Shown: positions 1-64,000 of the stretch, in pieces
Numbering within the stretch: position 1 is the stretch's first letter
Layout: each line of letters begins with the position of its first letter
From: an uncultured Porticoccus sp.
GTDB taxonomy: Bacteria; Pseudomonadota; Gammaproteobacteria; Pseudomonadales; Porticoccaceae
Length of the DNA: 64,000 nucleotides
Assembly: GCF_913061305.1 (NCBI RefSeq)
Contig: NZ_CAJXST010000005.1
Coordinates: 1-64,000, forward strand
Direction of reading: 5' to 3'
Program-made: the position numbers and the translations under genes
The notes under the pieces: model-generated
What the model was told of the DNA's origin: nothing
What the model saw: only the letters and a program-made list of their open reading frames with translations
Database searches by the model: none

Positions 1-229
1 TTCGAAGAACGGACTGTTTCTTAATCCGAGTGTGCGTGTCTTTGGGGTAAGACCATAGTAAAAACTCTAGGAGACTATTGGCCCTTTATTATTTAAAAAC
101 CCCACCTTTCTTAAGACAAGTAGAGTGGATGATTATCTAATCTATCGTGGAGAAGTCAAAGCTCTGTTTGGATACTAAAGTATGATAAATTTTTCTGAGA
201 TTCAACGACGCTTTGAAGAGGCTTTTTAA

Positions 230-556
230 GTGTTTAAATTGAAAGCACTGATCTTTGTGTCAGATATTATGTTTGTCTGGGGATTGGTCTCCATCCTAAT
301 AATAATGGTCGTTGGGCATATTGGTAATTTGGATCCTCTTTATTCAAAAATAGCAGAAATAGGAATGCTATGTTTAGGTGTAAATTTTTTTAGGATGTTA
401 GTACATCTATGTAATTCAACTTATGGCTCTTATAAAGGGTTGTGGCTGTTCAGTTTTTTTATATTGAATTTATTGATTGCAATGGTGTATTACCTTGTTA
501 TATACAGACCAAGTTTAATTAAAAGAATAGGATATTCGGGGCAAGACCAGTGTTAG
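230..556 (+). CDS. small hydrophobic membrane protein, unknown function
   Basis: A 108-residue protein from a GTG start, with about three hydrophobic segments (roughly residues 8-30, 42-60 and 70-92) and a short polar C-terminus. I recognise no family. The DNA is clearly more AT-rich than the genes after position 900, and the ribosome site is weak, so it may be acquired DNA. Nothing in the preceding 229 bases can be read as a known gene. An immunity or accessory role for a toxin locus to the left is possible, but nothing in the window shows it. Confidence 0.45.
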   Translation: MFKLKALIFVSDIMFVWGLVSILIIMVVGHIGNLDPLYSKIAEIGMLCLGVNFFRMLVHLCNSTYGSYKGLWLFSFFILNLLIAMVYYLVIYRPSLIKRIGYSGQDQC

Positions 557-590
557 ACCAGTATTAAGGGCTTACGTACACTTTTGATGC

Positions 591-616
591 ATATTCGGGG
601 TCAGAGTAAAAACTCT
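591..616. repeat. short REP-like motif (GGGGTCAGAGTAAA type)
   Basis: The sequence atattcgggg at 591-600 repeats the same ten bases at 532-541, and is followed by tcagagtaaaaactct, which holds a small palindrome (AGAGT, four A, ACTCT). From memory, GGGGTCAGAGTAAA motifs recur in many gammaproteobacterial genomes, often near REP-associated transposases. No transposase gene is seen here. Confidence 0.4.
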
Positions 617-681
617 CACTCTTATTCTGTTGCGGATTGATTTATTATTTCTTAACTAGTCTGAAAGCTGTTTTGTTCAAG

Positions 682-815
682 GAGGAACGAACCCCAACGA
701 AAAGGATGAAGAAAATTAATTGGATTGGAATAAATGAGTTATCGGCGTATGGATACAAAAGGTGGAACCTGTTTTTTCACGGTAAATATTGTTGGGGTTC
801 GTTCCTCACCCCAAC
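682..815. repeat. pair of inverted REP-like elements
   Basis: A perfect 17-base inverted repeat pairs 682-698 (gaggaacgaaccccaac) with 791-807. The right copy also forms its own hairpin: GTTGGGG at 791-797 and CCCCAAC at 809-815. This is the GGTTGGGG...CCCCAACCTACG type of dispersed palindrome found between genes in many proteobacteria. The interval 557-917 holds no convincing gene; the short open frames there read straight through these palindromes. Confidence 0.6.
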
Positions 816-917
816 CTACGCACTTTTTTAATTTCTTCATGATGGGGAATAAATGTCTTTCCTGAATTTTGACTTGTCGCTCTTTGCCGTCCGTCATACC
901 CTGTGTGCATTCTTGCA

Positions 918-2285
918 ATGGCGAAAAGGCACTCAACAATGCAAAGCCCGCTAGGTTATTACGACGAGATAAAGAGTTTTTTGGAAAATCGGTTATGGCG
1001 TGCCGATATTGAATCGATGGCGCTGCCCCAGCGCTATGGTTATAAATTTATCAGGTTTCTTTTTGTTCTGATGCGCGAGTTTGCCAATGGGCAGCTCAAT
1101 TTGCGTGCCATGAGTCTTGTGTACACCACCCTGTTGTCGATGGTGCCGCTATTGGCGGTCAGTTTTTCTGTGCTGAAAGCGTTTGGTGTGCATAACCAGA
1201 TTGAACCCTTGCTGTTGAATCTGGTGCAGCCCTTGGGGGAGAAGGGCAACGAAATCGTGGTGAACCTACTCGGGTTCGTCGAGAACATGAAGGTGGGCGT
1301 GCTGGGCTCTGTGGGGTTGGCACTGTTGCTTTACACCGTGGTTTCCCTGATCCAGAAGGTTGAAAGCTCGTTCAATTATGTCTGGCATGCCAAGTCTACC
1401 CGCCCGTTTTCGCGTCGCTTCAGCGACTACCTGAGTGTGATTATGGTGGGGCCGGTGCTGATGTTTTCCGCCATCGGGATGACCGCTTCTCTGATGAATA
1501 GCGGCGTGGTTCAGGCGCTGGTCAGCATTGAGCCATTTGGCAGTATCATGCTGGTGGTGACCAAGTTGATCCCCTTCCTGCTGATCATCATGGCCTTCAC
1601 CTTTGTTTATATGTTTATGCCGAATACCCGGGTGAAATTTTCGGCGGCGCTGGTGGGTGCGGTGGTGGGCGGTGCCCTCTGGCAGAGCACGGGCCTGGTG
1701 TTTGCCGAATTTGCTTCATCATCGACCAAGTACGCGGCTATTTATTCCGGCTTTGCCATTCTGGTGCTATTCATGATCTGGCTTTACCTGAGCTGGTTTA
1801 TTCTTCTACTCGGTTCCCAGGTGGCCTATTACGTTCAGTATCCGGAGCAGATCAGGCTTAGCAATCAACGTGTACCACTGAGCGGAAGGCTGCGCGAGCA
1901 AATGGCGCTGCTGACCATATACTGGATAGCCGACCGTTTTGTCCGCCACAAAAAACCACTCTCGATCGAGGAGCTGTGCCAGTTACTGGCAATACCTGCC
2001 GAGCGTGTGGCGGAGACCGTGCAGATGTTAACGGATCGGGAGCTGGTGGTTGAAACCAATGACGAACCCAGCACCTATGTACTGCAATCTGATCCGGCCA
2101 ATATGACGGTGGCTGAATTTCTTCAGATTGTGCGCAGACCCAACGATGAGCAGTCGATGATGGACGATCAGATGCAATCAGTGACGGGCGTGGACGCGGT
2201 CATGGCACAGATCGAATCATCGGTTGGTGACAAGCTGGCGGGGTTGACGTTGCGCAAACTGGTGGATGACGGGAAGCCGGATTAG
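918..2285 (+). CDS. YihY/BrkB-family integral membrane protein
   Basis: The 455-residue protein belongs to the YihY/BrkB (UPF0761) family, once mis-assigned as RNase BN. It has about six membrane segments between residues 66 and 315, including the typical stretch around LRAMSLVYTTLLSMVPLLA. A soluble C-terminal tail of some 130 residues with a winged-helix-like run (IADRFVRHKKPLSIEELCQ) follows. The function is unsettled; transport or envelope roles have been proposed. ATG 918 gives the MAKRHST start; ATG 939, with AAGG nine bases upstream, is an alternative. The gene ends just before a bidirectional terminator shared with the convergent GST gene. Confidence 0.85.
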   Translation: MAKRHSTMQSPLGYYDEIKSFLENRLWRADIESMALPQRYGYKFIRFLFVLMREFANGQLNLRAMSLVYTTLLSMVPLLAVSFSVLKAFGVHNQIEPLLLNLVQPLGEKGNEIVVNLLGFVENMKVGVLGSVGLALLLYTVVSLIQKVESSFNYVWHAKSTRPFSRRFSDYLSVIMVGPVLMFSAIGMTASLMNSGVVQALVSIEPFGSIMLVVTKLIPFLLIIMAFTFVYMFMPNTRVKFSAALVGAVVGGALWQSTGLVFAEFASSSTKYAAIYSGFAILVLFMIWLYLSWFILLLGSQVAYYVQYPEQIRLSNQRVPLSGRLREQMALLTIYWIADRFVRHKKPLSIEELCQLLAIPAERVAETVQMLTDRELVVETNDEPSTYVLQSDPANMTVAEFLQIVRRPNDEQSMMDDQMQSVTGVDAVMAQIESSVGDKLAGLTLRKLVDDGKPD

Positions 2286-2303
2286 CTGGCGCTCGGATTT
2301 AAC

Positions 2304-2333
2304 TAAAAAAGGCCCCAAACGGGGCCTTTTTAA
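2304..2333. terminator. bidirectional Rho-independent terminator
   Basis: AAAAAAGGCCCC-AAAC-GGGGCCTTTTT lies between the convergent yihY-type gene and the GST gene. A-run and T-run flank both sides of the stem, so it can stop transcription from either direction. Confidence 0.85.
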
Positions 2334-2350
2334 TTGCCGGCAATAAGTGC

Positions 2351-2986
2351 TCAGGCACTGGCGCTTGGCCGTGCAGATACCTCGTCGTACCAGCGCAGAC
2401 TGTTACGGTTGCCCTTCGGAATGGTGATATCTACCCACTTGGCAAAGTCCACTGCACAGACGGCGGTGATGTCTACCATTGTGAAACAGTCGCCCATGAT
2501 GAACGGGTTACCGTCTTCCAGATATTTTTCCAGCCAGTGGAAAAACCGTTCGAGGGTCTTGGTGCCGCGTTCCACCAGGCCGGGTATGGCAGGTGATGGC
2601 ACCCCCGGCAGGCTGCGGTAGGCAAAACTGTCGTTGTCGAGCTTATTGCGGAACACTTCGGAGGTGGCGATCATTCCCTCAAATTCCATTTTGCGCTGCA
2701 TGCATTCGATCTGGGCGCGCTCGACCGGGGTTGTTCCCAGCAGGGGCGGTTCGGGATGCAATTCTTCAAGATAGCGACATATGGCCATGGCTTCGTCGAA
2801 GCGGGTGCCGTCCTCCAGCTCCAGGACTGGCAATAAACCACGTGAATTGATTGCAAGAAATGAATCCTTCAGGTTTTCGCCGCCGAGAATATCGATTTCC
2901 ACCTTGGGAATATCCAGGCCTTTTTCAGCGATGAACATTCGGGCCCGTCTCGGGTTCGGTGCAACAGAACAGTCGTATAATTTCAT
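2351..2986 (-). CDS. glutathione S-transferase family protein
   Basis: A 211-residue soluble GST-fold protein. The N-terminal thioredoxin-like domain (residues 1-80) begins MKLYDCSVAPNPRRARMF and holds the cis-proline region (GLLPVLELEDGTRFDEAMAI). The all-helical C-terminal domain fills the rest and ends FAKWVDITIPKGNRNSLRWY. The catalytic residue is probably the Ser/Cys near position 6-7, as in other bacterial GSTs. Substrate unknown. A TAGGTAA stretch sits upstream of the ATG. It is monocistronic as far as can be seen. Confidence 0.85.
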   Translation of the reverse strand: MKLYDCSVAPNPRRARMFIAEKGLDIPKVEIDILGGENLKDSFLAINSRGLLPVLELEDGTRFDEAMAICRYLEELHPEPPLLGTTPVERAQIECMQRKMEFEGMIATSEVFRNKLDNDSFAYRSLPGVPSPAIPGLVERGTKTLERFFHWLEKYLEDGNPFIMGDCFTMVDITAVCAVDFAKWVDITIPKGNRNSLRWYDEVSARPSASA

Positions 2987-3191
2987 CAGTTACCTACCTC
3001 AGTTTTTATTGATTTTTATAGTCAGGTTTGTTGTCTGCGTATTCTTTTTGAGCAGACATTGTTTTGGCCGCTGGGGTGCCACATTCTTGACCAATTGGTT
3101 TATATAACGCGGAAACCATAACGACAAAAACGGATTTTTTCAAACTGTGATGTTGCGGGTGCCAGACAACGGGTTGCTGTCAATAATTCAA

Positions 3192-3905
3192 TCAGTGAAA
3201 CAACCGCCCCAGAATGACCGGGATCGCTGTTTCCACCCGCAAAATACGGCTGCCCAGGGTGACGGATTGAAATCCCGCTTCGCAGAGTTTGCCGATTTCG
3301 TAGTCGATAAAGCCGCCCTCTGGCCCGACCGCCAGTGTCACCGGGGATGAAGGCGGACCTACCGGGCAAGGGATGCCGCCGCCTGGATGGGCGACCAGCG
3401 CCAGACTGTCCGCCATGATGGCCGGCAGTTCATCTTCCACAAAAGGCTTGAAGCGGGGCCTGACCAGTACCTGGGGTAGTTGCGTATCACAGCCCTGTTC
3501 GAGGCCGAGTAACAGTTGTTCGCGAATAGCCTCTGGTGCCAGCCAGGGACTTTGCCAGTAGCTTTTCTCCACCCGCCAACTGTTGATCAGGTACAGCTGT
3601 TTAACGCCCATGGTGGCGACCGTTTGCAGAATGCGCCGGAGCATTTTGGGTCGGGGCATGGCCAGCATGAGTGTCACCGGCAGTGCCGGCGGCGGTGGTT
3701 GATTCAACACTACTGCCAGCTCCGCTGCCTGCGGTGTGAGCCTGAGCACCGTTGCCTCGCCGATCCGGCCGTTTACCAGCCCGGCCCTGAGGCTGGCCCC
3801 TTCGCTGACCCTGTGCACTTCCAGCAGGTGCTGCAGGCGCCGCCCGCCGAGCGTTACCTTTGAATCGGAGATGAAATCTGCGGGTTCCAGCAGCAATAAA
3901 TTCAT
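3192..3905 (-). CDS. rsmE: 16S rRNA (uracil(1498)-N(3))-methyltransferase
   Basis: RsmE methylates N3 of U1498 of 16S rRNA in the assembled 30S subunit, using SAM. The 237-residue length fits the family. An N-terminal PUA-like part (MNLLLLEPADF...VTLGGRRLQHLLEVHRV) is followed by a SPOUT knotted methyltransferase domain. The SAM-binding signature LAVGPEGGF and the end motif LGSRILRVETA are intact. I chose the start at 3905 because the family begins close to this point; an in-frame ATG at 3911 is equally possible. The longer upstream extension to 3947 is unlike the family. It is transcribed away from the lipoprotein gene at 4101. Confidence 0.92.
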   Translation of the reverse strand: MNLLLLEPADFISDSKVTLGGRRLQHLLEVHRVSEGASLRAGLVNGRIGEATVLRLTPQAAELAVVLNQPPPPALPVTLMLAMPRPKMLRRILQTVATMGVKQLYLINSWRVEKSYWQSPWLAPEAIREQLLLGLEQGCDTQLPQVLVRPRFKPFVEDELPAIMADSLALVAHPGGGIPCPVGPPSSPVTLAVGPEGGFIDYEIGKLCEAGFQSVTLGSRILRVETAIPVILGRLFH

Positions 3906-4100
3906 GGGCATATCCAGATGTTGTGGGCGAGACGCGGCTCCGTTCAAAGCCCCCGTGCCGGCAAATTATAGGCCGCTGGGTACTGCAAAGGACATGCTGT
4001 GTTGTGCTTCCTGTGCTGAAAAAAGCGCGGCAACCCGTCTATTTCACTTTTGCTCCGGTTTGTGCTGAACTGAAGCCTGTTTTGTCCAAACAATTTTCAG

Positions 4101-4808
4101 GTGAAGTCTTTGGCATTCCGGCTATCCCTACGTAAAAAATACTGGCGCTACTGCCGTGCAAAGTGTCGCCGACATCCCGTGATCGGGCCAGCGGCGCTGT
4201 TGATATTTTTTGTGTCGGTTTCGGGTTGCGCGCTGTTTGCCGCGGCGCCACCCGCACAGCAAAGTAATATCTGCGAGATTTTCAGACAGGAACCCGGTTG
4301 GTACGACCATGCCAGAAATGCCCAGGAAAAATGGGGCACCCCCATTGCCACCCAGATGGCCTTTATTCACCAGGAGTCTTCCTTTCGCAGCCACGCAAAG
4401 CCCCCACGGGATCGGTTGCTGGGGTTCATTCCGTGGTTTCGGTCTTCCTCTGCCTATGGTTATGCCCAGGCGCAGGATCCGGTTTGGGGTGAATACGAGG
4501 ACGAGGCTGGCGGTCTGCTGACCCGCCGTACCCACATGAAATATGCCACGGATTTTATCGGTTGGTATAACCGTCGCAGCCATGAACGATTGGGTATTTC
4601 CCTGTATAACCCCGAGCACCTGTATCTGGCTTACCACGAAGGGCCGACCGGCTACCGTCGGGGCTACCATCGCAACAAGCCTCAGGTGCTGCGATCGGCG
4701 GCCAGGGTCAGCGGTCTTGCCGGTCGATATCAGGCACAACTGACGGGTTGCGAGTCGGAATTCCGCTGCCGACACTTCTGGCAGGTGTGGCCATTCTGTC
4801 GCGGTTGA
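4101..4808 (+). CDS. lipoprotein with lysozyme-like (SLT) fold
   Basis: A 235-residue predicted lipoprotein. A basic N-terminus and hydrophobic helix (about 28-42) end in a lipobox with Cys43 (VSVSGC). The mature part resembles lytic transglycosylase SLT-type domains. AFIHQESSF supplies the probable catalytic Glu92, and SSAYGYAQA resembles the following SLT motif. It likely acts on peptidoglycan at the outer membrane, but this is inferred from the fold. The start is GTG 4101. The long N-terminal basic stretch before the helix is unusual; a start inside it is possible. Confidence 0.75.
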   Translation: MKSLAFRLSLRKKYWRYCRAKCRRHPVIGPAALLIFFVSVSGCALFAAAPPAQQSNICEIFRQEPGWYDHARNAQEKWGTPIATQMAFIHQESSFRSHAKPPRDRLLGFIPWFRSSSAYGYAQAQDPVWGEYEDEAGGLLTRRTHMKYATDFIGWYNRRSHERLGISLYNPEHLYLAYHEGPTGYRRGYHRNKPQVLRSAARVSGLAGRYQAQLTGCESEFRCRHFWQVWPFCRG

Positions 4809-4941
4809 GAGGTTTTGTGGGTCTCTACTACCTGGATTCTGACAGCAGATCTGATGTCAGGAAACATTCATCCCTATAAACACCTAAGCCGGTTTTGTGC
4901 GCCCTGAACTATCCTGCTCCGTTTCTTTCGAAGAAGAAATA

Positions 4942-5018
4942 TGGCGCCCCGGGCAGGATTCGAACCTGCGACCTGCCCCTTAGGAGGGGGCTGCGCTATC
5001 CAGCTGTGCCACCGGGGC
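4942..5018 (-). tRNA. tRNA-Arg (anticodon CCT)
   Basis: On the minus strand the acceptor stem GCCCCGG pairs with CCGGGGC, followed by G and an encoded CCA. D, anticodon and T arms are all present. The anticodon loop reads CTCCTAA, giving CCT, and the T loop is GGTTCGAATCC. It stands alone, apart from the Pro-Arg-His cluster at 45 kb. Confidence 0.97.
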
Positions 5019-5150
5019 TTTGAAATAGATAAGAGTTTGGGTTGCAGCGCGCGTATTCTAGCTGCGGTATTCGCTGGCGGCAAATAACTTGCTCAGTAAA
5101 AATTTCAGATGGCAATGGTAATTCGGTTCTCACGGAGTCCCGAGAGCCAT

Positions 5151-6020
5151 TCACCTTTTGGATCGGTATTCTTCCAGAAATCTGAGCGTGGTTTCACGGT
5201 AGGACTGGTCGCGGTAGGTGCCGATGTGCGGTGTATCGGTTTGCACTGTTTCGATGGTGCTCTCGCTCCCGTTGCGCAGTTGTCTGACCAGATCGTGGGT
5301 ATGCTGCCGCGGGATGACAACATCGTTTTCACTACTGAAAATCAAAAGCGGCAGGTGGGGCCATTGGTCCGCCACCCGCTCGGGACTGTATTGGTCGTCG
5401 ATGAGCCAGGATAACGGGTATTGGAGCGGCCAGGTTAACCAGAATTCCGAAAATTTTTCCCGGCCAATCCGGCGGTAACTGGCGAAAGGCGTGTCGAGAA
5501 TGACCGCCTTGAGGCCGTCGACGGGGTATTTGGACAAATAGTAACTGCTCAGGCTGGCGCCAATACTCTGTCCGAGCCAGAAGGCAGGGATGCCTTGGCT
5601 CTGGCTGCGTTGCTCAAGCCAGCCGGCGGCACTGGATATATCGTTGAATACGTCGGGTAGAGAGGCAACCCCTTCTGAGTGGCCGAAACCGCGGTAATCC
5701 AGCAAGAGCAGTTCGTAGCCGGACTCAGCGAGCCAGGCGACACTGTGGATATGCGTGCTGATATTTTCGGCATTGCCGTGCAGTACCAGGATGACGCCTT
5801 TGGGCGCAGCTGGCGGCAGCAGGTGCCAGGCGTGCACCTTGATGCCGTCACGGGTAGTCAGGTAAACGTCCCGGTACTGGATGCCCAGTATGTCCGGGGT
5901 GAGGCGCAAACGTTCCTGCGGGTAAAAAAACATGCCGCTGCAGGCCGTAAGTAGCGGAACTGAGAGCGAAAGTATCAGCGCCCATCGACAACTGCGTTGA
6001 ATTCTTTTCAGAAACGCCAT
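5151..6020 (-). CDS. alpha/beta hydrolase, predicted lipoprotein
   Basis: A 289-residue alpha/beta hydrolase of the BEM46/COG1073 type. A signal peptide ends in a lipobox (VPLLTAC, Cys27), so it is probably anchored to a membrane outside the cytoplasm. The oxyanion motif is VLHGNAENIS, the nucleophile elbow GQSIGAS, the acid lies around SSENDVVIP, and the histidine is probably in TPHIGTY. The substrate cannot be told. I chose ATG 6020 because the signal peptide begins there; it overlaps the 3' end of the upstream DUF4105 gene, implying translational coupling. Confidence 0.82.
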   Translation of the reverse strand: MAFLKRIQRSCRWALILSLSVPLLTACSGMFFYPQERLRLTPDILGIQYRDVYLTTRDGIKVHAWHLLPPAAPKGVILVLHGNAENISTHIHSVAWLAESGYELLLLDYRGFGHSEGVASLPDVFNDISSAAGWLEQRSQSQGIPAFWLGQSIGASLSSYYLSKYPVDGLKAVILDTPFASYRRIGREKFSEFWLTWPLQYPLSWLIDDQYSPERVADQWPHLPLLIFSSENDVVIPRQHTHDLVRQLRNGSESTIETVQTDTPHIGTYRDQSYRETTLRFLEEYRSKR

Positions 6021-7864
6021 TCCAGTCCCAGTTGCTGTTGGTGAAACCAGGTGCCTTCCGTGGATGTGGCGGACAGTTGACCAACCAGGGACAGGTTCAA
6101 TCCCAGGTGATAGCTGACCTCCCAGTTTAGCTGATGGTAGTGATGGTCGTATCCCGCCACCGCCTCGTTCAGTTGTAGGGAGAGGTGTTGTTGCCAGTTT
6201 TCTCCCCGAAACAACCAGCCACCGTGTAACCCAAGGCTCGCCGCGTAGTTGGAGGGCAGGCTGTGCTGGTGCTGAAGTTGGCTTTCGGCAAGCAGGTAGA
6301 CTTGGTGCTGACTGGCGAGCCGATAGCTGTGGCCTATGCCGACATTGAAGGTGGGAACCAGCGGGTCGTCGCCATCTGCCAGGTATTTCCTGTAAAGCCC
6401 TGCATCCACCCGCCATGAGAGGGGTTTGAAAAAAGCGTCGCGGGGCGTCAGTGAGGTGATATTGAGGCCGGTAAAGCGCTCCAGTCGCAAGGTGCCTGTT
6501 TCCCTGAGCGCCAGGTCGGTTTCGAGGAACTTGATCTGTGCGCCTTCCGGGTACCCGGCGGGAGGGTCGAGCAGGTCATGGTAGGCCGGGCGGATCCGTA
6601 ACAACGTGTATTCCACGTCCTCATTCTGCCCCTGGCTGAGCGCGACTTGGAAGGTCCGGTGGCCCTCATCGTCGCGGACAGCCGGCACGGGTGGTGCCCG
6701 ATACGGAGAGGGCTCGGGAATCTCGCTGCGCTTTTTCAGTAATTCCAGAGAGGCGTCGGCCACAGACGAGCGGGGAAGTTGCTGTTGTTGAGCTCGGTAG
6801 CGCTGCAGATCGAAGGCCACCTCCAGAGCACCGGCCGTGATCTCTGGATGGTCCTCATCATGGCGCTGTTCCGGGAGCGTATTAGCGGGGTCTGCCAGGG
6901 CCAAGGTGAGAGGATGGAGCGATGCAGGCAGCTGTTCGATTTTGTATTTCAGCTCGGTGGCCATTGACGGACGGTAGCGTACCTTGTCTACCAGATTGCC
7001 AGCGACAATGCTGCGAAGCGTGTCCGAGGGGATCGCATAGGTCGAAAACTGTTGCGTCAATTGCAGGCTGGGGCGCGCCACGTCCAGCAGTGTGAGAATG
7101 CGATAGGCACAGTTCTCATCAAAGAAAAAATAGTCGAAGTGAGCCGGCAACAACTCCCAGGTATGGAGTAGCAGGCGGTGAATTTCTTCAGCGTTCAGGT
7201 TGAGCCGGTATTCCCAGATGTCGCGGTTTTCGACCTCGCTGTACTCTTTCACTTTCTGGTAGTAGGGCATCACCGATATGACGCCGGGGTACCCGCCGAA
7301 CAGGCCGCGATAGGCGTAAATCAGTTCCGGATCATCGTGATTCACATTCGCGGCAAAGTTGATGGTCTGTGCCAGCAGGCGGTTTTCGTCGCGCTGATTT
7401 TTCTGGTCCACCCGAAGAAACAGGTGGCCGAACATGGACGACGGACTGTTCAGGTAAGCCGCAGGAAAGATCAGGCTGATATGTTCGGGCTCGAATTTTT
7501 GCAGCCATTGGTTGAGTTTCGGGCAGTGGCTCTCGTCAATGGCCAGGGTGTCGATCAGGCCCTGGCTGTGTAACCACTGTGCCCGGGCGGGGAAGCGGCA
7601 CTGCAGTTGTGGTCGCTGTTCGAGAACCCGGATATTGACCGACATTTCTTCTTCGGGGTCAGTTTTGCCGCGGTCGCTGAGGAAAAAATCGTCACTGTCC
7701 ACCTCGGATCGCAGGGCACCGTCCCAGTCACTGCGTTGGTATTGCAGCAGGGCCAGCCATTGCGGATCACTGGACAGGGCAGCGATATTATCAGGCGCTC
7801 CAAAGACCGGTGCTATCTGTAAAAAAAGTAGCAGGGTGAGGAGTGTCGTCAGTCTGTGATTCAT
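6008..7864 (-). CDS. DUF4105 domain outer-envelope protein
   Basis: A 618-residue exported protein: signal peptide about 1-22, then a DUF4105 (Lnb-like N-terminal periplasmic) domain with the family sequence FPAAYLNSPSSMFGHLFLRV near residues 134-153. The C-terminal third is rich in alternating aromatic and polar residues and ends FHQQQLGLEWRF, resembling an outer-membrane beta-barrel with a terminal aromatic residue. It follows a DUF3015 gene and precedes a lipoprotein hydrolase. AGGAT lies seven bases before the ATG. The exact role is unknown to me. Confidence 0.8.
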   Translation of the reverse strand: MNHRLTTLLTLLLFLQIAPVFGAPDNIAALSSDPQWLALLQYQRSDWDGALRSEVDSDDFFLSDRGKTDPEEEMSVNIRVLEQRPQLQCRFPARAQWLHSQGLIDTLAIDESHCPKLNQWLQKFEPEHISLIFPAAYLNSPSSMFGHLFLRVDQKNQRDENRLLAQTINFAANVNHDDPELIYAYRGLFGGYPGVISVMPYYQKVKEYSEVENRDIWEYRLNLNAEEIHRLLLHTWELLPAHFDYFFFDENCAYRILTLLDVARPSLQLTQQFSTYAIPSDTLRSIVAGNLVDKVRYRPSMATELKYKIEQLPASLHPLTLALADPANTLPEQRHDEDHPEITAGALEVAFDLQRYRAQQQQLPRSSVADASLELLKKRSEIPEPSPYRAPPVPAVRDDEGHRTFQVALSQGQNEDVEYTLLRIRPAYHDLLDPPAGYPEGAQIKFLETDLALRETGTLRLERFTGLNITSLTPRDAFFKPLSWRVDAGLYRKYLADGDDPLVPTFNVGIGHSYRLASQHQVYLLAESQLQHQHSLPSNYAASLGLHGGWLFRGENWQQHLSLQLNEAVAGYDHHYHQLNWEVSYHLGLNLSLVGQLSATSTEGTWFHQQQLGLEWRF

Positions 7865-7960
7865 CCATGAATCCTATGGATGTCTGGGAGTGAACATGGA
7901 CAGGTTGTTGGCTTGCCCTGAGGGGAGCGCCCGGCAGCCAATGACCGCCGGGCAAGGTTT

Positions 7961-8437
7961 TTATACGTATTTGGCCAGTGTCTTGTCGTTGGCCATGAGA
8001 GAGACCATGGTCTCGACGATCTGTTCGCTGGTGACGTCGCTGTTGGGATAAAGGGTATCAAAATTGTCGTGCATGACGCGCTTGAAAGTGGGCACGTCCT
8101 GGGACTGAATTCCCATGGTTGAAGCGACAGTGGAGAGGATTTCACCGTCACCTTTGGCGATGTCGTTTGAGAGGCGATCCATATTGTGGAACACCACGGC
8201 GTTGCTGCCAGTGTAGTTGATGGTTCCGGATGTATCGCAGCCATTGGTACCAGAGGTCATACCGAAGGTATTGTTGCCGGAGGTGCCATTGGTTGTCGCA
8301 GCCACAACGTGGGAGGCGACGCCAGATTGGCCTTTGAAAAGCATGGAACCCCAACCACAGCCGGGACCCGTGTCGCTGGCCATGGCAAATGAACTGGCGG
8401 TCAACATTACTAAGCCGGTAAGAATTGGTCGCATCAT
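7961..8437 (-). CDS. DUF3015 family exported protein
   Basis: A 158-residue secreted protein: signal peptide (MMRPILTGLVMLTASSFAMA), then the DUF3015 signature GCGWGSMLFKGQSG and a Thr/Asn/Gly-rich stretch (TTNGTSGNNTFGMTSG). The start at 8437 is chosen because AAGGAA lies seven bases upstream and the signal peptide begins here; an in-frame start at 8473 would bury the signal peptide. It is first in the operon DUF3015-DUF4105-hydrolase. Function unknown; periplasmic or outer-membrane location is expected. Confidence 0.8.
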   Translation of the reverse strand: MMRPILTGLVMLTASSFAMASDTGPGCGWGSMLFKGQSGVASHVVAATTNGTSGNNTFGMTSGTNGCDTSGTINYTGSNAVVFHNMDRLSNDIAKGDGEILSTVASTMGIQSQDVPTFKRVMHDNFDTLYPNSDVTSEQIVETMVSLMANDKTLAKYV

Positions 8438-8643
8438 AAATAAATTCCTTATATCGATTGAAAACTGCTTCATTACAGGAATGACGAGTATAAGGGAGCA
8501 TGGGTGGTTTTGTCAGTGAGCGCGTCAGTCGTTGCCAAATACTTCGCAAAATTGGTGGGCTGTCTTGGGCGACAACAGCTTTCCCTGTAAATATTTCAGG
8601 TTGCAGCAGTCAAACAGGCCATTTTGCCGGATAATGGCGGGCT

Positions 8644-9429
8644 ATGAATCAGGACAGAAATTTTGACGACCTCGCCGAACGCTTTCAACGCAAGGTCTAC
8701 GGTGGCCTGAAGGGTGATATTCGCCTGGCGGTGCTGTGGCGGGATCTGGAACAGTATCTGCCACAGATTCATGGTGCTGAGCCGTTAACCGTGCTGGATG
8801 TGGGTGCCGGTCTCGGCCAGCTGGCCATTCGCCTGGCCAGCCTGGGTCACAGGGTGGTCGTCAATGATGTGTCCGAAGAGATGCTGGCCGTGGCGCAGGC
8901 GGCTGCCCGACAGGCCGGTGTCTATGAGCAGATCACCTGGCACCACTGCCCGTTTCAGGTATTGGCGGAACAGCAGCCGGGCCGATTCGATCTGGTGTTG
9001 TGTCACGCGGTAGTGGAGTGGCTGGCCAGGCCGGAATTATTGCTGCCGCAGTTGCAACGTTTTGTGGCCCCGGAGGGGTGCCTGTCCTTTACCTACTACA
9101 ACCGGCATTCCTTTGAATATCGCAATTTGCTGCGGGGCAATTTCAACCTGTTGAAAAGGGACAGGTTTGTCCCCGATACAGGCAGTCTCACACCGGTCAA
9201 TTCGCTGTATCCCGAGCAGGTCAAACAGTGGGTGGCTGATGCCGGTCTGGAGGAGATGGCAGCTACCGGTGTGCGGGTCTTTCACGACTATGTGACGAAT
9301 CCTCGCGGTGGTAATGCCGTTCCCGAAGCAGTGATCGAGATGGAGTTGGCCTACTCCCGACGGGATCCCTACCGGTGGTTGGGGCGCTATATTCATCTGT
9401 TGCTGGCCCATGGGCGGCAGACAGATTAG
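8644..9429 (+). CDS. cmoM: tRNA 5-carboxymethoxyuridine methyltransferase
   Basis: CmoM (older name SmtA) methylates the carboxyl of cmo5U34 in certain tRNAs to mcmo5U, using SAM. The 261-residue protein opens with the family run FDDLAERFQRKVYGGLKGDIRL. It holds SAM motif I (LDVGAGLGQLAIRLA, residues 51-65), VVNDVSEEML for the acidic ribose contact, and the late motif RDPYRWLGRYIHLL. Its stop overlaps by four bases with the convergent J-domain gene. The trhP gene, which acts earlier on the same wobble base, lies 600 bases downstream on the other strand. Confidence 0.92.
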   Translation: MNQDRNFDDLAERFQRKVYGGLKGDIRLAVLWRDLEQYLPQIHGAEPLTVLDVGAGLGQLAIRLASLGHRVVVNDVSEEMLAVAQAAARQAGVYEQITWHHCPFQVLAEQQPGRFDLVLCHAVVEWLARPELLLPQLQRFVAPEGCLSFTYYNRHSFEYRNLLRGNFNLLKRDRFVPDTGSLTPVNSLYPEQVKQWVADAGLEEMAATGVRVFHDYVTNPRGGNAVPEAVIEMELAYSRRDPYRWLGRYIHLLLAHGRQTD

Positions 9430-9914
9430 TTGTGTAATTTCAGTAGCAGATCCCGGGCGGCATTCAGTTTCGAGGCCAGATAATCATTGCCACCGCGGTC
9501 TGGATGCAGCTTCTGGATCAGTCGTTTGTGGGCATCGATAATGGCCTGGCGGCTGGCCCCCGGTTGCAGGCCGAGTAACTGGAAAGCTTCCTGTTGACTG
9601 AGTTCGCCGTTGCTGCCAGCACTTGCCTGCTGCTGTGGCGGCGGCTGGTTTTTCCTGCGCAGAGCCTGCAGAAAGGGCCATGCCCTCAGGGCTAATCCGA
9701 ACAACAATTTGAGCAGCGGCAGAGCGGCGGTGGCCGCTGCCAACAGCCAGTGCACCCGGCCGGTGACGACCAGCAGCAGAATGATTCCCAACAGGGCATA
9801 AAAACCGCCGCGGATTAGCGCTTTGCGGCGCAGTTCCGGGGGTTGTCGTTGATATTGCTGCCAGAGCAGGTAGCCCACCAGGCCCACAGCCAGCAACAGA
9901 ATGATCCTTGCCAC
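9426..9914 (-). CDS. membrane-anchored J-domain protein
   Basis: A 162-residue protein with two N-terminal membrane segments (about 2-19 and 38-80, the latter perhaps two), a Gln/Pro linker, and a C-terminal J-domain from about residue 107. The HPD tripeptide is at 137-139, followed by RGGNDYLASKLNAARDLLL, which resembles TIM14/Pam18-type J-domains. It would recruit and stimulate DnaK at the inner membrane. Partners are unknown. It converges on cmoM with a four-base overlap of stop codons. Confidence 0.82.
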   Translation of the reverse strand: MARIILLLAVGLVGYLLWQQYQRQPPELRRKALIRGGFYALLGIILLLVVTGRVHWLLAAATAALPLLKLLFGLALRAWPFLQALRRKNQPPPQQQASAGSNGELSQQEAFQLLGLQPGASRQAIIDAHKRLIQKLHPDRGGNDYLASKLNAARDLLLKLHN

Positions 9915-10011
9915 ATTACCTCGGATTTTTCGTATTCGCCGGGCTACAGTCTAGCAGGAAGCCGTTGGTTTTGGCGCTGTGGTGCCGCGCCAATGTCCAT
10001 CAGCACTGGCT

Positions 10012-11346
10012 TTACATATAGCGCATTAGCATGGCGTAACCGCCGTCTTCCGGCAGGGGAAGATCCGCCGGCATGGGAATCCGGACCACATGCCCGGAGC
10101 CGGGTGCCGCATTGATTTTCACGCCATCGCGATTTTCCAGCGCGTCCAGACTGAAGGTCATATTGCCTTGCGGGGTGATCAGTTCCAGCGTATCACCAGC
10201 TTCAAACCGGTTTTTGACATCCACGGTAAACCAGCCCTTGTCGCGTTCGACACCACAGATTTCGCCGACAAACTGCTGATTCGGGTTACCGGAAACGCCC
10301 TGTTCATAATTCTGATATTCCTGGGGCACATGGCGGCGGTAGAAGCCTTCGGTATAACCGCGGTTGGCCAGATGATCCAGTTCAGCCATCAGGCTCATAT
10401 CGAAGGGTTTACCGGCCAGGGCGTGGTCGATGGCGCGACGATAGACCTGGGCCGTGCGGGCCACATAATAATGGGACTTGGTGCGACCCTCGATTTTCAG
10501 GGAGTGGACGCCCATGGCGATCAGTTTTTCCACATGCTGGACGGCGCGCAAATCCTTCGAATTCATGATGTAGGTGCCGTGCTCGTCTTCAAAGGCCGGC
10601 ATCATTTCTCCGGGGCGCCCCTGTTCCTCGAGCAGCATCATCGGTTCAACCTCGTCGTGGCTGTCCGGTTTTTCCGGTTCCCAGGTTTTGGTGGGAATAA
10701 TGTCGCCGGTTTCAGTCTGGGTGGCCTCATGGGCATCGTATTTCCAGCGGCAGGCATTGGTGCAGGCACCCTGGTTGGAATCCCGGTGATTCATGTAGCC
10801 GGACAACAGGCAGCGGCCCGAGTAGGCAATACAGAGGGCGCCGTGCACGAACACTTCCAGTTCCATTTCAGGCACGCGCTGGCGAATTTCCTCTACCTCC
10901 TCAAGACCCAGCTCCCGCGACAGGATAGTGCGGACAATTCCCTGTTGGTGCCAGAATCTGACGGTGGCGTAATTGACCGCATTGGCCTGCACCGAGAGGT
11001 GAATGGGCATCTCCGGCCACTTTTCCCGGACCATCATGATCAGACCCGGATCGGACATGATCAGGGCATCCGGCTTCATCTCGATCACCGGCGCCATATC
11101 TTTCAGGTAGCTGCGCACCTTGTCATTGTGGGGCGAGATGTTGCTGGCAATATAAAACTGTTTGCCCTGCCGATGGGTTTCGGCGATGGCATCCGCCATC
11201 ACGTCCAGGTGATTGAATTCATTGTTGCGCACCCGCAGGCTGTAGCGGGGCTGGCCCGCATAGACGGCATCGGCACCGTAGGCCAGTGCGTAGCGCATAT
11301 TTTTGAGAGAACCTGCGGGGGAGAGGAGTTCTGTCATGTCAATCAC
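10012..11346 (-). CDS. trhP: tRNA 5-hydroxyuridine synthesis protein TrhP (YegQ, U32 family)
   Basis: TrhP takes part in prephenate-dependent formation of ho5U at tRNA position 34, the precursor of cmo5U. The 444-residue protein has the U32 family N-terminus (ELLSPAGSLKNMRYALAYGA, AVYAGQPRYSLRVRNNEFN). The cysteine motifs presumed to bind Fe-S are LCIAYSGRCLLSGY and ACTNACRWKY. The conserved KIEGRTKSHYYVARTAQVYR follows. The ATG at 11346 gives MIDMTEL; ATG 11337 is the alternative. Having cmoM close by fits a shared pathway. Confidence 0.93.
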   Translation of the reverse strand: MIDMTELLSPAGSLKNMRYALAYGADAVYAGQPRYSLRVRNNEFNHLDVMADAIAETHRQGKQFYIASNISPHNDKVRSYLKDMAPVIEMKPDALIMSDPGLIMMVREKWPEMPIHLSVQANAVNYATVRFWHQQGIVRTILSRELGLEEVEEIRQRVPEMELEVFVHGALCIAYSGRCLLSGYMNHRDSNQGACTNACRWKYDAHEATQTETGDIIPTKTWEPEKPDSHDEVEPMMLLEEQGRPGEMMPAFEDEHGTYIMNSKDLRAVQHVEKLIAMGVHSLKIEGRTKSHYYVARTAQVYRRAIDHALAGKPFDMSLMAELDHLANRGYTEGFYRRHVPQEYQNYEQGVSGNPNQQFVGEICGVERDKGWFTVDVKNRFEAGDTLELITPQGNMTFSLDALENRDGVKINAAPGSGHVVRIPMPADLPLPEDGGYAMLMRYM

Positions 11347-11452
11347 CTGGAGTAAAGGAGGGCGGATTCTACAGGGTTGTACAGGATTTATACAGACGGC
11401 ATCGTTGGGCTCATTGATCAGATCGGCAAATAAATCCCGAAAAAAGCAATGA

Positions 11453-11480
11453 AAAAAGGCCGGTGGATGACCGGCCTTTG
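11453..11480 (-). terminator. Rho-independent terminator after PHA depolymerase gene
   Basis: On the minus strand GGCCGGT-CATCC-ACCGGCC is followed by six T. It lies 18 bases past the end of the depolymerase gene. Confidence 0.8.
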
Positions 11481-11497
11481 TCCGTGCCTGAACAACA

Positions 11498-12721
11498 TTA
11501 CTTGTTGTGGCGGTTGATCCAGTCTTTCATCAGCGGAGCCACAAATTCACGGTACTTGCTGCCGTTGAAAATGCCGTAATGGCCGACACCCATCTGGACG
11601 TAGTGCTTTTTCAGTTTCTTGGGTAGGTTGGTACAGAGATGGAGAGCGGCTTCGGTCTGGCCGAGGCTGATCATGTCGTCCTTTTCCCCTTCCAGAGTGA
11701 GAATGGCGACATCCTTGATATCTCCGCAGTCAATGGTTTCACTCTGATACTGCATGATGCCTTTGGGCAGGTGCTGGTCGAGAAACACGCGCTCCATGGT
11801 TTCCATGTAGTAATCGGCATCCATGTCCAGTACTGCCATGTATTCATCGTAGAAATCGCGATGGCGATCCGCTTCGGCGATTTTGCCTTCGGCGATGTCC
11901 TTGAAGAACTGGATATGCTTTTGTGCGTGGGACTTCATGTTCATCGACATGAAACCACCCAGTTGCAGCATCCCCGGATAGACCTTCCTTCCGGCGCCGT
12001 CGTAGCGCGACGGGACCCTGTGAATGGCCACCCGGCGCAGCAGGGGCGCGGAGATTTTCTCGACCTTTCTGCCGAACTTGTTCGGGTTGATCCGGATATC
12101 GATGGGGCCAGCCATCATGATCAGGGATTTGGGTCGAGCGGGATTGTTGTGCTTGCTCATGTGCGCTACGGCCACCAATCCCGGCACCGCTGCCTGACAG
12201 ATGGCAAACATGTGATTGCCGGGCCCGACATGCTCCATGAATTCAATGACGTACTGCACGTATTCCTCAAAGCCGAACTTGCCCTCGGACAGGGGCACGT
12301 CACGGGCATCGAGCCAGTCGGTGACGTACACCTCATAGGTATCGAGAAACTGACCGAAGGTTTCCCGGGACAGCGTGGCATGGTGGCCGGAAAGTGCCGC
12401 CACACAGAGCAGTTTCGGTGCATTGGCGGGTAAACCTTCGCGGCGAAAGCGCAGCAGATTACAGAAGGGTTTCTCCACCACCACCTCTTCATGAACCGGA
12501 TATTCCACCTCATCAATCACCACCGGTTCGTACTCAAACCCTTGTTTCGGGTAGTGTTTCAGGAGGCGAATCGTGGATTCCAGAAAGGCTTTGCGCAGTC
12601 GGCCAAGACGCGTTTTTGAGAGAGGGTTCTTTTCGTGCGTGACGATATCGTGTGCCAGATCCAGTGCGGTGTTGACCGGCATCAGGGACTGACGGTATAG
12701 GTCGTAAAAGTGATAATGCAT
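11498..12721 (-). CDS. phaZ: intracellular polyhydroxyalkanoate depolymerase
   Basis: A 407-residue alpha/beta-hydrolase-fold depolymerase of the intracellular PhaZ family, which mobilises native PHA granules. No signal peptide. Family features are the N-terminus MHYHFYDLYRQSLMPV, APKLLCVAALSGHHATL, the nucleophile region FAICQAAVPG (Cys as nucleophile in this family), MAGPIDIRINPNKFG, the acid in LEGEKDDMIS and the histidine in GVGHYGIFNG. I chose ATG 12721; the upstream start at 12754 adds residues unlike the family. No PHA synthase is in the window, so the polymer pathway lies elsewhere. Confidence 0.9.
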   Translation of the reverse strand: MHYHFYDLYRQSLMPVNTALDLAHDIVTHEKNPLSKTRLGRLRKAFLESTIRLLKHYPKQGFEYEPVVIDEVEYPVHEEVVVEKPFCNLLRFRREGLPANAPKLLCVAALSGHHATLSRETFGQFLDTYEVYVTDWLDARDVPLSEGKFGFEEYVQYVIEFMEHVGPGNHMFAICQAAVPGLVAVAHMSKHNNPARPKSLIMMAGPIDIRINPNKFGRKVEKISAPLLRRVAIHRVPSRYDGAGRKVYPGMLQLGGFMSMNMKSHAQKHIQFFKDIAEGKIAEADRHRDFYDEYMAVLDMDADYYMETMERVFLDQHLPKGIMQYQSETIDCGDIKDVAILTLEGEKDDMISLGQTEAALHLCTNLPKKLKKHYVQMGVGHYGIFNGSKYREFVAPLMKDWINRHNK

Positions 12722-12819
12722 ATACAGCACCTGCCAAAAACAGTGTGAAATCATTTAGTCACAGCAGATTAGAATAGGCAACCTAATCGCCAGAGCTCGC
12801 AAAATTTTCTGTGTCGAGC

Positions 12820-12849
12820 AAAAAAAACCCCGCAAAAGCGGGGTTTTTC
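12820..12849 (-). terminator. Rho-independent terminator after acnB
   Basis: ACCCCGC-TTTT-GCGGGGT with T-runs, 15 bases past the acnB stop on the minus strand. The A-run on the other side may let it also work in the opposite direction. Confidence 0.85.
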
Positions 12850-12863
12850 AATAGCTTATATGA

Positions 12864-15473
12864 TCAGGCTACATTGACGATTTGTTCTGCCGCAATCCGT
12901 TTGCCCTCGTCTGCCCCTTTCTGGAAGGAGGCGATCTGGTCAAAGTTCATGTAGCGGTAGATATCGCTGGACATGGAGTTGATCTTGTTCGCGTATTCCA
13001 TGTATTCAGCCGTGGTGGGCAGGCGACCCAGAATACCACCCACAGAAGCCAGTTCGGCAGAAGTGAGGTAGACATTGGCCCCGTCACCCAGGCGATTGGG
13101 GAAGTTGCGAGTGGAAGTGGACAGTACGGTGACCCCTGCGTTGACCCGTGCCTGGTTGCCCATGCAAAGCGAACAACCGGGCATTTCTGTCCGTGCGCCG
13201 ACCTTTTCATAGATCTCGTAGTAGCCTTCTTCCTTGAGGGTATGGGCGTCCATCCGGGTTGGCGGGCAGATCCAGAAGGTTGTGTTGATGCTGGGGGCTT
13301 CATTGAGCAACTTGCCCGCTGCCCGGAAGTGGCCAATATTGGTCATACAGGAACCGATAAACACTTCGTCCACTTTGTCGCCCGCCACGTCAGACAGCAG
13401 CCGCGCATCGTCCGGGTCGTTGGGGCAGCAGACAATCGGTTCCTTGATGTCTGCCAGATCGATTTCCAGTACGGCAGCGTACTCGGCGTCGGCATCGGCT
13501 TTCATCAGCGAGGGATTGGCCAGCCAGTCTTCCATTTTGCCCACCCGGCGTTCCAGGGTGCGGACATCGCCATAGCCTTCGGCGATCATCCAGCGCAACA
13601 AGGTGATGTTGGACTTCAGGTATTCCGTCACGGAGGCTTCGCTGAGCTTGATGGTACAACCGGCAGCAGAGCGCTCGGCCGATGCATCAGACAATTCAAA
13701 CGCCTGCTCCACGGTCAGTTTATCGAGACCCTCGATTTCCAGAATACGGCCGGAGAAGAAGTTCTTCTTGCCTTTTTTCTCAACGGTCAGCAGGCCATCC
13801 TTGATGCCGTAGTAGGGGATGGCATGTACCAGATCACGCAGGGTGATACCCGGTTGCAGGTCGCCCTTGAAGCGAACCAGTACTGATTCAGGCATGTCCA
13901 GTGGCATCACGCCAGTGGCGGCGGCAAAAGCCACCAGACCGGAACCGCCGGGGAAAGAAATACCCATGGGGAAGCGGGTGTGGGAATCGCCGCCGGTGCC
14001 GACTGTGTCGGGCAGCAGCATGCGGTTCAGCCAGCTGTGGATAATACCGTCGCCCGGCCGCAGGGAAACACCGCCGCGGTTCATGATGAAATCGGGCAGG
14101 GTGTGTTGCGTTTCGACATCAATGGGTTTCGGGTAGGCGGCCGTGTGGCAGAAAGACTGCATCACCAGGTCGGCGGAGAAGCCGAGGCAGGCCAGATCCT
14201 TGAGCTCGTCCCGGGTCATCGGGCCAGTGGTGTCCTGTGAGCCCACGGTCGTCATTTTCGGTTCGCAATAGGTGCCGGGGCGGACGCCCTCGAGACCACA
14301 GGCCTTGCCGACCATTTTTTGCGCCAGGGTGTAGCCCTTGCCTGTGTCGGCCGGTTGCGCCGGCAGGCGGAACAGGTCGGAAGCGGGCAGCCCCAGATGT
14401 TCGCGGGCACGCTGGGTCAGGCCGCGGCCCACAATCAGGTTGATGCGGCCCTCGGCCTGTACTTCATCCAGAATCACACCGGATTTGAAGTGAAATTCGG
14501 ACAATACGTCACCGGACTCGCTGAGAATCTTGCCGTCATAGGGACGGATTTCAATCACGTCGCCCATGTTGATATCGTCGACTGGCGCTTCAAAGACCAG
14601 GGCGCCGGCATCTTCCATGGTATTAAAGAAAATCGGGGCGACCTTGTTGCCGATACAGATGCCACCGGAACGTTTGTTAGGCACACCGGGGATGTCGTCG
14701 CCGAAGAACCACAATACCGAGTTGGTTGCAGACTTGCGCGAGGAGCCGGTACCCACCACGTCGCCGACGAAGGCGACCGGCAGACCTTTGGATTTAATCT
14801 CCTCGATCTGTTTTATCGGGCCGATTTTGCCCGGCTCATCGGGCGTCAGACCGTCGCGGGTCATTTTATAGGCCGCCAGGGAATGCAGGGGAATGTCCGG
14901 ACGAGACCAGGCATCGGGTGCAGGTGACAGGTCATCGGTATTGGTTTCGCCGGTCACCTTGAAAACAATGGCCTTGATACTTTCGGGGACAGCATCCTGT
15001 CGGGTAAACCACTCGGCATCGGCCCAGGACTGAAGCACGGCTTTGGCTTGGGCATTGCCGGCATCGGCTTTCTCGGCGACATCATGGAATGCGTCAAAAA
15101 CCAGAATGGTACTTTTCAGCTGTTCCGCCGCATCGTTGGCGAGGTCGGCATCATCCAGCAATTCAACCAGCGTTTCGACGTTATAGCCGCCGTGCATATT
15201 GCCGAGTAATGTTACCGCAGCGGGGCGGTCAATCAGTGGGCAGGTGATCTCGCCTTTGGCTACTGCACTGAGGAAGCCGGCTTTGACGTAAGCCGCTTCA
15301 TCCACACCGGGTGGAACGCGGTTGGCGATCAGGTCGAGCAGAAATTCTTCTTCCCCGGCGGGCGGGTTTTTCAGCAGTTCCACCAGATCGGCGGTCCACT
15401 CGGGTGTCAGGGGTTTGGGTGGGATTCCCTCGGCGGCACGTTCTGCCACATGTTGGCGATAAGCTTCAAGCAC
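12864..15473 (-). CDS. acnB: aconitate hydratase B
   Basis: AcnB interconverts citrate and isocitrate via a [4Fe-4S] cluster in the TCA cycle, and may methylate-cycle substrates too in some relatives. The 869-residue length matches the family. I chose GTG 15473 because it gives the family N-terminus (V/M)LEAYRQHVAERAAEGIPP and has GAGGAC eight bases upstream; the longer frame to 15521 is unlike AcnB. The HEAT-like domain is N-terminal. Fe-S cysteines are in FIGSCMTN and MPGCSLCMGNQ. A perfect palindrome lies upstream at 15532-15551. Confidence 0.96.
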   Translation of the reverse strand: MLEAYRQHVAERAAEGIPPKPLTPEWTADLVELLKNPPAGEEEFLLDLIANRVPPGVDEAAYVKAGFLSAVAKGEITCPLIDRPAAVTLLGNMHGGYNVETLVELLDDADLANDAAEQLKSTILVFDAFHDVAEKADAGNAQAKAVLQSWADAEWFTRQDAVPESIKAIVFKVTGETNTDDLSPAPDAWSRPDIPLHSLAAYKMTRDGLTPDEPGKIGPIKQIEEIKSKGLPVAFVGDVVGTGSSRKSATNSVLWFFGDDIPGVPNKRSGGICIGNKVAPIFFNTMEDAGALVFEAPVDDINMGDVIEIRPYDGKILSESGDVLSEFHFKSGVILDEVQAEGRINLIVGRGLTQRAREHLGLPASDLFRLPAQPADTGKGYTLAQKMVGKACGLEGVRPGTYCEPKMTTVGSQDTTGPMTRDELKDLACLGFSADLVMQSFCHTAAYPKPIDVETQHTLPDFIMNRGGVSLRPGDGIIHSWLNRMLLPDTVGTGGDSHTRFPMGISFPGGSGLVAFAAATGVMPLDMPESVLVRFKGDLQPGITLRDLVHAIPYYGIKDGLLTVEKKGKKNFFSGRILEIEGLDKLTVEQAFELSDASAERSAAGCTIKLSEASVTEYLKSNITLLRWMIAEGYGDVRTLERRVGKMEDWLANPSLMKADADAEYAAVLEIDLADIKEPIVCCPNDPDDARLLSDVAGDKVDEVFIGSCMTNIGHFRAAGKLLNEAPSINTTFWICPPTRMDAHTLKEEGYYEIYEKVGARTEMPGCSLCMGNQARVNAGVTVLSTSTRNFPNRLGDGANVYLTSAELASVGGILGRLPTTAEYMEYANKINSMSSDIYRYMNFDQIASFQKGADEGKRIAAEQIVNVA

Positions 15474-15531
15474 GGTTTGTGTCCTCTTTTTGTGTGAGTG
15501 TACCCAATCCGGGATCAACACCGGTTGGGCT

Positions 15532-15551
15532 ATCGGTGACGGGTCACCGAT
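15532..15551. promoter_or_regulatory. perfect palindrome upstream of acnB, possible operator
   Basis: ATCGGTGAC-GG-GTCACCGAT is a perfect nine-base inverted repeat in the region between the divergent acnB and GST genes, 59 bases before the acnB start. The size and spacing fit a dimeric regulator site. No regulator is identified. Confidence 0.4.
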
Positions 15552-15726
15552 GTGGGTATTCTGGCTGGGCGTACTGGCGTGCCCATAGGGGTCGCTATCT
15601 TACTACAGATCAAAATTCAGGGTAACTTGGCTCCAGTTGATAACGGTCATTCACCCAGTAAATTCTCTGTTACAATTTCCAGCATCACCATCAGGCCCGA
15701 TGAGGGTTTCAGAACGGGTAACCGCC

Positions 15727-16404
15727 ATGCTCAAATTATACGGATTTCATACCAGCCACTATTTCAATATGGTGAAACTGGCACTGTTGGAAAAAGGCTT
15801 CGAATTTGAGGAAGTCCACAGTTATCCCAGCCGGGAGCCCCTGTTCCTGACCATGAGTCCCATGGGCGAAGTGCCTTTTCTGGAAGCCCGGGAGGGCTAC
15901 ATCAGCAATGTCCCGGTGATTATGGAATTTCTCGAGGAAATTATTCCGGAGGTGCCACTGTTGCCGGAGGATGTTTTCGAGCGGGCCAAGGTCAGGGAGT
16001 TAATGAGTATCCTGCTGCAGCATATTGAACAGCCGGTCAGCCGTCTGCTTGATCATGCCGACAGCGGAGGGACGCCGGATCAGGCACAGGTGGATCAGGC
16101 ACAGGTGGATCAGGCACAGGTGGATCAGGTGGCGGTTGAGGTGGGGCAGGGCCTGGACGCATTGTCCCGACTGGCCAGGTTTGACCCTTACCTGTGTGGC
16201 GAAGACTTCAGTTATGCGGACGTCATTGCTTACCACTCTCTGGATCTGGTCAACAGCACCATGAAAAAGTTTGGCCCCTGGACAGTGATCGACGATATGG
16301 CCGGTCTGGCAGACTGGCGCAACACCGTCGCCACTCGACCGATCGTTCACCAGATGGACAATACACTGATCAGCGAACAGGACACTTTTTCAGCTGATTC
16401 CTGA
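15727..16404 (+). CDS. glutathione S-transferase family protein with in-frame repeat
   Basis: A 225-residue GST-fold protein. The N-terminal domain starts LKLYGFHTSHYFNMVKLALLEKG and carries PMGEVPFLEAREGYISNVPVI around the glutathione/cis-Pro site. The helical C-terminal domain ends in ATRPIVHQMD. Between helices of the second domain, residues about 118-135 are a tandem repeat DQAQV x3 plus a partial copy, encoded by 15-base perfect repeats; this insert is not usual in the family. ATG 15727 gives the family start. The miaE gene follows after 32 bases, perhaps cotranscribed. Confidence 0.85.
   Translation: MLKLYGFHTSHYFNMVKLALLEKGFEFEEVHSYPSREPLFLTMSPMGEVPFLEAREGYISNVPVIMEFLEEIIPEVPLLPEDVFERAKVRELMSILLQHIEQPVSRLLDHADSGGTPDQAQVDQAQVDQAQVDQVAVEVGQGLDALSRLARFDPYLCGEDFSYADVIAYHSLDLVNSTMKKFGPWTVIDDMAGLADWRNTVATRPIVHQMDNTLISEQDTFSADS
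16078..16131 (+). repeat. 15-base in-frame tandem repeat (three copies plus partial)
   Basis: GATCAGGCACAGGTG occurs three times without mismatch, then GATCAGGTG. The unit length is a multiple of three, so copy-number change would add or remove DQAQV without breaking the frame. Confidence 0.9.
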
Positions 16405-16436
16405 TCGACAGATTCAAACACAAAAGGCACGTTGTT

Positions 16437-17102
16437 GTGGCAGTCTCCGCGCTCGATGAAATTCAGGCTTTCTTACCCTGTCCGACGCCCGATAGCTGGG
16501 TCGAGGAGGCTGTGAAGCTGGAAAATCAGGATGTTTTGCTGATAGATCATGCCAACTGTGAGAAAAAAGCTGCCAGCACGGCGTTAAACCTGATCTACCG
16601 CTACACCGACAATTTTGAGCTGCTCAATAAAATGTCCCGGTTGGCCCGGGAGGAAATGCGTCACTTCGAGCAGGTCATTGCCATCATGGCGAAGCGGAAT
16701 ATCGAATACAGTAGCCTCAGTGCCTCCCGATATGCGGCGGGATTGCGTCAGCAGGTGCGCACCCATGAGCCTGCAAAATTGCTGGACACCCTGATTGTCG
16801 GCGCGTTTATCGAAGCCCGTTCCTGTGAGCGTTTTGCCTGCCTGGCACCTTATCTGGATTCTGAGCTACAGACATTTTATCGGTCATTACTGCAATCGGA
16901 AGGCCGCCACTACCGGGACTACCTGACCCTGGCCCGCCGGGTTGGCAAAGCCGGGGAGGTCGAGAAACGGGTTGAGGTCATCCGTCGTTGCGAGCAGCAG
17001 CTGGTGACCTCGCCGGATACAACGTTTCGCTTTCATTCCGGTGCGCCCGTCACCTCGACGGGGGTAACGGCCGTTGTCGAATCGGTGGAGATCCCCGCGT
17101 AG
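16437..17102 (+). CDS. miaE: tRNA-(ms2io6A)-hydroxylase
   Basis: MiaE is a di-iron monooxygenase that hydroxylates the isopentenyl side chain of ms2i6A37 in tRNA. The 221-residue four-helix-bundle protein holds the metal-ligand motifs in order: LIDHANCEKKAA, REEMRHFEQV (ExxH), IEARSCERF, and SEGRHYRDYL (ExxH). The GTG start at 16437 gives VAVSALDEIQAFL. It lies between a GST gene and the pyrD-pyrK fusion on the same strand. Confidence 0.92.
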   Translation: MAVSALDEIQAFLPCPTPDSWVEEAVKLENQDVLLIDHANCEKKAASTALNLIYRYTDNFELLNKMSRLAREEMRHFEQVIAIMAKRNIEYSSLSASRYAAGLRQQVRTHEPAKLLDTLIVGAFIEARSCERFACLAPYLDSELQTFYRSLLQSEGRHYRDYLTLARRVGKAGEVEKRVEVIRRCEQQLVTSPDTTFRFHSGAPVTSTGVTAVVESVEIPA

Positions 17103-17211
17103 CTGACCGGTTGTTATTTGGCGGTATTTTGCACTGCTGTCGGGTGGATTTCAGTGCCGAGGACGTTTATCCTTCTGCACCTTCCTTATTCTCCCAGGTC
17201 AGTTCCTGTCG

Positions 17212-18843
17212 ATGTCAAAAGTCCCTTTTCTTACCAAGCAGATTACCGCCCCGTACACCATTCCTTCCGGTATTGTGACCACGGCCACGTCAATTATTCA
17301 GCGTATTTTTGACACCATGCCGGAAGTGGGCGTCATCACAACCAAGAGTGTTGGCCTGACGCCGAGATCCGGTTATCGGGAGCCCGTGATCAGCCAGTAC
17401 GCGCCCGGTTGTTTCGTCAATGCGGTGGGGCTCACCAATCCCGGTGCCGAGCAGTTGGCCGCTCAACTGGCAACCCTGCGGGTGCCGGCAGATCGTTTCC
17501 TACTCACCTCCATTTTTGGCGGCAGTGTCGAGGAATTTGTCGAGGTGGCCAAAATTGTCGCCCCGGTATCCGATGGCCTGGAATTGAACCTGTCCTGTCC
17601 CCACGCCAAGGGTTACGGCATGGCGATGGGCCAGGATCCGGAGCTGGTCCGCCAGATCACTGCGGCGGTGAAGGCCGCGGTGGATATTCCGGTGATTCCC
17701 AAGTTGACCCCCAATACCGACAATATCGCCGAGATCGCCAAAGCGGCGGTGGCCGGTGGTGCCGACGCGCTCTGCGCGATCAATACCGTGGGGCCAGGTT
17801 ACACCTCTGCCCACGGCCATCCGGTACTCAGCAACGGTGTCGGCGGCATGTCCGGCAAGGGTGTTCTGCCCATCGGCCTGAAATGCGTGCGGGAAATGGC
17901 CGAGGCGGTGGATTGTCCCATTATCGGTTGCGGCGGTGTCAGCAGTGCTGACGATGTGCGGGCCTTCCGCGATGCCGGTGCCGATATTGTCGGTGTGGGT
18001 TCCGCGCTGATTGGCCTGACCACCGACGAAATGGGCGAGTATTTCCGTACTCTGGAGCGCGACATGGCGCAGGGCAGCAACGCTGCGGAGCAGATGATTC
18101 GCTACGATGTGGATATGCAGTTTCGCCCGGTGATACTGGTGTCCAACGAGCGGGTAACGGACGATATCTGCATTCTTACGTTTGATCGTAAGGTAGACGT
18201 GCAGGCCGGTGAATTTGTCTTTTTATGGATACCCGGGGTGGGTGAAAAACCCTTCTCGGCTCTCACCGACGACCCCTTCTCGCTGGCGGTGATTGATGTG
18301 GGGTTGTTTACCCACGAGTTGATGTCACTGCAGCCCGGCACTGAAGCTTATGTGCGCGGCCCCCATGGCATGGCCGTTGCCCCGCCGGCCGGTGCCAAAA
18401 TCATTACCGTTAGTGGTGGCACCGGTCTCGCGGCGGTTTACCAGCTGGCGAGGGATTTCCCCAACAGTGAAATTTTTACCGGCGCGCGCACCGCGGAGCG
18501 GCTGTATTTCCTCGACGAGTGCCGCAAGATTGCCCCGGTGCATGTCTCCACCGATGATGGCAGCGAAGGCTTCCACGGGTTTGTCACCCAGTTGCTGCGG
18601 GAGTATTTACAACAGCTGCCCCCGGCAGAACGAAAAAATCTCATTTTCTACAATTGCGGGCCGTCCCCGATGGTGCGCGCTGCTGTGGCCGTGGAAAGGG
18701 AGTTCTGCGGTGATGATCAGATCTTCAGTGCCATTGATTACCTGACCAAATGTGGCGTTGGCCTCTGTGGTGCCTGCGCCGCCCCGGACGGGCGAAGAAT
18801 CTGCGTGGATGGCCCCTTCATGGACGGTGCTTCGGTAGTCTAA
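17212..18843 (+). CDS. fused dihydroorotate dehydrogenase: PyrD (class 1) catalytic plus PyrK electron-transfer domains
   Basis: A 543-residue two-part protein. Residues 1 to about 290 are a class 1 dihydroorotate dehydrogenase barrel: NAVGLTNPG substrate loop, NLSCPH with the catalytic Cys129, the SNGVGGMSG loop and FMN-phosphate motifs CGGVSSADD and GVGSALIG. Residues about 305-543 match PyrK: a flavin domain (VQAGEFVFLWIP, KPFSAL), an NAD-type domain (VSGGTGLAAVYQLA) and a C-terminal [2Fe-2S] set (KCGVGLCGACA, RRICVDGP). Separate PyrDB and PyrK subunits normally form the NAD-linked class 1B enzyme. Most gammaproteobacteria use the quinone-linked class 2 PyrD, so a fused class 1B type enzyme is notable. 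Start ATG 17212 has a weak ribosome site. Confidence 0.9.
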   Translation: MSKVPFLTKQITAPYTIPSGIVTTATSIIQRIFDTMPEVGVITTKSVGLTPRSGYREPVISQYAPGCFVNAVGLTNPGAEQLAAQLATLRVPADRFLLTSIFGGSVEEFVEVAKIVAPVSDGLELNLSCPHAKGYGMAMGQDPELVRQITAAVKAAVDIPVIPKLTPNTDNIAEIAKAAVAGGADALCAINTVGPGYTSAHGHPVLSNGVGGMSGKGVLPIGLKCVREMAEAVDCPIIGCGGVSSADDVRAFRDAGADIVGVGSALIGLTTDEMGEYFRTLERDMAQGSNAAEQMIRYDVDMQFRPVILVSNERVTDDICILTFDRKVDVQAGEFVFLWIPGVGEKPFSALTDDPFSLAVIDVGLFTHELMSLQPGTEAYVRGPHGMAVAPPAGAKIITVSGGTGLAAVYQLARDFPNSEIFTGARTAERLYFLDECRKIAPVHVSTDDGSEGFHGFVTQLLREYLQQLPPAERKNLIFYNCGPSPMVRAAVAVEREFCGDDQIFSAIDYLTKCGVGLCGACAAPDGRRICVDGPFMDGASVV

Positions 18844-18846
18844 TCA

Positions 18847-18873
18847 AAACGGCCTGCGGGCCGTTTTTTTTGG
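18847..18873 (+). terminator. Rho-independent terminator after pyrD-pyrK fusion gene
   Basis: AACGGCC-TGC-GGGCCGTT followed by a run of T, directly after the stop codon. Confidence 0.85.
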
Positions 18874-18976
18874 CGGTATCATTTTTTACAGATAGGCCGA
18901 TACAGGTCAACGCGCATTCCGCACAACAAAGCTTATGATGTCATAGCGTAACTTCAACTTGCATGGGACGTCGCGG

Positions 18977-20119
18977 ATGAAAAAAAGCCTAATCACGTTG
19001 GTCGTTCTGGCAGTCCTTGCCGCACTCTTTTATTACTGGTCGCGCCCTGAACCGGTCACTGTCACGGTTGTTCCGGTTGAGCGGGGTGTGGTGGAGCGCA
19101 CCGTGGCCAACACCCGTGCCGGCACCGTCGAAGCCTGCCAGCGCTCCCGGCTGGCGCTGTCCATTGGCGGCCGCATCGACCGGTTGCTGGTGGACGAGGG
19201 CGATCAGGTTGTGGCCGGGCAACTGCTGATGGTGCTGTGGAACAAGGATCGCGAAGCGCAATTACAGGTGGCGCAAGCCTCCGAGGTGTCGGCCCAGCAG
19301 GAGCGCCAGAGTATCTGCATTTCCGCGCAATCCGATCTGCGCGAGGCGCGGCGGTTGACCAACCTGGCGGAAAGAAATCTGGTGTCCGAGGAGTCGGCGG
19401 ATCTGGCCGAATCCAGGGCCCAGGCCAGTTCTGCCAGTTGCGAGGCGGCCAAGGCTCGGGTAGTGCAGGCCGCTGCCGCCGCCTCCGCCGCCGCTGCCGT
19501 GCTCGAGCAGACCTTCCTGCGGGCACCCTTTGACGGCGCCGTCGCCGAGGTGACCGGGGAGGTGGGAGAATATGCCACGCCGTCCCCGCCGGGTGTGATG
19601 ACGCCGCCGGCCATCGACCTGCTCACCGATGACTGTCACTACATCAGTGCGCCCATCGACGAAGTGGACGCCTCGGATATCGCTTTGGGCCTGCCGGTAC
19701 GCGTCACCCTTGATGCCTTCCGCGACCGGGTTTTCCCCGCCACCGTAAGGCGCATTTCGCCCTACATTCTCGATCAGGAAAAACAGGCCCGCACCGTGGA
19801 AGTGGAGGCGGAGCTGGAGCCGTTACCGGAGGATGTCAGACTGCTGGCCGGTTACAGCGCGGATATGGAAATCATTCTCGACAGCGGCGACAACGCCCTG
19901 CGCATTCCCTCGGAACTGGTGGTGGATGACGAGTATGTGCTGGTGGTGGACGGCGAGGGTATCCTGCAACGCCGCCAGATTCACAAGGGTTTGACCAACT
20001 GGCGTTACACCGAGGTGCTGGAAGGGCTGAAAGAAGGCGATCTGATCGTCAGCAATATCGGCAGCGAGGGCGTCGAGGCCGGCGCTCCGGCAAAAATTGG
20101 CCGGACCGCCAATGATTGA
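18977..20119 (+). CDS. HlyD/RND-type periplasmic adaptor subunit
   Basis: A 380-residue membrane-fusion protein. One N-terminal membrane helix (about 4-22), a split biotinyl-lipoyl motif (LSIGGRIDRLLVDEGDQVVA and FLRAPFDGAVAEVTGEVGEY), and a long alanine-rich helical hairpin between them (about 100-185) are visible. Beta-barrel and membrane-proximal parts follow. It would link the inner-membrane ABC transporter encoded next to an outer-membrane channel. The ATG at 18977 starts the signal helix. Its end overlaps the ATPase start by eight bases. Confidence 0.88.
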   Translation: MKKSLITLVVLAVLAALFYYWSRPEPVTVTVVPVERGVVERTVANTRAGTVEACQRSRLALSIGGRIDRLLVDEGDQVVAGQLLMVLWNKDREAQLQVAQASEVSAQQERQSICISAQSDLREARRLTNLAERNLVSEESADLAESRAQASSASCEAAKARVVQAAAAASAAAAVLEQTFLRAPFDGAVAEVTGEVGEYATPSPPGVMTPPAIDLLTDDCHYISAPIDEVDASDIALGLPVRVTLDAFRDRVFPATVRRISPYILDQEKQARTVEVEAELEPLPEDVRLLAGYSADMEIILDSGDNALRIPSELVVDDEYVLVVDGEGILQRRQIHKGLTNWRYTEVLEGLKEGDLIVSNIGSEGVEAGAPAKIGRTAND

Positions 20120-20816
20120 ACTGCAGGACGTCAACAAGACCTATCTGGTGGGTGAGTCGCCGCTTCGGGCGCTGCGGGACGTGAATATCACCATCGACGC
20201 CGGGGAGTACCTGTCGGTGATGGGACCTTCCGGCTCGGGAAAGTCCACCCTGCTCAACATGGTCGGACTGCTGGATCGCCCGGACAGCGGCAGCTACCGC
20301 CTGGAGGGAACCGCCACGGAAGAACTGGGCGAGGAGGCGCGGGCGCGATTGCGCGCCGACTACGTCGGTTTCATCTTTCAGGCATTTCACCTGATCAATC
20401 GCCTGACCACTCTGGAAAATGTCGAGTTGCCCATGATGCTGGCGGGCATCTCCCCCAAAAAACGCCGCCAGAGCGCGCTGGGTGTGCTGGAGCAGGTGGG
20501 TTTGGCGGACCGGGCCGGGCACCGGCCCAACCAGCTTTCCGGGGGGCAGCTACAGCGGGTGGCCATCGCCCGGGCCATCGTCATGAAGCCGCGCATCCTG
20601 TTGGCGGACGAGCCCACCGGCAACCTGGATCAGGCCTCCGGCGCCGAGGTGGTGGAGGTGCTGGAAAATCTCAATCGCGAGGGCATTACCCTGCTGGTGG
20701 TGACCCACGACGCCCAGCTCGGCAAGCGGGCCCGGCGGCGCATCCGCATGGTGGATGGTCAGATCGAATCCGACACTGGTGATGGCAATGCGCCTGCTGG
20801 ATCAACTGCACTTTAA
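20112..20816 (+). CDS. ABC transporter ATP-binding protein (MacB/LolD type)
   Basis: A 234-residue ATPase with Walker [10 protein letters not shown] (about 38-46), Q-loop FIFQAFHL, signature [14 protein letters not shown], Walker [13 protein letters not shown] and the switch histidine in VVTHD. It is closest to the MacB/LolD/FtsE class that drives envelope exporters. The start at 20112 overlaps the adaptor gene. The end overlaps the first permease gene by about 35 bases, showing tight operon coupling. Confidence 0.92.
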
Positions 20817-21999
20817 CGGCCAGCTCTTTTTGCGCCACCGGGTGCGCACCGTGCTGCTATTGCTCGCGGTGGGGCTGGGCGTGGCCTCGGTGATTATGCT
20901 CACCAGCCTGGGTGAAGGCGCCCGCCGCTATGTGGACCGGGAATTTTCGGCACTGGGCAATCAGTTGTTGATCATTCTGCCCGGTCGCAAGGAAACCACC
21001 GGCGGCGCGCCACCCATCTACGGCGCTGCGCCCCGGGACCTGACCCTGGAAGATGCCCAGGCGCTGGAGCGCCTGCCGGCAGTCAGGGCGGTGGCCCCGG
21101 TGATCGCCGGCACCGCGCCGGTTTCTCGGGGCAGTCGCTCCCGGGAGGTGATCGTGCTGGGCAGCACCTCGGCCATCTTTCAGGTGCGCAAGATGGATGT
21201 GGCTCAGGGAAAAATCCTGCCGGAGCGTGCACGCAGTGAGGCCCTGGCGGTGTGCGTGCTGGGCTCCAAGCTGAAACTGGAGCTGTTTGGCAACCGCCGC
21301 GCCATTGGCGAGTGGGTGCGGGCGGGCGACCGCCGCATGCGGGTGATCGGCGTGCTGGAGGAACGCGGCGAATCCCTGGGACTGGATCTGCGGGACATGA
21401 TCATTGTGCCGGTGCGCACCGCCGAACAGATGTTCAACTCGCCGGGACTGTTCCGGGTGTTGCTGGAGCTGGATGCCAATGCCGATTTCGATCGGGTTGA
21501 AGACCGGGTACGCGGGGTAATCCGCGAGCGCCACGAAGGCGAGGATGACGTTACCCTGATCAGCCAGGATTCCATGCTCGCTGCCTTCAATAATATCCTC
21601 ACCACCCTGACACTGGCCATCGCCGCCATCGCGGCCGTCAGTCTGCTGGTGGCGGGCATCCTGATCATGAATATCAGCCTGATTTCCGTCAGCCAGCGGC
21701 GCCGGGAAATCGGTCTGTTGAAAGCATTGGGCGGCAGCAGCCGTCAGGTGAGGCAGCTGTTTCTCGGGGAATCCCTGCTGCTGGTAAGCCTGGGTTCCGT
21801 GGCCGGCGTTGCCGTGGCCTGGGTGGCGGTGCTGGTTGTCGCCCGGCTCTGGCCTGCCTTCCCTCTGGCACCACCCTGGTGGTCGGTCCCCGCAGCGGTG
21901 GCCACGGCGCTGCTGTCGGGACTGGTGTTCTCGCTGATTCCGGCGCGGCGCGCGGCGGCCCTGGACCCGGTGCTGGCCATGCGGGGGCAGGACCTGTGA
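20782..21999 (+). CDS. ABC transporter permease (MacB-like), first subunit
   Basis: A 405-residue MacB-type permease: TM1 at about 20-40 (VRTVLLLLAVGLGVASVIML), a periplasmic MacB_PCD domain (about 45-275), and three C-terminal membrane helices within the FtsX domain, with the conserved run QRRREIGLLKALGGSSRQV. ATG 20782 or 20788 are both possible starts inside the ATPase gene. Pairing with the second permease suggests a heterodimeric exporter. The substrate cannot be read from sequence. Confidence 0.88.
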   Translation: MAMRLLDQLHFNGQLFLRHRVRTVLLLLAVGLGVASVIMLTSLGEGARRYVDREFSALGNQLLIILPGRKETTGGAPPIYGAAPRDLTLEDAQALERLPAVRAVAPVIAGTAPVSRGSRSREVIVLGSTSAIFQVRKMDVAQGKILPERARSEALAVCVLGSKLKLELFGNRRAIGEWVRAGDRRMRVIGVLEERGESLGLDLRDMIIVPVRTAEQMFNSPGLFRVLLELDANADFDRVEDRVRGVIRERHEGEDDVTLISQDSMLAAFNNILTTLTLAIAAIAAVSLLVAGILIMNISLISVSQRRREIGLLKALGGSSRQVRQLFLGESLLLVSLGSVAGVAVAWVAVLVVARLWPAFPLAPPWWSVPAAVATALLSGLVFSLIPARRAAALDPVLAMRGQDL

Positions 22000-23192
22000 A
22001 TTTTCTCGATTACCTGCGCTGGATTTTCCTGGCCCTGTGGATGCAGCGCCTGCGATCCGTGCTGACCATTGTCGGTTTTGCCATCGGCATCGCCGCCATG
22101 GTGCTGCTGAGTTCCCTGGGTGAGGGGCTGCGGCAATTCGTGATCCAGGAGTTTACCCAGTTCGGCAGCCATATCGTCGCCATTACCCCGGGCAAGACCG
22201 AGACTTTTGGCATGGGCGGCATCCTCAATACCACCCGTCCCCTGTCCCTGGAGGACTCCGAAGTACTGAGGCGCATCCCGGGGGTGGAACAGGTGGTGCC
22301 GGTGGTGTTCGGTACCGCGCAGATCAAGGCGGTGGGGCGCAGCCGCTACACCGACGTGGCCGGCGTTGGCGCCCTGGCGGACAAGGCCTGGAAACTGGAG
22401 GTGTCACAGGGTTCGTTCCTGCCCCAGGAAGACATTCAGCGGGCGCGGGCCTTTGCGGTACTGGGCAGCAAACTGAAACGGGAGCTGTTCGGCGGTGACA
22501 ATCCCCTGGGGGAATTTGTGCACATTGGCGGTAACCGCTTCCGGGTGATCGGCGTGATGGCGCCGAAAGGGCAGTTCCTCGGCACCGACCTGGATGACAT
22601 GATCTACATCCCCGCCAACAAGGGACTGCAGATATTCAACCGCGAAAGCCTCATGGAGGTGGACGTTTTCTACAGCCCCGCCGTGCCCACCGACCGGCTC
22701 ACGGAAAACATCAGACGGTTGCTGATCGAGCGCCACGGTTTCGAGGATTTCACCATCGTCACCCAGGATCAGATGATGGCGACCATGGACAATATCCTGC
22801 GCATCCTGAAATACGCCGGCGGTGGGCTGGGGGCGATTTCCCTGCTGGTGGGGGCCGTCGGTATCACCACTATCCTGATGATTACCGTGACCGAACGCAC
22901 CTCCGAGGTGGGGTTGTTGCGGGCCCTGGGCAGCACTCGCAGTCAGGTGCGCAACCTGTTTCTGGGTGAGGCGGTGATGCTGGGGTTGGTGGGCGGACTG
23001 GCCGGTGTGCTGGTGATCGCCCTGCTGGTGGTGGGGGTAAGACTGTTTGTGCCGGGACTGCCGGTGGCTCTGAAGGGAGAGATCGTGCTGGTGGCACTTA
23101 TCGTGTCCATGCTGATCGGCCTGATGGCCGGTGTGCGACCGGCGCTGAATGCCACCCGGCTCAGCCCCATCGATGCCCTAAGGGCTGAATAG
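21996..23192 (+). CDS. ABC transporter permease (MacB-like), second subunit
   Basis: A 398-residue paralogue of the preceding permease with the same layout: TM1 (LRSVLTIVGFAIGIAAMVLL), MacB_PCD domain, and three FtsX-domain helices with TERTSEVGLLRALGSTRSQV. I chose GTG 21996, overlapping the previous TGA in a GTGA junction; the longer frame back to 21879 is out-of-frame shadow of the first permease. The four genes 18977-23192 form one export operon. It converges on lpxH with nine bases between. Confidence 0.88.
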   Translation: MNFLDYLRWIFLALWMQRLRSVLTIVGFAIGIAAMVLLSSLGEGLRQFVIQEFTQFGSHIVAITPGKTETFGMGGILNTTRPLSLEDSEVLRRIPGVEQVVPVVFGTAQIKAVGRSRYTDVAGVGALADKAWKLEVSQGSFLPQEDIQRARAFAVLGSKLKRELFGGDNPLGEFVHIGGNRFRVIGVMAPKGQFLGTDLDDMIYIPANKGLQIFNRESLMEVDVFYSPAVPTDRLTENIRRLLIERHGFEDFTIVTQDQMMATMDNILRILKYAGGGLGAISLLVGAVGITTILMITVTERTSEVGLLRALGSTRSQVRNLFLGEAVMLGLVGGLAGVLVIALLVVGVRLFVPGLPVALKGEIVLVALIVSMLIGLMAGVRPALNATRLSPIDALRAE

Positions 23193-23201
23193 ACGCCCGG
23201 T

Positions 23202-23924
23202 TCAGCTTTCTTCGATGGGGAAAGAAACCAGTTCCGGTGCGTGCTCGCTTTCGATGCGGATATACCAGCCCCGTTGATGCCAGTCACCTAGTACCAGCCG
23301 CTCGCCGTAGGCCATATAGTGGTGATAGGGACGGTGGGTGTGGCCGTGAATCATCAGTTTCACCTGATACTCTGCCATCAGTTGTGCCACCGCCTCCTCC
23401 GACACATCCATGATATTGTCCGACTTGTTGGCGTTGGCCCGCATACTCTTCTGTCGCCATTCCACCGCCATCTTCTGGCGTTTTTTCAGGGGCAGGTGGC
23501 GCAACAGAAATTTCACCAGCGGATGGCGGTACCTGCGGCGAAATTTCTGATAGTCGGCATCGCCGGTACACAGAGTATCGCCATGCAGAAGCAGCACGCG
23601 CTGGCCGCCCAGCTCCGCGAGATGGTGGTCGGGCAGCAGGGTGGCTCCGCTTTCCCGGGCGAATTGTTTGCCGATCATGAAATCGCGATTGCCGTGGGTA
23701 AAGAACAGACTGACACCGCTATCGGACAGTTTTTTCAGCGCGGCAATTACCTGGCGGGCCAATGGTGCGGGGTCGTCATCCCCGATCCAGGCCTCAAACA
23801 GATCGCCGAGGATATACAGTGCCTCGACGTCGTCGGTCTGGTTTTCCAGAAAAGCAAAAAACGCCCGGGTTACCGCCGGGCGTTCTGGGGAGAGGTGCAG
23901 ATCGGAAATCAGCAGTGTGGTCAT
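23202..23924 (-). CDS. lpxH: UDP-2,3-diacylglucosamine diphosphatase
   Basis: LpxH cleaves UDP-2,3-diacylglucosamine to lipid X and UMP in lipid A synthesis, at the inner face of the inner membrane. The 240-residue calcineurin-like phosphoesterase has all metal motifs: ISDLHLS, LGDLFEAWIGDD, THGNRDF, LLHGDTLCT and MIHGHTHRP. The ATG at 23924 is preceded by AGGTGG at good spacing. It follows ppiB at 49 bases on the same strand, a pairing also seen in other gammaproteobacteria. Confidence 0.95.
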   Translation of the reverse strand: MTTLLISDLHLSPERPAVTRAFFAFLENQTDDVEALYILGDLFEAWIGDDDPAPLARQVIAALKKLSDSGVSLFFTHGNRDFMIGKQFARESGATLLPDHHLAELGGQRVLLLHGDTLCTGDADYQKFRRRYRHPLVKFLLRHLPLKKRQKMAVEWRQKSMRANANKSDNIMDVSEEAVAQLMAEYQVKLMIHGHTHRPYHHYMAYGERLVLGDWHQRGWYIRIESEHAPELVSFPIEES

Positions 23925-23956
23925 CAGCACCACCTGCCGTGGCCGGGAGCGGCCTT

Positions 23957-23994
23957 ATTTATCCGCATAGGCATCATTTATCCGCATAGGCATC
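23957..23994. repeat. perfect 19-base tandem duplication at the ppiB stop
   Basis: ATTTATCCGCATAGGCATC occurs twice head to tail. The ppiB stop codon TGA is made across the junction of the two copies; without the duplication the reading frame would end at TAA after the same last residue, so the protein is unchanged. Confidence 0.9.
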
Positions 23995-24483
23995 GCTGAC
24001 GGTGACCTTCTGGATTTCTACCGGATCCTTGGGTACATCCTGATGCATGCCGTGACGGCCAGTGGGTACACCCTTGATTTTGTTGACCACATCCATGCCA
24101 TCGGTGACCCGGGCAAATACCGCATAGCCCCAACCCTGGGGATTCTTGCCACTGTGGTTGAGGAAGGTGTTATCGGCGACGTTGATGAAAAACTGCGAGC
24201 TGGCGGAATGGGGGTCATTGGTCCGCGCCATCGCCAGGGTGCCAGTCTCATTGGCCAGGCCGTTATCGGCCTCATTCTGAATGGAATCGCGGGTGGGTTT
24301 GCTCTGCATATCGGCGGTCATGCCGCCGCCCTGAATCATGAATCCGTCAATGACGCGATGGAAGACAGTTCCTTCATAGAAACCGTCGCGGCAGTACTGC
24401 AAAAAATTAGCGGAGGAAACCGGTGCTTTTTCGAAGTCCAGCTCAAGGCTGACATCGCCGTAATTTGTGTGCAGTGTAATCAT
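23974..24483 (-). CDS. ppiB: peptidyl-prolyl cis-trans isomerase B (cyclophilin)
   Basis: A 169-residue cytoplasmic cyclophilin that speeds prolyl isomerisation in folding proteins. No signal peptide. The active-site run is [13 protein letters not shown], with [20 protein letters not shown] and [15 protein letters not shown] after it. The length is typical for PpiB. A 19-base tandem duplication covers its stop codon. It lies upstream of lpxH. Confidence 0.95.
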
Positions 24484-24594
24484 CTGTAGTGGATCCTGTG
24501 ACTGTCAAAAGAGGTGCGTATATTACGTTTTTCAGGGTTGAATTTAAACTGCTTTGCAGCGGGTTGGCGGCGATGCCCGGGCTTCACAGCAAGT

Positions 24595-25494
24595 TCAGGG
24601 GGTGTGGGTATCCTCCGGGCGCAGGTGCGGGGTGATCGCCGGCTCCTCAATGCGTGCCTGCCAGCCCTGTATTCCAGCGCACAGCAGGATCAGGCCGATC
24701 CCGATCCACAGGCCCAGATTGGGGTAAAACTGCCAGAAGATCATGTCCACGCCGAGCGCCATGATGATGGCCGTGTACTGAAACGGTGCCACGATCACCG
24801 GCTTGCCCACCCGGTAGGCCGCCACCATCATGATAAAACCGAATGCACCGCCGCTGCCGGAGACCAGAACCATCATCAGCGTTTTGTTGTCCAGGGCGAT
24901 CCAGGCCTCCTGCTGCCAGAAAAATGCCGCCAGCAAAAGCGGGATATAGATGTAATAGTTCATCGACCAGTCCGATTCGGTGCGGGACAGATAGCGCGAC
25001 CAGAGAATCATGATGGCAAAAGCGAGGGGCAGGACCGTCAGCGCCAGATAGTGCCAGCCGGAATTGCTGACATCCGGCTTCAGCACCAGACAGACTCCGA
25101 TAAAACCGGTGATGGTGGCCAGCCACTGAATGGCATTGGCCCGCTCCTTGAGAATCAGTGGCGATATGGCCGAGATCAGGATCGGTGCACCCGCAGTAGC
25201 GGCACTCACTGCACTGATCGGAAAATGCTTGATCGCCACATAGTAGCCGAGGCTGATCACGGTAAAGAACAGGCTGCGCAACAGTTGGTGCACGGGTTTG
25301 CTGACACGCAGGGTTCGCAGGCGGCCGGTGGCCAGAATAAACACCGTCAGCACCAGCAGTGAAGCGGCGGTACGCAGGCAGATCATCTGGCCGAGGGGGA
25401 TTGTCTCCAGCAGGCGCTTCGCCACCGAGTCGCCCACCAGGAAAAACACCAGGCAGAGCTGCAGGTAGAGAATGGCTCGGAGATTGGGGTGCAT
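24595..25494 (-). CDS. EamA/DMT-superfamily transporter
   Basis: A 299-residue inner-membrane protein with about ten hydrophobic helices arranged as two EamA repeats (about 5-140 and 150-285). It resembles RhaT/YdcZ-like drug/metabolite exporters; the substrate is unknown. The C-terminal tail (ARIEEPAITPHLRPEDTHTP) is polar. It is divergent from glnS, with about 170 bases between that must hold both promoters. Confidence 0.85.
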   Translation of the reverse strand: MHPNLRAILYLQLCLVFFLVGDSVAKRLLETIPLGQMICLRTAASLLVLTVFILATGRLRTLRVSKPVHQLLRSLFFTVISLGYYVAIKHFPISAVSAATAGAPILISAISPLILKERANAIQWLATITGFIGVCLVLKPDVSNSGWHYLALTVLPLAFAIMILWSRYLSRTESDWSMNYYIYIPLLLAAFFWQQEAWIALDNKTLMMVLVSGSGGAFGFIMMVAAYRVGKPVIVAPFQYTAIIMALGVDMIFWQFYPNLGLWIGIGLILLCAGIQGWQARIEEPAITPHLRPEDTHTP

Positions 25495-25662
25495 GGCGGG
25501 AATAGGATTAACTCGCGGCTCGATTCTGGTGTTTTACAGAGGATTCATGCAGGGCGGAAGCAGAAGAATCCCGGGCGGTTGGCGATCAGTTGTTTATACA
25601 GGCTTCCCCGGAGGCTATAATCCGGCTCTTTTTTGCGGAGGATGGCCCGGCGGGGCTGCAGT

Positions 25663-27372
25663 ATGGCAGACGATAATAAACCGCTCAATTTTATTCAGCA
25701 GTTGATCTCCCGGGAGCTGGCCGATGGCTCGGTGACCAGCGTGGTGACCCGTTTCCCACCAGAACCCAACGGTTATCTGCACCTTGGGCACGCCAAGTCC
25801 ATCTGCCTCAACTTTGGTTTGGCCGAGCAGTTCGGTGGCGCGTGTAACCTGCGTTTTGACGATACCAATCCGGAAAAGGAAGAGGACGAGTACGTCAAGG
25901 CGATTATCGAAGACGTGCGCTGGCTCGGTTTCCAGTGGGCTGGCGAGGTGCGCTACGCCTCCGATTATTTCGAGCAGTTGTACCTGTGGGCCCAGTACCT
26001 GATTCGGGAGGGCAAGGCCTTTGTCTGCGAGCTGAATGGCGAGCAGATGCGCGAATACCGTGGCACCCTTACCGAGCCGGGCAAAAACAGCCCCTGGCGG
26101 GATCGTTCCGTTGAAGACAATCTGGTGCTGCTGGAACAGATGAAGGCCGGTGCCATTGACGAGGGCCACATGACCCTGCGGGCCAAAATTGACATGGCGT
26201 CGCCCAATATCAACCTGCGCGACCCGGTGTTGTACCGGATCAAGAAAAGGTCCCATCACCGCACTGGCGACACCTGGAACATCTATCCCTCCTACGATTT
26301 CGCCCACGGCCAGGAAGATGCGATCGAGGGGGTGACCCACTCCATCTGCACACTGGAATTCGCTGCCAACCGACCGCTGTACGAGTGGTTTATCGACAAC
26401 CTGCCAGTGCCGTCAAAGCCGCGCCAGTTCGAGTTCGGCCGGCTCAATCTTAATTACAGCATTACCAGCAAACGCAAGCTCAAACAGCTGGTGGACGAGG
26501 GCCATGTCAGCGGCTGGAATGATCCGCGCATGCCGACACTCTCCGGTCTGCGCCGTCGCGGCGTAACCCCCCGGGCAATTCGCAATTTCTGTGACAGTCT
26601 GGCGGTGGCCAAAACCGACGGCGTGGTGGACATGGCCCAGTTCGAGCACTTTATCCGCGACGATCTCAACGATAACGCTCCGCGAGCCATGTGCGTTCTG
26701 CGTCCTCTGAAAGTGACCCTCACCAATGTGCCCGAGGGCGAGGTGGACATGCGTACTGTGGCCGGTCACCCCAATCGCGATGACCTCGGCGAGCGCCAAT
26801 TGCCCTTTACCCGGGAAATCTATATCGACCGCGAGGACTTCAACGAAGACAGCAGTCTGTCCCGCAAGAAATTCAAGCGGTTGGTGCCCGGCGAGTGGGT
26901 GCGGCTGCGCGGTGCCTGTGTCATTCAGGCCAACGAAGTGGTGAAGGATGACCGTGGCGAGATCGTCGAGATTCTGGCAGAAATGATTCCCGGCACTCAC
27001 GGCGAAGACCCGCCCGAGGGCATTCGTCCCCGCGGTGTGGTTCACTGGGTATCCGCGACGGAGTGCGTGGACTGTGAAGTGCGGCTCTATGACCGGCTGT
27101 TCAGCGATCCGGCGCCGGACGCGGGCGATCGCAACTTCCTCGACTTCATCAACCCGGCATCGCTGACGGTATTGTCCGGTTGCAAGGGCGAAATCGGTCT
27201 TGCAGAGGCCGTTGCAGGGGATAACTACCAGTTCGAGCGGGAAGGTTATTTCTGTCTCGACAGCCACTACAGCAGCGCTGACAAGCTTGTGTTCAACCGC
27301 ACCATTGGCCTGAAATCTGCGTGGGCTGTCATGTCGCTAGAACCACTGCAAGTTGAAGCTAGAGGAAGTTGA
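25663..27372 (+). CDS. glnS: glutamine--tRNA ligase
   Basis: GlnRS charges tRNA-Gln. The 569-residue class I synthetase shows the HIGH-type motif in PPEPNGYLHLGHAKS, the family run RFDDTNPEKEEDEYVKAI, and the KMSKS-type motif TSKRKL. Two C-terminal anticodon-binding beta-barrels follow. I chose ATG 25663 (MADDNKPLNFIQQLIS), which matches the family N-terminus; ATG 25642 would put the GGAGG directly against the start. The gene precedes cysS, as in Pseudomonas. Confidence 0.96.
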   Translation: MADDNKPLNFIQQLISRELADGSVTSVVTRFPPEPNGYLHLGHAKSICLNFGLAEQFGGACNLRFDDTNPEKEEDEYVKAIIEDVRWLGFQWAGEVRYASDYFEQLYLWAQYLIREGKAFVCELNGEQMREYRGTLTEPGKNSPWRDRSVEDNLVLLEQMKAGAIDEGHMTLRAKIDMASPNINLRDPVLYRIKKRSHHRTGDTWNIYPSYDFAHGQEDAIEGVTHSICTLEFAANRPLYEWFIDNLPVPSKPRQFEFGRLNLNYSITSKRKLKQLVDEGHVSGWNDPRMPTLSGLRRRGVTPRAIRNFCDSLAVAKTDGVVDMAQFEHFIRDDLNDNAPRAMCVLRPLKVTLTNVPEGEVDMRTVAGHPNRDDLGERQLPFTREIYIDREDFNEDSSLSRKKFKRLVPGEWVRLRGACVIQANEVVKDDRGEIVEILAEMIPGTHGEDPPEGIRPRGVVHWVSATECVDCEVRLYDRLFSDPAPDAGDRNFLDFINPASLTVLSGCKGEIGLAEAVAGDNYQFEREGYFCLDSHYSSADKLVFNRTIGLKSAWAVMSLEPLQVEARGS

Positions 27373-27423
27373 ATTCACCGCGGGCCGGGCAAATGGTCCC
27401 AATTAATGAAAGAACTGAATACC

Positions 27424-28821
27424 ATGGCACTGACTCTATACAACACCCTGACTCGGCAGAAAGAAGTCTTCAAACCCATCGAGGCGGGCAAGATTCGCAT
27501 GTACGTCTGCGGTATCACCGTTTACGACTACTGCCACATCGGTCACGCCCGGGTACTGGTGGCGTTTGACGTGATCACCCGCTACCTGAGAACCCGGGGC
27601 TGGGACGTCACCTACGTGCGCAATATTACCGACATCGACGACAAGATTCTCAACCGTGCCAACGACAACGGCGAACCCTATACGGCGCTCACCGACCGCA
27701 TGATCGACGCCATGCACGGGGACGAGGATGCCCTCGGCGTGCTGCGGCCCGACCTGGAACCCCGCGCCACTGCCTACATGGACGATATCCTCGCCATGGT
27801 GCAGATTCTGGTGGACAACCATTACGCCTACGCCGCCGACAATGGCGATGTCTACTACCGGGTCAGCCGGTTTGCCGACTACGGCAAACTCAGTGGTCGC
27901 AACCCCGAAGACCTGCTGGCCGGTGCCCGCGTCGAGGTGGACGAAGCCAAGGAAGACCCCCGTGATTTTGCCCTCTGGAAAAGCGCCAAACCCGGCGAAG
28001 TGAGCTGGCAGTCTCCCTGGGGACCCGGTCGTCCCGGCTGGCATATCGAGTGCTCTGCCATGTCCACCTGTTGTCTGGGTGACACCTTCGACATCCACGG
28101 TGGTGGGCCGGATCTGCCGTTTCCCCACCACGAAAACGAAATTGCCCAGAGCGAAGCCGCCACCGGTAAAAAATACGTGCATTACTGGATGCACGCCGGT
28201 GCGGTGCGAGTGGACAACGAGAAAATGTCCAAGTCACTGAACAACTTCTTCACCATCCGCGAAGTGCTGAAAAAATACCATCCGGAAGTGGTGCGCTACT
28301 TCCTGCTGTCCAGCCACTACCGCAGCCCCATCAACTATTCCGAAGAGAATCTGATTGAGGCCAAGGGTGGCCTCGACCGTTTCTACACCGCGTTGCTTCC
28401 CTTTACCGGGGTAGCTCCGGCGCAACTCGCTACGCTGGAAGCCAGCGACTACTACTGTCGTTTTGTCGAATCCATGGATGACGACTTCAACACCCGCGAT
28501 GCACTGGCCGCCATGTATGACCTGGTGCGGGACATGAACACCTGTGCCAAAACCGACCCGGCGCAGGCGGCGAAATTGGCTGCCGAGTTAAAAGCGCTGG
28601 GCGGTGTGTTCGGTATCTTCACGGTGGAACCCAAAACCTTCCTGCAGGGGATCGCCAGCGATGGCCCGGACGCCGAACAAATCGAAACACTGATTGCCGA
28701 GCGCGTCGCTGCCAAGAAAAATCGCGACTTTGCCCGCGCCGACCAGATTCGCGATGACCTGGCGGCGCAGGGTGTCGTTCTCGAAGACTCCAGAGAAGGC
28801 ACCACATGGAGAAGGGAGTAA
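27424..28821 (+). CDS. cysS: cysteine--tRNA ligase
   Basis: CysRS charges tRNA-Cys. The 465-residue class I enzyme holds [17 protein letters not shown] (HIGH motif and first zinc Cys), [21 protein letters not shown] (further zinc ligands) and KMSKSLNN. The DALR-type and C-terminal anticodon domains follow. ATG 27424 gives [14 protein letters not shown] as in the family; ATG 27406 would add six residues. It lies 51 bases after glnS on the same strand. Confidence 0.96.
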
Positions 28822-28879
28822 ATATCCTAAAGGGGTTCAGTTAAAAGCTAACTTTCCCGCAAGAGGGTAAGATAGGCTG

Positions 28880-29761
28880 ATGAACTACGTAGAACCCCTT
28901 TTTCGTCCCCCCAGCGAGGCCCGCTCGCTGATTCTGCAGGTCACCAACGGCTGTTCCTGGAATCGCTGCACCTTCTGCGAGATGTACACCGCCCCGCAGA
29001 AAAAATTCAGCGTCAAACCCCAGTCGGAGATTGAACAGGAACTGCAACAGGTGGCCAGCAGCGGCTACCCCGTGCGCCGGGTATTTCTGGCCGACGGCGA
29101 CGCCATGACTTTGTCCTTTCGCCGCCTCAGGGAGCTTCTGCTGGCTATCCGCCAACATTTTCCGGATGTGCAGCGCATTTCCTCGTACTGTCTGCCCCGC
29201 AACCTGAAAAACAAATCCGTGGATGAACTGGCGGAGCTGCAACAGCTCGGCCTCAGCCTGATGTACGTGGGCTGTGAATCTGGCGACGATTTGGTATTGG
29301 AAAAAATTGATAAGGGCGAAACCTACGCCTCGTCACTGGACGCGCTACACAAGATCAAACAAGCGGATATGAAAAGCTCGGTGATGATCCTCAACGGCCT
29401 CGGCGGCCAGCAATATTCCGAGCAGCACGCCATCAACTCCGCGAAATTAATGAACCAGGCCCAACCGGAATTTCTCTCCACCCTGGTGGTGAGCTTCCCA
29501 ATGGGTGAAGCGCGTTTTCAAGAGGGGTTTGGTGGCGAATTCCAACCGCTGACCCAGCGGCAACTGTTTGGGGAAATGGAAATTCTGCTGGATACCCTGG
29601 AACTGGAGCGCACCGTATTCCGCAGCGACCACGCCTCCAACTACCTGGTCCTGAAAGGCACCCTCAACCGCGATAAAGCGCAGTTGTTGCAGCAGGTGCG
29701 CACCGCTATCCAGCGGCCCGGCGTGATTCCGCTGAGAGAGGAGTGGCAGAGAGGGTTGTAA
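28880..29761 (+). CDS. radical SAM protein with CX4CX2C motif
   Basis: A 293-residue radical SAM protein. The cluster-binding motif is GCSWNRCTFC, with four residues between the first two cysteines instead of the usual three; this spacing recurs in a COG1032-like subfamily whose members read GCSxNxCTFCxMY. SAM-binding stretches FLADGDAMTL and YVGCESGDD follow. Substrate unknown. It follows cysS after 58 bases and could be cotranscribed. After it the base composition turns AT-rich. Confidence 0.85.
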   Translation: MNYVEPLFRPPSEARSLILQVTNGCSWNRCTFCEMYTAPQKKFSVKPQSEIEQELQQVASSGYPVRRVFLADGDAMTLSFRRLRELLLAIRQHFPDVQRISSYCLPRNLKNKSVDELAELQQLGLSLMYVGCESGDDLVLEKIDKGETYASSLDALHKIKQADMKSSVMILNGLGGQQYSEQHAINSAKLMNQAQPEFLSTLVVSFPMGEARFQEGFGGEFQPLTQRQLFGEMEILLDTLELERTVFRSDHASNYLVLKGTLNRDKAQLLQQVRTAIQRPGVIPLREEWQRGL

Positions 29762-29983
29762 TTGCGAACCGGCATAAACGAAGCAATGGATTCAGGAAAA
29801 GCATATTTCGCCATGCCAGCCTCATTCATGGATTCTGTCGCACCTCCCATCCAGAGTGGCAGCAGAATTAAAGAGGGCTTGTCCACTTTAATAAAATATT
29901 TATTCCAATGTGAAAAATAACAGCTTGTTATTCAAAAAGTTAAAGGGGTTTGTTTTGAGTGCTACGAATTATAAGGAATACAC

Positions 29984-30032
29984 TCTAATAATTATTATGT
30001 TGGCAAAGCCATCATTAACGTACTGTTAGAAT
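29984..30032. other. integron recombination site upstream of first cassette (attI- or attC-like)
   Basis: An imperfect palindrome from TCTAATA to TGTTAGA, with an inner hairpin ATGTTGGC-AAA-GCCATCAT. The core GTTAGA at 30025-30030 is the complement of TCTAAC at the left end of the attC after the next gene, which is exactly what is expected at the 5' boundary of a cassette (crossover between G30025 and T30026). Whether it is a worn attC or an attI cannot be said. Confidence 0.55.
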
Positions 30033-30048
30033 CAAATAAGGAACAGAA

Positions 30049-30744
30049 ATGGCATTCGATAAAGATACAAATACGATCACCTTAGGTGGGAATTCTGATT
30101 TCCTCGTAGATTCTGGCGTTTTCTTCATCCATATACTTCGAAAAACAGCTTTGGGTGGGGATGCTTCGGCTGGGCAATTAGAAGATTGGCAAGTAATAGA
30201 AAAATGGCTTGATTGTCGAGGTGGCAATATCACGCCCGTAGAGGAAGAGAAAATCGGTAAGGGATGGAAAGCTTATTTGGCAATAGGTCTTGCACCGTCA
30301 TTCAAACTTCAAGAGGCATTCGATTTCTATGAAAAGCAGTACAAAGAATCCGGTTACTCATTTAAGGAGGTCAAACCACCGACGGAAGTTATGGATGTTT
30401 TCGATCGGTTATTAGCAACAGATAATGAAATCACGACTAAAAAGAATCATGACTGGGCTGAAGAAAAAAAGAAATTTGAGGCTGTTTTAAATAAACTTCC
30501 AAAAAAGAATTTTACATTTAAGCAACGGATTTCATCACTTTCAAAAAATTCAAGAATATTTATTGCTGCTTCTCTTGCTTGGTTTGTCTGGGTGGTTTTC
30601 AGAACCGCCGATGATTGGGAAATATTAGGAATCTATCTCAATGATTGGGATGAAGATATGTTTTTTGCAAATGTAATACTGCCAATTTTGACTGTGTGGT
30701 TAGCATTCAAAACATACAAATGGGTGGCAGGCGCAAGCAAATGA
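30049..30744 (+). CDS. integron cassette protein, unknown, two C-terminal membrane helices
   Basis: A 231-residue protein I do not recognise. Residues 1-165 are soluble, with a charged helical stretch (WAEEKKKFEAVLNKLPKK). Two hydrophobic segments lie at about 171-190 and 205-225, separated by an acidic loop (DDWEILGIYLNDWDEDM). The gene is AT-rich and has its own AAGGAA ribosome site. It sits inside one cassette (about 30026-30818): one ORF on the plus strand, a recombination core just upstream and an attC directly after the stop codon. Confidence 0.7.
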   Translation: MAFDKDTNTITLGGNSDFLVDSGVFFIHILRKTALGGDASAGQLEDWQVIEKWLDCRGGNITPVEEEKIGKGWKAYLAIGLAPSFKLQEAFDFYEKQYKESGYSFKEVKPPTEVMDVFDRLLATDNEITTKKNHDWAEEKKKFEAVLNKLPKKNFTFKQRISSLSKNSRIFIAASLAWFVWVVFRTADDWEILGIYLNDWDEDMFFANVILPILTVWLAFKTYKWVAGASK

Positions 30745-30826
30745 TTCTAACAATCACATCCAGCCGACCCACAAATGCGCCGCTTCGCTCTGCTTTTGCG
30801 GTCGGCTGATGTAAAGCGTTATACGC
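30745..30826 (+). other. integron attC recombination site
   Basis: TCTAACA at 30746-30752 forms the left core; CAGCCGAC pairs with GTCGGCTG as inner arms; GCGTTATACGC carries the right core GTTATAC (30818-30824). The stretch between the arms is itself GC-rich and partly self-complementary. The site starts two bases after the stop codon of the preceding gene, as cassette attC sites do. TTATAC after the crossover point belongs to the next cassette, and its complement GTATAAC stands at the start of that cassette's own attC at 32100. Confidence 0.88.
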
Positions 30827-30848
30827 AATAAGTTTATGAGAAATCTCA

Positions 30849-32105
30849 ATGTTTGGTCTCCAAGAATTATTTGATAAGCAGACAGAAGAGCAGTTTCGCC
30901 CAAACAAGCTAGGCGTTCGCATTCTAGAAAATGGGCTTGAAGGTATCGGTATTTTTATTACTGATTCGCAGAGAACGGATTTAGAAGATCAATTCTCTAA
31001 AATCGATTCGGGTACTTTAAACTTTGATTTTAGCGACGAACAACTTCATGAAGCTGGGTTCTCGTCTGAAGACGAACTTGAACCAAAGCTGAGGGAGGTC
31101 GTTGCAGGTCTTTCGAGTAAGGTTGAAAAATTTTCAAGTAATATAGATGAGACTATGCAAGGTCTGGTAGATAGCGTTACCGACAGTATGGCTGAGTCAA
31201 TTCTACAGACACTTGAAGATCGTATGGATGACATGCTAGATGACCAAGATGCGATTTATCATGTATTTGCCAATAACGTCGAATCAATTTGGGGCGAGCC
31301 CTTAGGTTTGATGCAAGGTCTGATTGTTATCGCTGACGAATCAGCGCAGGGATATGCTACGAGAACTGATGAGTACTTAAAGAATGACCTTATCAAAGAT
31401 CTTTTGGTAAGAATCCATGCAAAATCTGTTCAAGTAGCGAAAGAGATATTGACGTTGTTAAGAAATGGATTTCCAGATGGAGCGCAGGCACGATGGAGAA
31501 CGCTTCATGAGCTTTCAGTAATCAGCGTATTTATTTCCGAGCATGGAGAAGAAGTTGCTGAGCGTTACATCAGCCATGAAGCAATAGACACATACAAAGC
31601 AGCAGTCCAATATAATGACTACTACACTCGTTTAGGTGCTGAGCCAATTTCCCTAGAAGAAATGGAGCGTATGCGGAAAGATTACCTAAAACTACTTGAA
31701 CTGTATGGGCAAAGCTATAGGCATGACTATGGGTGGGCGGCAGATGCACTATCCTTAAAAAAACCAACTTTTCGAGACATAGAATCTTCCATTGCTCTTG
31801 ATCACCATCGCCCCTATTACAAAGCTGCAAGTGCAAATGTTCATGGCAATCCGACAGGCGTTCTGCAAAGTCTCGGCCTATTTCCCGAGGAAGATATTGT
31901 TCTTTCCGGTCCCAGCGACATTGGTCTGACAAGGCCTGCCCAATCAGCAGTTATCTCTTTGAATATTATTACTACAACAATGCTTACCCATGGAGCAAAT
32001 ATTGATTCTATTGTGGTTAGCAAAGCGATTGCCAAATATGGTCGTAAAGTAGAGGATGCATTTATTGCTGTTGAAATGGAAATATCACCTGCAGCTAGCG
32101 TATAA
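30849..32105 (+). CDS. DUF5677 family protein in integron cassette
   Basis: A 418-residue soluble protein. The N-terminal 130 residues are acidic and helical (SSKVEKFSSNIDETMQGL). The C-terminal part matches the DUF5677 family, with LLRNGFPDGAQARWRTLHEL, VFISEHGEEVAERYISHE and the later YYKAASANVHGNPTGVL. DUF5677 proteins are common in mobile DNA and some are thought to act in defence, but the activity is unknown to me. It is the second cassette ORF, 23 bases after the first attC. The stop codon TAA lies inside the left core of its attC. Confidence 0.75.
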   Translation: MFGLQELFDKQTEEQFRPNKLGVRILENGLEGIGIFITDSQRTDLEDQFSKIDSGTLNFDFSDEQLHEAGFSSEDELEPKLREVVAGLSSKVEKFSSNIDETMQGLVDSVTDSMAESILQTLEDRMDDMLDDQDAIYHVFANNVESIWGEPLGLMQGLIVIADESAQGYATRTDEYLKNDLIKDLLVRIHAKSVQVAKEILTLLRNGFPDGAQARWRTLHELSVISVFISEHGEEVAERYISHEAIDTYKAAVQYNDYYTRLGAEPISLEEMERMRKDYLKLLELYGQSYRHDYGWAADALSLKKPTFRDIESSIALDHHRPYYKAASANVHGNPTGVLQSLGLFPEEDIVLSGPSDIGLTRPAQSAVISLNIITTTMLTHGANIDSIVVSKAIAKYGRKVEDAFIAVEMEISPAASV

Positions 32106-32125
32106 CAAGTTGCAGCACGTGGACC
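32100..32125 (+). other. truncated attC site
   Basis: GTATAACAAGTTGCAGCACG and a few following bases look like the left half of an attC (core GTATAAC, then an arm). No matching right arm or GTTRRRY core follows, and unrelated sequence begins at about 32126. A deletion or insertion has cut the array here. Confidence 0.65.
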
Positions 32126-32178
32126 ATGTAGTTCCCCCGTTTTGATGGATACCTTCTGATAACTCAGGAGGTGGCGGT

Positions 32179-32340
32179 ATGCCAAAATACTTTTTGACGC
32201 GATGGAAGAGTCATACAAAGCTCTGGTCATTGAATATTGATTGCTGGTTGATTTTTTCTCGTAGTCATCGCGTTGCCTGGTTTCTGGTGCGTCGCGGCCG
32301 ACACCTCTGTCATACAAGATTCATCGGGTTGTCACGATAG
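32179..32340 (+). CDS. small ORF with strong ribosome site, possibly decayed transposase start
   Basis: A 53-residue frame beginning MPKYFLTRWKSHTK, preceded by AGGAGG eight bases before the ATG. MPKY followed by basic residues resembles the first residues of some IS3-type OrfA proteins, but the rest shows no helix-turn-helix and no similarity I recognise. It sits just past the cut attC, so it may be the scar of an insertion sequence. It might equally be non-coding. Confidence 0.25.
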   Translation: MPKYFLTRWKSHTKLWSLNIDCWLIFSRSHRVAWFLVRRGRHLCHTRFIGLSR

Positions 32341-32387
32341 ACCTCTAGCATCAGTCCTGATGTTAATGATCAGTCTTGGAGGCATAC

Positions 32388-33851
32388 GTGAAAAATACCC
32401 ATAAATTGGTGCTCGCTGCAGCACTGGCCTGGTCCAGCGTGCCAGCAATGGCGGAACAATGTATTGAAGGCGGCACTGTCGATTCCCCGACGCTGACCTG
32501 TACCGCGGTAGACAGTGGCAATATTGACGACGACCGAAACAATCTGTCGGTGACCGTCGAAAGCGATGCGCAGATTGTCCGTACGGAAGGACGCCCGGTG
32601 CAATTGGGCGGGTCGGATCAGTCGGTCGACAATCAGGGCCTGATCGAAAGCGGCGACGATGACGCGATCCGGGGCACGGGTTTGAACCTGACGGTTGACA
32701 ATTCCGGCACTATCCGTGGCGGGGACCGGGGTATCCGCCTTCAGGACGATGCTGACAATTTCACCCTGATCAACCGGGAAAGTGGTGAAATCTTCGCGCG
32801 CAATCAGGCCGTGCGATTGGACAATGGCGATGAACTGGAAAACGCTAACATCACCAATTACGGCCTGATCGAAAGCACCGAGGGCCGCGCCATCCAGAGC
32901 CGCGGACCGGGTGGCACTGTGATTAACCACGGCACGCTGAGGGGCGGCGAGGAAGTGGTCGAAGCGCGAGAGAACTTCACCATTGAGAACCGTGGCACCA
33001 TTGCCATCCGCGGGCTGGAGTGGGATGCGACGAATCGCAGCTGGTCTATAGACGGCTCGATTGCGACCGACGACGAGGACGGTGTGCAGTTCGCCAGCGG
33101 AACGGCGGATAACCACGGCGTGATTCTCGGTACCGATGACGGGATCGACGTCGACGAGGGGCGGGTGCACAACCATGCCACCGGCGTGATTGTCTCCACC
33201 GGATCTGCGAGTGACTCAATGGATGGCGGCAGCGGCATCGACGTGGATACATTATTTGAGCCTACGCAGGGCGATGTCCGCCCCGCAGGCCCACTGACCA
33301 TCATCAACGAAGGCTATATCGAAGGCGTCCGCGCCATCGGCACGGATGAGGCCAGCACCTCCGAGATCACCATCGAGAACAGCGGCACCCTGCGTGGCCG
33401 ATCCGGCACCGCCATCCAGCTTGCCCCCGAACAGGGCGATAGCAGTCTGCTGGTGTCGGGCGACAGCAAGATCTTCGGCGATGTGATCTTTGGTGCGGGC
33501 GACGATCTGCTAACTGTAGAGGGGCTGACCTCGGGCCTGCTGATTAACGGCATCTTCGACGGCGGCGCAGGCAACAACAGCGTTTTTTTGAACGACTACC
33601 TGCTGTCCGACATCCTCTCATTCAAGATCACGGACGATCTGATCAGTCTCTCCCTTGCAATCCTGAACAACGAGGTGCTCTCAGGGCAATTCATAAACTT
33701 TGCCACATGGACCTTTTCTTCTGATGGCCCTTTCTCCACCGAAGAACTCGCAAGCCGGTTTGCGACTCCAGTGCCAACACCCGCGATACTGCCCCTTTTC
33801 CTCCTTGGGCTTGCCGGGATCTGGGCCAGTCGAGCTCGTCTTTTGAAGTAG
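32388..33851 (+). CDS. PEP-CTERM/VPxxP-type sorted exoprotein with beta-helix repeats
   Basis: A 487-residue exported protein: signal peptide to about residue 22 (SVPAMA), then a long series of Asn/Gly/Asp-rich repeats (LTVDNSGTIRGGDRGI, FTIENRGTIAIRG, ITIENSGTLRGRSG), each near 25-45 residues, typical of right-handed beta-helix passengers. The C-terminus has the tripartite sorting signal: VPTPA, a hydrophobic helix (ILPLFLLGLAGIWA) and a basic end (RARLLK). It should be handled by an exosortase encoded elsewhere. The GTG at 32388 has GGAGG six bases upstream. Codon use and GC return to genome-like here. Confidence 0.85.
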   Translation: MKNTHKLVLAAALAWSSVPAMAEQCIEGGTVDSPTLTCTAVDSGNIDDDRNNLSVTVESDAQIVRTEGRPVQLGGSDQSVDNQGLIESGDDDAIRGTGLNLTVDNSGTIRGGDRGIRLQDDADNFTLINRESGEIFARNQAVRLDNGDELENANITNYGLIESTEGRAIQSRGPGGTVINHGTLRGGEEVVEARENFTIENRGTIAIRGLEWDATNRSWSIDGSIATDDEDGVQFASGTADNHGVILGTDDGIDVDEGRVHNHATGVIVSTGSASDSMDGGSGIDVDTLFEPTQGDVRPAGPLTIINEGYIEGVRAIGTDEASTSEITIENSGTLRGRSGTAIQLAPEQGDSSLLVSGDSKIFGDVIFGAGDDLLTVEGLTSGLLINGIFDGGAGNNSVFLNDYLLSDILSFKITDDLISLSLAILNNEVLSGQFINFATWTFSSDGPFSTEELASRFATPVPTPAILPLFLLGLAGIWASRARLLK

Positions 33852-33997
33852 CCGCCGACGCAGGGGGTTCTACCCTCGCGCAATACCCCGGGTCCTGGTT
33901 AAACTTCAAAACATGGTTTTCTCAACCTGTTGAGTACAGTTTAACAAAGGGCCCGGCATCCATTTTGATTGGCGTAGAGCTCATGCCATCGTACCGA

Positions 33998-34022
33998 TTT
34001 ATCGGCGCGCTACGCCGATAAA
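33998..34022. repeat. perfect ten-base hairpin
   Basis: TTTATCGGCG-CGCTA-CGCCGATAAA lies in a gene-free stretch between the first PEP-CTERM gene and the antitoxin remnant. There is no T-run, so it is not a typical terminator. Origin unknown. Confidence 0.6.
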
Positions 34023-34116
34023 CCACTCACTGCGACCCACCTTGCCAGCTTCACAATATAGAAGTGCATTTAAATGTACGCAGGTAATTCCCACGTCAAG
34101 AGTTCACTCAGGTAAA

Positions 34117-34409
34117 GATATCCGCCCGCTTTCTGTGTTTCGGGCGGGTGTCTCCATATTTGTAAAGCAGATCAATGAAACCGGCCGTCCTATGGCGTTA
34201 ACACGAGAGGGCGTGGAGTTGCTGTGCTGGTGGACGTCCGGGAATATGAGAGGATGTAAGGGCGGCTCGAGATGCTGGAGGAGCTTTATAAAGCCGAAGA
34301 GCAGGTTGCCAATGGGGAAGGTATTTCTAATGAAGGTGCAAAATCACGAGTTTTGAGCAGGCTGCTGACCGACTTCCCTGAAAAGTGGACGCGTTGCATT
34401 AGAAATTAG
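34117..34409 (+). pseudogene. broken Phd/YefM-type antitoxin gene
   Basis: The first frame reads DIRPLSVFRAGVSIFVKQIN then ETGRPMALTREG, the usual Phd/YefM N-terminus without its ATG. A one-base deletion near 34210 moves the frame to VAVLVDVREYERM, then a TAA stop stands where Gln would be expected, and the same frame goes on with GRLEMLEELYKAEEQVANGE up to TAG 34407-34409. So there is at least one frameshift and one nonsense change, and the start codon is gone. No partner toxin follows; the PEP-CTERM gene on the other strand begins within 100 bases. Confidence 0.8.
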
Positions 34410-34411
34410 AA

Positions 34412-34436
34412 TAAAAAAGCCCCGCGATGCGGGGCG
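34412..34436 (-). terminator. Rho-independent terminator for the 34.5 kb PEP-CTERM gene
   Basis: On the minus strand GCCCCGC-ATC-GCGGGGC is followed by six T. It lies about 70 bases past the gene's stop. Confidence 0.8.
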
Positions 34437-34503
34437 GACTTCAAGATGAAGCAAGCTGTACTGCCCAGGGGTATTCCCTGGGCGAAACCCGAGTGGTTCC
34501 TGT

Positions 34504-35010
34504 TCAGCGTGCGGCGAAGCGGGCTCTCAGGCTCAGGGCCGCCAGGCCAATGCCCAGCAGCAGCAAGGTGCCGGGTGCGGGCACAGTGCCGCCGGGAGTT
34601 TGCTCAATAAGGAAGGCATAGTTGATGTATCCGTCACCCTGACCGTTGTCTCTGACCCAGGCACTGGTGTCACCCTCAATGTCGTAGATGCCGTTGTTGT
34701 TGGAATCTACCCGGTAGCTTTCGCCGAACAGGTCGACCCCGATATAGATTTGATCAAGCCAGACCATGTTGTTGATGGCCAGGGGATCGGCACTCACGGT
34801 TGAAATCGCGTAATTGCTGAAACTGCCGCCAAACAGCAGTGCGGCAACTTCCTGGCCAGTGTAGGTTGGCGTTGTGAAGTCACTCCAGCTCGGGCCATCG
34901 GCATTGTAAGTATCCCAACTGCCGACATAAATGGGTGCTGCGAACAGGGAGCTGCTGAATACCAGTGCACATATGGCTGCGCACTTCCCCAGGAATTTGT
35001 TTGTAATCAT
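34504..35010 (-). CDS. PEP-CTERM sorting domain protein
   Basis: A 168-residue exported protein: signal peptide to about residue 25 (SSSLFAA), a secreted domain with aromatic and acidic residues (DSNNNGIYDIEGDTSAWVRD), and a PEP-CTERM signal VPAPGTLLLLGIGLAALSLR with a basic tail. The start at 35010 is set by GGAGA six bases upstream. A sigma-54-type promoter lies about 92 bases before the start at 35103-35117. Expected location is the cell surface or matrix after exosortase processing. I do not recognise the middle domain. Confidence 0.85.
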   Translation of the reverse strand: MITNKFLGKCAAICALVFSSSLFAAPIYVGSWDTYNADGPSWSDFTTPTYTGQEVAALLFGGSFSNYAISTVSADPLAINNMVWLDQIYIGVDLFGESYRVDSNNNGIYDIEGDTSAWVRDNGQGDGYINYAFLIEQTPGGTVPAPGTLLLLGIGLAALSLRARFAAR

Positions 35011-35102
35011 GTTGTTCTCCAAATTTTACTGCCAGTTAGGTGGTCTTCGCTGTAGTGTCCAAACACTGCCAGACGTTGCCCAAGTCTTGTGGCTTATATT
35101 AG

Positions 35103-35117
35103 GCATAAAGTGTGCCA
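35103..35117 (-). promoter_or_regulatory. sigma-54 (RpoN) promoter, minus strand
   Basis: TGGCAC-ACTTT-ATGC differs from the consensus TGGCAC-N5-TTGC at one base and keeps the GG/GC spacing exactly. It faces the PEP-CTERM gene that starts at 35010. The PrsK/PrsR two-component system is known to drive PEP-CTERM genes through sigma-54 in some bacteria; its genes are not in this window. Confidence 0.7.
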
Positions 35118-35523
35118 TGTTTGTTATTTGATTTAATTACAATGGCTTAGTGGATATTCAGGGGTGTTGGTGGTGACTGACTGTAAATTATTTTGACAGT
35201 AAGCCGGGGAAGCACGTGATGCCAATTTTTAGAAGGTGAAAGAATTGGTAATAACTGAGAATAAATTAAAGGGGGAGGTGGGAATTCAAATGGAAAGGGG
35301 CATAACAATTATTTATTAACCACTTTTCGTTAGCTGTTTTCATCACTTAACATAATTCAGGTATGTTTAAACTATTATGACTACTTTTGGCTGCTTGCTT
35401 TGGCTACTTGCGCTGATCAAGCAGTTTGACTGCCAAGTGGCAAACGCTCATAAGGTTGGTCATCAACAGGTTATTTCCTGCCTGTAACGCGACTGTGATA
35501 ATAAGGTGGTTTTTGGGGGGCGC
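35118..35523. other. AT-rich intergenic stretch
   Basis: No gene is apparent. It holds a 13-base tandem pair, TTTGGCTGCTTGC and TTTGGCTACTTGC, near 35387-35412, of unknown meaning, and must contain the promoter of the following small membrane protein gene. Confidence 0.4.
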
Positions 35524-35808
35524 ATGCTCAATTTTCTGCGAATTTTTAGTTGGTTGCTGTTCACATTTGGTGTCGTTGGATTTCTGGCAGTTGCCCTGGG
35601 ATTTAAACCGGACATTGGCTCGGTAGCTTCGGCGCTCGGAATTCTTGGAATTCAGGTGATGTTTTCGGCGATGATTCTGTACGGATTCAGGCTGCACCGG
35701 CAAGGCAGAATTGGCCGTAGTAACCTTGTTTACGGTAGCTGGGTTGTTATCGTCGCCCTTGTGATTATCGGTCAGGTCTGGATTAATATCAGTGACATCA
35801 ACTTTTAA
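35524..35808 (+). CDS. small membrane protein, unknown
   Basis: A 94-residue protein with three hydrophobic segments (about 3-24, 36-54 and 66-88) and a short basic loop (RLHRQGRIGRSN). No family recognised. ATG 35524 is preceded by a run of six G that can serve as ribosome site. It lies between genes for exported proteins, but nothing ties it to them. Confidence 0.55.
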   Translation: MLNFLRIFSWLLFTFGVVGFLAVALGFKPDIGSVASALGILGIQVMFSAMILYGFRLHRQGRIGRSNLVYGSWVVIVALVIIGQVWINISDINF

Positions 35809-35986
35809 TAAAACGTAGCCCTGAAGTTGATGGGGTTCGGTTTAACGAGGTGCTGGGAATGATTTAATCCTGTTTCCCGGCCGTGTTTTTTACCCTTCGA
35901 TGTACAAAATCCGGATGTGCTTGAATTGCAACTATCGGGTGGGGAATGGAGAATTTTAACCTGATATGTCAAAAGGAGAAGGCATT

Positions 35987-36586
35987 ATGAAATCAGCTTT
36001 TACAGGCTTTATCTTGTTATTTACCTTGAGCTTTTCTGTTCATTCGGTCGCAGCTGACGGCATAAAGGAAGTGCTGGATCTGACCGAAAAGTATATCAAG
36101 TTGTGCCAGACAGATGACATCAAGCATGTCATGCCCAGTTTGGTTGCGGATGGCTTAAATAAATCTTCTCGGGGTAGCACACCCACAAAAACCATCGACG
36201 ATTGGGAGTTCGAAGTAGAAATTCCCGGTCAAGGATTCAAAATGTGGCTGTCTCATCAACAGTCGGCCGGGATAGATCCCCCCTTTATTTGTAATATCAG
36301 CGCTTCATTGAAAAGCGGTGATACACGAGATTTCAGCTTTATGAAATCTGATTTTTTACCGCTTATGATTAAGATTTTTGGTGCCCCGACCCGTACCGAA
36401 ACGCACCCAAAAAGGTCTGAAATCTACCATGCACAATGGTGCCAAACACCCAAAGGCGGCATGGAGCTCAGGGCAGTGAATCCCCAGGTCAAAAGATGGG
36501 CTAATGCCGGACAGGGTGCTGATGTTGTTAATGTATTCAGGATTGGCATGAGTTTGTGGCAGGGTAAAGATAAATATTGCCGATAA
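35987..36586 (+). CDS. secreted protein, unknown
   Basis: A 199-residue protein with a clear signal peptide (MKSAFTGFILLFTLSFSVHSVAA) and a mature part with four cysteines (LCQTD, FICNI, QWCQT, KYCR), consistent with periplasmic disulfides. I recognise no domain. ATG 35987 has AAGGAG eight bases upstream; the start at 35966 would bury the signal peptide. No sigma-54 site is seen before it, unlike its PEP-CTERM neighbours. Confidence 0.65.
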   Translation: MKSAFTGFILLFTLSFSVHSVAADGIKEVLDLTEKYIKLCQTDDIKHVMPSLVADGLNKSSRGSTPTKTIDDWEFEVEIPGQGFKMWLSHQQSAGIDPPFICNISASLKSGDTRDFSFMKSDFLPLMIKIFGAPTRTETHPKRSEIYHAQWCQTPKGGMELRAVNPQVKRWANAGQGADVVNVFRIGMSLWQGKDKYCR

Positions 36587-36770
36587 CTTCCAACGCTGCT
36601 TTAAACGGGGAGTTTTCATTCAAAGCGGTATTTGACTTCCAGCCTTCGGCTTCGTTGTAAAGCTGGTAAAAGGATCATGGCGTTGAGGTCGTCAGATTCC
36701 TTTACATTACTGGGATTCCAGTATCAAAGGATTTTCATTAACCGATTGATTTATAGCTATATTTTTATTT

Positions 36771-36785
36771 TGGCCTGGATTTTGC
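36771..36785 (+). promoter_or_regulatory. sigma-54 (RpoN) promoter, plus strand
   Basis: TGGCCT-GGATT-TTGC keeps the invariant GG and GC at the right spacing with a perfect -12 part. It lies 83 bases before the PEP-CTERM start codon at 36869, close to the 92 bases seen for the other PEP-CTERM gene. Confidence 0.6.
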
Positions 36786-36868
36786 TTATGCCTTAAACTT
36801 GAATGTAAAAAGTGACGATTGATTTATCGTCAAACAATGAATATATCGAAAAGAAGGGGTACTAAATA

Positions 36869-37531
36869 ATGCGTGGTCAATACAAAAAAATTCTGTTCGG
36901 ATTGGGCTTGGGAATGGCCATGTCGGTTAGCGCCTTCAGTGTTCATGCGAGTCCCATTACCAGCGGGCTGTTCACTCCCGATGCCGTTGAAGACTACGAA
37001 GGCACCCCTGGCAATCGAACAATTTTAACCACGTTGTTTGGCGGAGACGTGAGTGTTGTTGATGGGTCAGTAAATCATCGGTCGGTTGATGCGGGTAATT
37101 GGACTGACTTCAGGTCTTCAAGTGCGATTGTCCCGAATTCCGGTTCACGCTTTGGTGTAGGGTATGGGTTCGGTAGCTATACCCTGGATTTTTCTGGACT
37201 GGGCGGCATTTTCGGATTCAGCGGCTGGTTCAGTGCTGCTGGTGCCGGTTCGGAGTTTATCGAGTTTTTTGGTCTTGCCGCGGAATCGCTGGATATCGTT
37301 TCCAGGGCTACCGGCTTTGGCCCGGGTGACGGCACTATGGAGTTTGTGAGCGTGCTGTCTACGGTTGCGATTGGGTCAATCACCATTTCCGGGTCAGAGA
37401 TTGCATCGGACGATCTGGCCTATACAGCATCCCGGACTACCGGTCAGATTCCAGTCCCCGGTACTCTGTTGCTGGTTGGTCTGGGCCTGGCTGGCCTGGG
37501 TCTGCAACGCCGGAGACGTGCTCTGGCCTGA
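36869..37531 (+). CDS. PEP-CTERM sorting domain protein
   Basis: A 220-residue exported protein: signal peptide to about residue 27 (SVSAFSVHA), a Gly/Ser/Phe-rich beta-type domain, and a classic PEP-CTERM end, IPVPGTLLLVGLGLAGLGL followed by QRRRRALA. AAGGGG precedes the ATG, and a sigma-54-type promoter lies upstream. The middle part resembles other short PEP-CTERM proteins of unknown role. Processing by an exosortase not in this window is expected. Confidence 0.87.
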   Translation: MRGQYKKILFGLGLGMAMSVSAFSVHASPITSGLFTPDAVEDYEGTPGNRTILTTLFGGDVSVVDGSVNHRSVDAGNWTDFRSSSAIVPNSGSRFGVGYGFGSYTLDFSGLGGIFGFSGWFSAAGAGSEFIEFFGLAAESLDIVSRATGFGPGDGTMEFVSVLSTVAIGSITISGSEIASDDLAYTASRTTGQIPVPGTLLLVGLGLAGLGLQRRRRALA

Positions 37532-37645
37532 TTGCCAGTAGCCCCATTGATAACAGGATAAAGTCAAATGGGGCAGGACTCGGTTGCTGTTCGGATTTAA
37601 TGAACCAGTGACTGGAGTGACAGACTTATCTGACTAAAAATATTT

Positions 37646-37690
37646 GTGGCCCAGGCTTCTCTGATTCATGGAGGCCTGGCCCACATTTTT
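37646..37690 (+). terminator. probable terminator after PEP-CTERM gene
   Basis: GTGGCCCAGGC pairs with GCCTGGCCCAC with one mismatch over an 18-base loop, then comes ATTTTT. It stands 115 bases after the gene. Confidence 0.6.
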
Positions 37691-38021
37691 ATATGTGATA
37701 TCTTTTTAATAGGTTCAGCTTACATGGCATTTACCACCTGTTTTATTGTGGTAAAGCAATTCGTTTCATGTGGTTTGAGTTCCTTTCTTTATCGGCTTCA
37801 CTGATTTCCTTGACGATATTTTGTGTGTGGATTGGTCATTGGCCGCTCCATAGATTCCTGTGTCGTTCTTTCGAAAACTGGCGGTGCCAGAAAGCAGAAT
37901 TTTCCGTAAGCTGTTCGCAGTGAGCGTCTGCATGAAAAATCGTGTTTCTCAGACGTTCCAATTCTGTCGTTCCTGAACCGTTCAAGACGTTAGCTGCAGT
38001 TAGTTAGGTATGGTGCGTTAT
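37691..38021. other. gene-free stretch before mtfA-like gene
   Basis: No convincing frame, RNA or repeat is seen. The promoter of the mtfA-like gene must lie here. Confidence 0.4.
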
Positions 38022-38810
38022 ATGTTTAAGCGATTGCGCAACTGGCTCGAAAGTCGGCGCGTTAAAAAGATGGGTTTTACCGCCGCGCAATGGGAGGCCG
38101 CTATTGCCGACTGGCCGGTGATGCATCGTTATCAGGGGTCCGAGCGCGATGCCTTGCGCGATATGACCTTTCGCTTGCTCGCGCGTAAAACGTTCGTTCC
38201 CGGCGGTGAGTTCCAGTTCACTGATGCCATGTGCCTGAAACTCGCGACAATGGCCTGTGTGCCCGTTCTACATCTCGGCCTGGACTGGTATGACCGCTGG
38301 CAGACGGTGATTCTCTACGAAGATGATTTTGTGCCGAACCGCCCCCATCGCACTGAGGATGGCGTGGTTCACGACAGAGGCCCCGGCCTGAGCGGCGAAG
38401 CCTGGTATCGTGGTCCGGTGATTTTATCGTGGCAGTCGATCTGTGACAGCGGTGCGGATACGCGTCATGGCAAGGCCGCTAACGTGGTGATCCACGAGTT
38501 GGCCCACAAACTCGATATGCTGCGCGACGGCGCGAATGGTGCGCCGCCGATGCATCCCGACATGCGCCCCGGCGAGTGGCACGATATTTTTACGGCGGCG
38601 TGGGATCGATTGCAAAATGACCGGCAACACCACCGATCACTGCCCCTTGATGACTATGCGCTGACCAGTCCGGCGGAATTCTTTGCGGTGTGCAGTGAAG
38701 CATTTTTCGAGACGCCGGAAACCATGAAGGCAGCGATGCCCGAGGTCTATCGGCTGTTGTGCCAGTTTTATCGCCAGCAACCGGTGCCGCTGGCGATCTC
38801 TGGTATGTAG
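38022..38810 (+). CDS. mtfA: MtfA-family zinc peptidase
   Basis: A 262-residue cytoplasmic protein of the MtfA family, zinc aminopeptidases that in E. coli bind and inactivate the glucose repressor Mlc. The zinc motif is VIHELAHKLD (HExxH), with a downstream Glu in SPAEFFAVCSEAFFETPE. RGPVILSWQSI before the motif is also conserved in the family. I chose ATG 38022 (MFKRLRNWLES); GTG/ATG choices upstream add four residues. Whether an Mlc homologue exists here is unknown, so the regulatory role is not assured. Confidence 0.85.
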   Translation: MFKRLRNWLESRRVKKMGFTAAQWEAAIADWPVMHRYQGSERDALRDMTFRLLARKTFVPGGEFQFTDAMCLKLATMACVPVLHLGLDWYDRWQTVILYEDDFVPNRPHRTEDGVVHDRGPGLSGEAWYRGPVILSWQSICDSGADTRHGKAANVVIHELAHKLDMLRDGANGAPPMHPDMRPGEWHDIFTAAWDRLQNDRQHHRSLPLDDYALTSPAEFFAVCSEAFFETPETMKAAMPEVYRLLCQFYRQQPVPLAISGM

Positions 38811-39004
38811 CTCATGTAACCCCTTCCGATCCTTTCGGCTTCCGGCCAAAATTGCTCCTCTGCGCCCCCATCTTTCCGCTGTGCCGGGCATTGGGTATCA
38901 AGCTTGAGCTTGATGATGTAGATGATGCCATGGTAACTAATAAGAATTGATTTGCTGGACGTACAGTATCGGCAAACCTAAGGGGTCATAAGGGGTCAAC
39001 CTGA

Positions 39005-39208
39005 ATCAGGCAAATTCGCACCGCACAGTCGTGTGCAGCAGGGGCCCTCCAGGCCGCACAGGAATTTCATGCGGCGGTGGCACAGCCCAATAATATGGGC
39101 TTGGTGATTTTCTTCTGCTCCAGCGAATACTACCTCGACGTGGTGGCTGCATAAATAAGCCGTTTGTTTGCCGGCGTTCAAGTTGTAGGCTCTATTACAG
39201 CAGTTTGA
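39005..39208 (+). pseudogene. remnant of a FIST-domain sensor gene
   Basis: The plus strand reads IRTAQSCAAGALQAAQEFHA, AVAQPNNMGLVIFFCSSEYY and LDVVAA, then a TAA stop, then in the same frame ISRLFAGVQVVGSITAV before TGA. This is the N-terminal part of the FIST signalling domain, with a stop where an acidic residue is usual. Start codon and the rest of the protein are missing. The open frame on the opposite strand across this stretch is only its shadow. Two copies of AGGGGTCA lie just upstream at about 38980-38998. Confidence 0.75.
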
Positions 39209-39291
39209 AAGCAAAGCTCCGTACGCAAAACCAGTTAACAGCTTCGTTTTATGCTGATCAGCATGCGTTACGGGCTGGTGTGATTGGGCCG

Positions 39292-40224
39292 TTATCCCTG
39301 TCGCATCAGGCTCAACCAGACGATGCCACTCAGCACTACAGCGCCGCCCAGCAACTGAACCGGCGCCAGTGCCTGGCCCAGAATCAGAAAACCCAGCAGC
39401 AGGGAAGCGACCGGTTCCAGATTCATTACCGGGGCGTTGCGGGCCATGTTCAGGCGCGGCACCAGCACAAACAATATAGTGGAGGCAGTACCATACAGGG
39501 CCGCCAGGCTAGCCAGCCCGACCCAGCCGGCCTGACTTTGGGGCAAATTCAACCCACCAGGCACGATGCCCAGCACGCCACCGACGGCCATTAACACCAG
39601 CACCGTCATCATGGTGTACACACTGCGTACCGCACCGGGCAGCTGGGATAGCCGGTTCTCGGTCATCCAGATGGCAACAGCAAAGAACAATGCAGCCGAT
39701 TCAGCCAGTATCACGCCCGGCAGCCAATCCGGCCCCATTGCGGCGGGGTCTGCCAGCCACGTGCCCAGATCCAGCACCATGACCAGACCGATCAGAATGA
39801 TCGTCATGATCAGGGCCAGTCTTCGCGTGGGTTTCCGTCCGCCCAACAGCCAGGTCAACAAGGTATACAGAATGGGCCAGGTATTCACCAGCAAGAGGGC
39901 CACGGCCACCGGAATGCGTGCTACCGCCGAATAGAGACACAGGCTTTGCCCGGCAATCATGATACCCAGCAAGCACTGCCAGTGCCGTTTACCTGTGGGA
40001 ATGCTGAGCCTGTGTTTTTGCGCAAGCACCAGCGTCAGCATCATCAGAAAGGCAATGCTGCCGCGCGTCAGAATAGCCAGCAACACGCCGGTACCGTCGT
40101 CAAAGGCCACCCGGGCTGCGACATGATTGGCGGCAAACAGGAAGGACCCGGCAACCAAAATGGTAATGGCCAGCGGTCGGGCAAGATGTTGGGAGGCGTT
40201 TGGCATGGTTTGACGATCACTCAA
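39292..40224 (-). CDS. EamA/DMT-superfamily transporter
   Basis: A 310-residue inner-membrane protein with about ten helices in two EamA repeats. Family features are FLFAANHVAARVAF in TM1, RGSIAFLMMLTLVLA, and NLEPVASLLLGFLILGQAL near the end. Substrate unknown. It is a different subfamily from the transporter at 24.6 kb. ATG 40224 and 40206 are both possible starts. Confidence 0.85.
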   Translation of the reverse strand: MSDRQTMPNASQHLARPLAITILVAGSFLFAANHVAARVAFDDGTGVLLAILTRGSIAFLMMLTLVLAQKHRLSIPTGKRHWQCLLGIMIAGQSLCLYSAVARIPVAVALLLVNTWPILYTLLTWLLGGRKPTRRLALIMTIILIGLVMVLDLGTWLADPAAMGPDWLPGVILAESAALFFAVAIWMTENRLSQLPGAVRSVYTMMTVLVLMAVGGVLGIVPGGLNLPQSQAGWVGLASLAALYGTASTILFVLVPRLNMARNAPVMNLEPVASLLLGFLILGQALAPVQLLGGAVVLSGIVWLSLMRQG

Positions 40225-40481
40225 TGTTCAAGTCGGCCAGCCTATCAACTTAACCCCAGGATCGGAATCGATCTGACAGCGTTAATTCTTTACTAGTACA
40301 GTGGGTGGTGAACTCAAATTAACGCTGGCTGTTGCCGGGCATAAGCCGGTCTCAACCGGGCGGTAGTGCCGGCCAGCGCCAATCCACCCGATCCCTTTAA
40401 GAAGATTTTAAAAAAGTGGGGTAGCCAGAGATTCTTGATCACGCTGTTGAGAAACTTGCCCCACTGATCTGTAATACACCT
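40225..40481. other. intergenic region with imperfect inverted repeat
   Basis: Between the divergent transporter and kinase genes CGCTGGC (about 40323) pairs with GCCAGCG (about 40373), with GC-rich partly complementary sequence between. It may be a REP-like element or a regulator site. No gene is seen. Confidence 0.35.
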
Positions 40482-41912
40482 ATGAATGATTCGCTTTATT
40501 TAGTCATTGACCAGGGTGGTCAAAGCAGCCGGGTGCTGGTATTTGATGCCAATGGCACGACTACGCTGTTGCTTCGGTGCGCTGTGGCGACACGGTTTAT
40601 TGCGGGAAACCGGGTGGAGCAGGTGCCCGCGGGCGTGGTGAATTCCATTCGCGAGTTGCTGGAAGACGTTGCCGATAGGCTGGGGCCGGATCTGCAACGG
40701 CTGCAGTCCGCTGCGCTGGTGACCCAGCGCTCCAGTCTGGTGTGCTGGCATCGGCAAACCGGTGAGCCGCTGTCGCCAGTCATCAGTTGGCAGGATACCC
40801 GCGCTGCCGCGTATCTGGCCGATATCGAGCTCGACCCGGCAGCCATAGCCGATCTCACGGGTCTGCGCCCCAATGCCCACTATGGGGCCAGCAAATTGCG
40901 CTGGTGTCTGGATCACATTCCCGCAGTAAGCGAGGCAATGGCTACCGATCAGTTGCTTTGCGGGCCATTGGCAAGCTATCTGTTGTCTGCCATTACCCGG
41001 GAGCACTCGGTGGCGATCGATCCCGGCAATGCTCAGCGCACCCTGTTGTGGAATATTCATCGTGGCGACTGGGATGAAACCCTGCTGAGCCAGTTTGCTA
41101 TTCCCCGCAGGGTGCTGCCTCCGGTTTGTTTCACTCAATCGGATTTCGGCGACCTCGATCTGGGTGGCAAAGTAGTGCCATTGGCGCTGATGAATGGCGA
41201 TCAGAATGCCGCTTTTTTTGGTGTTGGCCCGCTGCAGCCCGATCGCCTTTATATCAATGCTGGCACTGGGGCATTTATCGCCATGCCGTGGCCGGCCGAT
41301 GATCCGGCACCGGCGGGCCTGCTGAAAACTCTCGTCTATCAGTCTGCCCGGCAACGTCTGTTTGTTGCCGAAGGCACGGTGAATGGCGCGGCCAGTGCTC
41401 TCGACAGCATCAGCGCCGAGTTGGGTGTCGAGGATTACCCGCGTTTCCTGGGGGAGTGGTGTCAGACCGAGCAGAATGTGCCGCTGTTTCTCAACGGTGT
41501 TGGCGGGTTGGGTGCGCCCTGGTGGCAGAGTGATTTTCAAAGCCGATTTATCGGTGAGGGTTCGGCGGCGGGTAAGCTCGTTGCGGTATTGGAAAGCGTG
41601 GTGTTTTTGTTGATGGTGAACCTGACCTGCCTTCGCGAGGATCGCGATCCTGTCGTGGAGATAGTGGTCGGCGGCGGTCTGTCGATGATCGACGGCTTCT
41701 GTCAGCGGCTGGCAGACCTGTCCGGGTTGATCGTATTGCGCGGTGGTGAAACGGAAAGCACCGCGAGAGGCGCGGCTTTTTTGCTGGCAGGTCAGCCGGG
41801 AGATTGGCCGTCGGCATTTGAGCAGTTTAAGCCGCAGTCTGATGGGGCTATCAAGCAGCGTTACACGGACTGGCTCAAAGCCATGGCGGACGCGACGGCA
41901 ATGTCTGTCTGA
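40482..41912 (+). CDS. FGGY-family carbohydrate kinase, probable glycerol kinase
   Basis: A 476-residue sugar kinase of the FGGY family. The N-terminal phosphate loop is VIDQGGQSSRVLVFD, similar to but not the same as the GlpK DQGTTSSR. Then come SWQDTRAAAYL, the glycine-rich YINAGTGAFIAM, GVGGLGAPWW and the FGGY-type VVGGGLSMIDGFCQRLADL. The glycerol role is inferred from the convergent glycerol-3-phosphate dehydrogenase and glycerophosphodiesterase genes. A xylulose or other polyol substrate cannot be excluded. Confidence 0.8.
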   Translation: MNDSLYLVIDQGGQSSRVLVFDANGTTTLLLRCAVATRFIAGNRVEQVPAGVVNSIRELLEDVADRLGPDLQRLQSAALVTQRSSLVCWHRQTGEPLSPVISWQDTRAAAYLADIELDPAAIADLTGLRPNAHYGASKLRWCLDHIPAVSEAMATDQLLCGPLASYLLSAITREHSVAIDPGNAQRTLLWNIHRGDWDETLLSQFAIPRRVLPPVCFTQSDFGDLDLGGKVVPLALMNGDQNAAFFGVGPLQPDRLYINAGTGAFIAMPWPADDPAPAGLLKTLVYQSARQRLFVAEGTVNGAASALDSISAELGVEDYPRFLGEWCQTEQNVPLFLNGVGGLGAPWWQSDFQSRFIGEGSAAGKLVAVLESVVFLLMVNLTCLREDRDPVVEIVVGGGLSMIDGFCQRLADLSGLIVLRGGETESTARGAAFLLAGQPGDWPSAFEQFKPQSDGAIKQRYTDWLKAMADATAMSV

Positions 41913-41924
41913 CAGGGCCTGGAG

Positions 41925-43130
41925 TCAGGATTGCTCTTCAGCGGGCGGCAGGGGTAACTGGCGGGTGTCACCGCGTCGTCCGGCACTGGCCGGCCCCAGT
42001 TTTTTCTCGATCCGCTCCAGGACTTTTTCGGCGGTGGCGCGGTAGCCGGTGAGTTTGCCGCCATAGATCGCCAGATAGTGGGAATTTTCGACAAACTCCA
42101 CTTCGCGGCTGCGATGGTGAAATCCTTCAGCGGCTTTTGGAAGCACCCGGAGCCCCGCCATTTCGCCGCAAACCCGACCATCATAGCCGGGAAAATAATG
42201 CTTCAACACACCTAACAGGTAGTCTCTCTCTGCCACTGTGGGCAGCACTTGATCCGGGTCGCCGTCAAAGCCGGTTTCGGTAGTGCCGAGCAGGGTGGTG
42301 TTATACCAGGGCAATACAAACACGGCGCGGCCATCGCTGGGGGATTCCAGATAAAAACAGCGATCGCTGATTTTTCTGTCCAGCAACAGGTGTGTTCCCT
42401 GCACGAGATCGACGTCGAGATGACCGGGTGCTGGGGTTATCCGCCGGGCGATCTGGTTGGCCCATGGGCCAGCGGCATTCACCAGAAAACGACAGTGGAC
42501 GGTTCTTTCATCCGACACCGTTTTCATCAGGACACGATAACCCTCCGGCGTGCTTTCCGCAGCGATGACCTCGGCCGGGCTGCAAACCTCGGCCCCCAGC
42601 GATGCGGCGGACTGAATGACTGCGCTGGTGAGTTTGGCGTCATCGGTCTGGGCATCGCGGTAGCGATACACTTTTTTCAGTCCGGTTGTTTTCAGCCCTG
42701 CGAGCTTGGACCACTCGGTCGGCGGAACCACGTTAAACCGGGCATCGGTGCGGCAGCCCGACAGGAGCCGGTAGAGCGTCAGGCCGGCGCGAAGCTGCCA
42801 GGAGCGCAAGCGCGATCCTTCATAAAGGGGGATGTAGAACCAGTTGCCATAAACCAGTTGCGGAGCCAGCGATAACAGGCGTGTGCGCTCCCGCAGGCTT
42901 TCCCGCACCAGCGAGAACTCCCAGCTCTGCAGGTAGCGCAGACCGCCGTGAATCAGTTTGCTGGATTTGCTGGAGGTGCCTGAGCCCCAGCTGTTTTTTT
43001 CCAGTACCAGGCAATTGTAGCCAGCGGCCTGTGTGGCCTGTACCACCCCGGCGCCCATAATGCCGCCGCCGATCACCACCACATCGAAATGGTTGCCTGA
43101 ATGGGGTTCACTGGGGTTGTTGTCGGCCAC
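41925..43130 (-). CDS. FAD-dependent glycerol-3-phosphate dehydrogenase/oxidase
   Basis: A 401-residue GlpD/DAO-type flavoprotein: Rossmann motif VVVIGGGIMGAGVVQATQAA near residue 17, then SSKSSKLIHGGLRYL, VNAAGPWAN, LPWYNTTLLGTTETG, and AIYGGKLTGYRATAEKV at the end. It would oxidise glycerol-3-phosphate to DHAP and feed the quinone pool. Full GlpD proteins are near 500 residues; this one lacks the C-terminal helical domain, so it is a short form. Two bases separate it from the upstream phosphodiesterase gene, a clear operon. Confidence 0.85.
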   Translation of the reverse strand: MADNNPSEPHSGNHFDVVVIGGGIMGAGVVQATQAAGYNCLVLEKNSWGSGTSSKSSKLIHGGLRYLQSWEFSLVRESLRERTRLLSLAPQLVYGNWFYIPLYEGSRLRSWQLRAGLTLYRLLSGCRTDARFNVVPPTEWSKLAGLKTTGLKKVYRYRDAQTDDAKLTSAVIQSAASLGAEVCSPAEVIAAESTPEGYRVLMKTVSDERTVHCRFLVNAAGPWANQIARRITPAPGHLDVDLVQGTHLLLDRKISDRCFYLESPSDGRAVFVLPWYNTTLLGTTETGFDGDPDQVLPTVAERDYLLGVLKHYFPGYDGRVCGEMAGLRVLPKAAEGFHHRSREVEFVENSHYLAIYGGKLTGYRATAEKVLERIEKKLGPASAGRRGDTRQLPLPPAEEQS

Positions 43131-43132
43131 TG

Positions 43133-43873
43133 TCAGAGGGCCCGGTGGGCAAGATTGGTAATCATGCTGCCGATATCAAAGGTTTCCACCATATCGGCAC
43201 CGCGGTTGAACCAGTCGATGGCCTGATCGGGGTCTTCCACCTCGTAGACCACCACAGTGCTTTGCAGTTCGTCCAGCGTGGCCCCTTCCGGCACCTTGTC
43301 GGTGTCGCAGAAAATAAATTCCGGTTGGATATCGGTGATCCAGGGACCCTGTCGGTCCTGCCAGTCCTTGAGTACCACGCCGAGCCGGGGAAACTGCTGT
43401 TCGTGGGCATACTGGATAAATTCGTCGCTGAAACTGATCAGTACGCACTGCCCGATAACCGGGTCAAGTAGCCCGGTGACAATGCGGTAGGCGTTTTCGA
43501 TGCCGGCAGTCTCCAGCCCGGTGCGCTTCAGTTCGATAAAGGCCGTGACATCGGGATGCTCCGACAACAACCCGACCAGCGCCGAGAGGGGTGTGATGTG
43601 CTCGCTGGCGAATGCCTGGCCCAGCCGTCCCGGTTCGTTGGCCGGGTATTGGCGCAGTTCATCCAGGGTCAACAGATGAATGGCGTTTTCCACGCCGCTG
43701 ATACGGGTCATGAGAGTATCGTGGTAAAGCACCGGCTGTTGGTCGGCGCTGAACAGGATGTCGGTCTCGATAAATTTCGCCCGGGCTTCAATCGCTTTGC
43801 TCATGCCGAGCAGGGTGTTTTCCGGGTAGTGCCTGGGGTAACCCCGGTGGGCGACCAGTCGCTTCGCTATCAT
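43133..43873 (-). CDS. glycerophosphodiester phosphodiesterase
   Basis: A 246-residue GDPD TIM-barrel enzyme without signal peptide, hence UgpQ-like and cytoplasmic. Catalytic features are LVAHRGYPRHYPENTL (first His and the PEN motif), FIETDILFSADQQPVLYHD (metal ligands and second His) and FIELKR. It releases glycerol-3-phosphate from glycerophosphodiesters for the dehydrogenase encoded directly after it. AGGAT lies upstream of ATG 43873. Confidence 0.9.
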   Translation of the reverse strand: MIAKRLVAHRGYPRHYPENTLLGMSKAIEARAKFIETDILFSADQQPVLYHDTLMTRISGVENAIHLLTLDELRQYPANEPGRLGQAFASEHITPLSALVGLLSEHPDVTAFIELKRTGLETAGIENAYRIVTGLLDPVIGQCVLISFSDEFIQYAHEQQFPRLGVVLKDWQDRQGPWITDIQPEFIFCDTDKVPEGATLDELQSTVVVYEVEDPDQAIDWFNRGADMVETFDIGSMITNLAHRAL

Positions 43874-43958
43874 GATGATATCCTGTCCTGCGTCTATCTC
43901 TTCATCCTAGAGCAGGGCAGGGGTGACGACAATCGCTATCGGGGTGGATGATGGCTGT

Positions 43959-44804
43959 TCAGCCCAGTTTTTTCTCACCGGCATCGACGGATTGCAGGAT
44001 CAGTGTGTTGATGGTCATCGGACCGACACCGCCGGGCACCGGGGTCAGGGCGGCGGCACGATCGTGCAGGGGCGCCAGTTCAATATCGCCGACCCCGCCG
44101 GGGTGGTAACCGGCATCCACCACCACCGCGCCATCCCTGATCCAGTCGGCCTTGATGAATTCGGGTTTTCCCACTGCGCCGACCACCAGATCGGCACCAC
44201 CGATGATCGCCGGTAAATTTTCCGTCCGGGAGTGGCAGATGGTCACCGTGGCATTGGCATTGAGCAGCATCATGGCCATGGGTTTGCCGAGGATCGGGCT
44301 GCGGCCAACGACCACGGCGTGTTTGCCTGCCAGGGGGATGTCGTAGGCGGCCAATAGACGCATGATGCCCTGGGGTGTGGCAGAGCCATAGGCGAACTCA
44401 CCCATGGCCATGCGGCCAAAACCGAGGCAGGTGACACCGTCCACGTCCTTTTCCAGGGCGATGCTGTCAAAACAGAGACGCTCGTCAACTTGTTCCGGTA
44501 CCGGGTGCTGCAACAAAATGCCATGGCAGTTGGGGTTGGCATTCAGCTCCTGAATTTTCGCCAGCAGCTGTTCGGTGGTGGTGGAATCGGGCATTTCTAC
44601 CGCGATGGATTCCATGCCCACCCGTTTGCAGGCATTCTGCTTCATCTTCACATAGGTGGCCGATGCCGGGTCGCCGCCCACCAGAATGGTGGCGAGAATC
44701 GGTGCCTGGCCAGCACTTTTCTGTTTCAGTCGCGCTACCCGTTCGCTCAGTTCGGCCTCGGTCTGTTGGGCGACGGCTTTGCCATCGAGAATGATTGCTG
44801 CCAT
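43959..44804 (-). CDS. folD: bifunctional methylenetetrahydrofolate dehydrogenase/cyclohydrolase
   Basis: FolD interconverts 5,10-methylene-THF and 10-formyl-THF with NADP. The 281-residue protein has [15 protein letters not shown] with the catalytic Lys, [44 protein letters not shown] and [17 protein letters not shown] 44804 ([14 protein letters not shown]) fits the family; the longer frame to 44852 does not. It precedes the tRNA cluster, as in Pseudomonas. Confidence 0.95.
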
Positions 44805-44969
44805 GGTGGGTTTGACTCCTGAGTCCGGGTGGGAAGCCGTGTATTTTCGCACTTCGCCTCTTGTCTGTGAAGCGAATAACCGATGGCACCCGATCCGGCT
44901 TTTTGATTGACGAAGCGGGTTGGCGTCAGTATTATGCGCTGCTCTCGAAATGAGGGTTCAGTGTGATAA

Positions 44970-45046
44970 CGGGGAATAGCGCAGTCTGGTAGCGCGCCTG
45001 CTTTGGGAGCAGGATGTCGGGGGTTCGAATCCCTCTTCCCCGACCA
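44970..45046 (+). tRNA. tRNA-Pro (anticodon TGG)
   Basis: Cloverleaf with acceptor CGGGGAA/TTCCCCG, anticodon loop CTTTGGGA giving TGG, T loop GGTTCGAATCC and encoded CCA. First of three adjacent tRNAs. Confidence 0.97.
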
Positions 45047-45083
45047 CCCTCATCTTCGGAAACTGTTGTAAACTGCTTGTTGA

Positions 45084-45160
45084 GCGCCCGTAGCTCAGCT
45101 GGATAGAGCAACGGCCTTCTAAGCCGTAGGTCGCAGGTTCGAATCCTGCCGGGCGTGCCA
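45084..45160 (+). tRNA. tRNA-Arg (anticodon TCT)
   Basis: Acceptor GCGCCCG/CGGGCGT, anticodon loop CTTCTAA giving TCT, T loop GGTTCGAATCC, encoded CCA. Middle tRNA of the cluster. Confidence 0.97.
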
Positions 45161-45197
45161 TCCAGTTCTGGCGCAATAGACAGCAAGTAATACAATG

Positions 45198-45273
45198 GTG
45201 GCTGTAGCTCAGTTGGTAGAGCACAGGATTGTGATTCCTGTGGTCGCGGGTTCGATCCCCGTCAGCCACCCCA
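45198..45273 (+). tRNA. tRNA-His (anticodon GTG)
   Basis: Starts GTGGCTG with the extra 5' G paired to C typical of tRNA-His; anticodon loop TTGTGAT giving GTG; T loop GGTTCGATCCC; encoded CCA. A terminator follows. Its 3' half and the terminator are found again twice downstream. Confidence 0.97.
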
Positions 45274-45310
45274 TCTTTCAGAAGGCGGTCCACTCGGGCC
45301 GCCTTTTTCA
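45240..45310 (+). repeat. tRNA-His 3' end plus terminator, copy 1 (intact)
   Basis: The T arm and acceptor end of tRNA-His with its terminator. This is the parent copy of two downstream repeats at 47061-47132 and 48118-48174; such direct repeats are the usual mark of elements inserted at a tRNA gene. Confidence 0.85.
45281..45308 (+). terminator. terminator of the tRNA cluster
   Basis: AAGGCGG-TCCACTCGGG-CCGCCTT with a T-run directly after tRNA-His. The same hairpin recurs at 47104-47131. Confidence 0.85.
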
Positions 45311-45843
45311 TTGGTTTTGCTCCGTCCTGAATAGGCTCAGTTCCCATACGTCCACTGACGCCTGCACAGAAAGCAAAGGAGTTTTGGAATCGCAACTATC
45401 TGAAGTCAGCCAGAAGGCTCGGTCCTTTCAGCCAGTTATTGATGTCTGCAGCAAGACGATGGGGTGACCGTTGTAAAAAAACGATCTGGCCAGAGGCAAA
45501 TCCAGGACCTGGGCATTACCCGAGTTTGCCGATTCCTGAATATTTCCTGTCAAGCGCCTGCGGGCAAGTGGGGTTCTGGGTCGCATGGTCAGCATGTCCC
45601 CACTAACCTTCGTGCTATTACCAAAAGAGATGTAGACGCTATCTCTAGATACGCAATAATGAAGCTTCAGGATTCAGGCCCCGTTGCGCTGAATGCTAGG
45701 ATCTAGCGAGATTGCTCATGCTATGGATGGGTAGTCCCGATCTAACCATCGCGAGCCCGAGTATCCGCAGTAGGTTTGATAGTTGGAAAGGTGGGCGTAC
45801 ATCCGTCTGATAATACTGCAAATCCAGGATTCTTGAGGCAACG
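45311..45843. other. stretch without convincing gene after tRNA-His
   Basis: One frame of 80 codons (45464-45706) is open but shows no similarity, ribosome site or coding bias I trust. The DNA is likely the decayed left part of the first inserted unit. Confidence 0.4.
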
Positions 45844-46029
45844 ACACCCTGCTGAATGATTGCTTGATGTGTTGAGGGCGCTTTTTTTGAACCAAATGAA
45901 GATGAAACGGTGATATTGATGGGCTGTTACCGGCGTGGAAACAGTGTGAATATCTCCATCCCGAGAATGGAGGGATTTTCCCTGAACTACTGGAGTAGCT
46001 TAACGATCGGTTTGACTGGTGCAGTGTGA
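45844..46029 (+). pseudogene. decayed copy of the small Cys-rich protein gene (paralogue of 47326-47601)
   Basis: The reading TLLNDCLMC, stop, then in another frame EPNEDETVILMGCYRRGN and GFSLNYW lines up with VLNNCLVC, EPDEEEVRMLMGCYCCGN and GFSLEQW of the intact gene in the next unit. It carries a stop and at least one frameshift, and two of the cysteines of the second metal knuckle are replaced (CYCC to CYRR). So both units once held the same kind of gene. Confidence 0.75.
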
Positions 46030-46202
46030 GAGATACGGTGGTTTGCTATGCGACCGGGTGATTCTGTGGCGAAGGAATGCGAGCCGCTTGAAGGCGGAGA
46101 ACGAGCTGATTCTAAGGCGCCTTCTCTATTTGTCGGCAAGCGGATGCCGGGTGTTTATCAGGTGATAAGTAGGATCCGGTACTACCTGTGGAGTATTTAG
46201 GA

Positions 46203-47021
46203 ATGATGCAAAGAGCTATTTTAGTAAATGATTTCCACGGTAGTGATTTTTTTATTGATGACCTGAAAAATCTTTTCAGAAAAAGAAAGTTTTTCCTCAG
46301 ATGCCAATCAATAGTTCCCGTCTCTGAGCGATCAAAGGGAAGTCGGTCGTATGAAATTTTAATTGGTTTTGAAGAAAACTCTTTCTCTGATGCCATGAAT
46401 GTTTCTGGCCTTGTTGAAAATTTGGAATTTATGGGAAGATCCGTTCTGATGGATCATTTGGTGATGAGCGGCGTGGTGAACGCTAGTATCATTGAGTACT
46501 TCTGTACGGACGAATATTCCAGGCTTCATCTTAATCTCTCCGGCCACAGCATAAACAAATCCTATTTCATGGCGCGAATTTTACGTCTTTTGCGCTGTGG
46601 CGTTCTCCCTCCTAACCGAATTTGTTTTGAGTTGACTGAAACTGCAAAAATAGATGATTTGCAAAAAACAGCAACGTTTTTACATCAGGCGAAGGAGTTG
46701 GGTTGTAGCTTTGCCCTGGACGATTTTGGGAAGGGGTTTTCCTCGCTTGATTATGTGGTCAATTTACCAATTGATACCATTAAAATCGACGGTAGTATTA
46801 TCAAACATGTGGCAACCAATTCCCGCGCCAGAGCTGCTTTGAAGTCGATAGTAGCTCTGGCATCTGAAGTTGGTGCCGACACTGTCGCCGAGTGTGTGGA
46901 AAACCTTAAGCAATTTTATGTTGTGAAGGAAATGGGTGTCGATTTTATTCAGGGTGCTTTGGTTGGTATGCCAAAGCCTTTTTATGGCTCTTACTATTCG
47001 AAAAAAACCTACACTGTATAA
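46203..47021 (+). CDS. EAL-domain protein, probable c-di-GMP phosphodiesterase
   Basis: A 272-residue stand-alone EAL domain with no membrane helix or sensor domain. The signature reads YEILIGF, so the Glu of EAL is kept. Other catalytic motifs are NLSG, ELTET, LDDFGKGFSS, IKIDGS, AECVE and FIQGALVGMP. The key metal and base residues therefore appear present, though the loops are shorter than usual. It is AT-rich and lies in the first unit after tRNA-His. ATG 46203 and 46206 follow AGGA very closely; GTG 46188 is an alternative start. Confidence 0.8.
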   Translation: MMQRAILVNDFHGSDFFIDDLKNLFRKRKFFLRCQSIVPVSERSKGSRSYEILIGFEENSFSDAMNVSGLVENLEFMGRSVLMDHLVMSGVVNASIIEYFCTDEYSRLHLNLSGHSINKSYFMARILRLLRCGVLPPNRICFELTETAKIDDLQKTATFLHQAKELGCSFALDDFGKGFSSLDYVVNLPIDTIKIDGSIIKHVATNSRARAALKSIVALASEVGADTVAECVENLKQFYVVKEMGVDFIQGALVGMPKPFYGSYYSKKTYTV

Positions 47022-47060
47022 GGTTTTTTGTGGTTTTCTATATAGGAAAGATGGTGTTGC

Positions 47061-47132
47061 GTGATCGCCGGTTCGGTCCCCCGTCAGCCATCTCATCTTC
47101 CAGAAGGCGGTCCACTCGGGCCGCCTTTTTTA
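47061..47132 (+). repeat. tRNA-His 3' end plus terminator, copy 2
   Basis: About 85 percent like 45240-45310 by eye: T arm, acceptor end (GTCAGCCA) and a perfect copy of the terminator stem AAGGCGG...CCGCCTT with T-run. The 5' half of the tRNA is missing, so it is a fragment rather than a gene. It probably ends the EAL-carrying unit and can terminate its transcript. Confidence 0.85.
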
Positions 47133-47164
47133 ATGCCTGGTCAACTTTCATCTTGCTTTGATAC

Positions 47165-47329
47165 ATGGTCTTTGCAGTGGGGCTGTCTGTGTTGATGCAT
47201 GCTTTCTTCTTATTCCTTGCTGACTTTCGGGTTATGCCTAAAGGAGAAATAGACCTGCTGCTTTACGTCATTTATTGTGAATTTGCTGTTTTTGGTTTGA
47301 TAAATTTTATGTTGGTGACTAAAGCGTGA
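47165..47329 (+). CDS. possible 54-residue membrane protein
   Basis: A short frame with two hydrophobic segments (about 1-19 and 30-52). Its TGA overlaps the GTG of the following Cys-rich gene in a GTGA junction, which favours coding, but no ribosome site is visible before ATG 47165. Confidence 0.35.
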   Translation: MVFAVGLSVLMHAFFLFLADFRVMPKGEIDLLLYVIYCEFAVFGLINFMLVTKA

Positions 47330-47601
47330 ATAGGGCGATCAGCGTTTCATTTAAATCCGACCAACCTCCTAATGTGCTGAATAACTGTCTGGTGTGCAGA
47401 GGGAGGCATTTTTATATTGAACCAGACGAAGAAGAAGTTCGGATGTTGATGGGTTGTTACTGCTGTGGCAATCGAGTGGGCATGCCCATTGGTAATATTT
47501 CAGGCTTTTCACTGGAACAATGGGAAAACCCTGTTAATAGAAGATGGATGTACGAAAGCCTGGCACCTCTCTATGGGTTGTGGAATCAATCAAATGAGTA
47601 A
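47326..47601 (+). CDS. small Cys-rich (zinc-ribbon-like) protein, unknown
   Basis: A 91-residue protein with CLVC at about residues 22-25 and CYCC at about 44-47, spaced like the two knuckles of a zinc ribbon, then a short helical tail. I recognise no named family. A degenerate copy is found at 45844-46029 in the preceding unit, so this gene type belongs to the units inserted at tRNA-His. The start is GTG 47326, coupled to a small upstream frame. Confidence 0.6.
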   Translation: MNRAISVSFKSDQPPNVLNNCLVCRGRHFYIEPDEEEVRMLMGCYCCGNRVGMPIGNISGFSLEQWENPVNRRWMYESLAPLYGLWNQSNE

Positions 47602-47716
47602 TTTTAATCCGTTTGCATCCGGGGATAGGTTTTGCCGGGAAGAGGAGATGAAACCATGTTGTGCATCCCTGCTCGCCTTTGTTGATTAACGATGATGTCT
47701 AGGGAAGATGAGGTGA

Positions 47717-47944
47717 ATGAGTATGCAAGCCTTGGAAAATAAGTTCAGAAAAAACGAGTCTTTTGCGAGGGGGTTCCTGGAAGGTTTATTTGGCCTCCCG
47801 GGATCTCAATATGCTGCCTGTAGCAGTAGTCTCCGCCATGCGCTGCATTGGCTCGATGGTTGGGTTGAAGGTAGCAGCCTACGAGTGGGCGGTGGTAGTC
47901 AACTGCCGAATTGGTTATTTAACGAAGACGAGAATACAGCGTAA
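47717..47944 (+). CDS. small hypothetical protein
   Basis: A 75-residue soluble protein, MSMQALENKFRKNESFARGF then LHWLDGWVEGS. The pattern FARGFLEG ... WLDGWVEG resembles short proteins found in other gammaproteobacteria, without known function. ATG 47717 is preceded by GAGGTG at six bases. It lies in the second unit downstream of the Cys-rich gene. Confidence 0.5.
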   Translation: MSMQALENKFRKNESFARGFLEGLFGLPGSQYAACSSSLRHALHWLDGWVEGSSLRVGGGSQLPNWLFNEDENTA

Positions 47945-48117
47945 GTCACTGGTTGTTTATTGCTCTGTTGATGGCAGACCTTTGCTGATGCTGAAGAAGA
48001 TCGGGGTCGTTTCAGAAGGCCTCAATCCGCTTATGTAATTGATAACCCGGTTACATAACAGAATGTGGCTGGAGGACGACACTTCCACGCTTTCGATATC
48101 ATTGCACCGGTTCCGGT

Positions 48118-48174
48118 GCGGTTCACAAGCCACCCCATATTTCAGAAGACCGTCCAGTCGGTTCGCTTTTTTTT
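48118..48174 (+). repeat. tRNA-His 3' end plus terminator, copy 3 (most decayed)
   Basis: GGTTC, then AGCCACCCCAT, TTTCAGAAG and GTCCA.TCGG followed by eight T line up with copies 1 and 2, with a gap in the T arm and several changes in the terminator stem. A perfect palindrome GCACCGG-TT-CCGGTGC (48104-48119) directly adjoins it. Confidence 0.75.
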
Positions 48175-48428
48175 GTCCCGCCTCTTCGTCCCTGCCCGGG
48201 CTGCCCTCCTGTAACCGCAGGTGCTTCTGCAGGGCTGCATAACGTCTGCTGGCAACTGAGCAGCAATAGTTTGCTGACCAATCTGTGCATTTCCTGCTGG
48301 GCGGTTTCTTCTTCTGCGCCGGGAGGGCACTCACAGCACCAATGCAGGCATTCCTGGCCGGACTCGGCATCGACTATGCGAAGGCACGGGCGACCCTCTT
48401 TGAGGTGAGTGTGGATGAGATACCCCAT
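48123..48428 (-). CDS. small hypothetical protein whose C-terminus reads into the tRNA-His repeat
   Basis: A 101-residue frame: MGYLIHTHLKEGRPCLRIVD, then a Cys/Glu-rich part (CLHWCCECPPGAEEETAQQE) and a basic Gly/Lys-rich tail. GGAGGG lies seven bases before ATG 48428. The first 65 residues look like a real protein; the last 17 or so are encoded by the antisense strand of repeat copy 3, so the original end may have been lost when the unit inserted. Function unknown. Confidence 0.5.
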   Translation of the reverse strand: MGYLIHTHLKEGRPCLRIVDAESGQECLHWCCECPPGAEEETAQQEMHRLVSKLLLLSCQQTLCSPAEAPAVTGGQPGQGRRGGTKKSEPTGRSSEIWGGL

Positions 48429-48714
48429 ATTCTGACCCTCCGCATAAAACCTAATAATAACCATTCTCATTTATAGTAGGCGGGTGTCGAAAGTCCGTCA
48501 AGCCTGTCTTTTCACTGGACTAATGTGCATGGAGCGGGAGTTGGTCTGCAGATGGCAACCTTTGCCGCTGAAGTTGACTGTGATCAGGCCAAGCTTGAGG
48601 GCTAAGTAGTTAGAGTGACGAACAAAATCGTTGCTCAATGACACAGAGAGTACTACTTTAGGGTGGTTATATAACAAAAGTTCGGTTTGCCCTGAAGTTA
48701 AGGAATGGCTTGAA

Positions 48715-49932
48715 ATGGACGTTTTGTCCCGAAAGAAATTATGGGTTGTGATTCTTTATGCCTTTATCGGCATGGTCTGGGTGCTGGGCAGTGACTGGCT
48801 GCTATTTCATCTTTTTGGTGACATTGAAACCACGTTTTTAGGCAGCGCGATCAAGGGGCTTTTATTTGTTGCGCTGATGTCTTTACTGCTCTATTTCCTG
48901 TTGTACCGGCTTGAATGCTCTGAAAAACGTGCGCAACAGGCGGAAGTCGCCTCTGAGTTGAACTTGTTTACACTGCCGGAATTCTTTGCTGCGGCTCCAG
49001 TTATCGCTTATGTGCTTGAGCCTCTGGATACAGGGTCTAATGCCACCTGGGTTAGCCCCAACATCATGGAGGTGCTGCAATACTCAATAGAGGATGCACT
49101 GCTACCTGGCTGGTGGGAGAAACATCTTCATCCGGATGATCGCGAGGAAGCTATTGAAAGCAGTCAAAGAATTTTTGCGAAAGGAAAAGGTGTACATGAA
49201 TACCGGTTCCAGCGTGGAGATGGCGACTATATTTTCGTGCAGGATGAGCTGCATCGGTTAGCCTCACCGGTTCCCCGTTTTATCGGGGTATGGACGGATA
49301 TCAGCCAGCGATACCAACTGGAGCAGAATGCAATTCAATACGCAGGGCAGTTGGAACAGGCGATGCTCCAGACAGTTGATGCCGTCGCCAAGTTAACGGA
49401 ACTCAGAGATCCCTACACGTCGGGTCATGAAAAACGAGTCGGCGAAATTGCTGCGGCGATTGCGGCCGAAATGGGATTTGATAAAAAGTTTCAGGAGGGA
49501 TTGAGCATCGCCGGTTTACTGCACGACATTGGTAAAATCGGTATACCTTCCGAAATTCTGGGTAAGCCCACCAGCTTGAGTGCCGGAGAATATGCCCTGG
49601 TGAAGGAGCACGCCGAGTTCGGTTATGAGGTGCTGAAAAATATCGATTTCCCCTGGCCGGTGGCTGACATTGTCCTGCAGCATCACGAACGGATCGATGG
49701 CAGCGGTTACCCTCTGGGGTTGAAGGGCCCGCAGATCATCATAGAGGCTCGAATCGTTGCCATTGCCGATGTGGTGGAGTCGATGGCCTCCCACCGCCCC
49801 TATCGTCCGGGGTTGGGCATTGATGTGGCTCTGGCTGAAATTGAGCAAAATGCCGGCAAGTTATATGACCTGGATGCCGTCGCTGCCTGCCTGAGACTGT
49901 TCAGGGACAAAGGTTATGCCATCACTGGATAA
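48715..49932 (+). CDS. membrane PAS and HD-GYP domain protein, c-di-GMP phosphodiesterase
   Basis: A 405-residue protein: two membrane helices (about 10-28 and 40-62), a PAS domain (about 80-205; VIAYVLEP, WEKHLHPDDREE, GVWTDISQR), a short coiled segment, and an HD-GYP domain (about 220-400). HD-GYP motifs are all visible: SGHEKRVGEIA, LLHDIGKIGIP, HHERIDGSGYPLGL and ADVVESMASHRPYRP. It should hydrolyse c-di-GMP in response to a PAS-sensed signal. ATG 48715 has AAGGA ten bases upstream; the frame is open back to 48631. Confidence 0.87.
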   Translation: MDVLSRKKLWVVILYAFIGMVWVLGSDWLLFHLFGDIETTFLGSAIKGLLFVALMSLLLYFLLYRLECSEKRAQQAEVASELNLFTLPEFFAAAPVIAYVLEPLDTGSNATWVSPNIMEVLQYSIEDALLPGWWEKHLHPDDREEAIESSQRIFAKGKGVHEYRFQRGDGDYIFVQDELHRLASPVPRFIGVWTDISQRYQLEQNAIQYAGQLEQAMLQTVDAVAKLTELRDPYTSGHEKRVGEIAAAIAAEMGFDKKFQEGLSIAGLLHDIGKIGIPSEILGKPTSLSAGEYALVKEHAEFGYEVLKNIDFPWPVADIVLQHHERIDGSGYPLGLKGPQIIIEARIVAIADVVESMASHRPYRPGLGIDVALAEIEQNAGKLYDLDAVAACLRLFRDKGYAITG

Positions 49933-50219
49933 GCAGCTAAAGGTTGCGCTCCCATGCGGGCTTCTGTCTGCTCTATTGATATTTCCGGGGTGGTCGTCTG
50001 GCCATTGACGAATCAAAACCACCCGATCAAGAGATACTGTTTTTATCTGCCATCTGGAATTATTATTCAGTTGGTAGGCTCTAGCTTCATAAAATGTCAG
50101 TGTCAGGGTGTATGCCGTTGTTCAGGGTATTGATAAAAAAATAGCAACGTCGATTGATCTTTTATGAAAGCGCCTGCGTACACGGGCGGTGTCTCTAAAA
50201 AACTGCGGAAGGGACTGCT

Positions 50220-51893
50220 ATGACCGATGCAACCATACGTTTCTTCTCCTGGAGTCAAAAGCACAGCAGTCAACTTCGGTGGCTGATGGTTCCGGTGATC
50301 CTGGGATTAATGATCGGGGTTTTTGCGCTGGTCTATGCCACTGGCGGTATCAAGTACGTATTTTCCCACTCCATGTATATACCCGTACTACTTGGCGGGG
50401 TAGTTTTCGGGATTACCGGTGGCATTCTGATTGGTCTTCTCGGGGGCTTCGTACTTGGTCCCATGATGCCGATTGATACGGTTACCGGTGAAATGCAATT
50501 GACGATCAACTGGTTGTATCGAACAGGCTTTTTTGTGCTGATTGGCGCTATCGCGGGCATTGGCAGTGACGCTATTCGCCAGTATATAAGGCATCTCTGG
50601 TGGGTGTCACGCCATGATGAACACTCCGGTCTACCAAACCAGTTGGCCCTCAACGATGCGCTGACCAAGCCGTATAACGAACCGACAGTATTGGCGTTGG
50701 TGCTGGTATCCGTAGAAAATATTTCCGAGCTGAAAATAGCCTTCGGCCCCCAGGTTGCTCACACAATTATTCGTCAACTGGCTGATTATAGTGGTGAGGT
50801 TTTGTCCGGGTTGCAGCTGGTGTGTCGCACCGGCCTCCAGGATATCTGCTTTATTGTAGCTACCCATGATAGCGGTCGCCTGAATGAGGAATTGCACCAG
50901 TTGATCGGCGTTTACCAACAGCCCGTGTTTTACCAGGACATCCCTCTACATGCTGATATCAAAATTGCAGTGGTCGGCGTAGAAAATGGCAGCCTGGCGG
51001 AAGTCTGTCTACAGCGGGCCGAGTCGACGTTGCTGATCGCGCGGGAAAAAGGTCAGCATCTGGCTAGCTACACGGGTGATAACGAGGCGGATATTAATGA
51101 CACCATCCATTTACTGGGCGAATTGAAACAGGCACTGGAGACTGGCCAGTTGGAAATGTACTACCAACCCAAGGTCTCTGCGCGGGATGGACATGTTCAA
51201 AGTGTGGAGGCGCTGATTCGCTGGCACCATCCGGAAATGGGCAGTATTCCACCCGGTAAATTTATTCCGAGGGCCGAGAAGAGCACACTGATCAACCAGT
51301 TGACTGACTATGCCCTGGATGCCAGTCTGGCTCAGCTGGTGCGTTGGCGTGAGGCCGGCCTTGAAGTGGGTATGGCGGTCAATGTGTCTGCCGGGGACCT
51401 GGTGGACCCGGAATTTGCTGTTCGAGTGACAAGCCTGTTGGAAAAACACGGGGTTCCCGGTCATTTGTTGGAATTGGAAATTACGGAAGGCAGTTTGATT
51501 TTTGATTCTAATCAAAGCATCAACGAACTGACCAGCCTTTCAGGGGCCAATATTTCGATTGCCATTGATGACTTTGGTACCGGTTATTCGTCCCTGAAGT
51601 ATCTTCATGCGTTACCGGCATCGGTGATTAAGGTGGACCAGAGCTTTATTTTTGCTTTGCCGGACGATGAGAGTGCTGCAAGCATTGTGGAAATGGCCAG
51701 ACCCCTTGCCAACAAGCTGGGCATGCGAATCGTAGCTGAAGGGGTGGAAACCCTTGAGGCCCTGGATTTTCTGGTGGCGCAGGATTTTGATCTTTTGCAG
51801 GGTTATCTCATTGCAGCCCCGATGGCTGCCGAGGACTTTACCCGCTGGTACCTGGATTTACCAACTCCCGGCTATTGGCATCCCAGCCGCTGA
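50220..51893 (+). CDS. membrane protein with degenerate GGDEF and active-looking EAL domain
   Basis: A 557-residue protein. N-terminal membrane helices (about 20-120, four or five) are followed by a GGDEF-like domain (about 135-285) in which the signature is replaced by RTGLQD, so cyclase activity is unlikely. The EAL domain (about 300-545) keeps EALIRW, NVSAGDL, EITEGSL, IDDFGTGYSS, IKVDQSF and AEGVET. It is therefore probably a phosphodiesterase with the GGDEF part as a GTP sensor or dimer module. It follows the HD-GYP gene after 287 bases. Confidence 0.87.
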   Translation: MTDATIRFFSWSQKHSSQLRWLMVPVILGLMIGVFALVYATGGIKYVFSHSMYIPVLLGGVVFGITGGILIGLLGGFVLGPMMPIDTVTGEMQLTINWLYRTGFFVLIGAIAGIGSDAIRQYIRHLWWVSRHDEHSGLPNQLALNDALTKPYNEPTVLALVLVSVENISELKIAFGPQVAHTIIRQLADYSGEVLSGLQLVCRTGLQDICFIVATHDSGRLNEELHQLIGVYQQPVFYQDIPLHADIKIAVVGVENGSLAEVCLQRAESTLLIAREKGQHLASYTGDNEADINDTIHLLGELKQALETGQLEMYYQPKVSARDGHVQSVEALIRWHHPEMGSIPPGKFIPRAEKSTLINQLTDYALDASLAQLVRWREAGLEVGMAVNVSAGDLVDPEFAVRVTSLLEKHGVPGHLLELEITEGSLIFDSNQSINELTSLSGANISIAIDDFGTGYSSLKYLHALPASVIKVDQSFIFALPDDESAASIVEMARPLANKLGMRIVAEGVETLEALDFLVAQDFDLLQGYLIAAPMAAEDFTRWYLDLPTPGYWHPSR

Positions 51894-51932
51894 GCCTTGG
51901 GCTGTTTTCCTGTATGCCACCGCAAGACCAAG

Positions 51933-54260
51933 TCAGGGTTTTTTCAACGCTTCGGCGAACAGTGCGCCGAGGGTGCCGGTTTTCGCGGGCTGTTGCGCGG
52001 ACTGCCTGGGTTTTTCGGGGCGTTGCCTGTTTGTTGCCCCCTGGTTGCTGCGGCGAGGGTTTTCTGAAGGGCTTCTGTTCTTTGTCGGCTCGTCGCCCAG
52101 CCGCATGGTCAGTGCAATACGCTTGCGCGGAATATCCACCTCCAGCACTTTGACCCGCACAATATCACCGGCCTTGACGACATCCCTGGGGTCTTTGACG
52201 AATTTATCCGCCAGTGCCGAAATGTGCACCAGGCCATCCTGATGCACCCCGATATCGACGAATGCGCCAAAGTTGGTGATGTTGGTGGCGGTGCCTTCCA
52301 AAATCATGCCGGGTTCCAGGTCCTTGAGGGTTTCAACGCCTTCCTTGAAGGTGGCAGTCTTGAACTCCGGACGCGGATCGCGACCGGGTTTGTCCAGTTC
52401 GCTGAGAATGTCCGTGATAGTGGGCAGACCAAACCGTTCATCCACATAGTTGTTTGCGGAGATGCTGCGCAGGGTGGCGGTGTCACCGATCAGCGACTGG
52501 ATGGGTTTGCCGAGATCTTTGGCCATGCGCGACACCAGCGGGTAACTCTCCGGGTGAACAGCGGAGGCATCCAACGGGTTGTCACCATTGGCTATGCGCA
52601 AAAAGCCGGCGGCCTGCTCGAAGGTTTTGTCGCCCAGTCGCGGTACTTTTTTCAAAGCGGAACGGTTTTTGAAGGGGCCGTGCTCATCCCGGAAAGTCAC
52701 GATATTGTCGGCGATGGTCTGGTTCAGGCCCGCCACCCGGTTGAGCAATGCGGCGGAGGCAGTATTCACCTCGACACCGACGGCGTTTACACAATCCTCC
52801 ACTACGGCATTCAGGCTGCGGGACAGTTCAACCTGACTGACGTCGTGCTGGTATTGGCCGACACCGATGGATTTTGGATCGATTTTTACCAGTTCCGCCA
52901 GTGGGTCTTGCAGTCGCCTGGCAATGGAAATGGCGCCGCGAATAGTGACATCCAGATGGGGAAACTCGCGCGCGGCAAGCTCGGAGGCTGAATACACGGA
53001 GGCGCCGGATTCGTTTACCACCACCGCCTGTGTGGTGAGCTCCGGGTGGTTTTTCAGCATATCCCTGACGAAGCGTTCGGTCTCCCGACTGGCGGTGCCG
53101 TTGCCGATGGCGATCAACGCGATCTGGTGTTTTTGACAGAATGCCAGCAATTTGGCTTCCGCTTCCCGGGTTTTGTTCTGCGGTGGGGTCGGAAAAATGG
53201 CATCGTGATCCATGACTTTCCCCGTGCTGTCTACCACCGCCACCTTGACGCCTGTTCGCAGTCCGGGATCGAGTCCGATGGTGGCTTTTTGGCCCGCCGG
53301 TGCGGCCAGCAGCAGATCCTTGATATTGGTGGCAAACACGTCGATGGCGTCGGTTTCGGCCCGCTGTCGCAGTTCTGCCAGCAGGTCGGTTTCGATATGC
53401 ACATGCAGCTTGACCTTCCAGGTCCAGCGCACCACCTCAGCCAGCCAGTCATCGGCGGGGCGACCCCTGTGATCAATATTGAAATGACGGGCAACCGCGG
53501 TTTCGCAGGGGTGCTGGTTGGTGGCATCTACGGGAAGATCCACCTTGATTGACAGAATACCTTCGCGGCGGCCACGGAACATGGCCAGTGCACGGTGTGA
53601 TGGGGTGTTTTTCAGGGGCTCACTGTGCTCGAAGTAGTCGCGGAATTTCTCGCCTTCCTGGGCTTTGCCAGCCATCACGGTAGCTGATAGCAACGCTTCA
53701 TCGGCAAGGTGCTGGCGCAGTCGGCCGATCAGGTCGGCATCCTCGCTGAACCGTTCCATCAGGATATATTTGGCACCATCCAGGGCGGACTTGCTGTCCG
53801 CGACGCCTAGTTCCGCATTGATATAGGCCTGCGCCTCTCGCTCAGGATTCAGTTCGGGCTCATTGAGCAGTGCGTCCGCCAGCGGTTCCAGGCCCGCTTC
53901 AATAGCAATCTGCCCCTTGGTGCGACGCTTGGGTTTATAGGGTAGGTAGAGGTCTTCCAGCCGGGTTTTGGTGTCGGCACTGAGAATAGCCGTTTTTAAT
54001 TCGGGGTTGAGTTTGCCCTGTTCCTCAATGCTGGCGAGAATGGTGGATCGGCGATCTTCCAGTTCCCGCAAATAGCCGAGCCGTTCCTCCAGGGTGCGCA
54101 ACTGCGTGTCGTCCAGGCCCCCGGTCACTTCCTTGCGGTAACGGGAGATAAACGGTACCGTCGCGCCGTCGTCCAGCAGCTGCATGGCGGCGGCAACCTG
54201 GGCTGGCTTGACGTTGATTTCCGTGGCGATCTGGTGCTGGATTTTATTCATATCGTCCAT
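51933..54260 (-). CDS. tex: Tex family RNA-binding transcriptional accessory protein
   Basis: Tex (YhgF) is a 775-residue nucleic-acid-binding protein linked to transcription. Domains in order: N-terminal helical part ([35 protein letters not shown]), YqgF-like RNase H fold ([17 protein letters not shown]), helix-hairpin-helix pair ([18 protein letters not shown]), and a C-terminal S1 domain ([34 protein letters not shown]). The tail is basic and Gln/Pro-rich. The start at 54260 or 54251 is unclear. It is divergent from the methyltransferase gene. Confidence 0.93.
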
Positions 54261-54358
54261 CGTATTGTCTATGGCAGGAATGCTGGTAATGACAGAGTAA
54301 GAGCGCGATTATGGGCGATTCTCCCGGCCCGAAACAGACTTGCCCCCGAGATTAAAAT

Positions 54359-55033
54359 ATGGCTGTGGGTGACAATATTCACTGTCCGCTCTGTGGTGAC
54401 CGGACATTGGTGCACTACTGGTCTGATCGGCGACGGGATTATTTGCAGTGCGAGCATTGCCAGCTGGTGTTTGTCCCGCCCGGGCAGCAACTCTCGCCAG
54501 CGCAGGAAAAGGGCCATTACGATCTCCATGAGAACAACCCCGGGGATCAGCGCTACCGGGCATTCCTCGGCCGCCTCTGTACTCCCTTGATCAGCAAGCT
54601 TGCCCCGGGAAGCTGTGGGCTGGATTTTGGTGCCGGGCCGGGGCCGACGCTCTCGGTGATGTTGCAGGAAGCCGGATTTGATGTGGCGATTTACGATATT
54701 TACTATGCGCCGGATACGTCGGTGTTGGCCAAACGCTATGATTTCATTACCGCCACGGAAGTGGTCGAACACCTGTCCCGTCCCGGCGAGGTGCTCGGTC
54801 ATCTGTGGACAATGCTGGAGCCGCGTGGCTGGCTGGGATTGATGACCAAGCTGGTGCGTGACAAAGCAGCCTTTGAGCGCTGGCATTACAAAAATGACCC
54901 GACCCATATCAGTTTTTTCAGTTTTGTCACCATGGATTATCTTCACACCCGATGGGGAGCCAGTATTGAGCGGCCGGAAGATGACGTGATTTTGTTCAGG
55001 AAGCCCGATCGTGGTTTATGCTATGAACTCTGA
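54359..55033 (+). CDS. class I SAM methyltransferase with N-terminal zinc knuckle
   Basis: A 224-residue protein: CPLCGDRTLVHYWSD and LQCEHCQLVF form a four-Cys zinc knuckle (residues about 9-35), then a Methyltransf_23-like domain with LDFGAGPGPTLSVML, FITATEVVEHLSRPGEVL and LEPRGWLGLMTKLV. The layout is seen in uncharacterised methyltransferases of many gammaproteobacteria. Substrate unknown. Confidence 0.82.
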   Translation: MAVGDNIHCPLCGDRTLVHYWSDRRRDYLQCEHCQLVFVPPGQQLSPAQEKGHYDLHENNPGDQRYRAFLGRLCTPLISKLAPGSCGLDFGAGPGPTLSVMLQEAGFDVAIYDIYYAPDTSVLAKRYDFITATEVVEHLSRPGEVLGHLWTMLEPRGWLGLMTKLVRDKAAFERWHYKNDPTHISFFSFVTMDYLHTRWGASIERPEDDVILFRKPDRGLCYEL

Positions 55034-55183
55034 CAGACAGAAATGCCGGGGTCAGTACCCATGGGTCACAAATGCCCTTTGCCGGTCATGGTGGCCCTGC
55101 ATACTATCACCCGGCAGTTCGCTGATTCGCGCTGTCGGCCAATGGTCTCAAATCACCACCACTTTTTCAGGATAGGAGCACCC

Positions 55184-58545
<3,362 letters not shown>

Positions 58546-58590
58546 CAGGAGGTTTTTGGTCGATTCGCGGCTAAATCTCGCCACTTGATA

Positions 58591-58631
58591 CAACCCAAAA
58601 AAGCCGGCCTTAGGCCGGCTTTTTTGGGTTG
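58591..58631. terminator. bidirectional Rho-independent terminator after fadBA
   Basis: CAACCCAAAAAAGCCGGCC-TTA and its perfect complement form a 19-base-pair stem with A- and T-runs. It serves both fadA and the convergent lipoprotein gene. Confidence 0.9.
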
Positions 58632-58662
58632 GGAATGTAGGGATAACCCGGTTATTCCATTA

Positions 58663-59037
58663 TTAGTTATCTTCTTCGACGGCTTCTTTGGCTTTATCCC
58701 ACTGTTCGTCAGAGGCCTCTTTGGCTTTATCCCACTGTTCGTCAGAAGCCTCTTTGGCTTTATCCCACTGTTCTTCAGTGGCTTCTTCGGTCTTTTCCCA
58801 TTGCTCGGAAGAGGTCTCTTTCACGTCCTCCGCCATGTTTTCCATGCCTTCCTTCGCGTCCTCTGCCATTTCTTCAACGGTCTCGCCAGTCTCTTCCATC
58901 GCCTGTTCGGTATTCTGAGCAGCCTCTTCCATCACGGGTCGCTCATCGGCTCCTTCGTCTTCTGCGCAGGCTGACAGTAAAAAAACGGCTATGATCGGTG
59001 TTGCCAGATACGCCAGTAATTTGCGTGGTTTGTTCAT
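58663..59037 (-). CDS. lipoprotein with 11-residue tandem repeats
   Basis: A 124-residue predicted lipoprotein: signal peptide with lipobox LLSACA (Cys24), then a strongly acidic, helical mature part. Four repeats of the kind QWDKAKEASDE (residues about 78-121), the middle ones nearly identical, form an amphipathic coiled region with a Trp in each unit. It resembles short alanine/lysine/glutamate repeat lipoproteins and stress proteins, but no function is known. The repeat unit is 33 bases. Confidence 0.7.
   Translation of the reverse strand: MNKPRKLLAYLATPIIAVFLLSACAEDEGADERPVMEEAAQNTEQAMEETGETVEEMAEDAKEGMENMAEDVKETSSEQWEKTEEATEEQWDKAKEASDEQWDKAKEASDEQWDKAKEAVEEDN
58680..58813 (-). repeat. 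33-base tandem repeats within the lipoprotein gene
   Basis: About four copies of a 33-base unit (beginning ggcctctttggctttatccc on the plus strand), of which the central two are almost identical. The unit is a multiple of three, so copy-number change keeps the frame. Confidence 0.85.
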
Positions 59038-59266
59038 AATACTATCCTGTTGGTTCGGTAAATGTTGCGTGACTCGTTGTAGTGGATCTTAGGTTCTTAT
59101 AATTTTTCTTCCATCAGTAAAGACACTCGATTGGCGTTCGTCAAGTTAATCGCCGCAAGACTTTCTCGACGTAGACGTTTCTCCAGCAGTCACGCCATTG
59201 ATTTCACTCGGCGGGATGGCGGCTTTTTTGCTAGACTCTGCTGCAAAATGACCGGAGCTGATCAGC

Positions 59267-60619
59267 TTGGATATTCTCCGAACGAAAAACCCTGAACATG
59301 CCCTTGAACAATGGCTTGCCAAGTCGGTGACCCCCTGGGATTGTGTGGCTCTCCGCTATGAGTATGTGCAGTATTACCTGCCCGGTTCGCCAATCATTGA
59401 GTTACTGGCTATTTTTCAGAAACTGGAGGGTCAGACAACCTTCACGGTAACCGCGCTGGATAAATTGCTCGTCGATCAGCTGACAGTGCTGGATCACGAT
59501 TGTTTCGACCTGGGTGATTTCTGTGTTGCCTATGGTTTCCCACTGCTTTTCCTCGATCGCCCCATGCGCCTGGAGCCAGTAGCCATTGACAAGCCCTGGG
59601 GGCGGGAAATCTGGTTTACCGGTATCGAGCAACGCGGCCAGTCCTATGTCAGTGATGGAGCCGCTCGCAGCCCGTTGCCCTGGGTGCTCTCGGCTGCACC
59701 ACGACGACTGGCGGCTGGCGCAGAACGCCATATCAATCTGCTCAAGATACTCGACCCATTGCCGGAGGAAGTTTACGGCGACCTGTATTTTGAGCTGCAT
59801 GAGGAAAAACGCGAAGTCTACGTGGTCACGCACATTGACCGCCACGCCTGGCCGGAAGGCAAGGGCGCCATCCGTTTTGGTTTTGATCCCGAGGTCAAGG
59901 CGGCCTATGCCTCTGATGATGATTTCAGGGCGGACTTTCTGGCGGCCGTGAAACGCTATGAAGTTGTTCGCCGCGAGATCGATGACCTTTTTGACGAGCG
60001 GCGCGAAGCGCTCGGTATTGACGCCAATGTGCCGGTGCCGGCCAGTAGCCTGCAGGACTGGTTCGACGAGCTGCCGGAGCACCTGCAGCAGCGGGAGCGT
60101 CAGTTGCGAGAGGATATGAACCGGTTTACGGCCCTGTTGCCACTCTCCGTAGGCAATGTGGTCAAGGTCCCGCTACTGACACCCCATGCCCTGCAACACG
60201 GGGTTCGCACGGTGGAATTCCAGACCCCAGTCTATGAGCGGAGGATTTTGTCATTCGCCCAGAAGGTTCTCACCCAGGGACATTGGGATACGGAGCAGGC
60301 GGTAGCCATGATGTTGCTTGAGACCCCGGGTTTGCCGGAGCTGACCATATTGGAGGAGAGCCTGGGTTATCTGTTGGTTGAAGTGGTGACCTTCGATGAT
60401 TTCCGTGTGTGGCGGCTGACCCTGCTGCCCGGGTCAGGCTATCTGGTGCCTGCGACGGGCTGTTATGGCCTGTTGATGGCGATTGATGGTGTGGTTGTAT
60501 TGGGTGGGCACCATCTCCTGATGGAAGAGGCGGTTTTGTTGCCCGCTGAACGAACGGAGACGCTGTTGATCAATCAGTCTGCAGAAGATGCTGTCGTATT
60601 GATTGCCCGGCCAACCTGA
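59267..60619 (+). CDS. type I phosphomannose-isomerase-like cupin protein
   Basis: A 450-residue cytoplasmic protein with type I PMI features: KPWGREIWFTGIEQRG near residue 108, LPEEVYGDLYFELHEEKREVY in the centre, and a C-terminal part with LTPHALQHGVRTVEFQTPVY and ERRILSFAQKVL. It is likely a sugar-phosphate isomerase relative, though the first 90 residues are not usual for ManA and whether all zinc ligands are kept is not clear. The start is TTG 59267 with GGAG nine bases upstream, which is weak evidence. It lies alone between a lipoprotein gene and tRNA-Leu. Confidence 0.65.
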   Translation: MDILRTKNPEHALEQWLAKSVTPWDCVALRYEYVQYYLPGSPIIELLAIFQKLEGQTTFTVTALDKLLVDQLTVLDHDCFDLGDFCVAYGFPLLFLDRPMRLEPVAIDKPWGREIWFTGIEQRGQSYVSDGAARSPLPWVLSAAPRRLAAGAERHINLLKILDPLPEEVYGDLYFELHEEKREVYVVTHIDRHAWPEGKGAIRFGFDPEVKAAYASDDDFRADFLAAVKRYEVVRREIDDLFDERREALGIDANVPVPASSLQDWFDELPEHLQQRERQLREDMNRFTALLPLSVGNVVKVPLLTPHALQHGVRTVEFQTPVYERRILSFAQKVLTQGHWDTEQAVAMMLLETPGLPELTILEESLGYLLVEVVTFDDFRVWRLTLLPGSGYLVPATGCYGLLMAIDGVVVLGGHHLLMEEAVLLPAERTETLLINQSAEDAVVLIARPT

Positions 60620-60751
60620 CGTTTTTTAACATTGCTGCGGATCGTGATACGAGGCCATCGGTTGTTGCTCAGGTGTGTGCGCTGTGGCAAAATCCACCCC
60701 CTTTGTCGAAAGCGGCTGCCTGCCGCATGATTCGATATTACCCGGCTTATT

Positions 60752-60836
60752 GCGGACGTGGCGGAACTGGTAGACGCGCCAGATTTAGGTTCTGGTATCG
60801 AGAGATGTGAGAGTTCGAGTCTCTCCGTCCGCACCA
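60752..60836 (+). tRNA. tRNA-Leu (anticodon TAG)
   Basis: Acceptor GCGGACG/CGTCCGC, long variable arm as in type II tRNAs, anticodon loop TTTAGGT giving TAG, T loop GAGTTCGAGTCTC, and encoded CCA. It lies directly before tig. In Pseudomonas and E. coli a Leu tRNA stands with Arg, His and Pro; here it is 15.5 kb away from them. Confidence 0.97.
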
Positions 60837-60875
60837 TGAAATTAATTAAGTTAGCGAACTATTCAGAGGACAATC

Positions 60876-62201
60876 ATGCAGGTTTCTATCGAAACAACTT
60901 CTGGTCTCGAACGTAAAATGACCCTGGGCGTACCGGCAGAGCGCATCGACGCCGAGGTGAACGAACGCCTGAATAAAGCCAGCAAGACAGTTCGGCTGGA
61001 CGGTTTCCGCAAGGGCAAAGTGCCCATGAATGTATTAAAAAAACGTTTTGGTGAGAGCATCCGCCAGGAAGTTATTGGCGACGAGCTGGGTCGCACATTT
61101 GCAGAAGCAATTGCTCAGGAAAAGCTGAAGCCCGCTGGACGTCCTGCGATAGAGTCGGTGAAAGATGAACCGGGTCAGGATCTCGAGTTTGTTGCGACCT
61201 TTGAGGTCATGCCTGAGGTTGTTTTGACAGATTTGACGAAAGTGAGCGTCACCAAGCCGCTCGCCAAAGTGACAGAGGACGATGTCACCGCGATGATTGA
61301 TGCATTGCGCAAGCAGAATGCCAGCTGGGAAGAAGTCAGCCGTCCCGCTATTAATGGCGATGAGGTCAATATTGACTATATCGGTATTATGGATGGCAAG
61401 GAATTTGATGGGGGTTCCGCCAAGGAATTTATGCTTGATCTCGGTGCGGGTAAGGCGATTCCGGGATTTGAGGAAGGCGTCGTGGGCATGTCTGCCGGTG
61501 AGGAAAAAGTACTCTCATTGACCTTTCCTGAAAACTATCACGCTGAAGAGCTGAAAGGGAAACCTGTCGAGTTCACCATCAAGGTCAATGCGGTAACCGA
61601 GGCCGTCATGCCGCCGCTGGATGAAGCGTTTTTTGCGCTCTATGGCATGGAGCAGGGCACCGAAGAACGATTCCGTGAGGTGGTTCTCGTGAACATGGAG
61701 CGCGACCTGAAGCAGGCACTGCAAACCAAAACCACGGGCCGGGTCATGGAGCAGCTATGTAACCTGCACAGTGAGCAGGAAATCCCGGAGGTGCTGGTTG
61801 CCAGCGAAATCACCAAGATGAAAAAACAGATGGCCGAGCGCATGGGCGGTGGCACCAGTAACTTTGATCCCGAGTTGTTGCCCGATGACATGTTTATTGA
61901 CCAGGCGAAGCGTCGTTCCATTGTCAGTTTGATCATCAATGAAATCGTTAAAACCGAGAAAATCGAAACCAGTCCTGAAAGGGTTCGGGACCGCATCGAA
62001 GAGATGGCTTCCACTTATGAGAAGCCGGAGGAAGTGGTCAAATATTACTACAGCAGCCAGGAGTTGATGAAGGGCGTAGAGTCTGCAGTACTCCAGGATC
62101 AGGTGATTGACCACGTGCTTTCAGTAGCGACAGTCAATGAAGAGGAAGTCGATTACCAGAAAGCCATTCAACCGGATCAGGACGGCACGGCAGACTTCTA
62201 G
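60876..62201 (+). CDS. tig: trigger factor
   Basis: Trigger factor (441 residues) is the ribosome-bound chaperone and prolyl isomerase. The ribosome-binding part holds the signature GFRKGKVPMNVLKKRFG (about 46-62). The FKBP-like PPIase domain follows (about 150-245; DEVNIDYIGIMDGKEFDGGS, FEEGVVGMSAGEEK), then the helical C-terminal arms. AGGA lies before ATG 60876. It heads the tig-clpP-clpX block common to proteobacteria. Confidence 0.96.
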   Translation: MQVSIETTSGLERKMTLGVPAERIDAEVNERLNKASKTVRLDGFRKGKVPMNVLKKRFGESIRQEVIGDELGRTFAEAIAQEKLKPAGRPAIESVKDEPGQDLEFVATFEVMPEVVLTDLTKVSVTKPLAKVTEDDVTAMIDALRKQNASWEEVSRPAINGDEVNIDYIGIMDGKEFDGGSAKEFMLDLGAGKAIPGFEEGVVGMSAGEEKVLSLTFPENYHAEELKGKPVEFTIKVNAVTEAVMPPLDEAFFALYGMEQGTEERFREVVLVNMERDLKQALQTKTTGRVMEQLCNLHSEQEIPEVLVASEITKMKKQMAERMGGGTSNFDPELLPDDMFIDQAKRRSIVSLIINEIVKTEKIETSPERVRDRIEEMASTYEKPEEVVKYYYSSQELMKGVESAVLQDQVIDHVLSVATVNEEEVDYQKAIQPDQDGTADF

Positions 62202-62259
62202 TATTCCTTTAATCAGACCACCTGGGTTTCAGTTGTGTCCCCGGTGGTGTGTAGCGACG

Positions 62260-62298
62260 GGCCCCAAGCTTCACGGATGTTTGGGGCCTGTTGGTTTT
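62260..62298 (+). terminator. probable terminator between tig and clpP
   Basis: GGCCCCAA pairs perfectly with TTGGGGCC over a 13-base loop, followed by a T-rich tail. The tail is weak, so some read-through into clpP is likely. Confidence 0.55.
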
Positions 62299-62384
62299 CA
62301 GGGACCGGGAGTAGCCCGGGCTGCTTGCCTTCTCCCTACCGCTGGTTACAATGCTTCAACAGGTTTTTTCTTGAGTAAATATCT

Positions 62385-63017
62385 ATGAAATTTGATCTAT
62401 CTTCGACGTCCGGTCTCGATGTGAACAACGCAGGTGGTCTGGTACCCATGGTGGTGGAGCAATCTGCCCGCGGTGAACGTTCCTATGACATCTATTCCCG
62501 TTTATTAAAGGAGCGTGTTATTTTTCTGGTGGGACCTGTAGAAGATTACATGGCCAATCTGGTGGTGGCGCAGTTGCTGTTTCTGGAGTCGGAGAATCCT
62601 GATAAGGATGTCCATCTGTATATCAACTCGCCCGGTGGATCAGTGACCGCGGGGATGTCAATCTACGACACCATGCAATTTATCAAGCCCCATGTCAGCA
62701 CCATGTGCATTGGTCAGGCCGCCAGTATGGGTGCCTTTCTGCTGGCCGCCGGTGAAGCCGGGAAACGTTACTGCCTGCCAAATTCCAGAGTCATGATTCA
62801 CCAGCCCAGCGGCGGCTCTCAGGGGCAGGCATCTGATATTCATATCCAGGCTCAGGAAATTCTCAAGATACGGGAACGTTTGAATGAGCGTCTTGCCTTC
62901 CACACCGGCCAGTCAATAGAACAAGTCGCCCTGGATACTGAGCGGGATAAGTTCATGAGTGCTGAAGAATCGAAAAAGTATGGCATGATTGACGAGGTGC
63001 TGGACAAGCGCCCCTAG
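62385..63017 (+). CDS. clpP: ATP-dependent Clp protease proteolytic subunit
   Basis: ClpP (210 residues) forms the tetradecameric serine protease that works with ClpX/ClpA. Catalytic Ser is in [11 protein letters not shown], His in [11 protein letters not shown], and Asp in the following [10 protein letters not shown] part. [19 protein letters not shown] is also conserved. The N-terminal propeptide region is short. clpX follows after 105 bases. Confidence 0.97.
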
Positions 63018-63122
63018 AGCCGCTAGGCTTTTTAAAGAGAAGATTTGTTTTATCTATTTGATATAGAAGAGTTTTATTTTCCCTTATCGGTTAAAGATAA
63101 GTAGATTTATAGAGACAGTATT

Positions 63123-64000
63123 ATGAGTGATGAGAAAACCGGAAAAGGGGAAGACGACGGCAAGCTGCTGTATTGTTCTTTCTGCGGCAAAAGTCAGCAC
63201 GAAGTTCGCAAGCTGATTGCAGGTCCGTCGGTGTTCATCTGTGACGAATGTGTAGACCTCTGCAATGACATTATCACGGAGGAGATCCAGGAGGCTGACA
63301 CAGAATCCGCTGGCGAAGACCTGCCAAAGCCCAAAGAAATCAATGCGATTCTCGATCAGTATGTGATTGGTCAGGTGCGTGCCAAGAAAATCCTCTCTGT
63401 CGCTGTCTACAATCACTACAAGCGCCTGCAGAGTGGTGCCAAGGGTACCGAAAAGGATATCGAGCTGGGCAAAAGTAACATTTTGCTGGTTGGCCCCACG
63501 GGCAGTGGTAAGACGCTACTGGCGGAAACACTGGCTCGCCTGCTGGATGTTCCCTTTACTATTGCCGATGCGACGACCCTGACGGAAGCGGGTTATGTCG
63601 GGGAAGATGTTGAAAATATTATTCAGAAATTATTGCAGAAATGTGATTATGACGTTGAGAAAGCCCAGCGCGGTATCGTCTATCTCGACGAAATTGACAA
63701 GATTTCCCGCAAATCGGATAACCCCTCCATTACCCGTGATGTGTCAGGCGAGGGCGTTCAGCAAGCCCTGTTGAAATTGATTGAGGGCACAGTTGCCTCG
63801 GTGCCGCCACAGGGTGGACGCAAGCATCCCCAGCAGGAATTTTTGCAGGTGGATACCGGTAACATCCTTTTCATCTGCGGGGGTGCCTTTGCCGGTTTGG
63901 AGAAGGTTATCCAGGAGCGTTCCGATAAAGGTGGTATTGGCTTCAGTGCCCAGGTGAAAAGCAAGGACACCAGCAAGAATATTGGCCAGACCCTGGCAGA
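63123..64000 (+). CDS. clpX: ATP-dependent Clp protease ATP-binding subunit ClpX (partial, runs off window)
   Basis: The first 292 codons of ClpX, the AAA+ unfoldase that feeds ClpP. The zinc-binding domain has [17 protein letters not shown] and ICDECVDLC. Walker A is [12 protein letters not shown], Walker [12 protein letters not shown], and the pore region follows near [10 protein letters not shown]. The frame is open to the last base of the window. Confidence 0.96.

Follow-up and report, generated by a model that had tools for sequence, protein, structure and literature searches.

Behind the tRNA-His gene of an uncultured Porticoccus sp., the 3' half of the tRNA and its terminator occur three times and bound two small AT-rich units, which are probably, although by no means certainly, two integrase-less, att-bounded relics that inserted successively at the tRNA-His 3' end in a CIME-like accretion. 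Two units enclosed by three repeats, the last of which (copy 3) lies beside the ancestral flank, have the n+1 topology of stacked insertions. According to this reading, two related non-autonomous units would have entered the tRNA-His 3' end one after the other, unit 2 presumably first, by means of a recombinase that was most likely a tRNA-His-specific tyrosine integrase, which either disappeared along with the remainder of the element or acted from a phage or another element. Each unit would have delivered a copy of the tRNA 3' half and terminator, probably travelling as one block, which would have left the tRNA complete and still terminated, and the original tRNA tail would have been displaced downstream, where it may persist as copy 3. 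The units could since have lost their mobility and would now be relics with conserved cargo, namely EAL, zinc-ribbon-like and RMF-like proteins, and transfer of the haplotype between neighbouring lineages could have used the near-identical tRNA cluster and the flank downstream as its anchors. Throughout, the window means the whole stretch of DNA analysed, 64,000 nucleotides in length.

The tRNA-His target and its three-copy repeat

The features of the locus are the following:

45198..45273, forward strand: intact tRNA-His, anticodon GTG (ARAGORN; Rfam RF00005, 70.6 bits)
~45225..45313, forward strand: repeat copy 1, attL-like, tRNA-His 3' half and intrinsic terminator with a 12-bp stem
45314..47058, forward strand: unit 1, ~1.75 kb (GC 0.453)
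45850..45999, forward strand: zinc-ribbon-like gene copy in unit 1, broken in the window by a stop and a frame shift
46203..47021, forward strand: stand-alone EAL-domain protein, 272 aa (PF00563, E 2.1e-44)
47059..47135, forward strand: repeat copy 2, internal and att-like, tRNA-His 3' end and terminator hairpin
47136..48117, forward strand: unit 2, ~1.0 kb (GC 0.453)
47165..47329, forward strand: short hydrophobic ORF, 54 aa, its stop overlapping the start of the next gene
47326..47601, forward strand: 91-aa zinc-ribbon-like protein with CxxC...CxCC cysteines
47717..47944, forward strand: RMF-like protein, 75 aa, a divergent relative of ribosome modulation factor (hhalign)
48121..48177, forward strand: repeat copy 3, attR-like, with a weak terminator, adjoining the ancestral downstream flank
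48178..48600, no strand: downstream flank of the occupied haplotype (flank identity comparison)

The tRNA-His gene is the third of a Pro-Arg-His tRNA cluster and is well supported as the integration target of both units. With 45257-45313 as the reference core, direct repeats lie at 47079-47135 (91% identity over 57 nt) and at 48121-48177 (70%, or 84% over the best 45 nt), and exactly three copies were found in the range searched, 44000-49500. Against the whole window, the 57-nt core had 57, 52 and 40 matching bases at copies 1, 2 and 3, compared with 29 at the next-best place, 30 on the other strand and 34 at the best place for 200 shuffled queries, and the BLAST E values, calculated for one genome, were 3.6e-20 for copy 2 and 1.1e-7 for copy 3. 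When the five tRNAs of the window were tested alike, only tRNA-His had extra copies of its 3' half, the sole other match being that of Arg to Arg, which are two real genes. These results uphold the sequence-only reading, which had described three direct repeats of the tRNA-His 3' end and terminator, diverged to different degrees, around two AT-rich units of about 1.75 and 1.0 kb (GC 0.453 in each vs 0.545 for the window). The limits it had drawn for the repeats needed correction, since the repeat shared with copy 2 extends upstream to at least 45240, perhaps to ~45225. That copy 2 extends into the anticodon arm is no more than suggested, as 0.03 and 0.02 of random 24-mers score equally well; the corresponding fractions for copy 3 are 0.56 and 0.16.

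The terminator hairpin had a predicted energy of -20.6 kcal/mol in copy 1 (z -5.4), the same value in copy 2, and -6.9 kcal/mol in copy 3 (z -1.6). The sequence at 48104-48119, previously taken for a perfect 16-bp palindrome, is actually an inverted repeat with perfect 7-bp arms and TT at its centre, and it overlaps the decayed T-arm of copy 3. No non-tRNA RNA family reached its gathering score between 44800 and 48800.

Occupied and empty sites, and exchange of the flank

Among 17 congeneric genomes including that of the window, the units were present only in the window genome and in G015 (MAG UBA2511), and four genomes (G002, G012, G005 and G009) had an empty site consisting of tRNA-His and one terminator with no unit. 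Eight others contained tRNA-His with different neighbours and no visible repeat, the locus of G004 was cut by a contig end, and tRNA-His was not found in two. The shared downstream flank follows the empty site in G002, G012 and G005, and the flank common to the empty sites resumes at ~48226, past copy 3. The proposal of stacked insertion at tRNA-His is thereby well supported, with two genomes occupied, four close relatives empty and the last repeat adjoining the ancestral flank; occupancy varies, instead of the same three repeats standing in place in all relatives. The idea of a general intergenic repeat found away from tRNA-His was rejected as well, as the tail query matched 84 of 112 family genomes and the tail repeat at the locus was confined to the window genome and G015, the terminator part of the query being specific to near relatives, so that a tail repeat of different sequence might escape notice in more distant genomes.

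The weaker matches listed for the same query elsewhere included short tRNA-like pieces in G030, G062, G065 and G128, terminator-like pieces in G008, G012, G015, G002, G005 and G095, and one at tRNA-Val/tRNA-Asp genes (G000:C5:183270). An apparently split tRNA-Arg in G015 is really a scaffold gap filled with N. The MAG G012 has ~5% contamination, and its contig carrying the locus is 233 kb long; its rpoB forms a zero-length branch in the rpoB tree, shares 96-99% identity with that of every one of the five other close genomes, and so looks chimeric.

The copies in the window show a gradient of decay, with 100, 91 and 70% identity for copies 1 to 3, which would fit the proposed order of insertion but is absent in G015, where copy 2 is strongly decayed, worse than copy 3. 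The spacer after the terminator, as counted by eye, is 41 bp in the empty sites vs 52 bp after copy 3, so that the empty sites are unlike clean excision products of this array.

From 48225 to 48600 the window is 98.9% identical to G015 and 86.6-88.2% to G002, G012 and G005, and parts of the units are likewise nearly identical between the window and G015. In the outer flanks, the window groups with G012 and G002, and G015 with G009 and G005. Because these similarities are discordant, the occupied haplotype has evidently passed from one lineage to another, at least in part through homologous recombination, which has clearly contributed to the spread of the locus. It could be argued from the same near-identity amid discordant outer flanks that no site-specific recombinase was involved, and that the cassettes were moved by homologous recombination alone, anchored in the tRNA cluster and in the repeat or the downstream flank. 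The EAL gene would fit such a history, as its dS against G015 is 0.34 in the first 270 nt and 0.042 in the remainder. Nevertheless, homologous recombination alone would explain the spread of the occupied haplotype but not how tRNA-tail repeats were first made at either end of each unit, and we judge it quite unlikely to be the full account.

Gene content and relatedness of the units

The ORF of the EAL gene in unit 1 spans 46188-47021 if an upstream GTG start is used. Its product passes PF00563 with 152 bits against a cut-off of 31.3, and in alignment to its best PDB matches, 8pps and 5xgb, the E, N, E, DD, K, E and Q positions, which we take to be of catalytic type, are kept and the R of ExLxR is changed; it is an EAL-domain, putatively c-di-GMP phosphodiesterase-like protein. 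The zinc-ribbon-like stretch of unit 1 is free of internal stops in G015, with an unclear start, and its protein-level match has E values of 4.4e-7 in the window and 2.0e-8 in G015. In unit 2, the 54-aa ORF, whose start codon is uncertain in G015, matched no family in Pfam, PHROGs and NCBIfam scans. The 91-aa protein may be called zinc-ribbon-like by inference from its cysteines; no named family scored above its cut-off, the best being a sub-threshold PHD_4 (E 0.019). It is present in two of 112 family genomes and in one of 369 class genomes, the window's own, and no relatives were found in plasmids, phages or viral contigs.

The 75-aa protein aligned with an alignment of six RMFs by hhalign (probability 95.4, E 2e-8) and matched RMFs of other genomes at E 0.001-0.008. 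The NCBIfam RMF model gave it E 0.0066 and 16.3 bits, below the cut-off of 40, there was no Pfam match at E 1, and PF04957 found only the ordinary RMF of the genome, located elsewhere. Given these similarities and a score below the curated cut-off, the protein is named RMF-like and not RMF; a viral match to it spans 28 residues only. Compared with G015, dN was well below dS in the unit cargo, with dS 0.123 and dN 0.022 for the EAL gene, 0.328 and 0.033 for the 91-aa zinc-ribbon-like gene, and 0.114 and 0.006 for the RMF-like gene.

Among the six unit ORFs scanned, the EAL protein gave the sole match above a cut-off and there was one weak RMF match. Neither integration or transfer genes nor traces of an ICE or IME were found in these ORFs, although very short units can have lost them, and neither an integrase or integrase remnant (Pfam, PHROGs and NCBIfam scans) nor the own integrase, packaging or replication module of phage satellites (Pfam, PHROGs) was recognised in the units. 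The earlier suspicion that the units are relics is supported by the decay of the repeats and by the disruption of the zinc-ribbon-like gene in unit 1. A defence island was also considered and rejected, as four unit ORFs compared with PADLOC gave no match at E 0.01.

The two units are related as paralogues through the zinc-ribbon-like gene, whose module is 65% identical between them over 149 nt (E 6.6e-13), with weak collinear matches on either side (E 0.1 and 0.037); the genome held no second copy of the units, just two short matches (E 0.007 and 0.3). This shared module and its collinear surroundings raise the possibility that a single att-bounded unit was duplicated in tandem via its repeats and then diverged, so that the EAL gene was acquired by one copy while the RMF-like gene was retained by the other. 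However, clear similarity covers only ~150 nt, the third genes are unrelated, the unit lengths differ, and each unit is closer to its counterpart in G015 (88.6% for unit 1, 90.4% for unit 2) than unit 1 is to unit 2, so that any duplication would predate the split of the units of the two genomes. We therefore regard duplication as unlikely.

Integrases, tRNA-His phages and known systems

In line with the statement of the sequence-only reading that the units carry no integrase, no PF00589 integrase was found on the window contig, the seven matches of the genome being on C1, C4 and C6. None stood near tRNA-His among the PF00589 matches listed for the 17 congeneric genomes; those listed on the same contig were one in G010, ~35 kb upstream of tRNA-His, and those of G009, a genome in one contig, at distances of ~246 kb or more. 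The other integrases of the genome were rejected as obvious helpers, with no tRNA in the stretches examined beside the integrases near the start of C4 and on C6 and C1; two others on C4, of 301 and 304 aa, are presumably XerC and XerD, judged by size.

Sequences matching the tRNA tail could be found in phages. Positions 45225-45274 are identical to the putative attP core of viral contig L178 and 45226-45274 to that of L179, the cores of 49-50 nt lying ~120 nt behind tyrosine integrases in these two IMG/VR contigs. In Burkholderia phage Magia, a tRNA-His core of 90% identity is followed 33 nt later by an annotated terminator and then by a tyrosine integrase; in phage BgManors32, which gave a second match, the annotation within 2 kb lists hypothetical proteins only. 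Magia and the two contigs thus resemble the locus in their tRNA-His 3' half, which apparently serves as attP and adjoins a tyrosine integrase, but they are phages with their own integrase. Their cores extend just 1 nt beyond the tRNA, whereas the window repeats continue for another ~40 nt and take in the terminator. A search of 112 family genomes, run without a positive control, gave no relative of the L178 integrase, and two further viral relatives of it were found at 37-38%. What counts against successive insertion of relics is that no integrase was found, together with the decay order in G015, the ends of the phage cores, the spacer mismatch and the no more than suggestive reach of copy 2 into the anticodon arm.

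Tycheposons and other phage satellites depend on helpers, and some of them occur in marine bacteria. That the units are satellite-like and used a helper integrase, as first suggested, is no more than plausible insofar as such tRNA-His phages exist elsewhere, and is weakened by the result for the L178 integrase. Active satellites, which passing tRNA-His phages would still mobilise in trans with their integrase, would accord with these integrases beside attP sites and with the variable occupancy in close relatives, yet the repeats are decayed, chiefly copy 3 and G015 copy 2, the family genomes searched gave no relative of the L178 integrase, and those parts of the units that lie beyond recombination tracts have diverged to the same degree as the genomes (dS ~0.33 vs 0.25-0.43), which makes ongoing mobility highly improbable. 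Compared with PICI and tycheposons, the window units are far smaller and have no recognisable integrase, replication or packaging gene; tycheposons and phage satellites are mentioned in PMC11389934.

According to the review PMC5704250, CIMEs (cis-mobilizable elements) are without integration and transfer genes, keep attL and attR, occur in tandem at one target gene, and are described as decayed ICEs or IMEs. By that description, the units are CIME-like in being att-bounded at a target gene, without integration or transfer genes and with the site empty in close relatives, but differ in their sizes of 1.0 and 1.75 kb and in having no recognisable ICE or IME remnant and no adjoining integrase-bearing partner. 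PMC3146451 reports ssrA islands of Dehalococcoides, several in tandem behind one RNA gene and each with a 3'-end direct repeat, 15 of them without an integration module; there the target is ssrA, the repeat 20 bp and the recombinase, where present, a serine recombinase, in contrast to tRNA-His and a ~75-90 nt repeat including the terminator.

Stacking of small insertions is known already as a general kind, and what is new is this pair of small tRNA-His units. A further idea, which we consider very unlikely, is a tRNA-tail cassette system, in which minimal one-operon cassettes, each ending in the tRNA-His 3' half and terminator, would accumulate behind tRNA-His; their loading and shuffling in trans would be the work of tRNA-His phage integrases and of homologous recombination between the tails. 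If true, each cassette would keep the tRNA functional and insulate its cargo, and the locus would be an integrase-less, integron-like stacking site for signalling and dormancy genes. With successive insertion of relics as the favoured reading, the locus offers a clear small-scale case of tRNA-gene accretion with empty and occupied sites in close relatives, and the terminator within the repeated block suggests how insertion can spare the tRNA. Two routes appear side by side, integration having probably built the array and homologous exchange having helped to spread it. If one-operon units of this kind are common behind tRNA genes, integrase-based island finders would miss them.

The tRNA-His tail repeats

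Behind its tRNA-His gene, the window holds two small units bounded by repeats of the 3′ part of that gene and its terminator (the tail). They are best explained as small att-bounded elements, lacking an integrase, that accreted at tRNA-His.

Features of the tRNA-His array (forward-strand coordinates; identities refer to copy 1)
44970-45273, tRNA cluster Pro-Arg-His
45257-45313, tail core copy 1, from the 3′ end of the intact tRNA through its terminator; reference
45314-47058, unit 1
47079-47135, tail core copy 2; 91%, in register
47136-48117, unit 2
48121-48177, tail core copy 3; 70%, in register

The three tail-plus-terminator repeats proposed in the sequence-only reading were borne out by alignment (100, 91 and 70% identity). 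In a window-wide comparison the 57-nt core matched 57, 52 and 40 bases at copies 1, 2 and 3, against 29 at the next-best position (30 on the opposite strand) and 34 at the best position anywhere for 200 shuffled 57-nt queries, so that the repeats are not a matter of chance. Among the window's five tRNAs, tRNA-His is the only one with additional tail copies, and a genome search found no second copy of either unit elsewhere in the window genome. By folding, copies 1 and 2 share an identical 12-bp terminator hairpin (-20.6 kcal/mol), while that of copy 3 is weak (-6.9 kcal/mol, z -1.6). The perfect palindrome described as adjoining copy 3 (48104-48119) does exist as an inverted repeat, but its arms are only 7 bp long, with TT at the centre, and it runs into the T-arm portion of the copy. 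Similarity scores hint weakly that copy 2 might extend into the anticodon arm, like the phage cores: the fractions of random 24-mers with an equal score are 0.03 and 0.02 at copy 2, and 0.56 and 0.16 at copy 3.

Occupied and empty sites in related genomes

The tRNA cluster was looked for in 58 genomes, and surrounding stretches from 19 were compared with the window. Occupancy proved to vary, in keeping with the reading of the units as insertions: of 17 congeneric genomes (the window's included), two are occupied and four empty at tRNA-His, eight more distant ones have tRNA-His with different neighbour genes and no repeat seen, one locus is truncated where its contig stops, and tRNA-His was not found in two. 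The second occupied genome, G015 (MAG UBA2511), carries unit 1 at 88.6% and unit 2 at 90.4% identity with all three repeats, among which copy 2 has decayed badly. At tRNA-His in congeners G002, G012 and G005, comparison with the window found nothing of units 1 and 2; tRNA-His and a single terminator are followed by the flank that resumes in the window at ~48226. G009 is likewise empty, with more downstream flank gone. Nor is the tail a general intergenic repeat, since a tail query matched in 84 of 112 family genomes, yet a repeat of it at this locus was detected in the window genome and G015 only.

An empty site thus reads tRNA, terminator, flank. In an occupied one, both units stand between the terminator and the flank, unit 1 first, and each is closed by a tail. 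Three tails for two units, the third of them on the old flank, is the pattern expected of two insertions at the end of the tRNA. Had a block of tRNA and neighbour that was already there been duplicated, the third tail would be followed by a unit and not by that flank. Simple excision as the source of the empty sites is disfavoured by the spacer after the terminator, which, counted by eye, is 41 bp in empty sites and 52 bp after copy 3. The units share 149 nt (65% identity, E 6.6e-13) spanning a zinc-ribbon-like gene. The unit 1 copy of this gene is broken in the window; in unit 1 of G015 the matching stretch is free of internal stops. Being related, they could be either two related elements that arrived in turn or one element that doubled long ago.

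Copy 2 (47059-47135) is ~90% identical to the tRNA tail in the window and heavily decayed in L036, the locus stretch from G015, while non-coding unit DNA around it differs by just ~20%. A possible explanation is that copy 1 has converted copy 2 in the window genome (gene conversion). An apparently split tRNA-Arg upstream of tRNA-His in L036 (26-nt overlap) was dismissed, the gap being a scaffolding N run. Directly past the array (48631-51893) lie genes for an HD-GYP/PAS and a GGDEF-EAL protein, variable among relatives: G005 lacks the GGDEF-EAL gene at the locus, and in G009 the HD-GYP gene is missing and little is left of the GGDEF-EAL gene. Several c-di-GMP genes therefore gather past tRNA-His, in addition to the unit 1 EAL gene. 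Low-GC stretches also occur at 29501-32500 and 34751-37250 (1-kb GC minimum 0.379 and 0.425), and in or near them ORFs 32376-33851, 34504-35022 and 36869-37531 end in tails that we take to be PEP-CTERM-like.

Cargo and exchange between lineages

Unit 1 encodes a stand-alone EAL protein (PF00563, E 2.1e-44). Aligned with solved EAL proteins, it keeps the residues we presume to be catalytic-type, except the R of ExLxR. When 84,980 species genomes, from which the window genome's own records may be absent, were scanned once, its closest relative among the matches listed was the G015 copy (95%; DDNV01000015.1, Cellvibrionales bacterium UBA2511), and the second by E-value reached 37% over residues 109-264. 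The first ORF of unit 2 is short and hydrophobic, and its stop overlaps the start of the next gene, which encodes a 91-aa protein; a gene for a 75-aa protein follows. The cysteines of the 91-aa protein (CxxC...CxCC) suggest that it is zinc-ribbon-like; its gene is present in two of 112 family genomes. The 75-aa protein resembles, by profile comparison, ribosome modulation factor (RMF): hhalign against six RMFs gave E 2e-8 and its best outside matches are RMFs from other genomes of the order (E 0.001-0.008), but it scores below the curated NCBIfam RMF cut-off (16.3 vs 40 bits) and is not detected by the Pfam RMF model. A standard RMF is encoded elsewhere in the window genome.

Between the window and G015, dS and dN are 0.328 and 0.033 for the zinc-ribbon-like gene (15 and 7 changes), 0.123 and 0.022 for the EAL gene (20 and 14) and 0.114 and 0.006 for the RMF-like gene (5 and 1, small counts). 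With dN far under dS, the cargo looks selectively kept while repeats and spacers decay.

Over the upstream stretch 43133-44852 and tex, the window is closest to G012 (95.8%, 95.7%), and G015 to G009 (95.9%, 95.6%) and then G005 (95.5%, 92.7%). Directly past copy 3 (48225-48600), the window and G015 are 98.9% identical, and G002, G012 and G005 are 86.6-88.2% identical to the window; over 48720-49932, window and G015 are the least similar of the pairs including the window (78.3%). An rpoB tree, which includes the suspect rpoB of G012, places G015 among the empty G009, G005, G012 and G002, and the window outside them (supports 87-100). These discordances indicate that the occupied haplotype was exchanged across lineages. 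Along the EAL gene (46203-47021), comparison with L036 reveals a sharp break: dS drops from 0.34 over the first 270 nt to 0.042 over the remainder, where no amino acid differs; exchange was therefore piecemeal. Unit parts outside the exchange tracts (dS ~0.33) have diverged as much as the genomes (folD 0.25, tex 0.43), which an old insertion later lost in some lineages and an old transfer fit equally well.

Integrases at tRNA-His and known elements

In line with the sequence-only reading of units without an integrase, nothing recombinase-like was recognised among their scanned ORFs. The PF00589 matches listed for the 17 congeneric genomes include none near tRNA-His; those on a tRNA-His contig are one in G010, ~35 kb upstream, and the ones in the single-contig G009, the nearest of them ~246 kb away. 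Tyrosine integrases that apparently use tRNA-His, sought elsewhere, occur beside exact cores in two IMG/VR viral contigs and a 90% core in a phage. L178 (2320-2369) and L179 (1641-1689) share 50 and 49 identical nt with window positions 45225-45274 and 45226-45274, respectively, ~120 nt behind the integrase gene, and these tRNA-His 3′ halves are apparently attP sites. Burkholderia phage Magia carries the same 49 nt (90%); next come an annotated terminator and, after it, the phage's integrase. The core is also present in phage BgManors32, where all proteins annotated within 2 kb are hypothetical. The remaining phage matches listed come mostly from Vibrio phages, in many of which a tRNA-His gene is annotated. 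A search of 112 family genomes, run without a positive control, found no relative of the L178 integrase. Since the repeats extend ~40 nt beyond the phage cores, through the terminator, tail and terminator probably travelled together, and the inserted elements would have brought them as a single block.

Cis-mobilizable elements (CIMEs), described in PMC5704250 as integrase-less and att-bounded, offer a precedent for accretion, and the tRNA-His array works like a CIME stack, the likeness being one of structure and any descent from an ICE or IME conjectural. The ssrA islands of Dehalococcoides, 15 of them reported without an integration module (PMC3146451), are a second parallel for the proposed accretion.
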